Positions 1-46,169 of a DNA stretch of 46,169 nucleotides are shown in pieces; position 1 is the first letter of the stretch; each line of letters opens with the position of its first letter. Both the position numbers and the translations under genes were made by a program. The notes beneath the pieces were generated by a model. That model saw only the letters and a list, made by a program, of their open reading frames with translations, was not told the origin of the DNA and ran no database searches. The stretch covers positions 1 to 46,169 of the forward strand of contig PWJM01000181.1 of the NCBI GenBank assembly GCA_003560915.1. Direction: 5' to 3'. Source of the DNA: Syntrophomonadaceae bacterium (GTDB lineage: Bacteria > Bacillota > Dethiobacteria > SKNC01).

Positions 1-584
1 CAATCATTCAGCCGGTAGTATCCTACATGGAAAAAATGTGCAGCAGAAGACCGATGCTGGTCAATCTTTATGCCTCCTGCTACAAAGAGGTGGTGGCCAG
101 GGAAATAAACCTGGCCGGCATTTCCTGCCATGATACGGTTCTTAACATAGGGTGCGGCGCCATACCCTTTACCGCTATACACCTGGCACGGCTTACAGGG
201 GCCCGGGTGTGGGCGGTGGACCGGGACAGGATGGCTGTGGAGAAAGCCAGGTACAGTCTCAAGAAACTGGGTCTCTCAAAAAAAATAAAGCTTATAGAGG
301 GGGACGGGTCGGAGCAGATGCCCGCAGGTTTTACGGCAGCCATAGTAGCCCTGCAGGCGGAACCCAAGGAAACCATTTATGAAAATCTTTTTTCCCTGGG
401 CAGCCCCGGTGCCCGCTTTGTTTTTCGACAGCCCAGCCCCCCCTACCAGTCTTTTTATGACCGGCTGCCGGAAGATTACAAGCCGGTGGCACTGACAAAC
501 CAAAACATGAAAACCTTTGACAAATCTATACTATTTGTTAAAAGAAGGGGGAACACCAATAATGAAAAACTGCTTGACTCGTGA
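1..584 (+). CDS. Nicotianamine-synthase-like class I SAM-dependent methyltransferase (5' partial)
   Basis: Motif VLNIGCGAIPFTAIHLA...VDRDRMAVEKA plus ...PKETIYENL...FRQPS, resembling the NAS/CntL family. Frame is open upstream of the ATG at 27 (IIQPVVSYMEKM), so it probably starts outside the window. Confidence 0.6.
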   Translation, partial: IIQPVVSYMEKMCSRRPMLVNLYASCYKEVVAREINLAGISCHDTVLNIGCGAIPFTAIHLARLTGARVWAVDRDRMAVEKARYSLKKLGLSKKIKLIEGDGSEQMPAGFTAAIVALQAEPKETIYENLFSLGSPGARFVFRQPSPPYQSFYDRLPEDYKPVALTNQNMKTFDKSILFVKRRGNTNNEKLLDS

Positions 585-831
585 AAAATCTTCTCATATT
601 GTATTAACTATTGTCCTCTTATCCATGATGCTTATGCTATTAAGTGGAACCGCCTCGGCCCAGGAGGAGGGCGTTTACCTGGAACCTCTGGAGCATATTG
701 CCGAAGATATTGAGGAAATTCATGAAGACATGCATAAAGTGGCCTTTTCTCTGCGCCTGATTTCTTATTCTTCCATCGGTATTTTCCTGGTTTTGTTAGG
801 CCAGCTGTTTGTTTTAAGCAAAAAGTCTTAG
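562..831 (+). CDS. Small membrane protein: signal-peptide-like N-terminus, acidic/His helix, C-terminal TM
   Basis: ATG at 562 preceded by AGAAGGGGG. Overlaps the 3' end of the upstream methyltransferase. Translation MKNCLTREKSSHIVLTIVLLSMMLMLLSGTASAQEE...EHIAEDIEEIHEDMHK...TM. Confidence 0.6.
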   Translation: MKNCLTREKSSHIVLTIVLLSMMLMLLSGTASAQEEGVYLEPLEHIAEDIEEIHEDMHKVAFSLRLISYSSIGIFLVLLGQLFVLSKKS

Positions 832-890
832 AGCTTACTTAAAAGAGCAAAGTGCCAACCGGATTTATTTTTTAAAGGAGCTGTATACCT

Positions 891-1928
891 TTGGGGAAAA
901 AACCACTCTTATTGTTAGCAGGAATCATAATAATTACCGCCATGGCTGTATTATGGGGCGGGGAGGAAATTGCCAGGCTCTTACATGGTGTTTCCCCCCA
1001 TACCATTGCTGCTCTGTGCCTGCTGCAGCTTCTCACCCTGTCCCTTACCTCCTACCAGTGGTTTTTTGTCCTGAAGAAGCAATGTGAAATACCCTTTGGG
1101 AAAGTGTGGCTGATTTACCTGGCAGGAAACTTCGTAGAAAGTGTAACCCCATCAGTAAAAATGGGAGGGGAAGCCGCCAGAATCTTCCTCTTTCGACGGA
1201 GTACTTGCCTGGAGTACTCACAGCTGGCGGGTATGATGCTGGTTCAAAAGTACATCATCCTCCTCCCTTTTTTGCTGCTGTGTTCCCTGGTTTTGGCCGC
1301 ATCCTCCCTGCTGGTAGAACTTCCCAGCGCAGCTTATGCCGCCTTTATTTTTTTAGCCCTGCTGGTGGCACTGCTTTTTAAAGTCACCGGGGAAAACGGC
1401 AGCACCGGTGAAGTGAATGTTACCCCTAAAGCAAAAAAGGTAAGTGAAAAAACTTCCCAGGGACTGCTGGATACCCTTTCAAGCTTATATGATAAAGTTT
1501 CCGCAATAATAATTAGAACCAAGGCTTTTTTAAGCAAGGCCTCCTGGGCCTCCCGGTCGACGGTAACCGAAAAAGAAAAGCTCTTTCTCATGTTCATTTC
1601 CCTGCTGGTTTGGATACTGTATCCCATAAAAGTTCTTATAGTGGCTGATATGCTGGGCTTTTCTGTAGGTATCATCCCCCTGGCTTCCGCAGTTTTTACC
1701 GCATACATGGTCAGCATGGTACCACTGCTTCCCGGAGGGCTGGGAAGTTTTGAAGGCAGCATGGCGTTATTGTTAACTGGAATGGGGTTAACCCCTGCAG
1801 AAGGGCTGGCTGTAGCCCTGGTGTCCCGTTTAATTACCTACTGGTTTCCCCTGCTCCTTTCCGGAGGAGCTTCCGCATACCTGGTCTGGAATCAAAGAAT
1901 TCGGTTTACAGCCGTTGAAAATTCATAA
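891..1928 (+). CDS. Lysylphosphatidylglycerol synthase TM-region / flippase-like (UPF0104-type) membrane protein
   Basis: 345 aa polytopic protein, TTG start with AAAGGAG upstream. LPGGLGSFEGSMALLL motif typical of the LPG_synthase_TM family. Confidence 0.7.
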   Translation: MGKKPLLLLAGIIIITAMAVLWGGEEIARLLHGVSPHTIAALCLLQLLTLSLTSYQWFFVLKKQCEIPFGKVWLIYLAGNFVESVTPSVKMGGEAARIFLFRRSTCLEYSQLAGMMLVQKYIILLPFLLLCSLVLAASSLLVELPSAAYAAFIFLALLVALLFKVTGENGSTGEVNVTPKAKKVSEKTSQGLLDTLSSLYDKVSAIIIRTKAFLSKASWASRSTVTEKEKLFLMFISLLVWILYPIKVLIVADMLGFSVGIIPLASAVFTAYMVSMVPLLPGGLGSFEGSMALLLTGMGLTPAEGLAVALVSRLITYWFPLLLSGGASAYLVWNQRIRFTAVENS

Positions 1929-1942
1929 GCATAAAGAGATAT

Positions 1943-2629
1943 ATGGGGGTTAACATGATGGAAAGAATTGCAAAACTGGTAAATTCACATTACTTCCAAT
2001 TTCCCAAAGCTTTCATTTTAAAACTTTTTACTATAGCTGTAGGAATCTTTGAGCATCTGGGCAGCAGGTACTCATTTTTTGGAAAACTGTACAATACCTT
2101 TTTTTATCGAACCATGGTAACCACTGAAGCTGAAGCAGCTGGACTAAAGCCGGGTATGAAAGTACTCCACATCGGCAGCGGCCCCCTTCCCATGACCGCC
2201 ATATCCCTGGGCCGCGCGGGATGCAGCGTAACCGCTGTAGACAGCGATTCCAGGGCTGTTAAAGCCGGTGCCCGGCTGGTTAAAAATACTGGAATGGAAA
2301 AACAGGTCACGGTAAAACAGGCCCGGGGACAGGACATTGACTGTTCCGGGTATGATGCCGTCTGGGTATCCCTTCACGTCTTTCCCAAGAAAAAAGTGCT
2401 CCTTCAATCCTTTCAATCCCTGAAACATGGAGGGGCTTTGATATACCGAAACCCGGGGGGCTGGCTCAAACACCTGTATCCCCGGTTAGAGCCGGAGGAA
2501 GTGGATTCTTCCAGCTGCCACCGTCATCTTAAAATAAATCAGCCCTTAGGCAAAGCCACGATAATAATAAAAAAACATTCCCTGGAGGAAAACCGGAAAG
2601 GAGAGGTTGTTCATGAGAAATCAGCATAA
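1943..2629 (+). CDS. Nicotianamine-synthase-like class I SAM-dependent methyltransferase
   Basis: VLHIGSGPLPMTAISLGRAGCSVTAVDSDSRAVKAG matches the NAS-type IGSGPLP motif. PKKKVL and IYRNPGGWLKHLYPRL resemble NAS C-terminal motifs. Confidence 0.65.
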   Translation: MGVNMMERIAKLVNSHYFQFPKAFILKLFTIAVGIFEHLGSRYSFFGKLYNTFFYRTMVTTEAEAAGLKPGMKVLHIGSGPLPMTAISLGRAGCSVTAVDSDSRAVKAGARLVKNTGMEKQVTVKQARGQDIDCSGYDAVWVSLHVFPKKKVLLQSFQSLKHGGALIYRNPGGWLKHLYPRLEPEEVDSSSCHRHLKINQPLGKATIIIKKHSLEENRKGEVVHEKSA

Positions 2630-2912
2630 AGCGGCCGCAGCATCATTGAAAAGCAGCGGTGAAGTGCCCGGTAAAGTAACCCTGGAACAGCTAAAAAAAG
2701 GACAGGAGGGGATTATCTGCTTTGTTCCCGATCATCCGGTTCTGCCGCCCCTGGGCTTCAGGCCGGGAAAAAAAGTACGGTTGTGCTGCCTGGAAAGTTT
2801 TGGAGGTCCGGTCATTGCAGAGATAGAAAAAAGAAGCATTGCCCTGGGACGTTCCCTGGCCCGGGAGATTCAAGTTATCTGCGGTGAGGCTGAGGCCCAT
2901 GCACTGCAGTAA
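2613..2912 (+). CDS. feoA: FeoA-domain protein
   Basis: SH3-like FeoA pattern (LGFRPGKKVRLC...GGPVIAEIEKRSIALGRSLAREIQV). Lies directly upstream of FeoB. Confidence 0.75.
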   Translation: MRNQHKAAAASLKSSGEVPGKVTLEQLKKGQEGIICFVPDHPVLPPLGFRPGKKVRLCCLESFGGPVIAEIEKRSIALGRSLAREIQVICGEAEAHALQ

Positions 2913-4653
2913 GGATCAGCTGCAGCCGGAACATGCATCATTAGTAAAAATTTTGTTGATTGGACCTCCCAACGTAGGAAAGAGCGTGTTCTTCAACCGG
3001 CTGACCGGATTGGATGTAAATGTAGCCAACTATGTGGGAACTACCGTTGAATATACCCAGGGAAAGGCGCAGCTGGACAGCATGAACGCCCTGCTGATAG
3101 ATGTTCCGGGGACATACACCCTGGATGCCACCAATGAAGCGGAACAAGTGGCGGTAGAAATGCTGAACAGCGGTCCATCGGCGGTAATCGTCGTGGTGGA
3201 TGCCAATAACCTGGAAAGCAGCCTGTACCTGCTGCTGCAGCTGCTGGAACAGAGGCTCCCCACGGTGGTGGTTCTGAACCGTTATGACCTGGCCCGGGAT
3301 AAGGGATACGAGGTGGATACCTCGTTTTTATCTTTAAAGCTGGGGGTACCGGTAATTCCCACCATTGCCGTAGCCGGCGAGGGAATTCAGCGGTTGAAGC
3401 AGGAGGTGGAACAAGTTATTTCCCGGGGCCTCACCCATGAAATCAGCTGGAAAGAGGACAAGCCCTCCCGCTGGCAGAAAGCGGAGGAGTTAACCCAAAG
3501 GGCAAAAAACCCCCTGGAAAAAAAATCCCCCCTGCTTCAGCGGCAGAAATGGGGAGAATGGCTGGTAAAACCCTGGCCGGGACTGCCTATGGCAGTTCTT
3601 ATCCTGTCTTTAATTATGGCTGCAGTGATTGGTGTAGGGATGGGATTGAGACGTTTTGTCCTGCTTCCCCTTTTTCGAGGACTTATTATCCCACAAATAA
3701 TAATTGTGGTGGAAGCAGTAATTCCCTCCGGAATTTTTCAGAATATACTTATAGGAGAATACGGCTTCCTGGTAAAAGGACTGGAATGGCCCTTTGCTCT
3801 GGTACTACCCTATGTCATTTCCTTTTACAGCGTGTTGGGAATTCTGGAGGACAGCGGCTACCTTCCCCGACTGGGAGCGCTGCTGGATGGTTTATTGAAT
3901 AAAATCGGGCTGCACGGGTCCAGCGTGGTCCCTCTGCTCTTGGGGCTGGGATGCGGCATTCCCGGAATACTGGCCACCCGCAACCTTAACTCCCAAAAGG
4001 AGAGAATTGTAGTTTCCAGCTTAATTTGCTTATCAGTCCCCTGTATATCTCAGACCGGGGCCTTTGTGTCTCTACTGGCGGAACGTTCCATAGGAGTCGT
4101 TCTGGCAGTTTTCGCCGTTTCCGGCATAGCCCTGGCCTCCGCCGGCCTGGTCCTGGACCGGGTGGTCAAAGGACCCCGGTTCCATACCCTTATGGAAATA
4201 CCGGAACTTTTGGTGCCCAGAAAAGACATTCTTTTTAAAAAAGTTTGGGTACGCCTGAAGAGGTACATCACCGATGGCGCACTTCCTATGGTAGCAGCCG
4301 TAGGCCTGGCCGCTGTGATGTACGAAACAGGCCTGATGGCCGTCTTTGGTCAAGTTCTTTCTCCCCTGGTTAGCGGCTGGTTAAGGCTGCCTGAGGAAGC
4401 AGCAGTACCCCTGGTCCTGGGGATTCTACGCCGGGAAATGGCGGTTCTTCCCCTGATGGAGATGAACCTGGACACCCTGCAGCTTTTTACCGGGGCCGTA
4501 GTGGGGCTTTTTTACGTTCCCTGCATTGCCATGATTGCCATATTAGCCAGGGAGTTTAAACTTTCTCTGGCCTTTGGGATACTGGTTATGACCACCGCGG
4601 CTGCCTTCCTCATAGGGGGCCTTCTGGCCCGGCTGGGGGCCTTGGTAATGTAA
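2899..4653 (+). CDS. feoB: FeoB-type ferrous iron transporter (divergent)
   Basis: G-domain motifs GPPNVGKS, VDVPGTY, NRYD; Gate-like repeats; conserved LLGLGCGIPGILATR. Probable start ATG 2899 (ORF opens at 2839). Confidence 0.85.
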   Translation: MHCSKDQLQPEHASLVKILLIGPPNVGKSVFFNRLTGLDVNVANYVGTTVEYTQGKAQLDSMNALLIDVPGTYTLDATNEAEQVAVEMLNSGPSAVIVVVDANNLESSLYLLLQLLEQRLPTVVVLNRYDLARDKGYEVDTSFLSLKLGVPVIPTIAVAGEGIQRLKQEVEQVISRGLTHEISWKEDKPSRWQKAEELTQRAKNPLEKKSPLLQRQKWGEWLVKPWPGLPMAVLILSLIMAAVIGVGMGLRRFVLLPLFRGLIIPQIIIVVEAVIPSGIFQNILIGEYGFLVKGLEWPFALVLPYVISFYSVLGILEDSGYLPRLGALLDGLLNKIGLHGSSVVPLLLGLGCGIPGILATRNLNSQKERIVVSSLICLSVPCISQTGAFVSLLAERSIGVVLAVFAVSGIALASAGLVLDRVVKGPRFHTLMEIPELLVPRKDILFKKVWVRLKRYITDGALPMVAAVGLAAVMYETGLMAVFGQVLSPLVSGWLRLPEEAAVPLVLGILRREMAVLPLMEMNLDTLQLFTGAVVGLFYVPCIAMIAILAREFKLSLAFGILVMTTAAAFLIGGLLARLGALVM

Positions 4654-4666
4654 TATGTTTACAAAG

Positions 4667-5551
4667 TTACAGCCTGACCAGGATCTTCCCTAACCGGCTG
4701 ACCATCTGGTGGGATAGTTTTCCTTCCTGGGCCTGACTTTCCAGAAATGTTTTAACTTTATCCTTGGGATAAGGTTCTTCTTTCCCAAATATCTGAAGCT
4801 CATTTAAAAAGAACGGCACTGCTTCCTGGACAGTTGTTTCCACCTGTCTTCTTTCTTCCCAAACCCGAAAATCCAGTTGGTAACCCCTGGAATAAAGAAG
4901 ATTTAAAATAAAAATAACATGGGCAGGCCATGTAGGGATTTCCTCTCCATAAACATCCCACCAGAGCTCCTCCATGATACTGCTCTGTCTCCTGCCGGCA
5001 AACTGGCTGATAAAACAGTATTTTTTTGCACATAACAGAGCTTTATGTATCGTTTCCCAGTTATTAATTCCAGGGGTCATGGAGGCAAAAACCAGGTCAA
5101 ACTCTCCTTTCAATCCCCGGGCGTACAGATCCACCTCTTCCCAGGTATCCTGAATCACTTTAATGTTTGTAATTTTACCTTTTTCTATTTGTTCTTCTAA
5201 AAAAGCCACCATGTTTTCTGCCGGTTCCAGCGCCACCACCTGCCCCACCTTTTCTGCAAAGGCCAGGGAAAAAGGACCAGGGCCGGCACCAATATCCAAG
5301 ACTTTCGCCCCTTCCAGCACCACTCCCTGGGCTGCCAGCCACTGAATTACTGTATTAACACGATTTATTCCTTTTTCACTCATTACGTTATCGGTAAAAT
5401 TATCAGCCCTCCGGTTCCAAAAATCCACGGTATCCTTTAATGTCTTATCTTTCTTTTTAAAGATTGATTCTTTGTTCGCCCGTTCCCAGGCTTTTTCCCA
5501 AAACTCCGGACTTTTCAATTGTTCTGGATCCGGCGTATGCATTGATATCAT
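4667..5551 (-). CDS. Class I SAM-dependent methyltransferase
   Basis: VLDIGAGPGPFSLAFAEKVGQVVALEPAENMV: classical motif I. 294 aa. Confidence 0.75.
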   Translation of the reverse strand: MISMHTPDPEQLKSPEFWEKAWERANKESIFKKKDKTLKDTVDFWNRRADNFTDNVMSEKGINRVNTVIQWLAAQGVVLEGAKVLDIGAGPGPFSLAFAEKVGQVVALEPAENMVAFLEEQIEKGKITNIKVIQDTWEEVDLYARGLKGEFDLVFASMTPGINNWETIHKALLCAKKYCFISQFAGRRQSSIMEELWWDVYGEEIPTWPAHVIFILNLLYSRGYQLDFRVWEERRQVETTVQEAVPFFLNELQIFGKEEPYPKDKVKTFLESQAQEGKLSHQMVSRLGKILVRL

Positions 5552-5846
5552 TTACAGCTGCTCCTTCCTAATATATAACAGTTACAAAATATTACGAATA
5601 ACATCTTTGTACCACATCAATCACTTCAATTACTTCGACATCCCGTTAAGATTCCCTGCCCAAAACCATGAAATGCCTGTCTATAGCCAGAAACCTTTTA
5701 TGCAGCCGGTTTTTTCTATACTTTTACGTTAAAAATGTTAAATACAAAGAAAGACAGGGGTAAGAATAACATCTGTCTTTCTTCATCTTTCATATTTTAA
5801 TTAAAAACACAGTCTACATTATTCTCGCAAAAATTTTTAAAACTTA

Positions 5847-6629
5847 CTATTTATTATCTTCTTCCAAACGCTTTAACCTTTTTTCCACTTCTTTGGCTTC
5901 TGCTTCTAAGTTTTTAAGGTAATCTTTCAGGCGTTCTATTTTTTCCTGCTTACTGTAAAATAACCGCTGAAAACTGAAAGGGACCGGCGTTTCGCATCCG
6001 CAGCCGCAGGTGCAGACATCCGTACACCCGCAGCCGCAAGTACAAACATCCGTACACCCGCAGCCGCAAGTAGAAACTTCCATGCCATGCCTGCGGGCAT
6101 GTCCTTTATGATGATGACCGTACATATGCTTTCCTCCTTTTTTTTGAATTCCATCCTTTTGATAAACAGCGTAATCCACCTCTTCAACCCGGCAAACTTT
6201 TTCTATAGGTTCTGATAAAATTTCTGCTATTACACTTTTCATTTTCGCAGCTAATAATTCTTCTTCCCCTGTTTTCTTATGAGCCATTATTTCTTCCCGC
6301 CGGGCTTTCCAGTCCTCTTTAAGTGTAACCCGCACGGCTTTATCTTTATGAGGAAGAGTGAAAATGTATCCCGGTCCAATGTTTTGAATTAAAAAGTTCC
6401 TTTTCCCCAAGGTACATCCTGTTATAAATTGAACCGCATCGACTGAACAACTTACGTTTTCTACAACTGCCACCATCTCTTCATTGGAATCCCCCCCGCA
6501 TCCGCAGCCGCACCCGTTTTGCAGGGCATTTACAGCAGCTTCTGCAATACGATAGCCTGCTGCCAGCCCAATACACTCGTGCCCATGAAAATCAACTGTC
6601 TGCTCCCATAAGGTTTTTTCCATACACAT
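5847..6629 (-). CDS. FmdE-family protein fused to a Cys/His-rich coiled-coil C-terminal region
   Basis: DFHGHECIGLAAGYRIAEAA...AVQFITGCTLGKRNFLIQNIGPGYIFTL fits the FmdE family. C-terminal MYGHHHKGHARRHG...(CTCGCGCTDV)n...coiled coil. Confidence 0.8.
   Translation of the reverse strand: MCMEKTLWEQTVDFHGHECIGLAAGYRIAEAAVNALQNGCGCGCGGDSNEEMVAVVENVSCSVDAVQFITGCTLGKRNFLIQNIGPGYIFTLPHKDKAVRVTLKEDWKARREEIMAHKKTGEEELLAAKMKSVIAEILSEPIEKVCRVEEVDYAVYQKDGIQKKGGKHMYGHHHKGHARRHGMEVSTCGCGCTDVCTCGCGCTDVCTCGCGCETPVPFSFQRLFYSKQEKIERLKDYLKNLEAEAKEVEKRLKRLEEDNK
5995..6076 (-). repeat. In-frame 30-bp tandem repeat encoding CTCGCGCTDV
   Basis: Unit cagccgcaagtacaaacatccgtacacccg about 2.5x on the + strand (6001-6030, 6031-6060, partial 6061-6076). 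Confidence 0.85.
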
Positions 6630-6815
6630 AAGCTTTCCTCCAGTTCATTTTATTTACCATCACTTATTTTCCTAAACAAATCTAACCGCATACTTTTCCT
6701 GGTAAACACAAGTCCGTTACTCTTCACCTCCCAGGTATTAACATCCTTTAAGATGGGTTTTTACATGGAAAGGGTAATTCTCCTTATTAAGGTGCTTACG
6801 CTCCAGCTGTATGGC

Positions 6816-7208
6816 TCAACCGTAATACCTCTTTAAAAAATACTCCAACAGTTTTTTGTTCTGTTCAATATTCTTTGCCCACATGGTAAGAACATTTTCC
6901 CCTTCAGAAGTTATTACGTAAGCTCTTTTCGCAGGCCCTGACTTCGACATCTGCCAGTCAGATCTTACAAACCCCACTTCCTCCAACCGCCTCAAATTTC
7001 TATAAATAGATGCGGTATCAAAAGATGCCCCTTCAAGACAAAAATCTTTCAAGTTGTCTAACAGGTCATAACCATGGGAATTCGGTTTTTCCTGCACCAA
7101 CAAAAGCAAACAGGGTTGAATAAAGCGTTCGATACGGGATCCAGGGCAGGTGCATTTTTCGTTTTTGCACTTATTATATTTTTTTCCCCCTTTTCCTCCC
7201 AGGCACAT
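6816..7208 (-). CDS. PadR-family transcriptional regulator with N-terminal Cys motif
   Basis: HGYDLLDNL...FDTASIYRNLRRLEEVGFVRSDW...RAYVITSEGE is the PadR wHTH. RBS AAGGAGATTGCC-ATG. Confidence 0.8.
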   Translation of the reverse strand: MCLGGKGGKKYNKCKNEKCTCPGSRIERFIQPCLLLLVQEKPNSHGYDLLDNLKDFCLEGASFDTASIYRNLRRLEEVGFVRSDWQMSKSGPAKRAYVITSEGENVLTMWAKNIEQNKKLLEYFLKRYYG

Positions 7209-7233
7209 GGCAATCTCCTTTCTTCAAACATCT

Positions 7234-7252
7234 ATATGTTGCTTGCACATAT
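7234..7252. promoter_or_regulatory. Candidate PadR operator ATATGT-N7-ACATAT
   Basis: Inverted repeat 26 bp upstream of the PadR start codon; resembles ATGT-N8-ACAT PadR sites. Confidence 0.4.
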
Positions 7253-7787
7253 GTTTATGCCACCATTCTATGACAAAGGTGTACGTTTTTCAATACTTTT
7301 TTTTCAAATGTTTGATCTCTTTCCGGGTGCCGGGATGAAAAATGCTTAAGCGGCCCCTCGTTTTAACACCCGTGCCATTTCCAGCATGGCCCCGGGTTTA
7401 TTATCAAAAAGGTGTGTATTTCAATATCCGGGTTATCTCTCAATCGCTGGGCATCCGATTCATTGAGCTTTAAAGCCATATCCACCTGGCCGGATTATAA
7501 TTTATTTATGATAAAAAGCAGGAAGACCCCTTGTAAAAGAAACCTTCCTGGCTTTAATTTATAGTTATCATTATTAAATTTTTAAAATGCAGCCGTATAA
7601 AGATTTTAATATTGTAGTTATAAGAAAACTGGCTGAAAACCACGTAGGCTTGCCCTGTGGAGCATAAAAAGATAATGAAATAATTGCCATATTAATAGCT
7701 AATATTGATTTATGTTTAGCTATACTTTCTTGACATTATGGCTATTTTTTCTTATAGTAAATATAATATTTTAAGAAATGTGGTGAA

Positions 7788-8522
7788 ATGATGCGTGTCA
7801 GTGCTACAGACCTGCAGAATGCTTTTGGGAAATACCTTTCCCTGGCAGAAAAAGAAGACATAATCATAGTTAAAAACGGAAAGAGCGTTGCCAAGCTAAT
7901 TCATTATACTGAGCCTGAATATTTTATCGTTCACGAAGAATCAAAAAACTACAAGTCCCACAGAAAAATTAGCTATGAGGAATATTTAACCCTGGTGAAC
8001 TCGTCGGATCAAAGATATGAACTCATAAAGGGGGAAATTTTTTTTATGGCTTCCCCTGGCTTCACCCATCAAGTTGTAGTTAATGAAATCGGCTGGAATT
8101 TTAACAATTATTTTAGGGAACGTCCCTGCCGTTCATTAACAGCGTCTTTAGATGTGAAACTTTTCGGTTATGCCACCAAATTTCAAGAAAATCCCAATGT
8201 GGTCCAGCCGGATATTATTGTTATCTGTGATGAAAACAATGTTAAGGAGAATAAGTACCAGGGTATACCTACAATGGTTGTGGAGGTTTTATCTCCCACC
8301 ACTAAAGGTAAGGACCTGGTCCTGAAGTTAAATTTATACATGGAAAGTGGCATTCAAGAATACTGGGTTGTGGATATAGACGCTAAAAGTATTTTGCAGT
8401 ATATCTTTTCCCAGGACAGGGATATAGAGAGCGTGCATATCTTCCGGGAAGAAGACACTATAAGCTCCAGTTGTTTTGAAGGTTTGGAGATACCATTAAG
8501 AAATATTTTTTCTGATATATAG
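7788..8522 (+). CDS. Phd/YefM-like N-terminal domain fused to Uma2-family (PD-(D/E)XK-like) endonuclease domain
   Basis: N-term MRVSATDLQNAFGKYLSLAEKEDIIIVKNGKSVAKLIH (Phd/YefM-like). C-term YELIKGEIFFMASPGFTHQ...QPDIIVICD...PTMVVEVLSPTTKGKDLVLKLNLYMESGIQEYWVVD (Uma2/DUF820). Confidence 0.8.
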   Translation: MMRVSATDLQNAFGKYLSLAEKEDIIIVKNGKSVAKLIHYTEPEYFIVHEESKNYKSHRKISYEEYLTLVNSSDQRYELIKGEIFFMASPGFTHQVVVNEIGWNFNNYFRERPCRSLTASLDVKLFGYATKFQENPNVVQPDIIVICDENNVKENKYQGIPTMVVEVLSPTTKGKDLVLKLNLYMESGIQEYWVVDIDAKSILQYIFSQDRDIESVHIFREEDTISSSCFEGLEIPLRNIFSDI

Positions 8523-8585
8523 AAATGAAAACTTCTAACCAATGATTTTCAAATGTAAAAAAAACTTAATTAAAAAAAACAGAAA

Positions 8586-8611
8586 GCGGGCAGGCCTGCT
8601 AAGCTGCCCGC
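8586..8611. terminator. GC-rich hairpin GCGGGCAG...CTGCCCGC between convergent transcription units
   Basis: 8-bp perfect stem with A-rich tract on the left (T tract for the minus strand). Confidence 0.6.
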
Positions 8612-8848
8612 GAATCTTTAATAAGGAGGAATGTTCTTATTAAAGAGGTTAGGATTTTGACCTTCCTGTAAAAAATAAATCTTTCCTGTGTTACTAATAT
8701 TATTTTTGTATTACCTGTTATTGTCTTATTCTACATCTTTGTTGGATTTCCTTCTTGATAAAAAATTTTTTAGTATTTTTACTTCTTCCCTTTTAAAAAA
8801 ACACTTTCTAAACAATTGTACATAAAAAAACCTGGAAATTAATTCAGC

Positions 8849-8999
8849 TTACAAGTTATCCACGCTTTCCACCAGGCCGGCCAGTCCCTCTTCATCGAAG
8901 GCCCCTATTTTTACTGCAGTAATTACTCCCTCAGTATTCACCGCGTAAGTTGTGGGCAGGGCCCGACCCTGATACCCCTGAAAAACATTTCCCCTTACT
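8849..8999 (-). pseudogene. C-terminal remnant of a TlpA/ResA-like thioredoxin-fold protein
   Basis: Minus-strand translation GNVFQGYQGRALPTTYAVNTEGVITAVKIGAFDEEGLAGLVESVDNL*. No start codon or CxxC region; abuts the ccdA stop codon. Confidence 0.65.
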
Positions 9000-9693
9000 A
9001 TAACAGCCCGCTAACCAAAAGCCCCCCGATAATCAACAGCAGAATACCTCCCGCCAGGTTAAAATAGGGTAGATAACTGTTCAATTTCTGCAGCTTACCT
9101 GTAATTCCTTCCAGGAATAAAGCAATAATTAAGAAAGGCACGGCCATTCCCATGGAATATACAAAGAGATACCCCGCCGCAGTAAAAAGGCCAGGGGCTG
9201 TCAGGGAAAGAAGCAGTATGCCTGCCAGAACAGGTCCTACACAGGGGCTCCATCCAATGGAAAATACCGCTCCCAATAAAAAAGCGCCCATCAATCCCGA
9301 TGCCCCCCCTGCTTTTCCTGAAACTTTCCAACTTCTTTCCAGAAAAGCAACTTTTAAAAGTCCCAACTGTTTTAATCCCAAAAAGATTACCAGCAGGCCT
9401 CCCAACCGGTACAGAACCTGCCGGTATTCCAAGAACACCCTTCCTAACAAACCTATGGAAGCGCCCATAATTACAAAAACCAGAGTAAAACCCAAGATAA
9501 AAGAAAGCGATACAAATAAGGCCCGGCCCCGGGAGAGCGTCCCGTCCGATGAACCTTCGCCCGGAAATGCCCATGCTCCCATGGAAGCCAGGTAAACGGG
9601 AATAAGGGGAAGCACACAGGGTGAAAAAAAGGATAACACTCCTGCAGAAAATGCTATCAAAATATTTAATTCCTCCAAGAAAACGCCTCCCAA
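8998..9693 (-). CDS. ccdA: CcdA-type cytochrome c biogenesis / thiol-disulfide transmembrane protein
   Basis: FSAGVLSFFSPCVLPLIPVYLASMG...FSIGWSPCVGPVLAGIL: hallmark CcdA proline/cysteine motifs. Confidence 0.9.
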   Translation of the reverse strand: MGGVFLEELNILIAFSAGVLSFFSPCVLPLIPVYLASMGAWAFPGEGSSDGTLSRGRALFVSLSFILGFTLVFVIMGASIGLLGRVFLEYRQVLYRLGGLLVIFLGLKQLGLLKVAFLERSWKVSGKAGGASGLMGAFLLGAVFSIGWSPCVGPVLAGILLLSLTAPGLFTAAGYLFVYSMGMAVPFLIIALFLEGITGKLQKLNSYLPYFNLAGGILLLIIGGLLVSGLL

Positions 9694-9724
9694 GTATCAA
9701 TTATACACAAATTGTTTCACAAAA

Positions 9725-10492
9725 TTATGAATCCTTACAGACTGCCTGGCTTCTCTTAAACATCCACCAGGCCAGAAGCATGAGGGCCGGAGTCATAAGC
9801 TGGATTAAGGAGAAAAAACCAGCACCCCAGGCTTCATTCACGTAGCCCCACAGGGAAAGGGGCATTTCCCGAAAAGTTTCTTCAATAAAGCCTCGGAGAA
9901 AGGAATAAACAAGAAAAAATGCCCAAAAATAACCGCCAGGTTTATAGCCGCGGTTTCTAACCAGGTAGTTGTGAAATAAAAGCATGCTGAGACCATTTAG
10001 AAAACCGTAAATTTGAGCTGGATGCCTTTCAAAGGGTAGAAGATCTGCCGTTCGGCCCAGCAGCTCCTGGTTAAATATATTGGCAATCCGTATCAGCATA
10101 TAGGTAATGGATATCCCGGGAACTGCCAGATCTGAAATTACCCCAAAGTTAAAGCTGTACCTTTTGGCCATGACCCAGGCTGTCAAAAAACCTCCCATAA
10201 TTGCACCGTGAAAGGCCAGGCCTCCATGGTCCACCCGGATGATTTCGTGTGGATTGACAGAATAAAAACCCCAGTTCGTAAGAACAAAAAGAGCCCGGGC
10301 ACCAACTAATGCTCCTAGGATCGTAAGTATAGTTATATTTAACAGTTTATCTTCATTCATCCCAAATTTTTTTCCATATTTTAAAAAAAGATGAGTGCCC
10401 AAAATAGCTGAGATGGCCACCATAAGTCCATACCAGCGCACTGCCAGAGGGCCTATGGTGAATATAATCGGGCTGATTTCTTCTATGAACAA
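9725..10492 (-). CDS. lgt: Prolipoprotein diacylglyceryl transferase
   Basis: IGPLAVRWYGLMVAISAI...HGGLAFHGAIMGG...RIANIFNQELLGRTADLLPFERHPAQIYG: Lgt signature. Confidence 0.9.
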   Translation of the reverse strand: MFIEEISPIIFTIGPLAVRWYGLMVAISAILGTHLFLKYGKKFGMNEDKLLNITILTILGALVGARALFVLTNWGFYSVNPHEIIRVDHGGLAFHGAIMGGFLTAWVMAKRYSFNFGVISDLAVPGISITYMLIRIANIFNQELLGRTADLLPFERHPAQIYGFLNGLSMLLFHNYLVRNRGYKPGGYFWAFFLVYSFLRGFIEETFREMPLSLWGYVNEAWGAGFFSLIQLMTPALMLLAWWMFKRSQAVCKDS

Positions 10493-10577
10493 CTAATTCC
10501 CCGCCTTTTTCTCTATACGCCCTTTCTACTTGTAACCAATTATACTCCGTTATTTTTTAAGAGTCAATAAACAGCGT

Positions 10578-12344
10578 TTAATGCTGTGTTTTATGCTTAT
10601 GAACATGTTCATGAGTATGAGGATGGTGATGGCTTTTATGAACGTGCTGGTGCTCTCCGAAAGCCGCATCTATAAGCTCTTTGGTATGACAGCAGCAGGG
10701 ATCGGTAAACAACCGCCGGGAGGAGCCGGTTTCCACAATTTCTCCCTGCTTCATTACCATCACCCGGTCCGCTACCTTACGGGCCAGTTCCAGGTCGTGA
10801 GTAATAAACAGCATGGCAAACCCTTTAGAATTCTGCAGCCCCTTCAGCAGGCGGAGCAGGTTGGCCTGGGTAGAGGGATCCAGCATGGAGGTAATTTCAT
10901 CCGCCAGCAGCAGGGCCGGCTTCATGACCAGAGCCCGGGCAATGGCTACCCGCTGTCTCTGACCTCCGCTCAGTTCAAAGCAAAAACGCTTTAAAAAGTC
11001 TGTTCCCCAGGGGAGCTGAACCTGTTCCAGGGCCTCCCTAACCCTGCTGCTCCTCTCCTGTGAAGTCCCGATTTTATTTATATCCAGGGGTTCCCGCAGG
11101 ACCTGTTCCACAGTCAAGCGGTGGCTGGTAGAAGAAAAAGGGTCCTGCATAACGATCTGAATTCCATTCTCCTGCCGGGTCACCCCATTGTAGAACTTTT
11201 CCCCACGGAAGGTAATATCTCCGGCAGTAGGCTTCATAAGCCTTCCCAACATCTGGGCCACGGTAGACTTTCCGGACCCGGTCTCCCCCACCAGGGCAGC
11301 CACTTCTCCCTCCTTAATATAGAGGTCCACTCCGTTAACCGCCTGCAGCACCCGCTTCTTTAAACGGTACTCCTTCTTAAGTCCTGAGGCCTCCAAAATA
11401 GTCACTATTCCCCCCCGGTGACAAGCTACCCGCCTTTCACAACAGACCTGCTGCAGGGCAGGAACCCCCTCCCTACAGCTCTCCAGGGCCTGGGAGCACC
11501 GGCTGTGGAAGGAACAGCCCGCTTCCTGTCCCGTGGGAGGCTCACCGGGTATCCCCCACAAGTCTTTATATGCAAAGTAGTGGGGAGAGGAATTAATGAG
11601 CCCCCGGGAATAGGGATGAAAAGGGTCCTCCAGAAGCTCCTCCGTCAATCCCTCCTCCACCACGCGACCCCCATACAGTGCCAGCAGCCGGGAAGTAAGC
11701 CGGGAAATACAGGATAAATCGTGGGAAATCACCACCAGGGTAAAGCCGTACTCCTGCTGCAGCCTTCCCAACAGCTCAATCATCTCTTTTCGGGAAACAG
11801 GGTCCAGGGAAGTGGTGGGCTCATCCACCAGCAGCAGTTCCGGCTTACAGGAAAGAGCCATGGCAATCAAAACCCGCTGTCGCATGCCTCCGGAAAGCTG
11901 GTGAGGAAAAGCCTCTTTCCACTGGGGGTCCAGCCCTACCAGCTGAAACAGTTCCTCTACCCGGGCCTCCAGCTCTTTCCCCTTCAGATAAAGATGCTTT
12001 TTTAACGGCTCCCCCACCTGTTCCCCAATATTCAACACTGGATTCAGGACCTCCAGTGAATTCTGAAAAACCATGGCAATATGCTTCCAACGAAGCGCCT
12101 TTTTTCCCTTATCACTGAAGGATAGAAACTCGGTCCCCCGGAAATACGCATTTCCTTCCACCCGGTCTTTCCCCCCAATCAAGCCCATTAAAGCCAGGCC
12201 CAGGGTAGTTTTACCGCTGCCGGATTCCCCGATAATCCCCAGGGTATCCCCTTCCTTCAGAGAAAAAGAAATCTCCTGTAATGCCCGTACCGGGGCTCCC
12301 TCCGCCTGGTAGGTAACGCTTAAATTCCGAACCTCTAATACCAT
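10578..12344 (-). CDS. Fused double ABC ATPase (OppD-OppF/NikD-NikE type) with His-rich C-terminus
   Basis: Two Walker A (GESGSGKTT, GETGSGKST) and two LSGG motifs; oligopeptide/nickel C-terminal Cys motif (CSFHSRCSQALESC); tail HQHVHKSHHHPHTHEHVHKHKTQH. Confidence 0.9.
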   Translation of the reverse strand: MVLEVRNLSVTYQAEGAPVRALQEISFSLKEGDTLGIIGESGSGKTTLGLALMGLIGGKDRVEGNAYFRGTEFLSFSDKGKKALRWKHIAMVFQNSLEVLNPVLNIGEQVGEPLKKHLYLKGKELEARVEELFQLVGLDPQWKEAFPHQLSGGMRQRVLIAMALSCKPELLLVDEPTTSLDPVSRKEMIELLGRLQQEYGFTLVVISHDLSCISRLTSRLLALYGGRVVEEGLTEELLEDPFHPYSRGLINSSPHYFAYKDLWGIPGEPPTGQEAGCSFHSRCSQALESCREGVPALQQVCCERRVACHRGGIVTILEASGLKKEYRLKKRVLQAVNGVDLYIKEGEVAALVGETGSGKSTVAQMLGRLMKPTAGDITFRGEKFYNGVTRQENGIQIVMQDPFSSTSHRLTVEQVLREPLDINKIGTSQERSSRVREALEQVQLPWGTDFLKRFCFELSGGQRQRVAIARALVMKPALLLADEITSMLDPSTQANLLRLLKGLQNSKGFAMLFITHDLELARKVADRVMVMKQGEIVETGSSRRLFTDPCCCHTKELIDAAFGEHQHVHKSHHHPHTHEHVHKHKTQH

Positions 12345-12398
12345 AACTTTACCTCCCTGCCGCTATTAAATCTCTCCCGTATAAACCTGCGACTACCC

Positions 12399-13304
12399 TT
12401 AATTTCTTTTTACCACCCTGGGGTCAGCGATTCTTTCCAGATCCCTGCCAAATAGAGCCAGGGAGGTAATAAGAAGGGTTAAGAAAGCCCAGGGATACAT
12501 CAACCACCACTTCCAGAAAGGGGTAAAGTAAATCCCACTGAAATTCAGGGCATGATTGATAATTAACCCCCAGCTTTTAGAGGTGGGATCCCCCAACCCC
12601 AGGAAAGAAAGGGCTGCTTCGGTAACGATGGCCATCCCCGAAAGTCGAATCATGCTGACCGCCAGGATGGGGAAAAGTTCCGGCAGGAAATGTTTAAAAA
12701 TAATGTACAGGTCTCCTGCTCCGTAACTTTTGGCCATTTTTATATATCCCTGTTCCTTTAAGGACAGAACCTGGGCCCGGATAATCCTTGCCGGATGAGA
12801 CCAGGAAAAAAGAGCCAGAACAATAATAATATTTCTTAAGCTGGAACCGAAGAAAGCAGCCAGAATAACCATAATGGGAAGGTCCGGAAGCACAATCATG
12901 ATATCAATCAGGCGCATAATAACTCGCTCTATCCATCCCCCCCGGTAACCGGCCCAAATACCAATGATACCGCCTCCCAATCCCGCCAGAAGAGCGGTGC
13001 CTAATCCCACCAGAAGACTAACCCTTGCCCCATAACAAATCTGAGACCAAAGATCTACTCCCATTTCATCAGTTCCCATAAGGTGATCTCCCCCCGGGGG
13101 CACCAGCGCAGGCCCCGAAGACACATTGTGAGGAAGCCAGGTGAAGAAAGGGGCCCCCACAGCCAGAATTATCATGGCCAGGATTACGGTTAAACCAAAT
13201 TTCCCGAAGATGGACAGGCTTTTCCAAAACGCTATTCCTTTTTTGTATAGTTCCCCTGGTACTCTTAAAAGCAGCCGGGGATTCATAACCTGGCTCTGGT
13301 ACAT
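12399..13304 (-). CDS. ABC transporter permease, DppC/NikC type
   Basis: GTDEMGVDLWSQICYGARVSLLVGLGTALLAGLGGGIIGIWAGYRGG and AALSFLGLGDPTSKSWG motifs. Confidence 0.9.
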   Translation of the reverse strand: MYQSQVMNPRLLLRVPGELYKKGIAFWKSLSIFGKFGLTVILAMIILAVGAPFFTWLPHNVSSGPALVPPGGDHLMGTDEMGVDLWSQICYGARVSLLVGLGTALLAGLGGGIIGIWAGYRGGWIERVIMRLIDIMIVLPDLPIMVILAAFFGSSLRNIIIVLALFSWSHPARIIRAQVLSLKEQGYIKMAKSYGAGDLYIIFKHFLPELFPILAVSMIRLSGMAIVTEAALSFLGLGDPTSKSWGLIINHALNFSGIYFTPFWKWWLMYPWAFLTLLITSLALFGRDLERIADPRVVKRN

Positions 13305-13437
13305 ATTAGGCTCCCTTAATATTATTTAAAATAGCAGCAGCTTGGCCCTATTCGTTATGGTGTGATACCCTTAATACAAATTTATAGTTTTAGTTAATAC
13401 TTTTTTGAGCAGCTGCTTGTGACTCTCATAGAATCAC

Positions 13438-14430
13438 TTAAGCCGTTTCCTGTCCCCGGGTTCGGGGGTCCAGTACCCGGTACAGCAGATCCGCCAGCAG
13501 GTTAGCCCCCAGAACCCCAAAAGCTAAAACCAGGAAAATTCCCTGCAGCAGAGGGTAATCTCTCACAAAAACTGCCTGCCTCATCAGCAGGCCCAACCCC
13601 GGGTAAGCAAAAACATTTTCCACCAGAACTGCGCCGCCTACCATGGCACCCATCTGCAGAGCCACCCGGGTTACCAGGGGCAAAAGGGCATTTCGTAACG
13701 CATGGTAATAACGAATCCTTTTCTCAGTGAGGCCTTTGGCCCGTGCCGTGCGGATGTAGTCCTTCCCCATAACAGTAGTAAAGGTATTCCTGACCAGCAG
13801 GTATATTCCACCTACCCTTGCCAGAGAAAGAGTAATCACCGGCAGTGCAGCGTGATGAAGAACATTCTTGACATGCTCCCAACCGGTGTAGTTGGCAAAG
13901 TGTCTCATGGCTCCGGAAAGGGGGAAAAGGCCCATCCCCGCTGCAAAAATTATTAATAGAACAATCCCCAGCAGAAATGCAGGTATTTCGGAAAAAACTA
14001 TCATAAGTAAATACAGGCTTTTATCCTTCCAGGACTCCCGGTGGAAAGCAGAAAAACTCCCCAGCACAGTGCCCAGCAGCAGGCTTAACAGGGTGGCTCC
14101 GGCAACAATCATCAGGGTCCAGGGAAGCCTTCTTAAGATGATGGAGGACACCTGGTCCTTGTAATAGTAACTTACCCCCATATCTCCCTGAATCAACCCC
14201 GTAAGATACCGGGCATACTGTTCAGGCAGAGGCCTGTCCAATCCATAGTACTCAATGAAATACTGCCTCTGTTCTGCAGTAAACGCCCAGACCTCTTCAC
14301 CCCCCTCCCCGGATAGGTGAAGAAAAGGGTCTCCGGGCATCATCCGGGGCAGCATAAAATTCAGGGTTATAATCACCATAAAGGTAATCGCATATTCCAT
14401 TATCCTGAAAACCAATCCTGTATTTTTCAC
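13438..14430 (-). CDS. ABC transporter permease, DppB/NikB type
   Basis: PGDPF...YGLDRPLPEQYARYLTGLIQGDMGVSYYY; DYIRTARAKGLTEKRI EAA loop. GTG start at 14430 likely (track ORF opens at 14535). Confidence 0.9.
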   Translation of the reverse strand: MKNTGLVFRIMEYAITFMVIITLNFMLPRMMPGDPFLHLSGEGGEEVWAFTAEQRQYFIEYYGLDRPLPEQYARYLTGLIQGDMGVSYYYKDQVSSIILRRLPWTLMIVAGATLLSLLLGTVLGSFSAFHRESWKDKSLYLLMIVFSEIPAFLLGIVLLIIFAAGMGLFPLSGAMRHFANYTGWEHVKNVLHHAALPVITLSLARVGGIYLLVRNTFTTVMGKDYIRTARAKGLTEKRIRYYHALRNALLPLVTRVALQMGAMVGGAVLVENVFAYPGLGLLMRQAVFVRDYPLLQGIFLVLAFGVLGANLLADLLYRVLDPRTRGQETA

Positions 14431-14761
14431 ATCTATACCCCTTGCTGGCTGCTTCCATATAATTGGACGGCGCAAACTTCTACGCTGAATTGACAATGTA
14501 ATAATGCCAAAACATTTATCCCCGGTTTCTGGCATAAACGAGAGGAGGCCCTGGGGCTCTATGATTGTGCCGGCAGCCTGATGACGGTAAGAAATCTTTA
14601 AACCATGAATATGCTGCCTTCCCTTGTTTGTATAAACCAGGAAAGGCAGCAGCCCTTCTTACAGCATACAGTAAAATTTAATAATTTTCAATAAACCATT
14701 CATAACTGCAATACCAACTTCCCGATGGAGGAACTTCTTTTCGGTTTAACACAGGTGATAT

Positions 14762-16396
14762 TTACCTTTCTAAGAAGGAAAATTTGGCATGGGTCATCAT
14801 CGCATGGTCAAACATGAAGGTCCAGCCATCATACTCCTCAGGCCTGAAAACAAAATAATAGTAATTGTTATACAAGGGAATCTCCGGAACATCCTCCGCC
14901 AGAACTTCCTGAAGCTTAAATATTACCTGCTTCCGTTTTGCCCGGTCTGTTTCCCGGAGCTGTTCCAGGCAGAGACGGTCAACTTCAGCATTCACATACC
15001 CCTGGTTATTGCCCAGTAGGCCTGTGGCGGAACCGCCGGAACCTTCTTCCAGCTGGCTGTAGTAACGCAACCTTAAATAGTCAGCATCTAATCCCCAGGC
15101 ACCCATGGATAGTATGGCCATTTCATAGTTCCCTTCATTGGCCCGGGCATCCCTGGACTTACTGTCTACTGATGTTACCTTTAAATCAATATTCACTTTG
15201 GCCAGTTGTTCCTTAAGCAGTTCACCTACACGGACTTCAGGGCCCTCTGACACTAGAAGCTCAAAAGACAGGCTGCCATCTACTCCTGCTTCTTTAAGCA
15301 GTTCTAATGCTTTCTCAGGATTATGCTGATATTTGGGCTGGTTTGAATTATACCATTGATGGTCTATTGGAAGAATTCCTGGACTTCCAGGCTTTGCAGC
15401 CCCTCTCATCACTTTTTGTATTATTTCCTCTTTATCAATAGCGTGATTAAAAGCCTGCCGAAACTCCTTTTTCTTAAACAGTTCATTTTTATTCATATTA
15501 AAACTAATCATGGTTCCTGCCAATGCAGGGCTTTCTACCACCAGAAATTCATCATTATTTTCAAAGCGGGAAAGAAGATCCGGGGTAATCCTGGTAATGG
15601 TAATGTCTCCATTTTCAAAGGCTAAAATCTCATCGCTGACCGGCACCATTTCTATCACATCAACCCGTGGTTTGGGCCCCCAGTAGTCTTCAAAGGCCTC
15701 GTAACGGTAAGTGCCGTGTTCCTTGCTGTAGTCTGTTAAAATAAAGGGTCCGCAGCCAATTAATGCGCCCTCATCGGTAAATTCGTACGGGTCATCAATA
15801 TCTTTCCATATATGTTCGGGAATAATCCTCATCATTCCTGCTTCACAGTAAAAAGTTGCATCGGGTCCAGAGGTAATGATTTTCACCTGGTAGTCGCTAA
15901 CTGCCTCAATACTCTGAATATAACCGGCTTTAGTAATCACCTCACCGATAAATACCGGGGGGTGCTCCAAATAATATTCAAAGGAAAAAACTACGTCTTT
16001 TGCGGTCATTTCCTCTCCATCATGCCATTTTACCCCTTCTCTCAGGTAAATATCGTGGGTTTTCCCATCTTCACTGATATCCCACTTTTCTGCCAGCCAG
16101 AGAGTACACTGTTCCTCGTCCGGTTCCAAAAGGGAATCAAAAACATACTTCATAACGGTACCCCTCATGCGGGGATAATGGCCAAAGGGTGAAGGAAAAC
16201 CGGCATCTCCCCCTTCTAGTTTAACAATTACAGGATCTCTGGGTGTTTCCACCTCACCGGGATCTGACACTGCTGCGTCCTCATCACCGGTACCCACATC
16301 TCCGTTTCCGTTACAACCTGCCGTAAAAGAAAACACCAGCAAAAGAATCCATAACCATAATACTGCCTTACTTAAAAAACACGACTTGACTGACAA
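14762..16396 (-). CDS. Extracellular solute-binding protein family 5 (peptide/nickel), lipoprotein
   Basis: Lipobox-like SFTAGCNGN; LWLAEKWDISEDGKTHDIYLREGVKWHDGEEMTAKDVVFSFEYY: SBP_bac_5. Confidence 0.9.
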   Translation of the reverse strand: MSVKSCFLSKAVLWLWILLLVFSFTAGCNGNGDVGTGDEDAAVSDPGEVETPRDPVIVKLEGGDAGFPSPFGHYPRMRGTVMKYVFDSLLEPDEEQCTLWLAEKWDISEDGKTHDIYLREGVKWHDGEEMTAKDVVFSFEYYLEHPPVFIGEVITKAGYIQSIEAVSDYQVKIITSGPDATFYCEAGMMRIIPEHIWKDIDDPYEFTDEGALIGCGPFILTDYSKEHGTYRYEAFEDYWGPKPRVDVIEMVPVSDEILAFENGDITITRITPDLLSRFENNDEFLVVESPALAGTMISFNMNKNELFKKKEFRQAFNHAIDKEEIIQKVMRGAAKPGSPGILPIDHQWYNSNQPKYQHNPEKALELLKEAGVDGSLSFELLVSEGPEVRVGELLKEQLAKVNIDLKVTSVDSKSRDARANEGNYEMAILSMGAWGLDADYLRLRYYSQLEEGSGGSATGLLGNNQGYVNAEVDRLCLEQLRETDRAKRKQVIFKLQEVLAEDVPEIPLYNNYYYFVFRPEEYDGWTFMFDHAMMTHAKFSFLER

Positions 16397-16743
16397 AACA
16401 TCCCCTCCTTCATTAATTTATTGGCTACAATAAAGTCAAAACGATTTGATTTATTAAAATGACTGCCCAAACCGTATGTATTACTAATTTTTACTTAGTA
16501 ACACTATTAGCTATTGTTCTACAAATAAATAACAATATCCTTTCTATTTTTTAAACTTTTTAATGTTTTAATTTTTTGAATTTTGCAGCTTTGTTACACA
16601 TGCTCTTACACCAGGTTAAAAACATTAAATATACTGCCCCTTAATACTTCCCTCACAAATAACGTTGAAGCATTAACTTTAGAAATACAACAAAATTTTT
16701 TCAAAAGTGTTGACAACAGGAAAATACCTGGTTTATCATAATA

Positions 16744-16756
16744 TTTGAATATCAAA
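16744..16756. promoter_or_regulatory. Candidate MarR operator TTTGA-ATA-TCAAA
   Basis: Perfect 5-bp inverted repeat about 45 bp upstream of the marR-like start. Confidence 0.35.
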
Positions 16757-16800
16757 CATTACTAAAAACTTACTATACTAATTTCAAAGGAGAATGCTCT

Positions 16801-17220
16801 GTGAAAGATTTAGAACAGCTTACCGACGAACTGCTCTGTTTTTTTAACGGATTTGCTTCCTGGGAAAGCTCTGTAATACGTTCCAGCGATTTAACGGTTT
16901 CCGAGGCCCATGCCATAGAAATACTGGGACAGTACGGCAAAATGAACATGAAACAGCTGTCTGAAAAATTAGGAGTTACAACCGGTACCACCACCGTTAC
17001 CGTGGACCGCCTGGAAAACCGAGGATATGCCCGCCGGGAATCCATCAAGGAGGACCGGAGAGTAAATTTAATTAGCTTAACGGTAAAAGGAGAGAAAGCT
17101 TTTGAAGAGCATCACCGTTATCACTTATGTCTTACAGAGCAGATGGTCTCTACCCTTTCCGCCGAAGAAAGCTCCTTGCTGCTGAACATTTTAAAAAAAA
17201 TAAATAAAGAGGTATTTTAA
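16801..17220 (+). CDS. MarR-family transcriptional regulator
   Basis: LTVSEAHAIEILGQYGKMNMKQLSEKLGVTTGTTTVTVDRLENRGYARRESIKEDRRVNLISLT: MarR wHTH. GTG start. Confidence 0.85.
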   Translation: MKDLEQLTDELLCFFNGFASWESSVIRSSDLTVSEAHAIEILGQYGKMNMKQLSEKLGVTTGTTTVTVDRLENRGYARRESIKEDRRVNLISLTVKGEKAFEEHHRYHLCLTEQMVSTLSAEESSLLLNILKKINKEVF

Positions 17221-17226
17221 AACCGT

Positions 17227-17258
17227 GCGACAACCAGGGACGGTTCTCAAAGTATCGC
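17227..17258. repeat. REP-like palindromic element with core GGGACGGTTCT
   Basis: TGCGACA..CCAGGGACGGTTCTCAAAGTATCGCA: shares core with copies at 20.4 and 31.7 kb. Confidence 0.6.
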
Positions 17259-17379
17259 ATAATTTTACGACTATTTTTAACAGCAGAAACAGTTCTTACT
17301 CTGTCACCTAATTTAAACAAAAACCATTAGTTTTCATGGGGGAACCCAATATCCCGTTGAGAAAGGAAGTGTCAAACTA

Positions 17380-18471
17380 ATGATTGGAAGATATGCCGGC
17401 GCAGTAAAATACAAAGAACTGCTGCAGAAAAAAGAGTTTTTTATGGTGTCCATGGGAATTCTATTGGTTACCCTTTCTTTCTTAACAGGAAACAAAAATG
17501 TTTCGTTCCCCCTGTCTGACCTGCTGGCCTTGGGTGCTGTTCTTCTTTTAGGCGGGCCTATCATTGTTGAAGCTGTGCGGGGACTCATCCAAAAGGAGGT
17601 AAATGTGGTTGAACTGGTCAGCCTGGCCATCATAGCTTCGGTGATAGCTGGAGAATACCAGGCCGCGGCTATCGTGGCTACGATTATGGTTCTTGGCTCC
17701 CTGGTGGAACAGTTCACCTCCCAAAAAGCCCGTTCGGCCATACTTTCCCTGATGGAACTAAAGCCGGAAAAAGCCAGCCTGCTCCGCCTCGGAACAAAAC
17801 ATTCAGAAAAAGCCCTTTCGGCAAAAGAAAATGGTTCCCTTCTGGGATTCATTCATATTCAGGAAGAAATTCGCCCCGGGGTTCATGAAGTAATTGGCTC
17901 GCTGGAGAAAACAGGGATTTCAGAAATACACCTGCTGTCCGGTGATCGCCAGCAGGCTGTCCAAAAGGTGGCGGAGAAAACCGGAATCCCCCATTGTTCC
18001 GGTGAAATGCTGCCGGAGGATAAACTACGTTTTCTAAAGAAGATTCAAAAGAAAAATAATAGCGTGGCCATGGTGGGAGATGGAGTAAATGACGCCCCTT
18101 CCCTGGTTACCGCCAATGTGGGAATTGCCATGGGAGTTATGGGCACCGACACGGCCATTGAATCTGCAGACATTGCCCTTATGGCCGATGACCTGGAAAG
18201 GCTGACTTTTTTATTCCGCCTGGGAAAACAAACGGTAAAAACGATTCACTCCAACATCTTTTTTGCCCTGTTCTTCAATCTGGCAGCCTTGATTGCTTCA
18301 GGGAGCGGTATGTTAACCCCGGTAACCGGCGCCATTACCCACAATATTGGTTCCATCTTTGTGGTGGTAAATTCAGCACTGCTTCTTAAGTTTTCGGGAG
18401 AAAAACCCGAATTAACCGGTCAAAAAATCCACGAACAAATTTCCGGGCAAATCTCCGCCGACAAATATTAA
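17380..18471 (+). CDS. Internally deleted P1B-type ATPase (lacks TGE, CPx and DKTGT regions)
   Basis: Two-TM region + ARSAILSLMELKPEKASLL fused directly to GSLLGFIHIQEEIRPG...LLSGDRQQAVQKVAEKTGI...MVGDGVNDAPSL...; single intact ORF with RBS. Confidence 0.8.
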   Translation: MIGRYAGAVKYKELLQKKEFFMVSMGILLVTLSFLTGNKNVSFPLSDLLALGAVLLLGGPIIVEAVRGLIQKEVNVVELVSLAIIASVIAGEYQAAAIVATIMVLGSLVEQFTSQKARSAILSLMELKPEKASLLRLGTKHSEKALSAKENGSLLGFIHIQEEIRPGVHEVIGSLEKTGISEIHLLSGDRQQAVQKVAEKTGIPHCSGEMLPEDKLRFLKKIQKKNNSVAMVGDGVNDAPSLVTANVGIAMGVMGTDTAIESADIALMADDLERLTFLFRLGKQTVKTIHSNIFFALFFNLAALIASGSGMLTPVTGAITHNIGSIFVVVNSALLLKFSGEKPELTGQKIHEQISGQISADKY

Positions 18472-18544
18472 TTGGCCTGTCCCTGTTCGAAGGCAAGCGC
18501 TAATCCCTTTCGTGGAGCCTTCCTCATTCCATTCAAAAATGTAA

Positions 18545-18569
18545 AACCGGAAGGTTAACCCTTCCGGTT
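18545..18569. terminator. Hairpin AACCGGAAGG/CCTTCCGGTT after the P-type ATPase-like gene
   Basis: 10-bp perfect stem; loose T tract (ATTTTTTC) downstream on the + strand. Confidence 0.6.
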
Positions 18570-18710
18570 CAATAACAATTTTTTCAAGCTCCTGAACTAA
18601 TCCCTGGAAAGAAAGGACAGTTTGCTGTGACTCAAGGCATGATGATCAAATATTAGACTGGCGCCTACCATTTGGGGTGCACTTCAAGTTGTTTTTTTTC
18701 CACATATCCG

Positions 18711-19127
18711 CTAACGGGAACATTTGTCACACAGGCCTCGAATAAATACCTCCTGTTCCTCAACAGTGTACCCGGGCCTGATTTCCGAAAGCTGGGGAAT
18801 CTTCATTTCCTTAATGCATTCTACTTTGCCGCATGAATTACACACAAAATGTGGGTGGTGTTCCTCACCATCTTTGGCATCCGTCAGGGCAAATCGCCAG
18901 ATCCGATCCCCGGTTTCTACCCGGTGAACAATGCCTGCTTCCAAAAAAGCATGCAGAGATCGGTAAACACTGACAAAATTAAAATCAATATCCGATAATT
19001 GATTGGAAATTTCCTGTTGTGACAGCGGTTGTTTCGTCTTGAGAAGAAGCTCAATCAAAGCAATTCTTCCTGGGGTACATTTAAACCCATTTTTTTGTAA
19101 TATGTCCCGGGCAGTCTCGCAGTTCAT
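18711..19127 (-). CDS. Fur-family (Zur-like) metalloregulator
   Basis: GFKCTPGRIALIELLL...VSVYRSLHAFLEAGIVHRV...HHPHFVCNSCGKVECI...CDKCSR: Fur-family HTH, His and structural CxxC pairs. Confidence 0.9.
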   Translation of the reverse strand: MNCETARDILQKNGFKCTPGRIALIELLLKTKQPLSQQEISNQLSDIDFNFVSVYRSLHAFLEAGIVHRVETGDRIWRFALTDAKDGEEHHPHFVCNSCGKVECIKEMKIPQLSEIRPGYTVEEQEVFIRGLCDKCSR

Positions 19128-19200
19128 AACTTCACCTTTGCAGATAATATGTACAGCAGACTTATTATATCATCGGGAAGAACTTCTGCCAAGTCACATA

Positions 19201-19635
19201 TTACTCTACAGGTAGAGCTGCTTCTTTATTTTTCACCCTGTAATGAAATACCAGAGCAATAATTACAAATCCCAGCAGTACTAAAATTACTGTCACTGCC
19301 CTGGACAGTTCATCACCATGGGAATCTCCGGTTTTCCATTCCGCCCTGTGTCCTAAACCGTCATCAGCGACAACTCGAACATCTCCCTGGTCTAAAGGAT
19401 AATAGAAATGTCCCTTTTCATCCAGACCCCCCCGGGCAATTTCACTACCGGCTTCATCATATACCACCACTTCTGCTCTTCTAGCAATTCGTCCTCCATC
19501 ATATATAACTTTTACTATACCTTCCTCCACCGGCTCCACAATCATTCGGTGAGCGGATACCGTTGAAGAGAGCAGAAATACTAGGGATAAGGTTATAATA
19601 ACAGGAAACAAATACCGTTTAAAACTTCTGCCCAT
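19201..19635 (-). CDS. NikL/CbiN-like accessory membrane protein of a Co/Ni ECF transporter
   Basis: N-terminal signal/TM then AHRMIVEPVEEGIVKVIYDGG...DEKGHFYYPLDQGDVRVVADDGLGHRAEW and C-terminal TM. Adjacent to cbiM. Confidence 0.65.
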   Translation of the reverse strand: MGRSFKRYLFPVIITLSLVFLLSSTVSAHRMIVEPVEEGIVKVIYDGGRIARRAEVVVYDEAGSEIARGGLDEKGHFYYPLDQGDVRVVADDGLGHRAEWKTGDSHGDELSRAVTVILVLLGFVIIALVFHYRVKNKEAALPVE

Positions 19636-19669
19636 AAGCAGCTACCACCCCTTTAGTGCCAAAATAACT

Positions 19670-20311
19670 TTATATCCCCTTGATTGATGGATTGTTTGCA
19701 GCATTTACTGCAGGTATTTTCAGCATACCCGGCTTGGCATTATACAAAAACTTAACGGCATAACCAGTAATTAATCCCTCCACTGCAATTAAAGGTAGAT
19801 GACCCGCGGCCAAAAGGTTAATCACAGAGAAAAATCCCTCCGCAAACCTCTGATCACTGAACAATAAAAATAAAATCAACAGTACCAGTGTACCTGTGAT
19901 GGCCAGGCCTCCCGCCAGGGCTCCCCCCATAAAGACAGACCGTTTCTGAATCCCTAGAAATAATTTATGAACCAAAAGTGCTGGTAAAGCCAACATAAGC
20001 GTATTGGCACCCAGAGTAGAAAGGCCCCCGTGTTGAAACAATATGGCTTGAAGCAGCAGACCCACAAAGAACGCCAGCGGAGCCCGCCTTCCCAGGATAA
20101 TGCCTAAAAGGCCTCCCAGTATAGGGTGTACAGTTGAAGGACCTACAGGGATACTGATTAGGGATATTGCAAAAAACCCCCCGGTCATCAGGCTTATCAT
20201 AGGAATTTCTTCCTCCTGGACACCCTTTATTGAATAAGCTACCAGAGCTCCTGCCCCTACATATGCCGCTGCGGCCACAGGCAAGCTTAAAACACCGTCG
20301 GCTAAGTGCAC
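19670..20311 (-). CDS. cbiM: CbiM/NikM-type Co/Ni ECF transporter S component
   Basis: N-term MHLADGVLSLPV (MHIxDG variant with invariant N-terminal His); VGPSTVHPILGGLLGIILGRRAPLAFFVGLLLQAILFQHGGLSTLGANTL. Confidence 0.9.
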   Translation of the reverse strand: MHLADGVLSLPVAAAAYVGAGALVAYSIKGVQEEEIPMISLMTGGFFAISLISIPVGPSTVHPILGGLLGIILGRRAPLAFFVGLLLQAILFQHGGLSTLGANTLMLALPALLVHKLFLGIQKRSVFMGGALAGGLAITGTLVLLILFLLFSDQRFAEGFFSVINLLAAGHLPLIAVEGLITGYAVKFLYNAKPGMLKIPAVNAANNPSIKGI

Positions 20312-20390
20312 TTCATTCCCTCCCTTGCGTACTATTAAAACAGTATAGGCAACCTTGCCCTGTGAAAAGCGGCACTATCCGAAGAATATC

Positions 20391-20423
20391 AATAAGACAG
20401 CAGAACCGTCCCCTTGTCTTATT
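20391..20423. repeat. REP-like palindromic element AATAAGACAGCAGAACCGTCCCCTTGTCTTATT
   Basis: Imperfect palindrome; core AGAACCGTCCC shared with 17.2 and 31.7 kb copies. Confidence 0.65.
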
Positions 20424-20455
20424 CTCTTATAAGGCTCCTTGGGCCTAGTTTCGGT

Positions 20456-20998
20456 CTAGTGATAATGCCCGCAATCTTCGTACTCAACAGGGTTTTTAGC
20501 TTCTACCTCATTCCCACTGCTGTCTAACATTTTAAGGTCGAACTCATGGGGAAAATGCTCCAAAAATACAACGTATTCCCCTGCTTCCGTTATTTCAAAG
20601 GTAAATGTTGTTTCATCTGAATTTAATATAAGAGAGTAACCATAGTCCGGTACCACGGTAAAAATTCCTCCGGGTTGGATCTCTTCCATATCCTCTTCCA
20701 TAATATGGTGGGCAAGGTGGGCAATATCATCCATGTGTCCTTCATTTAAAAGAAAAGCGATATCACAGGAGGGGTCACCACTTTCCCCAAACTCCAGGGT
20801 GTAAATGCCTGCCTCAAAGGAATATTCACCGCTCCATTCATAGGGAAGATCTCCATGGTCATGGTCATGGGAATGATGATCATGATCTGCGGGTTCATCA
20901 TTCTGGGATCGATCTGGAGCTGCCGTATCCTGTCCCCCGCATCCGGCAATAATTAGTAAGCTTATCAGTATGATTGGTAAAATCCAGTATTTTTTCAA
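20456..20998 (-). CDS. His-rich metal-binding lipoprotein
   Basis: TTG start at 20998 after AAGGAGAGTGACAGG; lipobox LLIIAGCGG; DHDHHSHDHDHGD cluster; C-term DCGHYH. Confidence 0.7.
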   Translation of the reverse strand: MKKYWILPIILISLLIIAGCGGQDTAAPDRSQNDEPADHDHHSHDHDHGDLPYEWSGEYSFEAGIYTLEFGESGDPSCDIAFLLNEGHMDDIAHLAHHIMEEDMEEIQPGGIFTVVPDYGYSLILNSDETTFTFEITEAGEYVVFLEHFPHEFDLKMLDSSGNEVEAKNPVEYEDCGHYH

Positions 20999-21192
20999 TC
21001 CTGTCACTCTCCTTGTAATATTCAATTTGGTCCTGGTTTTATAATGTGACCTTTTTCCCCTTCTCAATCTTTCAAATACTCTTTTTATTAATAAAAGAAT
21101 ATTTTATTATAGTTATTCTTAATAATTTCTGCAAGCCTGTTATGTTTAAACTATAAACCACCTCCAGTAAATCTATTGGCTGTCAAAACAAA

Positions 21193-21224
21193 AACCTTTA
21201 TATCCCATCAAGGGTATAAAGGTT
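21193..21224 (-). terminator. Intrinsic terminator downstream of cobalamin riboswitch 1
   Basis: AACCTTTATA/TATAAAGGTT 10-bp stem followed by TTTTGTTTTG on the minus strand. Confidence 0.75.
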
Positions 21225-21279
21225 CTGAAGACAAAATACTTGTGAAATCTTAACCCCATACACCGTGGGTAGTAAAATT

Positions 21280-21470
21280 AAGAAAACAAGCAGGTCTCCT
21301 GGCTTAGGTTCATCGCTCTTTTACGCCTTCCCGGCAGGAGTTTTCCATTAATGGAATCTCTATTTGCCAGTGGCTGCTCTGCTTGTAAAAGGCTCACCAT
21401 CACAGTGACGGGATCGCGCTGGATTCTCACCAGCTTCCCTTTTATTCTTTTAAGAAAGAACTTGCTTTCT
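21280..21470 (-). promoter_or_regulatory. Cobalamin riboswitch 1
   Basis: Minus strand GGGAAGCTGGTGAGAATCCAGCGCGATCCCGTCACTGTGA...GCCAGGAGACCTGC: canonical B12-element core; P1-like ends pair. Confidence 0.92.
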
Positions 21471-21706
21471 ATTTATTTAGTTTTTAAAGGCTGAATCCGA
21501 TTAATTTAATATTACATTACAAAATATACAATTGCAAGTAATTTGCATTAAAAAATGTTACAATTTATATGTTTTATATCTCCTGTTTCTATTTTATTAC
21601 CTTTTTATTAAAACATTCCATTAAAGGATTAACATATTTCTTTAAGAGTTAAGACATTCCTTTTATCTTTACCTTTAAGGGAAAACCCGTCAGCACCCTT
21701 AACTAA

Positions 21707-22525
21707 TTAATTTTTGTTTTTTCCAACCGGCATACAGGACCTGATTATTCCCGCCGCTTCTTCCGGGCTGCGGGGACTAAATCCGGTGCCTTCAAAAATA
21801 TCCGCCAGCATGGGGACCTCTAAATATCCCTGAATCATCAATTCCCTGTCCGTCAGCAGCTCCACCTCTCCTGCAGCCAGTATTTCCCCTTCTTTCATAA
21901 TAATTACCTGGTCGGCCCAGGTATAAGCCAGATTTACATCATGAGTACTGAGGATAAGGGTTGCTCCCTTTATACTTAAGTCATTCAGTATATCCACCAT
22001 TTGACAGGTAGAGTAAGGATCCAGGCCCGAAAAAGGCTCGTCACAAACCAGCATTTCCGGCTCCATGGCCAGCAGTCCGGCAATAGCCACTTTCTTTTTT
22101 TGCCCCAGGCTTAAATTATACGGGGGTTTGTCCTTCAGCCCTTCAATGTTTACCATTTGTATGGCCTTGAAAGTTCTGGATAATACTTCTTCCTCTCCCA
22201 ATTTTAAATTCCTGGGTCCAAAGGCAATATCGTTAAATACCGTAGTGGAAAACAGCTGGTTATCGGGATTATCAAAGAGAAGTCCTACTTGCTGCCTGAT
22301 TTTTGATATATTTTTCTTTAGTAGTGGAAACCCCATTACCGTAACCTGCCCCTGCTGGGGCAGAAAAATCCCATTCAAGTGATAAATTAAAGTAGTTTTT
22401 CCGCTTCCATTGGAACCCAGTATAGCTGTTTTTTTGTTTCTTTCTATTTTCAAGTTGATATCATTTAAGGCTTCGGTACCATCGGCATAATTATATTTAA
22501 GACCCGTAATATCTACAGCATTCAT
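21707..22525 (-). CDS. cbiO: CbiO/EcfA-type ABC ATPase (cobalt)
   Basis: LGSNGSGKTTLIYHLNGIFLPQQG...NPDNQLFSTTVFNDIAFGP: ECF ATPase signatures. Confidence 0.9.
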   Translation of the reverse strand: MNAVDITGLKYNYADGTEALNDINLKIERNKKTAILGSNGSGKTTLIYHLNGIFLPQQGQVTVMGFPLLKKNISKIRQQVGLLFDNPDNQLFSTTVFNDIAFGPRNLKLGEEEVLSRTFKAIQMVNIEGLKDKPPYNLSLGQKKKVAIAGLLAMEPEMLVCDEPFSGLDPYSTCQMVDILNDLSIKGATLILSTHDVNLAYTWADQVIIMKEGEILAAGEVELLTDRELMIQGYLEVPMLADIFEGTGFSPRSPEEAAGIIRSCMPVGKNKN

Positions 22526-23269
22526 TTACAGCACCACCTGTTCTATAACGATTAAAAAGATTACTGAAAATACTGTAACCACCATTTTAAAAATATCCAT
22601 AGAGGTAATGGGAGAAGGGATGCTTACAGGCATTTTCCCCTGAAAACAACGGGAGGACATGGCTCTGTAAACATGTTCAGACCGATCCACCGATTTAATA
22701 AAAACTCCTCCTGAAAGTTCACCATACACCTTTAACGCATCCAGTTTTAGCCCACCAGAAAAAAGACGGGAAGCCAGGGCCCTCTGAATACTCTTAACCT
22801 CCTGCACAAACAAAAAAGTATAGCGATAAGCCAAAAACAAAACGGTAATAATAACATAAGGCACTTTAAGATGATACAGGCCCTCTAAAAATTCCTCCAG
22901 GGGCTGAGTAAGCAGCATGACTATCATGGCTGTCATGGAAGTTAACGCTTTCAGGGATATAAGAGCAGCAAAGGAATACCGGTCAGGTGAAGGGGGAAAC
23001 CCTCCCCCCAGTATAATGGGTAAAGACATCAGAGTTAAAAAAGGAACCAACAGCAGCAGTTTTTTCAGCAGAAAAAAGAAAGTGAAACCCATAAGTCCAG
23101 CAGAAATCAAGGTAAAGGCTAGAGCCGTCAAAACCAGTACAGGAGTATTTAAACTGACCACACCAAAGACCAGCAGTACTGCAGCAATGGTCTTGGCCCG
23201 GGAATCCCAGTTACGACCCCAGGAACGTACCTGTATGGTTTGATTCTCTTTCAAATTGTATCGGCCCAA
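22526..23269 (-). CDS. cbiQ: CbiQ/EcfT-type transmembrane protein
   Basis: EcfT/CbiQ pattern (IQRALASRLFSGG...SGGVFIKSVDRSEHVYRAMSSRCF). TTG start at 23269 with AAGGAGCG upstream; the track's 23305 start overlaps a terminator hairpin. Confidence 0.85.
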   Translation of the reverse strand: MGRYNLKENQTIQVRSWGRNWDSRAKTIAAVLLVFGVVSLNTPVLVLTALAFTLISAGLMGFTFFFLLKKLLLLVPFLTLMSLPIILGGGFPPSPDRYSFAALISLKALTSMTAMIVMLLTQPLEEFLEGLYHLKVPYVIITVLFLAYRYTFLFVQEVKSIQRALASRLFSGGLKLDALKVYGELSGGVFIKSVDRSEHVYRAMSSRCFQGKMPVSIPSPITSMDIFKMVVTVFSVIFLIVIEQVVL

Positions 23270-23290
23270 TATTATTCGCTCCTTACAGAA

Positions 23291-23324
23291 AAAAACCTTC
23301 ATCATTACAAGGATAAAGGTTTTT
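23291..23324 (-). terminator. Intrinsic terminator hairpin of cobalamin riboswitch 2
   Basis: AAAAACCTT/AAGGTTTTT 9-bp stem ending in a T run on the minus strand. Confidence 0.65.
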
Positions 23325-23339
23325 GAGTAACTGAAATTC

Positions 23340-23540
23340 CTTTAACCCATGTACCGTGGGCATTTGGAAATAGCTGACGGGCAGGTATCCTGGCTCAGGT
23401 TCATCAGCTCTTTACGCCTTCCCGACTTAATCACTAATGATTGTCAGTGGCATATGTAAAAAGCATCCCCTTTACAGTGACGGCATCGCGCTGGAATTTC
23501 ACCAGCTTCCCCTTTTCTCCCCTGTGGGAGTAACCCGTTC
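23340..23540 (-). promoter_or_regulatory. Cobalamin riboswitch 2
   Basis: Minus strand GGGGAAGCTGGTGAAATTCCAGCGCGATGCCGTCACTGTAAA...GCCAGGATACCTGCCC, upstream of cbiQO. Confidence 0.92.
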
Positions 23541-23712
23541 AACAATTCTATTAAGTTATTTAGTCTTCTAAGACAAGCCTATGTTCATAATAATAATATA
23601 TTTGCACACAAAAAACAAGCGTATTTAGCTTAACATCCTCAGTTTATATATGCTAGCTGAAAACTTCTTGACTCGCCGTGGGGCTTGCCCTTTGGATTAA
23701 AATTCAAAAAAA

Positions 23713-23738
23713 TACGATTTCAATGAAATGAAATCGTA
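23713..23738 (-). terminator. Terminator after LysM gene
   Basis: TACGATTTCA/TGAAATCGTA stem followed by a T run on the minus strand. Confidence 0.75.
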
Positions 23739-23773
23739 AAAAAGATACTACTGGGAGGTTAATTCTTTTATGG

Positions 23774-24391
23774 TTAGCTTAATGGCACATTTATAATCTG
23801 GCCCACAAAAATCAAGTTGGGATCCTCAATCTGTGGATTGGCGGCAATAATAGCTTGAACAGAAACCCCGATACGTTGGGCAATACTGGTCAATGTTTCT
23901 CCCACACTGACATAAAGCTGAATTGTACCCTTGGGGGGTTTTGGAGGCAGAGGCGGTGTCACCGTAAGATTTATCACCTGACCAGGGTGAATAAGATTGG
24001 GGTCCACGATTTGAGGATTCTCCTGTATTAACAGGTCTACCGTAAGACCAAACATCTGAGCAATGAGAAATAAACTATCACTCGGCCTCACCAGGTACTG
24101 AGCCCGGGCAAATTCCGGATCCGGACCTATCAAAGGACGGGCGGGAATTCTAACAATCTGCCCGGGAAATATCACATCGGGGTCAATAATACCAGGGTTC
24201 ACCTGAAGTATTTCTTCTACACTAACCCCAAAGGTCTGAGCAAAGAAAAACAGAGTATCCCCGGAACGCACCACAATATTTAATAATTTTCTTTTATGTT
24301 TTTCTTTTTTATAATCATGCTCATATATGTCTTGTTCTGGTAAAATTTCTTCATTTTCATTCATCTCTTCATCTACATACTTTTTGGATAC
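23774..24391 (-). CDS. Protein with three LysM repeats
   Basis: Three repeats of type VRSGDTLFFFAQTFGVSVEEILQVNPGIIDPDVIFPGQIVRIP. Internal start MVSKKYVDEEMNE likely (track ORF opens at 24481). Confidence 0.85.
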   Translation of the reverse strand, partial: VSKKYVDEEMNENEEILPEQDIYEHDYKKEKHKRKLLNIVVRSGDTLFFFAQTFGVSVEEILQVNPGIIDPDVIFPGQIVRIPARPLIGPDPEFARAQYLVRPSDSLFLIAQMFGLTVDLLIQENPQIVDPNLIHPGQVINLTVTPPLPPKPPKGTIQLYVSVGETLTSIAQRIGVSVQAIIAANPQIEDPNLIFVGQIINVPLS

Positions 24392-24516
24392 CATAACAGT
24401 TCCCTTCTTCCATAGAATTTCTTTCAAAAAAAAGTTAACAGTTTCCCTGTCAATGTATTTATTTATATATCTTATGAGCAAACAGGCAAAAGTGTTAAAA
24501 CTCTAAGAAAAATATT

Positions 24517-24549
24517 AGGCTGCCCCCGGATTATATCTAAGGACAGCCT
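24517..24549 (-). terminator. Terminator after glutamate-synthase-like copy 1
   Basis: AGGCTGTCC...GGGCAGCCT hairpin on the minus strand, T-rich after. Confidence 0.6.
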
Positions 24550-24587
24550 TGAAAACATTATATTCTTATTTAAAACCTCATTAGAAG

Positions 24588-26171
24588 TTACGCATCCAAT
24601 ATATCATCTACTTCCTTATTATCAAGATCCATAACATAGGTGATCCCACTTACCTGGGAAGCTTCCCTGGTCAATGCGCAGATATCATCTCTAGTCAAGT
24701 ATTCCAGAGCAAATTTTCGGCTTCCGCACATCAGCTGCTGCATCCCCTGGGCCAGCCTTTGATAATAGGTATATACTCCCAGGGCAGCGGGAGGAAGCTT
24801 CTTAAAGGCATCGGCACCCAACTCCTCTTTTAGCTCCGCTGTGCATACAAATACTCTGTCTAAGGTATCACCGTATTTAGCCAAATTAGAGGGTAAACTC
24901 CCCTCTGCAATCTTTTGTCCCAGAGTTTTCCCTACCATAGCAGCAGTTAGGGGAGACCGGGCCATACCGATAATCTTAGTATAAGGGGCTCCCATAGCAA
25001 GACCTTTATACATCTGGTCTTCCAGGGCAAACCCACCAGCTGGAGCCAGATCAGGCACATGTTTTCCCTTGGCCTCCAGTCTCCTGCAGTATTCATAAGC
25101 CAGGGAGTGAAGCTCAACCATAGGTACTCCCCACTCATTCATCATCCTCCAGGGGCTCATCCCTGTTCCTCCGCCGGCCCCGTCAATGGTCAGCAAATCT
25201 ATTTTAGCCTCGGAAGCATACTTAACCGCCCTGGCCAAATCTGCCGGACGATAGGCCCCGGTCTTAAGAAAGATGTATTTAGCTCCGGAAGCTCTTAGCT
25301 GCTCAACCCTTTTCATAAATGCATCAAAGTCCACCATTCCTACCCTGGAATGTCTTTCAAATTCATTAAACCCTCCGGTTTTGAAATCCTCTATAACTCT
25401 GGGGTTTTCCGGATCCGGAAGTACGATGTAACCCCTTTTCTTCAGCATTTGAGCCTTTTCCAGGGTCCTGATTTTTACCTCTCCGCCAATATCCTTGGCC
25501 CCCTGACCCCATTTAAGCTCAACTACTTCAACTCCACATTCATTGATAACATATTCCAGAACGCTCAGTCGGCTGTCTTCAACATTTTCCTGGACTACTA
25601 TTTCTCCGTACCCATCCCTCTGCCACTTTTTGAAACAATCCACTCGCCATTTCAGGTTAACAGTGCTGACTACCCTATTGTCTTTAAAAACAGCTTCCGG
25701 ATCCATTCCGGCTACGTTTTCACCCACTGTTATCATGGTTCCGGTTAAGGCAGCACCCGCAGCCAGGCCTTCCCAGTTATTATGAGCAATATCTGTGGAA
25801 CCAATTCCAGGAATTACAATGGGGAGCTTTAATTTGATTCCATCCCCTGCTCCTACTTTCGTCTCTAAATTAACATTAGAAAAAATTGCCTTGTCGCTGT
25901 CAGCTTCTACGCCCAGCGCACCTACCGCGGTACCCATAATGTTGAAATGTGAGTAATCTACAGGATAGTCCTTTTCTGAGGCAGATGTCGTTGTCCCAAA
26001 GGGTTGGGGGTATAAATTTTCATGCCCCCGAAAAGATGACATTCCCACTTCACATAATCCCGGGCACCCTTCAATACAAGTAGTACACAAACCACTAAAC
26101 GGACTTACTGAATCTTTAGTGCGGTTTTTGGTCAGCGTCGCCGCTGAAGCATTAGGTCTTGAATAAGTCAC
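24588..26171 (-). CDS. FMN-binding glutamate synthase-family protein, copy 1
   Basis: VELKWGQGAKDIGGEVKI...LLTIDGAGGGTGMSPWRMMNEWGVP...QQLMCGSRKF: GltS/FMN core. N-term CTTCIEGCPGLC. GTG start 26171 after GGAGAGG. Confidence 0.88.
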   Translation of the reverse strand: MTYSRPNASAATLTKNRTKDSVSPFSGLCTTCIEGCPGLCEVGMSSFRGHENLYPQPFGTTTSASEKDYPVDYSHFNIMGTAVGALGVEADSDKAIFSNVNLETKVGAGDGIKLKLPIVIPGIGSTDIAHNNWEGLAAGAALTGTMITVGENVAGMDPEAVFKDNRVVSTVNLKWRVDCFKKWQRDGYGEIVVQENVEDSRLSVLEYVINECGVEVVELKWGQGAKDIGGEVKIRTLEKAQMLKKRGYIVLPDPENPRVIEDFKTGGFNEFERHSRVGMVDFDAFMKRVEQLRASGAKYIFLKTGAYRPADLARAVKYASEAKIDLLTIDGAGGGTGMSPWRMMNEWGVPMVELHSLAYEYCRRLEAKGKHVPDLAPAGGFALEDQMYKGLAMGAPYTKIIGMARSPLTAAMVGKTLGQKIAEGSLPSNLAKYGDTLDRVFVCTAELKEELGADAFKKLPPAALGVYTYYQRLAQGMQQLMCGSRKFALEYLTRDDICALTREASQVSGITYVMDLDNKEVDDILDA

Positions 26172-26485
26172 ATATTTCCTCTCCCTTCCAATATGTAAAA
26201 CTTGTTTTCGTATTATAATAATACACGGTGGCAAAATAATCGTCAATAATTTTATCGCTATTTAAAATAAATTTTTACTATATGAAATACCTTTGAAAAT
26301 TACTATCTTGTTCGGTAAAAAAATAGCATAGTTAACCGATTGAATTAAATAAAATTTCGGCCACTATAATTTATGATGGCCGGTTTGATTGTTACCTTGT
26401 CTATACTGGAAAGTTGAAACTTTTCTTTTAACTGAAGCCTCCATGCATAGGAATAGGAGAGCGTATTGAATTTTTAACATAAAAA

Positions 26486-26516
26486 AAACAAGCTGAGAAC
26501 TGTTCCCAGCTTGTTT
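26486..26516 (-). terminator. Terminator after glutamate-synthase-like copy 2
   Basis: AAACAAGCTGGGAACAGTTCTCAGCTTGTTTTTTTT on the minus strand. Confidence 0.85.
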
Positions 26517-26614
26517 ATAATTCTTCAAGCACTTTACTCACTCTAACTTCTAATCTCCAGCAAGTGACAATCGTCCCCGACCGACTTGCCCTTTTATAAA
26601 TAAACGTATATTTT

Positions 26615-28204
26615 TTATCTGCCCAATATTTTACTAACTTCCTCTTTATCTAATTCTGTTACGAAGGGTATGCCGCTGACGTCTTCCACTTGTCTGGTCA
26701 GGGAACAGATGTCATCCCTGGTGATATGCTCCAAACCAAACTTTCGGCTGCCGCACATGAGCTGCTGCAGACCCTGCTCCAGGCGGTGATAGTAGGTGTA
26801 AAGGGCTAAAGCAGCGGGAGGGACCTTGTTAAAGGTATCTGCTCCCAGTTCTTCTTTTAGTTCCGCCGCTGTAACAAAAATCTCTTCTGTCGTTGTACCA
26901 AAGCGCTCTACATATACGGGAAGTTTATTCTCATTCATTTTTCTGCCGATAGTTTTACCCACCATAACTGCTGCAATAGGTGAACGGGCCATACCAATAA
27001 GTTTTGTATATGGTGCTCCCAGGGCTAACCCCTTAAATATTTGGTCTTCAAAGGTAAACCCGCCGGCAAAGGCAATATCCGGCACATATAATCCTTGATC
27101 ATCCAGTATCTTACAGTACTGATAGGTCAGGGAATGAAGCTCAACGGAAGGAATACCCCACTCGTTCATCATCCTCCAGGGGCTCATACCTGTGCCCCCC
27201 CCTGCACCATCTAAGGTCAGGTAATCTATCTTAGCTTCAGAAGCGAATTTGACAGCCCTGGCCAGGTCAGCCGGCCGGTAAGCCCCGGTCTTTAAAGTGA
27301 TGAACTTAGCTCCTGCGGCCCTTAACTCTTCCACTCTCTTCATGAAGGACTCAAACTCTACCATTCCTACCCTGGAATGCCTCTCAAACTCTTTAAAAAC
27401 ACCCTTCTTAAAGGCTTCTATCACTGCAGAGTTCTCCGGGTCAGGAAGGACCACATAGCCTCTTTTCTTGAGCATTTGCGCCTTTTCCAGGCTCTTTATT
27501 TTTACTTCGCCGCCAATATCCTTGGCTCCCTGGCCCCATTTAAGCTCAACAACTTCCACCCCAAGTTCATTTATAGCATACTCTTGTGCTCCCAGCTTGG
27601 TATCTTCAACATTGGCCTGGACAACTATGGCGCCGTAGCCGTCCCTCTGCCAGTCCTGAAAATATTTAACTCTCTGTTTTAGATCAACAGTGTTCACGAC
27701 TTTCCCATCTTGTATCTCACTTTGCTCATCCATACCGCAGACATTTTCACCGATAGTCAATATGGTTCCCGCGAGAGCTGACCCTATGGCCAGGCCCTCC
27801 CAGTTTTCTTTGGCCACATTTGTAGAACCAATACCGGGAATCACAAAGGGCATCTTTAACTTGATCCCGTCACCCCGGCCAACCTTCGTCTTTATACTAA
27901 CATTAGAAAAAATTGCTTTATCGCTATCAGCTTCTATCCCTACAGCTCCAACTGCAGTCCCCATGATGGAAAAATGGGAATAGTCCACCGGATAGTCTTT
28001 TTCTGAAGCAGTAGTAATAATTCCAAAGGGCTGGGGATAAATGCATTCATGCCCTCGATATGCTGATTTTCCTATATCACACATTCCTACACAACCGTCT
28101 ACACAGGTTACGCACATGCCGCTGAAGGGACTGACTGAACCTTCCGTCCGGTTCTTGGTTAAAGTTGCTGCAGAGGCGTTTAATCTGGTCAAGCTCATAC
28201 TCAT
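26615..28204 (-). CDS. FMN-binding glutamate synthase-family protein, copy 2
   Basis: Close paralog of copy 1 along its full length; N-term CVTCVDGCVGMC. Confidence 0.88.
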   Translation of the reverse strand: MSMSLTRLNASAATLTKNRTEGSVSPFSGMCVTCVDGCVGMCDIGKSAYRGHECIYPQPFGIITTASEKDYPVDYSHFSIMGTAVGAVGIEADSDKAIFSNVSIKTKVGRGDGIKLKMPFVIPGIGSTNVAKENWEGLAIGSALAGTILTIGENVCGMDEQSEIQDGKVVNTVDLKQRVKYFQDWQRDGYGAIVVQANVEDTKLGAQEYAINELGVEVVELKWGQGAKDIGGEVKIKSLEKAQMLKKRGYVVLPDPENSAVIEAFKKGVFKEFERHSRVGMVEFESFMKRVEELRAAGAKFITLKTGAYRPADLARAVKFASEAKIDYLTLDGAGGGTGMSPWRMMNEWGIPSVELHSLTYQYCKILDDQGLYVPDIAFAGGFTFEDQIFKGLALGAPYTKLIGMARSPIAAVMVGKTIGRKMNENKLPVYVERFGTTTEEIFVTAAELKEELGADTFNKVPPAALALYTYYHRLEQGLQQLMCGSRKFGLEHITRDDICSLTRQVEDVSGIPFVTELDKEEVSKILGR

Positions 28205-28234
28205 TCTCCTCTCTACATATAAAAATTATTAAAA

Positions 28235-28921
28235 TTATTTATTAGGCTTTTTATCAGTGTTCAATTCACAGGCCACACAGGGATCCATGTAGCACATAAC
28301 ATCCTCAAATTTTTCCAGGCAGGGCGGCTCCAGATTCAGGCAGGCATTGCACAATATGTTCTCCTCCTGAGGGCCCTGGCATCTGGTCTGACAGGCAGGA
28401 CAAATATATATACATGCTCCGCATAAACGGCAGTCCTCCGATTTCTTTGCAAAGGGAGTAGACACTAAACGCCTTCCGCCCCGGTTCACAAAACTGATGG
28501 CCTTGGCCTGCATCTGTTCATCGCACATCCTGACACAAAGGCCGCAGAGAATGCAGTCCTCGTGTTTCGGTGAAAAACGAACTTTTGTAACGTGATATTT
28601 TGAAGCCAGGCACTGTATCACTTTTGATGAAGGACAGAGAGCCACATACATTTCTATCAGAAGCTTTCTAGCTTTTATTACCCTCTCCGAATGAGTCCTT
28701 ACATTTAAACCTTCCCGGGCCTGATACGTGCAGGAGGACACCAGCCGTGAACGTCCGGGGGTTCCAATTTCAACCAGGCATAACCTGCAGGCACCATAAG
28801 GGCTGAGGCCCTTATCATGGCAGAGGGTGGGAATTTCAATTCCGTAAAAATCTGCGGCTTCCAAAAGGGTAGTTCCTTTTTCCACGGAAACTTCTAACCC
28901 GTTTAAAGTAAAATTAACCAT
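28235..28921 (-). CDS. HoxU/NuoG-N-terminal-like iron-sulfur subunit (2Fe-2S, His-type and 4Fe-4S sites)
   Basis: IPTLCHDKGLSPYGACRLCLVEI (2Fe-2S ferredoxin fold), CILCGLCVRMC and CRLCGACIYICP clusters. Confidence 0.85.
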   Translation of the reverse strand: MVNFTLNGLEVSVEKGTTLLEAADFYGIEIPTLCHDKGLSPYGACRLCLVEIGTPGRSRLVSSCTYQAREGLNVRTHSERVIKARKLLIEMYVALCPSSKVIQCLASKYHVTKVRFSPKHEDCILCGLCVRMCDEQMQAKAISFVNRGGRRLVSTPFAKKSEDCRLCGACIYICPACQTRCQGPQEENILCNACLNLEPPCLEKFEDVMCYMDPCVACELNTDKKPNK

Positions 28922-28940
28922 ATTATCACACCTTCACCTC

Positions 28941-30794
28941 TTATTCTTTGATAACGGCATCATATTTACAGGTTTCCAAGCAGATACCGCACTTGGTACA
29001 TAGATCCTGTAGAATATTATGTGATTCTTTTTTCTCTCCCTGAATTGCTTCCTCAGGACATTTTTTTAAGCAGGCCCTGCAGCCGTTACACAACTCCTGG
29101 TCAATTCTAAAGCTGATCAACTCCCGGCATACTCCCGCCGGACATTTTTTTTCCAGGATATGGGCCCGATATTCATCCTCAAAATATCGTATGGTTGACA
29201 AAACCGGATTCCCACAGGTCTGGCCCAGGCCGCACATGGAAGCATCTTTAACTACCTCGGCTAACTCCTGTAAAAGGTCCAGTTCCGCCAGGGAACTCTG
29301 CCCCCTGGTTATATGATCCGTTATTTCCAGCATCCTGGTGATTCCTTCCCGGCAGGAAAAACAGCTGCCGCAGGATTCATCCTGGGTAAAAGCAAGGAAA
29401 TATTTGGCCACATCCACCATACAGGAACTCTCATCCAACACAATCATTCCGCCGGAACCCATCATAGAACCTGCCTCAGTTAGTTTTTCATAGTCAACAG
29501 GAAGGTCCAGCAGGTGTTCCGGAATACATCCACCCGAAGGCCCCCCTGTCTGTACCGCCTTAATCTTTTTCCCCTGAGGCACTCCTCCACCGATATCTAT
29601 CACAAGATCTCTTAAACTGATGCCCATGGGAACTTCCACCAGGCCGGTGTTGTTCACTTTTCCAGTAAGGGAAAATATCATGGTCCCTTTACTGGTTTCA
29701 GTCCCTATCCGGGAAAACCATTCAGCGCCATTATTTAAGATAATTGGGATATTGGCCCAGGTTTTAACATTGTTCAGCACTGTGGGCTTATTCCAAAGCC
29801 CTCTCTCTGTGGCATGGGTATGCTTGTCCCGGGGTTCTCCCACATTTCCCTCAATGGAAGCAATCAAAGCGCTGGACTCTCCGCAGACAAAAGCTCCACC
29901 GCCCTTGTTTATTCGAATATCAAAACTAAGGCCGCTGCCCATGATGTTTTCCCCTAGAAGCCCATAGGCCCTGGCCTGTTCAACGGCAATCCCAAAATTT
30001 TTAATAGCCAGAGGATATTCGTTTCTCACATAAATATAACCCTGTTTTGACCCTACTGCATAAGCTCCAATAACCATTCCCTCTATCACAGAATGAGGAT
30101 TTCCCTCCAGGAGGTATCCGTCCTGAAAACATCCCGGATCTCCCTCATCCGCATTACAGATTAAATACTTGGGCGAATCCGTCGCGTTATAACAGGATTC
30201 CCATTTTATTCCTGTGGGAAATCCTCCCCCGCCCCGACCCCGAAGGCCCGAAGCTTTTACTTCAGCTACCACCTGTGCTGGAGATATCCCCTCCAACACT
30301 TTTCTTAAGGCGCTGTAGCCTCCCAGTTCTATATAATCATCAATTTCAGTGGGAACCAGCTTGCCATTATATGCAAATATCAGGCGATACTGTTTTTTGT
30401 AAAATGGGATTTCATCTTCTCTTACAATCTTTTCCCCCGTAACCGGATTCACATATAACAGCCGCTCTATGATTTCGCCACGCATAATAGTTTTTTCAAC
30501 AATTTCCTCTACATCATGCTGATTCACTTTACAATAAAAAATATTTCCCGGCTTGATTACCATCAGGGGTCCCTGTTCACAGAAACCATGACAACCGGTT
30601 ATTCTAGTATCAAGATCAGCATCAATATTTTTTTCTTTTAAGATTTTTTCAAAAGATGATACTACCTCCAGAGCTCCTGAAGCTAAACAGCCTGTACCAC
30701 AACAAACGGCCACACTGGGCTTGTCCGGATCTCTGCGGTCAATTATGATTTTTCTCAATTCCTCCAACTCAGCTGGTTTTGTTATCTTTTTCAT
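28941..30794 (-). CDS. NuoF/HydB-type NADH-binding flavoprotein subunit
   Basis: GLRGRGGGGFPTGIKWE; CNADEGDPGCFQDG; SCGSCFSCREG; C-terminal 2x[4Fe-4S]. ATG 30794 after GGGAGGAAATC. Confidence 0.92.
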   Translation of the reverse strand: MKKITKPAELEELRKIIIDRRDPDKPSVAVCCGTGCLASGALEVVSSFEKILKEKNIDADLDTRITGCHGFCEQGPLMVIKPGNIFYCKVNQHDVEEIVEKTIMRGEIIERLLYVNPVTGEKIVREDEIPFYKKQYRLIFAYNGKLVPTEIDDYIELGGYSALRKVLEGISPAQVVAEVKASGLRGRGGGGFPTGIKWESCYNATDSPKYLICNADEGDPGCFQDGYLLEGNPHSVIEGMVIGAYAVGSKQGYIYVRNEYPLAIKNFGIAVEQARAYGLLGENIMGSGLSFDIRINKGGGAFVCGESSALIASIEGNVGEPRDKHTHATERGLWNKPTVLNNVKTWANIPIILNNGAEWFSRIGTETSKGTMIFSLTGKVNNTGLVEVPMGISLRDLVIDIGGGVPQGKKIKAVQTGGPSGGCIPEHLLDLPVDYEKLTEAGSMMGSGGMIVLDESSCMVDVAKYFLAFTQDESCGSCFSCREGITRMLEITDHITRGQSSLAELDLLQELAEVVKDASMCGLGQTCGNPVLSTIRYFEDEYRAHILEKKCPAGVCRELISFRIDQELCNGCRACLKKCPEEAIQGEKKESHNILQDLCTKCGICLETCKYDAVIKE

Positions 30795-31263
30795 GATTTC
30801 CTCCCAGCATCTTTTCAATCTTATTTAGTGTTAATTTCCCAACATACTTACCGTCAAAAACCACCAGCGGCCCCTGTGCACATGCTCCCACACAGTTTAC
30901 TGTTTCAAGGGAAAACTTGCCATTCTCTGAAGTCTTTCCAGGCTTAACCTGAAGGTCCCGGGTTACTTTTTCCAGTATGCGGGAAGCTCCCCTCACATGG
31001 CAGGCTGTTCCCATACAAACCTGGATTTCATGCTCTCCTTTGGGAACGAGGCTGAAACATTTGTAGAAGGTAGCAAGACTGTACAGATGGCTCATAGACA
31101 CTTCCATCTTTTGTGAAACCCGGTACAGGGCTTCTTCCGGCAGATAACGGTATTCATCATTTATATCCTGTAAAATGCTGATATAAGGTACATCTTCATC
31201 GTCTTTGTACTTGTCAATTATCTGGTTAATTATTTGGTCAATCTTTGTTAAGTCTACCTTCAT
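30769..31263 (-). CDS. NuoE/HydC-type 2Fe-2S subunit
   Basis: YLPEEALYRVSQKMEVSMSHLYSLATFYKCFS...CMGTACHVRGA...VNCVGACAQGPLVVFDG. Start at 31263 or 31305. Confidence 0.9.
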   Translation of the reverse strand: MKVDLTKIDQIINQIIDKYKDDEDVPYISILQDINDEYRYLPEEALYRVSQKMEVSMSHLYSLATFYKCFSLVPKGEHEIQVCMGTACHVRGASRILEKVTRDLQVKPGKTSENGKFSLETVNCVGACAQGPLVVFDGKYVGKLTLNKIEKMLGGNHEKDNKTS

Positions 31264-31671
31264 GTAGCTGCGGTAACATGCCTTAGGATTTGTCCGTAAA
31301 CCCAAAACACTTTACCTTTCCCTCCTTTTCTCCTTTGTAAAAGTTCTGCTGAAAGCCCCATTGCTTGAGCAAAAAACGTTACAGAGGCGGAAAAGCCTAT
31401 AAAAAAGCAGAGGTTAAAGGCTTTTGCGTCTTTGCAGAAGTTATTACTCCTCGCTTACATTTTTAAAATTATGAAAATTTTTACATAATGCAAAAAGGTT
31501 TCAAACAATACTCCGCTTTATTATAAACTGCCTCAAAACAAACTGTCAAGAAAATTGCTTTCGCATTACGAAATGCCTGCAATTTTTCACGATACAACCA
31601 ACCCTTTCGTGATGTAAAACATGAAGCCCTGCTTTTTGGACAAGAAACTTTCCAAATAACAAGGGGAAGAA

Positions 31672-31770
31672 AAGGGGACGGTTCTTCTGTCTTATTATAG
31701 AATTATTATGATGAGGAAAATGCAACGAAAAAAATAACTAAAAAAGAAGACAAGAGAACCGTCCCCTTAT
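31672..31770. repeat. Paired inverted REP-like elements (MITE-like unit)
   Basis: AGGGGACGGTTCTTCTGTCTTAT (31672-31694) and AAGACAAGAGAACCGTCCCCTTATCTT (31746-31772) in inverted orientation. Confidence 0.7.
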
Positions 31771-31796
31771 CTTCTTTCTCTTGTTTCCGTTTTCCG

Positions 31797-32861
31797 TTAC
31801 TCCTCCTCCACCTTTTCCGAAACTCCCGCCTCGGAGAAAGTAGCCATTTCATTCAGAATCTTCAAAGAGGCATCTATGATATCCATGGCCAGGGCAGCAC
31901 CTGTTCCTTCTCCCAGGCGCATATTCATGTGAAGCATTGGTTTTAACCCCAGGTAATCCAGCATCGCCCTGTGTCCCGGTTCCTCCGAAAGATGAGAAGC
32001 GATAAGGTAATCTTTAACCTCCGTTTTTAAGGCCACCGCAATTACCGCTGCCGCTCCGGAGATAAAACCGTCAATTACTACTGGAACCCTGTGGGTTCCA
32101 CAGGCTATAATCCCCCCGGTCAGGCCGGCAATTTCATAACCGCCCACTTTGCTCAGGACATCAATAGGGTCAGCAATATCGGGTTTATTGATTTCTACGG
32201 CACGTTTAATGGCATTTATCTTTATGTTCAATCTTTCATCATCTACCCCGGTCCCCCGGCCCACCACTTCCTCTACTTTCTTTCCAGAATAGAGTGAGAT
32301 AATAGCCGTGCTGGGGGTAGTGTTTCCGATTCCCATTTCTCCGATACCAATTAAACCGGCCCCTTTCAATATCACTTCTTCCGCCACTTCAATCCCGTTT
32401 TCAATAGCTTCTACCGCCTGTTCCCGGCTCATAGCCGGGCCACTGCACATATTATTCGTACCATAGGCTACTTTTTTCTTAATTAAAAGAGGCATATCCG
32501 GCAGATCACTGCCCACTCCCATATCCACAATCAAAAGTTCTGCCCCTACGTGCCGGGAAAGAACATTCATGGCCGCCCCGCCGGAAATAAAATTCATTAC
32601 CATCTGGGGAGTCACTTCGCTGGGATAAGCGCTGACTCCTTCCGCCACAACCCCGTGGTCTCCGGCCATAAGTATACATGTTTTTTTGGGAAGGCCTGGC
32701 TTTACCACATTGGTAATCCCGGCAATTTTTTTAGCAATACATTCCATCACCCCCAGGCTGCCTAAAGGTTTGGTCAGGTCATCCAACCTTTCCTGGGTTT
32801 GCTCCATTACTTCTCCGTTAACAGGTAAGATCTTTTGTAGGGTCTCTTGAAACTTTTGCAT
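31797..32861 (-). CDS. cobT: Nicotinate-nucleotide:dimethylbenzimidazole phosphoribosyltransferase
   Basis: LDDLTKPLGSLGVME; MAGDHGVVAEGVSAYPSEVTPQMV; GIGEMGIGNTTPSTA: CobT signatures. Confidence 0.95.
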   Translation of the reverse strand: MQKFQETLQKILPVNGEVMEQTQERLDDLTKPLGSLGVMECIAKKIAGITNVVKPGLPKKTCILMAGDHGVVAEGVSAYPSEVTPQMVMNFISGGAAMNVLSRHVGAELLIVDMGVGSDLPDMPLLIKKKVAYGTNNMCSGPAMSREQAVEAIENGIEVAEEVILKGAGLIGIGEMGIGNTTPSTAIISLYSGKKVEEVVGRGTGVDDERLNIKINAIKRAVEINKPDIADPIDVLSKVGGYEIAGLTGGIIACGTHRVPVVIDGFISGAAAVIAVALKTEVKDYLIASHLSEEPGHRAMLDYLGLKPMLHMNMRLGEGTGAALAMDIIDASLKILNEMATFSEAGVSEKVEEE

Positions 32862-32910
32862 GTTTATTTCCTCCTATCTTTTTTGTCGCCGAAGTTTAAA
32901 AAATAAAAAA

Positions 32911-32938
32911 CCCCGACCAAAATAAATTTAGGCCGAGG
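32911..32938 (-). terminator. Intrinsic terminator downstream of cobalamin riboswitch 3
   Basis: CCTCGGCC...GGTCGGGG then TTTTTT on the minus strand, just upstream of cobT. Confidence 0.75.
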
Positions 32939-32989
32939 ATTTTACCATCATCCTTCAGCAGTTTTCCTCTCCACGGGGAAAACTAACTC

Positions 32990-33148
32990 ATAAACAGGCA
33001 GGTCTCCTGGCTCCCTTTCATCATCCTCCGCCCCTTCCCATTCTTTAAGAACAGTGGGCTAACTACGAAGGACTCCTTGGTTACAGTGGCGGGACCGCCC
33101 GGGATTTTAACCCGATTCCCTATTCTCCACAAACGGCACCTGTTTAAT
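32990..33148 (-). promoter_or_regulatory. Cobalamin riboswitch 3 (upstream of cobT)
   Basis: Minus strand AAACAGG...GGGAATCGGGTTAAAATCCCGGGCGGTCCCGCCACTGTAACC...GCCAGGAGACCTGCCTGTTT; closing P1 AAACAGG/CCTGTTT. Confidence 0.93.
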
Positions 33149-33326
33149 CTTACTATTTATTTAATTGTCAATAAAATTATATAAATCAATTATGTAATTG
33201 TCAATAAGTGAAACCATTTTATTTTTTGGTTATACAAGAATCTTTTTAACATGAGAGCTTCAAAAATGTTTAATTTTTAAAAATATGTTAAAACTATAAA
33301 TAGAAAGAATCCGTGGAGGTGAAAAT

Positions 33327-33590
33327 ATGCGGCTAAATGCCATTGTTCCTCAAGAAGTCCGAGTGGCTGCTCTTTATGACAAGTTAAGCGATGAAGGTTT
33401 TAAACAGAATGATATTAATATTTCTGAACTGGATGAACGGATTGATTTTCGTGATGTGGACCAAAATATCGATTACCAACAATTCCATGATGACAGTTTT
33501 ATGATGGGCTTTGAGGTTCCGGATAATAAGGTAGATAGAATAAAAGACCTTTTTGAAAAAGAAGGAGTCCGGGAAATCTGGTTAAATTAA
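33327..33590 (+). CDS. Small acidic hypothetical protein
   Basis: Complete 87-aa ORF with GTGGAGGTG RBS context and downstream terminator. Confidence 0.7.
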   Translation: MRLNAIVPQEVRVAALYDKLSDEGFKQNDINISELDERIDFRDVDQNIDYQQFHDDSFMMGFEVPDNKVDRIKDLFEKEGVREIWLN

Positions 33591-33610
33591 AAGGTAGGAA
33601 ATGTTTCCAC

Positions 33611-33649
33611 ATAAAAGCTTCATCTGCCAGCGGCAGATGAAGCTTTTAT
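33611..33649. terminator. Bidirectional terminator: 18-bp perfect stem, 3-nt loop
   Basis: ATAAAAGCTTCATCTGCC-AGC-GGCAGATGAAGCTTTTAT. Confidence 0.85.
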
Positions 33650-33697
33650 AAAAATGTGTATCAAGTTATTTAAATAATGATGTTTTATTTTAAAATA

Positions 33698-33877
33698 TTA
33701 CTCAACCTTGATTGCATCCTCAGGGCACTCATCTTCACAGGTGCCGCAATCTGTGCACTCATCATTATCTACAACTGCTATATCATCCACCATAGTAATG
33801 CATTCTGCCGGACACTCATCAACACAGGTGCCACAACCGGTGCATTTTTCCTTTTCCACTATTACTCCCATTCTCAT
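33698..33877 (-). CDS. 2[4Fe-4S] ferredoxin (59 aa, absent from ORF track)
   Basis: Minus-strand translation [59 protein letters not shown]. Confidence 0.92.
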
Positions 33878-34041
33878 ATCCCTCCTTCTATTTTTTAATT
33901 AAAAAACTTTTGTGCGTCATACGCTCTAAAAATTCCTATTCGACAACAAAATGAAAAATCCTTCTAGAATAAATAGTAAATTTCATCAAAAATGCTCTCC
34001 ATCATAATTGCGTGCAGCTGTACTATTCTTTTCCCTCTACT

Positions 34042-34422
34042 TCAAGGTTTCATAGTAAAACTAAAAGGAAGAAGTTCCTTTACAGATTTAACCATAAGAC
34101 CTTCCGCTCCACCCATGACCACTAAAATATCCGTCCCAAATTCCGCAAGGACCTGTCGGCACTCACCACAGGGAGCTGCCCTATGGAGGCCCGCATAAAC
34201 AGCCACCGCCGTAAACTCCCTACAGCCCTGAGAAACCGCTTTGTAAATACAAACCCTCTCTGCACACATGGTGGAACTGTAAGCAGAGTTTTCAACATTA
34301 CAGCCGGTAAAAATTTGATTATCTTTAGTTAGCAGAGCAGCTCCCACTTTAAATTTGGAGTAGGGAGCATAGGCAAATTCCCTGGCCTCTTCCGCTTTTT
34401 TGAGTAAATCACTGTAATCCAA
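34042..34422 (-). CDS. cdd: Cytidine deaminase
   Basis: APYSKFKVGAALLTKDNQIFTGCNVENSAYSSTMCAERV...APCGECRQVLAEF. Confidence 0.93.
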   Translation of the reverse strand: MDYSDLLKKAEEAREFAYAPYSKFKVGAALLTKDNQIFTGCNVENSAYSSTMCAERVCIYKAVSQGCREFTAVAVYAGLHRAAPCGECRQVLAEFGTDILVVMGGAEGLMVKSVKELLPFSFTMKP

Positions 34423-34438
34423 TTCTTCAACTCCTGCA

Positions 34439-35485
34439 TTAACCCGAATAACCGGGTAAAGTAAGTTTGTCTACTTTCTCAATTTCAATACGGGGCCCAC
34501 CCCATATCTCATAATATGTTGAAATTATATCCAGGCCGCTGGCCAGGACCTCCGGATTCCCCACGGCTTTTATAATCACAGGGTTAACGGGGATGCTCTT
34601 ATCATTCACCCTTATAATAGAACCAACGCAGCGTATATGAGAAGTAGCGATAATACGCTGGTCTCCTACCGCTACACCCCTGGCCTCGGAGTTAAATAGT
34701 TCGTTTACCAGGTCCCTGATATCGGAATCATGGACAATAGCATCAGAAGTATGGGCATTATCTGCATCATACACCCGGATAATAACTCCCTCTCCAGTCA
34801 TTTCCGCAAACCCTGCCGCCACCCTGGTTTCATAAAGCACAGACCTCAATGAGTTCAATTCATTGGTCAGTATATTAATATGATCCAGGGGATTATGGGT
34901 AGCTATAGGTTTCGCCTGTCCGCTTTCTAACTCCAGCTCAACAATCTGCCGGGGGGAAACATCGCTTTGAAAAGCAGTCTTACTGATTTCCTCCAGAGTA
35001 TCTTCCTCCAATAACCCTTCAGGTTCAACAACAATTCCCGATTCAAAATCATAGGTAATGGTTACGATTAAGTCTGAATCGGTCTCCCTGATCTTTGGAT
35101 CCTGGTTTACCAGCGTCAGGATAATATCCTGCTGGTGGCTTTCGTATTCCCTCAATATAGTTTCCTGCACTGTTCTACCGTTGGTTAAAATGACCTTATA
35201 TAATTCTTCGCTTCCGGAAGCCAAGTTGATCTCATAATAAAAGCGGGACAAAACTTCTATAACCCTTGGCCTTTTATCTACCTCCAATTTTTGAGCCAAT
35301 TGAGAGTTGTATTCTACTATCTCTTCAGCAAATATCTTTTTTTCGTCCAAATTATCTGAAAGTTGTCCCTCCAGAGGCCTTAAAAAATTAATCCCGATGG
35401 TCAGGAGAAGAGTATTTAACACCAAAAGAATAATAGAAAAAAGTAAAAGCTTATTCTCCTTAACATGAACATGTATGGTCTTCAT
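34439..35485 (-). CDS. DUF881-like protein with long N-terminal extracytoplasmic region
   Basis: C-term DIRDLVNELFNSEARGVAVGDQRIIATSHIRCVGSIIRVNDKSIPVNPVIIKAVGNPEVL resembles DUF881; N-terminal TM. Confidence 0.65.
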   Translation of the reverse strand: MKTIHVHVKENKLLLFSIILLVLNTLLLTIGINFLRPLEGQLSDNLDEKKIFAEEIVEYNSQLAQKLEVDKRPRVIEVLSRFYYEINLASGSEELYKVILTNGRTVQETILREYESHQQDIILTLVNQDPKIRETDSDLIVTITYDFESGIVVEPEGLLEEDTLEEISKTAFQSDVSPRQIVELELESGQAKPIATHNPLDHINILTNELNSLRSVLYETRVAAGFAEMTGEGVIIRVYDADNAHTSDAIVHDSDIRDLVNELFNSEARGVAVGDQRIIATSHIRCVGSIIRVNDKSIPVNPVIIKAVGNPEVLASGLDIISTYYEIWGGPRIEIEKVDKLTLPGYSG

Positions 35486-35621
35486 TCAATCACTGAATCC
35501 CCTTTACTAAAAAGCTTTAAAAACCCAAGGAAAGATATTTGCAAAATATTACATCATAGTTAATTTCGACATTAGATATAAGAACCCTACAAAAAAAATA
35601 ATTAAGAAATATAAAGCTTTC

Positions 35622-36215
35622 TTAAAGGTTGTTTTCAGGGCTAAAAACCCCACCGGAAATAATCAGTTTTAACCCCTCCTCCACAGACATCTTGAGAAAT
35701 ATGACCTCCTGACTGGGCACTAACACCAACATCCCTGAAGTGGGGTTGGGTGAAGTGGGCACAAAAACATTTAACGTATCCGAATGGGTATTTTCCTGCA
35801 CCTCCCCCCGGCTTTCACCGGTTAAAAAACCCAAAACATAAAGCCCTTTCCTGGGATATTCAATCATAACCACCTTTTTAAAGGCGGTTTTATTCTGCTG
35901 CATAAAGGAATCCACAATTTGCTTAAAAGAGGAGTACACATTTCGCAGCAGGGGAACTCGGAAAAAAACATAATTCATAAATCCCAGTATTTTTCTTCCA
36001 AGAAAATTAGACGTCAAATAACCTACCAAAAAAATAAAAAAAATAGTGACGATAAATCCTAATCCCGGTAATGGACGGCCAAAAATTGGAGCAATTAGAA
36101 AAGATAAAAAACCATCTAAAAAATTAAAAAGCAGCCAGAACACATAAAGAGAACCGACCGAGGGAATTAACACGGCTAAACCAGCAAAAAAATAATTTCT
36201 TATTTTTTTAATCAT
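35622..36215 (-). CDS. DUF502-family membrane protein
   Basis: FLAGLAVLIPSVGSLYVFWLLF-type start; VFVPTSPNPTSGMLVLVP is DUF502-like. Confidence 0.8.
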   Translation of the reverse strand: MIKKIRNYFFAGLAVLIPSVGSLYVFWLLFNFLDGFLSFLIAPIFGRPLPGLGFIVTIFFIFLVGYLTSNFLGRKILGFMNYVFFRVPLLRNVYSSFKQIVDSFMQQNKTAFKKVVMIEYPRKGLYVLGFLTGESRGEVQENTHSDTLNVFVPTSPNPTSGMLVLVPSQEVIFLKMSVEEGLKLIISGGVFSPENNL

Positions 36216-36218
36216 CTA

Positions 36219-36581
36219 CTACCTCCACAACATTACTATTCTAGGAATAAATATTACCACGCCGGTAATCACAGAAAAAAGTGCTGCGGTTAAAACTGCT
36301 CCCGCTGCTACGTTTTTTGCCACCTGGGCCAAGGGACATATCTCGCTGGTGCATAAATCTACGGTTTTTTCCACTGCTGTATTGAACAGTTCCGCAGCAA
36401 GCACCAGAAAGATCGCATTTAAAACAAACAAAAGCTCCACTGTAGATATCTGTAAATAAAAGCTCAATAAAAGGGCTAAAACGGCTGCTGTAATATGAAA
36501 TCTGAAATTAACCTGGGTCCTTAAAGCATACATTATTCCGTGTAGTGCATAGGGAAAGCTCTTCATCATTTTTTTGAACAT
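36219..36581 (-). CDS. dgkA: Diacylglycerol/undecaprenol kinase
   Basis: NFRFHITAAVLALLLSFYLQIS...LAAELFNTAVEKTVDL...AKNVAAGAVL. Confidence 0.9.
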   Translation of the reverse strand: MFKKMMKSFPYALHGIMYALRTQVNFRFHITAAVLALLLSFYLQISTVELLFVLNAIFLVLAAELFNTAVEKTVDLCTSEICPLAQVAKNVAAGAVLTAALFSVITGVVIFIPRIVMLWR

Positions 36582-36590
36582 ATCCTCACC

Positions 36591-37064
36591 CTAATCATTA
36601 TTATACACATCATACCCTATTATTTCCATAATTTTCTTCATTTTATTCCACATCAACTTAAATTCTTCATCACTGTGGTGATGGTATGACAAAAGGTGAA
36701 GAAAACCATGAACAAAAAGCATCGCCACTTCCTGGTTGATAGAGTGTCCGGCTTCTTCTGCCTGTTCCCTGGCTTTTTCCAGTGAGACCACAATATCCCC
36801 TAAAAGTATTTCCGGTTCTGTGGAAATATCCTCCCATGGATCTTCCTCCAGGGGGAAAGAAAGAACATCGGCAGCCTGGTCTTTTCCCCTGTATTGTTTG
36901 TTTAAATCCTTAATATAATGATTATCTACAAAACACAAGCTGACTTCAATATCAGCAGAAAGATTTTCTTCCTTAAGCATTTCCTCCGTAATACGTTCCA
37001 GCTGGGACAGAAACGTATTTTCCAGGTGTACTTTATTTTGAAGGTCCCTTATGATTAATGCCAT
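36591..37064 (-). CDS. ybeY: Endoribonuclease YbeY
   Basis: LNKQYRGKDQAADVLSFPLEE...LLGDIVVSLEKA...FVHGFLHLLSYHH. Confidence 0.92.
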   Translation of the reverse strand: MALIIRDLQNKVHLENTFLSQLERITEEMLKEENLSADIEVSLCFVDNHYIKDLNKQYRGKDQAADVLSFPLEEDPWEDISTEPEILLGDIVVSLEKAREQAEEAGHSINQEVAMLFVHGFLHLLSYHHHSDEEFKLMWNKMKKIMEIIGYDVYNND

Positions 37065-39192
37065 TCTGTCCCTTCCTTTCTATTTCTGCTTTCAGGTCCT
37101 TTTCCGGATATTCTATCCGGGAATGAAAGATTCCGGAAAGAATGCTGGTCATGGCATCAGCCATCTTATCTAAATCCTTTAAGGTTAAGTCACTTTCATC
37201 CAACTGCCCATCATTGAGCTTTTCTTTAATAATTTTACGAATTAGTCCTTCTACCCTTCCTGACGTAGGTTTGGACATAGCCCTTACCGCAGCCTCAACA
37301 GAATCGGCAATCATAATGATAGCTGCCTCCTTGGTCTGGGGTTTAGGCCCTTCGTAACGGAAATTCTCCTCTGCTACGTTTTCCTTCTTCTCCTTCTCCG
37401 TAGCCTGGTGATAGAAATACGTAACCAAATTTGTCCCGTGATGTTGAGAAATAAAGTCTGTTATTATTTCTGGAAGCCTGGCTTCCCTGGCCATTTCTAT
37501 CCCATCTTTAACATGTGCAGTTATGATCAAAGTACTGAGGCTGGCAGAGATCTTATTGTGAGGGTTGTCATTCACCAGCTGGTTTTCAATAAAAAAGTAA
37601 GGCCGCTTAATTTTCCCTATATCATGATAGTAAGCTCCTACCCTGGACAGCAGGGGATCTGCCCCCACCACCTCTGCAGCTGCTTCAGCCAGGTTGGCTA
37701 CGATAATGCTGTGGTGATAGGTCCCCGGCGCTTTAATCAGCAAGTTTTTCAACAGAGGCTGATTGGGATTGGCCAGCTCCAGTAAGCTTACCGCTGTAGT
37801 CAACCCAAACCCGCTTTCCAAATAAGGAAGCATTCCTATGGCCATTACCGCGGAAAACAGGCCGTTGACCACTCCAAAAACCATTCCTAGACTGAGTTCC
37901 TTGATAAACTCATATTCCAGCTTAAATCCGCTGAAAAAAAGGAAGGTGGAAACGACAATCAAGACATTAACCAGGGCTACATAAAAGCCCGCTTTAGTCA
38001 AATCGGAACGCTGATAAAGCCTGGCCACGCTGTAAGCTGCCACCAAACCGCCCATCAGCCCCATGACGATAAAACGAAATTCACCCCCAAAAATAATACC
38101 GATAAAAATGGCAAAAATTACGTTGAGCAGAATGGCCAACCGGGAATTAAACAGTACTGTAATCAAAATCATTCCCATGGCAATGGGGATCAAATAACCG
38201 GAAATAATTTTTGCAGCTACGATAAAAACCAGGGTAATGATAATTATTATGCTCAGCAGAAGCAGTAGAGAAGGACTGTAAAAAACCTCCGGCTCATGGA
38301 TATACAGGTATATCCCTCCCACCAGGAATATGGCCAGCAACATCAGCGCCAGTCCCAGGATTATATTATAGTCTGCCAGTGTCCTCTGCAGCCCCAGCGC
38401 CTCCAATTGAGCCATATGAGCTTCCGTCACCGTCTCCCCTTCACTGATAATGCGGGTCCCTTTGAGAATCTTTACCGGCTCTACTTCCTGTCGGGCCGCT
38501 TCCCTGGCTCTTTGGGTAACTTCTTCGTTATACAACATGTTTGACCGAACTAGAGGTTTTACCACTTCGGCCATACTGTCCGTCAGCTCTGTCTGATACA
38601 CCAGCAGGTTTACTTCCTGAACTACCTGCCGACGGGCATTTTCCAGCCCCTGCTCCTTTACTCCCTGCTCCATAATCCCTTGAAAAATACCTAAAATATC
38701 ATATTCCAGGGCCTCCAGTTCACTGCGTTCCGTTTTAATAAATACTTCCGCCTGCTGTGAATCTAATTCTTGGGGAAATAATTGAATCAACTGTTCAATC
38801 TTTTCCTCCTCGGAGACCTCCATCTGCCGAATTTCATATATTCCCGCAGTAAAGTCCTGGAATTCCCTGGTTATTTCATCTAAAATGGCCGGCTCAACAT
38901 CAAAAGCCTCTGGAACTGCCGCCGCTGCCTCTTCCTTTAAAAGTTCCGTAGTATAAGGGTCCACAGCCTCCCTGGGAGCGTAAATCGTTGTATGGCTGGG
39001 CCTGCCCACCTCCAGAGTCACCCGGTCGGGAAGCACGGACAAATATAGAATTAAGAATACCACAACGAACAGTGCCAGGGTTAATAGTAAACGCTGCCAC
39101 AAGGATTTCTTTTTTAAGAAGTTAAAACCAGATAACAGCTGAAAACCGGAAAAACTTTTTTTAGGCTCCTTTTGGGGAGTATTAGGTATCAT
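37033..39192 (-). CDS. pgpH: 7TM-HD (PgpH/YqfF-type) phosphohydrolase
   Basis: 7TMR-HDED extracellular region, TM block, HD domain APGTYHHSIIVANLAEAAAEVVGADPLLSRVGAYYHDIGK. Confidence 0.92.
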   Translation of the reverse strand: MIPNTPQKEPKKSFSGFQLLSGFNFLKKKSLWQRLLLTLALFVVVFLILYLSVLPDRVTLEVGRPSHTTIYAPREAVDPYTTELLKEEAAAAVPEAFDVEPAILDEITREFQDFTAGIYEIRQMEVSEEEKIEQLIQLFPQELDSQQAEVFIKTERSELEALEYDILGIFQGIMEQGVKEQGLENARRQVVQEVNLLVYQTELTDSMAEVVKPLVRSNMLYNEEVTQRAREAARQEVEPVKILKGTRIISEGETVTEAHMAQLEALGLQRTLADYNIILGLALMLLAIFLVGGIYLYIHEPEVFYSPSLLLLLSIIIIITLVFIVAAKIISGYLIPIAMGMILITVLFNSRLAILLNVIFAIFIGIIFGGEFRFIVMGLMGGLVAAYSVARLYQRSDLTKAGFYVALVNVLIVVSTFLFFSGFKLEYEFIKELSLGMVFGVVNGLFSAVMAIGMLPYLESGFGLTTAVSLLELANPNQPLLKNLLIKAPGTYHHSIIVANLAEAAAEVVGADPLLSRVGAYYHDIGKIKRPYFFIENQLVNDNPHNKISASLSTLIITAHVKDGIEMAREARLPEIITDFISQHHGTNLVTYFYHQATEKEKKENVAEENFRYEGPKPQTKEAAIIMIADSVEAAVRAMSKPTSGRVEGLIRKIIKEKLNDGQLDESDLTLKDLDKMADAMTSILSGIFHSRIEYPEKDLKAEIERKGQNGINHKGPSK

Positions 39193-39235
39193 AATAAACC
39201 TTCCTTTTTGAATAATTCTCAGCAGTCATTGTTGT

Positions 39236-40216
39236 TTATTCCGTATTTGCCTCATATCTCTCATACGCTTTAATAATCTTCTGTACCAGGGGGTGCCTGA
39301 CCACATCTTTTTCTGTGAAAAAAACAATTTCAATCCCGGGTATATCCGGTAAAATTTTAGGTATCTGCGCCAACCCCGAAAATTTTCCTTTGGGCAGATC
39401 GATCTGAGTAATATCTCCGGTAATCACCGCTTTTGCACCAAACCCCAACCGGGTTAAAAACATTTTCATCTGTTCTGCTGTAGAGTTCTGGGCTTCGTCC
39501 AAAATAATAAAAGAGTCATCCAGTGTCCTTCCCCTCATGTATGCCAGCGGAGCGACTTCGATAATACCCTTTTCCACGTATTTCTGGAAGGTATCTACTC
39601 CTAACAAATCATAAAGAGCATCATATAACGGCCTCAGGTAGGGATCAATTTTTTCCTGAAAATCACCCGGCAAAAACCCCAAATGTTCCCCTGCTTCCAC
39701 CGCCGGACGGGTCAATACCAGCCTGTGTACCTCTTTATTCTTCAGACTGGCAATAGCCATAGCCATGGCCAGATAAGTCTTGCCGGTTCCAGCAGGGCCA
39801 ATGCCAAAAACAATATCGTTATTTCTTATTGCGGTTACATACTTCTTCTGTCCCATAGTTTTAGGCTTAATTTTTTTCCCCCGGGTTGTAACATAAACTA
39901 GATCAGAAAACACTTCCTCCATTTTATCCCCCTGGTTCTGCTTCACCATATTGATAGCATAACTGATTTCTGAGGGGGTAAGGGCATTTCCCTTTCTCAG
40001 TAATTCTTGAAGCTGTTCAATTAAAAATGATACTCTTTTAATTTCCTGAGGTTGTCCCTGTAGAAGCAAAAACTCTCCCCTGGGAATTAGAGTAATTTTG
40101 AAAGCGCTCTCAATAAGATTTAGATTTTCATCCAGCCTGCCCAGTAAATTTAATGCTTCTTCCTGGTCTTTAAACAGAATCTTGTGCTCCTTCTGGTTAT
40201 GATGATCCAGGGTCAA
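39236..40216 (-). CDS. phoH: PhoH-family ATPase
   Basis: GIGPAGTGKTYLAMAMAI...LTRPAVEAGEHLGFLPGD...FIILDEAQNSTAEQMKMFLTRLG. Confidence 0.95.
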   Translation of the reverse strand: MTLDHHNQKEHKILFKDQEEALNLLGRLDENLNLIESAFKITLIPRGEFLLLQGQPQEIKRVSFLIEQLQELLRKGNALTPSEISYAINMVKQNQGDKMEEVFSDLVYVTTRGKKIKPKTMGQKKYVTAIRNNDIVFGIGPAGTGKTYLAMAMAIASLKNKEVHRLVLTRPAVEAGEHLGFLPGDFQEKIDPYLRPLYDALYDLLGVDTFQKYVEKGIIEVAPLAYMRGRTLDDSFIILDEAQNSTAEQMKMFLTRLGFGAKAVITGDITQIDLPKGKFSGLAQIPKILPDIPGIEIVFFTEKDVVRHPLVQKIIKAYERYEANTE

Positions 40217-40245
40217 TAAACTGATCCCTCCTAAAATATATTTAA

Positions 40246-41481
40246 TTAATTATCCAGGACCATTGGCTTTTCTTTACCTATTTCTTCAATGGTTTCAATA
40301 ACATACCTTACCTCAATAAGCTGTTCATCCTCAGTATCCAAGATTTCTTTATATTCTTCAAGAATCTCCACTGGAGAAGAAAGCTGTCTTCTGGCCTCCT
40401 CCTCCGCCTGAAGCGCTGCTTTCTCCAACGCTTCCTCCGGGGTTAACTCTTTCTGCAGCAAAGACAATTCATTGTACTGAAGATGTACTACTTCCACAGG
40501 AAGCTTGAAATTCCTCCATCTTAAGGTTCGTTTGGATTGATTTAACCTGGCATAATCAAAGGGATTCTGACCGTCTCCCTCTGTAAATATTTCCTTATCT
40601 CCAATTTTAATATAAGAGCTGGTGTAGTAATTTCCCGTAGGTTCATACTTCTTTACCTGCAGAGTAGAAACACCTAAACCTTCATACCAAACTCTGGCTT
40701 TCACGGTACCTCGGGCCCTGACATAATCCTTCCGAACACTGCCTTCATCAGGGGCCATTTCTTCTTCTGCTTCAAACTCTGGGGGATCGGGACGAAGAAT
40801 ACCACTGATTAAGACCTGTCCGGCAGTAACTGTATCCCCTGCCGCGGCTTCGGCCATACCTGAGATTACCATAATATCTGTAATTAACCCTTCTTTCGAA
40901 GCGATAATATGAGAATAGCCTTTTTCCCCAGGGCCTTCCCCTTTCACTTTCTCCACAATTTCTACTTTAGCCCGGGTCCCGGTAATTTCTATCCCTGCCC
41001 AGGAAATATCGGAAATCCGGAGGACAATTTCATTGCTGATTTTTTCCAGGTTCAAAGTATTTTTAAAAGCACCGGGCTTTAACCCCAGTTCCCTGGATAT
41101 TTCTGAAACCTGCCGGGGTTCAATGTCTTCTGTGCCAACAATTTCCACAAACCACACAAAGGAAGAAAGAAGATACAACAAAAAAATAAATAAAACTGCT
41201 CCTGCTACAAACCCCCTACGGACAGTCAATCTGTAAATAAAAAAAGGAATCCCTGCTTTTTTTTCAATTTTAACCCTACATCTTGTCCTGCGGGCAAGGG
41301 GCCTTAATTTTTTAAATCCTTCAATATCCACCTTCATATAGGCGATGTTATCAAAACGGCGAATATCCCGCAGAATGATTCCCTGGTTTATGGCCAGGTT
41401 AATCAGCCTTTCACTGCGGCTCCCCCGTATAGAAATTATAATATATCCATTCATATAATACCATAAATTAATTATGGACAC
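40246..41481 (-). CDS. yqfD: Sporulation protein YqfD
   Basis: GYIIISIRGSRSERLINLAINQGIILRDIRR...; position between yqfC and phoH. Confidence 0.9.
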   Translation of the reverse strand: MSIINLWYYMNGYIIISIRGSRSERLINLAINQGIILRDIRRFDNIAYMKVDIEGFKKLRPLARRTRCRVKIEKKAGIPFFIYRLTVRRGFVAGAVLFIFLLYLLSSFVWFVEIVGTEDIEPRQVSEISRELGLKPGAFKNTLNLEKISNEIVLRISDISWAGIEITGTRAKVEIVEKVKGEGPGEKGYSHIIASKEGLITDIMVISGMAEAAAGDTVTAGQVLISGILRPDPPEFEAEEEMAPDEGSVRKDYVRARGTVKARVWYEGLGVSTLQVKKYEPTGNYYTSSYIKIGDKEIFTEGDGQNPFDYARLNQSKRTLRWRNFKLPVEVVHLQYNELSLLQKELTPEEALEKAALQAEEEARRQLSSPVEILEEYKEILDTEDEQLIEVRYVIETIEEIGKEKPMVLDN

Positions 41482-41524
41482 CAGTAATACCTCCTTTCAC
41501 GGTTTCCCTCTTCCAAATATTCTG

Positions 41525-41800
41525 TCACACCGCATATTCCAGGTGATTTATCAAGCCATTAATAAAGATTTCTTCAGAATAAATGTTTTTTATGGTCAAA
41601 TCTTCACCCTTGATAATGAGTTCACCACCACTGATACTCACACGAATAACATTGTCCGAATATTCCACCACACCCTTGTGGTTTTGCACATACATCTGTA
41701 CATTTCCCACCAGAGTAACCCGGGGTAGATCCAACAAAATTTCTTTCGGCAGTTCAAATGCATCCGCAAGGGAACTCCTAAAATTTTTTTTGAAATTCAA
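41525..41800 (-). CDS. yqfC: Sporulation protein YqfC
   Basis: LPKEILLDLPRVTLVGNVQMYVQNHKGVVEYSDNVIRVSISGGELIIKGEDLTIKNI. Confidence 0.9.
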   Translation of the reverse strand: MNFKKNFRSSLADAFELPKEILLDLPRVTLVGNVQMYVQNHKGVVEYSDNVIRVSISGGELIIKGEDLTIKNIYSEEIFINGLINHLEYAV

Positions 41801-41973
41801 GCGGATAACCTCCCCTAATCTCTCTTATAGGTTTATGCGCTTAAAATTAAAAGTATGAAACTAATTGACAGCAGGATAAGATCCAGCCGTATACTTTCAA
41901 ACAAAAAAAGAAGAGTATGAAAAAATATTGACACTCTCTACAAAGTTTTTCGATATCACGGTTAAATTTTAAA

Positions 41974-42543
41974 TTAACGGATAGAATTCTGTATTTTATT
42001 GGACTGCCTAAAGGAAAAAGGCTTTCGGGATTTGGGGGGACCAAGTATTTCAGAAAATAAAATCCCCGCAGCCGCGTTATCCGCCGTAACTCTAAATCCC
42101 GATGGGGATACATCTTCCGGTACTATCTCTAAGTTCACCGGGGATGCAGACTTTTCTAAAGCCATTATTTTTTTCTTTCGATCCCGCTCTTCACGGGGCA
42201 TTTCTTCTTTCTTTTTTTCTAATTTTATTATCTTATTTTTTTCTACAACAGGTTCTTCCCTTGTTTTACTTCTGATTACACTCCCGTCCTGGGAAACAGT
42301 ATAAGATTCCTCCTCTGTCCTTTGGCCCGAGCCTGAAAACCTTTCGAAGAGCTGCTCCAGTTCATCAAAGGGGCTTCTTCCCTTTTCAGCTTCCCTTACC
42401 TTGACAGGGCGGCCTTCCTGTCCCCTTTCTGGGGGTAAACGCCTCCCAGGCTTTCCCGGTACCGGAGGTTCTCCTTTCTTCTGGAGCAGCCTCCTGACCA
42501 CGGAGAAAATAATGAAGACTATTATAAGCCCGAGATTTTCCAT
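41974..42543 (-). CDS. Hypothetical protein: N-terminal TM, charged linker, C-terminal ILGPPKSRKP motif
   Basis: Complete 189-aa ORF inside the floA-yqfC interval. Confidence 0.65.
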   Translation of the reverse strand: MENLGLIIVFIIFSVVRRLLQKKGEPPVPGKPGRRLPPERGQEGRPVKVREAEKGRSPFDELEQLFERFSGSGQRTEEESYTVSQDGSVIRSKTREEPVVEKNKIIKLEKKKEEMPREERDRKKKIMALEKSASPVNLEIVPEDVSPSGFRVTADNAAAGILFSEILGPPKSRKPFSFRQSNKIQNSIR

Positions 42544-42579
42544 GAATCTTCACCACCGTTCTTGAAAAAACCTTTGTAT

Positions 42580-43569
42580 TTATTTATCTTCTTTTTCTTT
42601 TCCCTGGTCTTCTACCTTACCTATAGAATCCCTCATTCGGGTATCAGCTATGATATTTTGAAGGTTTTGATAGTCCAGAACACCTAAGTTGCCTTCCCTC
42701 AAAGCCTGGGCCATAGCCTTGGGCACCTCTGCTTCTGCCTCCACCACCTTGGCCCTCATCTCCTGCACTGAAGCTCTCATTTCCTGCTCTTTCGCCACAG
42801 CCATGGCCCTTCTTTCTTCCGCCTTGGCCTGGGCAATCCGCTTGTCAGCCTCCGCCTGGTCTGTCTGCAGCATGGCACCAATATTCTTGCCCACGTCTAC
42901 ATCAGCAATGTCAATGGAAAGAATTTCAAAAGCTGTCCCTGCATCCAGGCCCTTGTTTAACACATTTCGAGAAATGGAGTCGGGATTTTCCAGAACATCT
43001 TTGTGACTTTCGGCGGAACCGATAGAAGTAACTGTTCCTTCCCCTACCCGGGCAATAATAGTTTCCTCACCGGCACCTCCAACCAGCCGGTCGATATTTG
43101 CCCGAACGGTAACTTTAGCCTTGGCCTTTACCTCAATACCATCCTTGGCCACTGCGGCAACGATGGGTGTTTCAATTACCTTAGGGTTAACACTCATCTG
43201 TACGGCAGTTAAAACATCCCTACCGGCCAGGTCGATAGCTGCAGCTCTTTCAAATCCCAGGGGAATATTCGCCCTCTGGGCTGCGATCAGGGCATCAACA
43301 ACCCGATCCACATTACCCCCGGCCAGGTAGTGGCCTTCCAGTTTATCCACGCTTAGGTCCAATCCCGCCTTATTAGCTTTAATCAGGGGATTTACAATTT
43401 TGGCCGGTGGAACCCGCCGCAGTCGCATTCCAACCAGGGTAATAATACTGATTTTCACGCCAGCAGCCAGGGCCGATATCCACAATCCCAGGGGTATAAT
43501 ACTGAGAATAAAGGAAAAGACCACAAACACCAGCGCAATGATGATTAAAAGAAAAACAAAATCAGGCAT
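42580..43569 (-). CDS. floA: Flotillin-like protein FloA
   Basis: [57 protein letters not shown]. Confidence 0.95.
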
Positions 43570-44904
43570 TTACTTTACCTCCTCATCTTTATTTTTTAAT
43601 TCCTGTACAATAACTCGGGGTCCATCAATCTTGATGACTTTTACCGGGGAATTCACCGCAACAAATCCCCCTTCACTAACTACATCATATCTGCTCCCAT
43701 CAAATTCAGCGGTACCTGAGGGCCTTAAAGGAGTCAGGGTAGTCCCCTCCTTATCCAGCAGTTGAAAAGCGTGCTGGGGTCCTACATAACCCAGGTCTTT
43801 ATCCTCCTTATAGTTGAGGATAATATTGCTGAGCCATTTGCTTCTTACCATGTACTTCAACGAAACTCCGATAATAACCCCGGAAAGAACCAGGGCAATC
43901 ACCATATTTGTGAGCATTTCACCGGTTTCAGCTGCAGAAAGCAAAATAGAGGCTGCCAGAGCAGCGATTCCCGCCAGCCCCAGTATACCGAATCCAGCAA
44001 TAAAAGCTTCCGCCAGCAGTAATATGATTCCCGTAATAAACAAAATTACCACTTCATCCCCTGCCAGTCCTGCCAGAATATGGCCGCCGAAGAAAAGTGT
44101 AAAAGCTAGAATGCTTACACTTCCACCCACTCCAAAACCTGCTGTCATGATTTCCAAAACCAGTGCCACAAAAGCTATGGTTAGGAGAAGAGTAGCTGTA
44201 ACCGGATGGGTAACGAAACGGGCCAGCCGCTCCGCCGATGACATCTCCTTGGTAATAATCTGGGCATCCCCCAGATCCAAATGATTCAACAGTTCCCCCC
44301 TGCTGTTAAATATCCCGTCGATAAAGCCTAAAGAATCTGCCCTCCGGGCGGTCATCGTCAAGAGCTGGCCGGATGCCACCACATCAGGAATGCTGATCTC
44401 CCTCCTGACCATGGCAGCGGCAATATCAGGATCCCTGTCTCTCAGTTCTGCGACATTTCTCATTTCGGCCTCCCAAACCGACAGGAGCTTTTCATCGGTA
44501 ATCTCCTCGGAGGTAAGGCCTTGTCTCAGTTCCGCAGCCCCGATGGTGCCCCCCGGTGCCATGTAAAGCCTGTCGCAGGCCATGGCCAGATAAGCCCCCG
44601 CAGATATGGCCTGCTGTCGGACATAAGCGTATACCGGGACTTCCGCGTTTAAAATAAGCCCTTTAATTTCCTGGGCTGCATCAACTCTACCCCCCGGAGT
44701 ATTAAACTCCAGAATCACAGCGGAGGCATTGTTCCGTTCCGCTTCATCGAAAGACCTTTCCAGGTAAATCTTCAGGCTGTGTTCCACGGCACCCTCCAGG
44801 GGAACCACGTAAACAATATCCCCCAGGATCGAAGCCTGAAGCAGGGAAGCAGCAGACAAGCATATTAGAATTACTATAAAAATCAATATTTTTAGCCTTA
44901 CCAA
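43570..44904 (-). CDS. NfeD-family (ClpP-like serine protease / nodulation efficiency) protein
   Basis: VVPLEGAVEHSLKIYLERSFDEAERNNASAVILEFNTPGGRVDAAQEI...QQAISAGAYLAMACDRLYMAPGGTIGAA; C-terminal NfeD OB fold. Confidence 0.93.
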   Translation of the reverse strand: MVRLKILIFIVILICLSAASLLQASILGDIVYVVPLEGAVEHSLKIYLERSFDEAERNNASAVILEFNTPGGRVDAAQEIKGLILNAEVPVYAYVRQQAISAGAYLAMACDRLYMAPGGTIGAAELRQGLTSEEITDEKLLSVWEAEMRNVAELRDRDPDIAAAMVRREISIPDVVASGQLLTMTARRADSLGFIDGIFNSRGELLNHLDLGDAQIITKEMSSAERLARFVTHPVTATLLLTIAFVALVLEIMTAGFGVGGSVSILAFTLFFGGHILAGLAGDEVVILFITGIILLLAEAFIAGFGILGLAGIAALAASILLSAAETGEMLTNMVIALVLSGVIIGVSLKYMVRSKWLSNIILNYKEDKDLGYVGPQHAFQLLDKEGTTLTPLRPSGTAEFDGSRYDVVSEGGFVAVNSPVKVIKIDGPRVIVQELKNKDEEVK

Positions 44905-44931
44905 AAGAACTCCTCCCCAATTTCAAATAAA

Positions 44932-44957
44932 GGACTTGGTGCATTACACACCAAGCC
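44932..44957 (-). terminator. Hairpin GGGCTTGGTG...CACCAAGTCC between yqeY and nfeD
   Basis: 7-8 bp stem followed by TTTATTTG on the minus strand. Confidence 0.6.
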
Positions 44958-44964
44958 CATGTGG

Positions 44965-45408
44965 TTACTCTAGAAAAGACTGTACTATTTGGTTTACCAA
45001 CCGGCCGTCGGCTCTGCCTTTAAGTTTGGGCATAATTACACCCATCACTTTGCCCATGTCTTTCTTACTCTGGGCTCCTGTGTTTTCCACAGCGTCTCTC
45101 ACGATTTCCGTGATTTCTTCTTCTGTAAGCTGTTCCGGCAGGTAAGCAAGGATAATCTGTACTTCTTTTTCCAGGTCAAGGGCCGTATCCTCCCGGTTGA
45201 ATTTTCGATATTCCTCCGCAGCGTCTTTCCGCTTCTTTAATTCACGGCTTAGAACCTGAACAATCTCATCATCATTCAAATTCTCTCTTTTGGATATTTC
45301 CTCGTTCTTAATTTCAGAACGCAGCATTCGCAAAACAGAAAGGGTAAATTTTTCTTTCGCTTTCATGGCAGCTTTCATATCTTCATTTATTCGATCATTT
45401 AGGGTCAT
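44965..45408 (-). CDS. yqeY: GatB/YqeY domain protein
   Basis: LNDRINEDMKAAMKAKEKFTLSVLRMLRSEIKNEEI...KKDMGKVMGVIMPKLKGRADGRLVNQIVQ. Confidence 0.93.
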   Translation of the reverse strand: MTLNDRINEDMKAAMKAKEKFTLSVLRMLRSEIKNEEISKRENLNDDEIVQVLSRELKKRKDAAEEYRKFNREDTALDLEKEVQIILAYLPEQLTEEEITEIVRDAVENTGAQSKKDMGKVMGVIMPKLKGRADGRLVNQIVQSFLE

Positions 45409-45419
45409 CCAGCTTCCCC

Positions 45420-45599
45420 CTAGTAAAAACGTTTCTTTTTTCGAGCTGCTTCTGACTTCTTCTTCCGCTTAACACTGGGTTTTTCATAATGCTCCCGCTT
45501 ACGCACCTCTGCCAGAACACCCGCTTTGGCGCATTGTTTCTTAAACCTTCTTAAAGCACTGTCCAGAGTTTCATTTTTGCCTACTTTAATCTCCGCCAC
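45420..45599 (-). CDS. rpsU: 30S ribosomal protein S21
   Basis: (V/M)[61 protein letters not shown] start 45599 after GGGAGGG. Confidence 0.95.
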
Positions 45600-45730
45600 A
45601 ATTTCCCTCCCCTCGCTACAAACCGCATTAACAAAAAGCCTTGTACAGTATGACATGCTCAACTGCGATTATTACCATAAGTAAAATATTTGATACAATA
45701 AATTATACACTGTGCATAATATGCTGTCAA

Positions 45731-46075
45731 CTAGCCCGGGGGCCAGGTTAATGGACGGCCTCCCAAGAGATGAAAATGTATGTGAGGAACAATCTGGTCA
45801 CCATGTTTGCCGTAATTGCATACCAGCCTTAAACCGCTTTCTGAAACCCCCAGTATTTCGGCAATTTCTTTCACCTTCATATGTAGATGCCCGATTAATT
45901 GGGAGTTTTCCTCCGTCACATCTATAATCGTGGGTATATGTTCCTTGGGGAGCACCAGGACATGTGCCGGAGCCTGAGGCTGGATATCCTTAAAGGCAAT
46001 AATTATATCATCCTGATAAACAATATCACTGGGGATTTCCCCGGCAATAATTTTACAAAAGAGGCAGTCACTCAT
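45731..46075 (-). CDS. HIT-family hydrolase (HinT-like)
   Basis: CLFCKIIAGEIPSDIVYQDDIIIAFKDIQPQAPAHVLVLPKEHI...VPHIHFHLLGGR. Confidence 0.95.
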   Translation of the reverse strand: MSDCLFCKIIAGEIPSDIVYQDDIIIAFKDIQPQAPAHVLVLPKEHIPTIIDVTEENSQLIGHLHMKVKEIAEILGVSESGLRLVCNYGKHGDQIVPHIHFHLLGGRPLTWPPG

Positions 46076-46169
46076 AATGTACACCCCCTTTAGAATCCTT
46101 ATAAATCCCTGCATATTAATGCTTATTATATCATTTATAAACCTGGATATCAAGAATAGGAACCGTTAA

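Follow-up and report, generated by a model that had tools for sequence, protein, structure and literature searches.

What might two nicotianamine synthase (NAS)-like enzymes do beside a ferrous iron transporter? The question is raised by the operon that opens the 46,169-nt stretch analyzed here (contig PWJM01000181.1 of a Syntrophomonadaceae bacterium; hereafter the window). Bacteria import Fe(II) mainly through FeoB, and the extracellular capture of Fe(II) ahead of FeoB is, to our knowledge, an open question in the field. As the initial annotation had it, the operon is composed of six genes, all on the + strand, tightly packed and partly overlapping: NAS1 (1..584, ORF 3-584), a short NAS-like protein of aminocarboxypropyl-transferase type; a small membrane protein that overlaps NAS1 (562..831; ORF 517-831, likely start 562); an LPG_synthase_TM, flippase-like polytopic membrane protein (891..1928); NAS2 (1943..2629, likely start at ATG 1955 behind GGGGG); FeoA (about 2613..2912; PF04023, 43.9 bits); and FeoB (about 2863..4653, start approximate), which overlaps feoA. 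Base 1 of the window is base 1 of the contig and lies inside NAS1, so that NAS1 lacks approximately its first two codons as well as its promoter; in G002, a genome of the same genus, the orthologue starts with MQIIQPVV.

The best PDB sequence matches of the NAS-like proteins are CntL and the archaeal NAS MtNAS (E about 1e-5 for NAS1). The fold model of NAS1 is best matched by MtNAS (3fpe; E 2.6e-11, TM 0.75), and the top four PDB matches in the fold comparison of NAS2 are all MtNAS. Against the Pfam NAS family (PF03059, cut-off 27.1 bits) NAS2 scores 43.7 bits and NAS1 18.3 bits, and NAS1 is not filed as a member because its score lies under the cut-off; against the CntL equivalog (NF033601, NCBIfam cut-off 350 bits) the two reach 35.9 and 29.4 bits, far under. 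It is thus well supported that NAS1 and NAS2 are real relatives of NAS and that neither is a canonical NAS or a CntL; the NAS/CntL identity first assigned to them holds as kinship and not as membership. Short NAS relatives form a separate clade, which we call mini-NAS, apart from canonical NAS, and NAS1 and NAS2, described from the outset as paralogous, are two clades of one family. Placement with CntL and the opine pathways was rejected, given the CntL scores and the lack of recognizable opine genes in the operons: neither a CntM-like opine dehydrogenase nor a CntK-like racemase was recognized in the window operon, as had been noted, and the related operons that we examined likewise showed none; profile matches revealed no importer in the window operon or the mini-NAS operons shown. 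CntL, of the staphylopine/pseudopaline-type zincophores, shares the aminobutyrate-transferase fold, but in CntL-type relatives, which reside in cnt-type loci, the conserved Tyr is absent, whereas mini-NAS keep it.

The VLxIGxGxxPxTAIxL-type NAS motif originally read in both proteins is present (VLNIGCGAIPFTAIHL and VLHIGSGPLPMTAISL), and mini-NAS have in common with MtNAS (PDB 3fpe/3fpj) and plant NAS the Rossmann core, GxGxxPxT, the catalytic Glu and Tyr and a further Glu seven residues after the Tyr. The putative catalytic residues are Glu10 and Tyr27 in NAS1 (numbered from base 3) and Glu37 and Tyr55 in NAS2, and the sets E10, Y27 and E34 and E37, Y55 and E62 are invariant. The mini-NAS Glu and Tyr align with those of canonical relatives, the Tyr with Y107 of 3fpe; in complete mini-NAS the Glu (MtNAS E81) is invariant in 63/63 and 16/16 sequences and the Tyr (MtNAS Y107) in 64/64 and 17/17. 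Both the GxGxxPxT motif and the Glu/Tyr/Glu set line up with canonical NAS and show little or no variation across mini-NAS. The corresponding residues of AtNAS1, E77 and Y106, were shown to be essential in that enzyme (PMC10248798). Generic methyltransferase Pfam families also score on these proteins, but we rejected membership in them on the ground that the NAS-specific residues do not vary. Homology argues strongly that the chemistry of NAS1 and NAS2 would be aminocarboxypropyl transfer, although conservation of the Glu and Tyr does not by itself establish such a reaction.

Mini-NAS differ from MtNAS and plant NAS in being shorter at the N-terminus, in a shorter Glu-Tyr linker (17-18 residues versus 26-29 in canonical sequences), in forming a separate clade and in lying beside feoAB and lipid genes. 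The median number of residues before the motif is 52 in NAS1 and 78 in NAS2 versus 132 in canonical relatives, and the Pfam NAS match begins at profile position 120 of 276. By these alignments, most of the N-terminal helical bundle, which closes the canonical reaction chamber, is missing from both mini-NAS.

A survey of mini-NAS loci in two phyla (69 readable loci) found FeoB in 60/69, the flippase-like gene in 51/69, with some loci lacking it, and a phosphatidylserine synthase (PssA) in 21/69; PssA is a less regular member of the operon than the NAS genes. The co-occurrence with feoAB suggested for the window is therefore conserved, and a link to Feo far beyond chance is well supported, the surveys of two phyla rejecting chance linkage. 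The tie is not to a two-synthase pathway in general, as had been supposed, since the majority of Bacillota carriers pair a single type of mini-NAS with PssA. The order Fur-NAS1-LPG-NAS2-FeoA-FeoB is also found in Desulfovibrionia. Two arrangements join neighbors outright: an in-frame LPG-NAS2 fusion in G002 (571-aa ORF, L025:6850-8565) and a NAS2-FeoA fusion in G003. Fur-like boxes (>=12/14) precede 26/91 operons versus 0.4 expected, and boxes of >=11/14 precede 8/12 FeoB-less mini-NAS loci versus 0.7 expected; these counts describe relatives' operons, the promoter of the window operon being off the contig, and G002 has only 10/14 and 9/14 matches.

The FeoB of the window contains both the G domain (FeoB_N, PF02421, 163.5 bits) and the Gate domain (PF07670, 102.2 bits), yet its score against TIGR00437 is marginal (315.0 bits, cut-off 315.65) and marks it as divergent. 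Mini-NAS-associated FeoB proteins form a distinct clade, scoring at least 815 bits against the clade profile versus at most 507 for others; the window FeoB scores 965 bits and the second FeoB of the same genome (G000:C157) 389 bits. What separates the window operon from ordinary FeoAB, whose FeoA and FeoB domains it retains, is this FeoB clade with its characteristic Gate residues, VPC..Q[TS].A[FL] and RRE instead of RRD, the latter observed in Gate-2 of the window FeoB. Within the class surveyed, clade FeoB is found in 22/24 mini-NAS genomes and in only 2 other genomes, and it tracks mini-NAS genome by genome (p 1.6e-17). Several other carriers, like the window's genome, also have another FeoB. 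Incidental clustering of metal-related genes, which the Nik-type ABC and CbiMQO-type genes further along the window might suggest, is very hard to credit when dozens of genomes from two phyla share this gene set, two distinct fusions occur, the FeoB clade follows mini-NAS and Fur-like boxes stand before FeoB-less copies.

The flippase-like protein scores 139.4 bits against PF03706 and 112 bits against TIGR00374; against MprF (NF033480, cut-off 600) it reaches 46.6 bits over the TM region only, and a PDB sequence search with it gave no match. MprF, the lysyl-phosphatidylglycerol synthase/flippase, is built as a flippase fused to a synthase. The window operon resembles it in that an LPG_synthase_TM flippase-type domain adjoins, and in G002 is fused to, an enzyme of head-group-transfer type, but the window enzyme is NAS-like and SAM-dependent rather than GNAT-type and aminoacyl-tRNA-dependent, and only the PF03706 domain is shared.

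Many relatives' operons end with PssA. Operonic PssA proteins score 127.7, 107.2 and 137.0 bits against TIGR00473 (cut-off 107 bits) and a fourth, in L117, only 88.7; all 21 carry the CDP-OH-P motif, that of L031 having one substitution. Phosphatidylserine decarboxylase (Psd), which converts phosphatidylserine to phosphatidylethanolamine, is encoded in 0/20 genomes with operonic PssA and in 21/23 genomes with PssA elsewhere. Within Bacillota, PssA occurs in 41/43 NAS1-only genomes versus 1/15 genomes with NAS1 and NAS2, and it is absent from the window's genome. The exceptions are G004 and G086, NAS1-only genomes without PssA, and G354, which has PssA with both NAS; Desulfovibrionia combine NAS1 and NAS2 with Psd, and the one genome tested there (G482) has PssA. 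G354 and G482 thus weaken the idea that NAS2 and PssA strictly exclude each other, and G004 and G086 break the converse rule, by which a genome with only NAS1 should have PssA, so both are tendencies only. The pattern is also partly lineage-bound, in that genomes of family f3 all lack PssA, with or without mini-NAS.

An adjoining PssA would suit phospholipid N-methylation, and ordinary SAM methyltransferases that resemble NAS, acting on phospholipids or on FeoB, would also accommodate the generic Pfam scores and the sub-threshold NAS1. We consider this improbable: the NAS motif and Glu/Tyr/Glu set are conserved, both proteins match MtNAS best by fold, and, as genomes with operonic PssA lack Psd, the PssA route would yield no phosphatidylethanolamine to methylate. 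The same lack of Psd leaves phosphatidylserine as an end product, and FeoB is a membrane protein, so the anionic lipid itself could be what the FeoB clade needs, with the NAS separately making or sensing intracellular metal ligands. This account is a little less probable still, in that window-type genomes retain the two NAS and the flippase-like gene without any PssA, and the NAS genes are present in the operon more regularly than PssA.

Together, the flippase-like gene, its MprF-like fusion to a synthase in G002, operonic PssA without Psd, the distribution of PssA relative to NAS1 and NAS2 and the reduced N-terminal bundle favor a lipid acceptor, which we infer with moderate confidence. We give roughly even chances to an iron-regulated Fe(II)-acquisition unit in which mini-NAS make a lipid ligand that is flipped and passed to a dedicated FeoB. 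NAS1 and NAS2 would take the 3-amino-3-carboxypropyl group from SAM, with release of methylthioadenosine, and load it onto an acceptor, of which a membrane lipid's amino-acid head group is the likeliest. In most Bacillota carriers the acceptor may be phosphatidylserine from PssA, which is often encoded in the operon itself; the window's lineage lacks PssA, and there NAS2 would begin by attaching an aminocarboxypropyl group to a lipid, in the manner of BtaA when it makes a homoserine lipid, and NAS1 would then extend it. The flippase-like protein would carry the product to the outer leaflet; on that side its nicotianamine-like head group, with amines and carboxylates, might bind Fe(II) and pass it to the FeoB clade; for flipping and hand-over our confidence is weak to moderate. 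The betaine/homoserine-lipid synthase BtaA would set a precedent for transfer of this SAM group to a lipid, although it is not known to be a NAS homologue and metal binding is not its known role. Against the lipid account stand the PssA exceptions and lineage effect described above, the loci lacking a flippase-like gene, and NAS1 and NAS2 themselves, in which no transmembrane segment was found, so that their contact with the membrane is presumptive.

The alternative that NAS1 and NAS2 make a soluble nicotianamine- or xNA-like molecule from a free amino acid, which either leaves through the flippase-like protein or stays in the cell to buffer or chaperone Fe(II) at the FeoB exit, with PssA a mere neighbor, fits the close linkage to Fe(II) uptake. 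It also fits the characterized NAS/CntL enzymes, all of which use free amino acids (Glu, His or SAM-derived units; PMC10248798). We nevertheless regard it as unlikely, if far from negligible. Mini-NAS operons contain no recognizable MFS exporter or ABC importer, nor the opine genes discussed above, and so contrast with the cnt-type loci of canonical relatives (L151, L153 and L154); moreover, a soluble product leaves unexplained the operonic PssA without Psd, the PssA/NAS2 pattern, the flippase fusion and the loss of the N-terminal bundle. The metallophore or metal ligand originally envisaged thus keeps its tie to Fe(II) uptake, while the flippase-like gene and PssA point to a lipid and not to a classical secreted metallophore. 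The lipid-linked reading in its full form, an anaerobe's membrane-anchored metallophore lipid, either a phospholipid (phosphatidylserine) or a diacylglyceryl lipid, with an amino-acid head group lengthened by NAS-type aminocarboxypropyl transfer, flipped outward and capturing Fe(II) for the FeoB clade, is offered tentatively, at somewhat below even chances.

The gene cluster is widespread and uncharacterized. Our literature search turned up neither an account of NAS-like genes accompanying feoB nor one of an aminocarboxypropylated phospholipid, and feoB goes unmentioned in a zincophore survey that was built around CntM (PMC7438024). If confirmed, a lipid-linked chelator would be both a new metallophore class and a new lipid; even a soluble product would imply a new subfamily of NAS and a way of coupling metal ligands to FeoB that is also new. 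The carrier lineages include soda-lake anaerobes, in whose habitat iron is scarcely soluble. Among cultivated carriers are Fuchsiella alkaliacetigena and the Ca. Contubernalis culture.

The small membrane protein had no Pfam or NCBIfam match. Its two predicted hydrophobic segments flank an acidic/His-rich stretch (EPLEHIAEDIEEIHEDMH), and homologues are found beside the G002 operon and in L095 and L098.

The window opens with six operon genes on the forward strand (1–4653; contig base 1 is the window start), in the order claimed by the initial annotation: NAS1 (<3–584), a small membrane protein (562–831), an LPG_synthase_TM/flippase-like protein (891–1928), NAS2 (1943–2629, likely start 1955), FeoA (about 2613–2912), and FeoB (about 2863–4653). 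NAS1 is 5′-incomplete at the contig edge, which cuts off about two N-terminal codons as judged against the orthologue in the same-genus genome G002. The operon represents a conserved Fur-linked unit composed of short nicotianamine synthase (NAS)-like enzymes, here termed mini-NAS, a flippase-like protein, and often a phosphatidylserine synthase (PssA), linked to a FeoB clade of its own. The observation is confirmed and is of greater interest than the window sequence alone could show; the literature searched holds no description of a mini-NAS/FeoB unit.

When compared with NAS and CntL structures, as had been proposed, the staphylopine-type synthase CntL and the archaeal MtNAS (3fpe) are the best solved relatives of both proteins by sequence search (E about 1e−5). 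MtNAS also ranks highest by fold, taking all of the top four matches for NAS2 (E 5e−13) and the top match for NAS1 (E 2.6e−11, TM 0.75), with models built on shallow alignments (7 and 11 sequences; pLDDT 79 and 87) and the N-terminal helices among the lowest-confidence regions of both. Residues E77 and Y106, which are essential in plant AtNAS1, are counterparts of MtNAS residues thought to be critical (PMC10248798). The MtNAS pair is E81/Y107, and alignment with canonical NAS/CntL relatives places E37/Y55 of NAS2 and E10/Y27 of NAS1 in these columns, separated by a shorter Glu–Tyr linker than in those relatives. The pair is kept in all complete mini-NAS family members (Glu in 63/63 and 16/16, Tyr in 64/64 and 17/17), and an invariant Glu is aligned seven residues past the Tyr, as in MtNAS Y107/E114. 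In contrast to canonical NAS, mini-NAS are without most of the N-terminal helical bundle, the median number of residues ahead of the NAS-type motif being 52 for NAS1 and 78 for NAS2 versus 132 for canonical relatives. A tree of 90 proteins splits the short forms from canonical NAS/CntL (support 100/99) and gathers NAS2 into a single clade (100/100). Neither protein is counted as a canonical NAS or CntL; the NAS-like identity first assigned to them holds as NAS relatives with the catalytic Glu/Tyr. Mini-NAS are likely to perform aminocarboxypropyl chemistry.

Mini-NAS occur in 24 of the 98 genomes of the window's class; matches were found in 47/399 genomes of the phylum, a few being canonical NAS/CntL, and in 11/297 genomes of the class of Desulfonatronospira. 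Among 69 loci with readable surroundings, FeoB is present at 60, the flippase-like gene, which some carriers are missing, at 51, and PssA at 21, bearing out the proposed coupling to feoAB. Several Desulfovibrionia genomes share the window's order as Fur-NAS1-LPG-NAS2-FeoA-FeoB, and single open frames join LPG with NAS2 in G002 and NAS2 with FeoA in another genome, G003. Canonical long NAS/CntL relatives from the same searches had no adjacent FeoB (loci L022–L024, L149, and L151–L154). The Desulfovibrionia genome G659, counted among the 11, has longer NAS-like genes instead, in tandem (L192: 3980–4861 and 4858–5673; 53–54 bits, frames of about 270–300 aa) near a DUF4198 gene and without FeoB, a different two-synthase arrangement.

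The FeoB proteins that accompany mini-NAS make up a clade of their own. FeoB profile scores in the class leave a gap between at most 507 and at least 815 bits, and the clade FeoB is present in 22/24 mini-NAS genomes versus 2/74 others. In G061, G062, and G080 it is located away from the mini-NAS genes, and the tie therefore rests on more than adjacency. A second FeoB, of the ordinary type, is also encoded in the genome of the window; it scores 389 bits on the clade profile and differs at Gate positions, for example with RRD where the clade FeoB has RRE. The mini-NAS/FeoAB link is real and old, and the unit is almost certainly tied functionally to Fe(II) uptake.

Fur-like sites, scored as matches to a TGATAAT-N-ATTATCA core (14 scored positions), reach at least 12/14 upstream of 26/91 operons versus 0.4 expected from dinucleotide shuffles. 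Such sites are expected at FeoAB operons anyway; at FeoB-less mini-NAS loci, matches of at least 11/14 are present at 8/12 versus 0.7 expected. Nine of the readable loci also have a gene of the Fur family next to the operon. The window's own promoter falls outside the contig.

The CDP-alcohol phosphatidyltransferase found with mini-NAS genes in 21 loci, mostly directly after the flippase-like gene, is of the phosphatidylserine synthase family. Phosphatidylserine decarboxylase (Psd), which leads to PE, was found in 0/20 genomes with operonic PssA versus 21/23 with PssA elsewhere (p 2.6e−10 by genome, 2e−4 by family), so phosphatidylserine made by the operonic enzyme is not bound for PE. In Bacillota, PssA is present in 41/43 NAS1-only versus 1/15 NAS1+NAS2 genomes (p 1.7e−10 by genome, 1e−4 by family); the genomes counted are related to one another, and drafts may miss genes. 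Exceptions are G004, G086, and G354, and family f3 has no PssA at all, mini-NAS present or not. The Desulfonatronospira genome G482 has NAS2 together with both PssA and Psd, and the other three Desulfovibrionia carriers that were tested all have Psd. On an amino acid, it is the alpha-amino group that NAS-type enzymes alkylate, and phosphatidylserine carries such a group on a lipid. The PssA/Psd and PssA/NAS2 patterns suggest a simple chemical reading, with phosphatidylserine as acceptor: mini-NAS would alkylate the alpha-amino group of its head group, NAS2 could build an equivalent amino-acid head group out of SAM where PssA is lacking, and the flippase-like protein, in a pairing with an enzyme that resembles MprF, would then present the product outside. 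We give a lipid-borne product about an even chance. UppP (undecaprenyl-diphosphatase) homologues also lie near mini-NAS/Feo loci (L030 596–1456, L032 10325–11152, L096 8111–8917, L098 4215–5042).

The window also contains a wider nickel/cobalt neighbourhood, comprising a Nik-type ABC transporter (10578–16396), CbiM/CbiQ/CbiO-type genes (19670–23305), and near them an FmdE-family protein (5847–6629, reverse strand) whose linker, MYGHHHKGHARRH, is rich in His and whose Cys tail, CTCGCGCTDV, is repeated two to three times. CbiM/CbiQ/CbiO, YibE/F, and DUF4198 genes near several mini-NAS loci (L029 2366–7322, L030 4590–12410, L020 2775–3524) hint at a possible role in nickel or cobalt handling as well. 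A separate class I methyltransferase family (window 4667–5551, reverse strand; L025 3704–4609 and 17626–18000; L017 1294–2181), for which the nearest NCBIfam model is CpaM at 40 bits, under the cut-off, repeatedly adjoins the mini-NAS/Feo locus, and a Nik/Opp-type ABC transporter in G002. The 363-aa P-type-ATPase-like ORF at 17380–18471 (forward strand) keeps the GDGVNDAP hinge but lacks the DKTG phosphorylation motif; it is much shorter than usual, as if internally deleted. Two adjoining, very similar FMN/glutamate-synthase-domain-like proteins (24588–26246 and 26615–28204, reverse strand) represent a tandem duplication.
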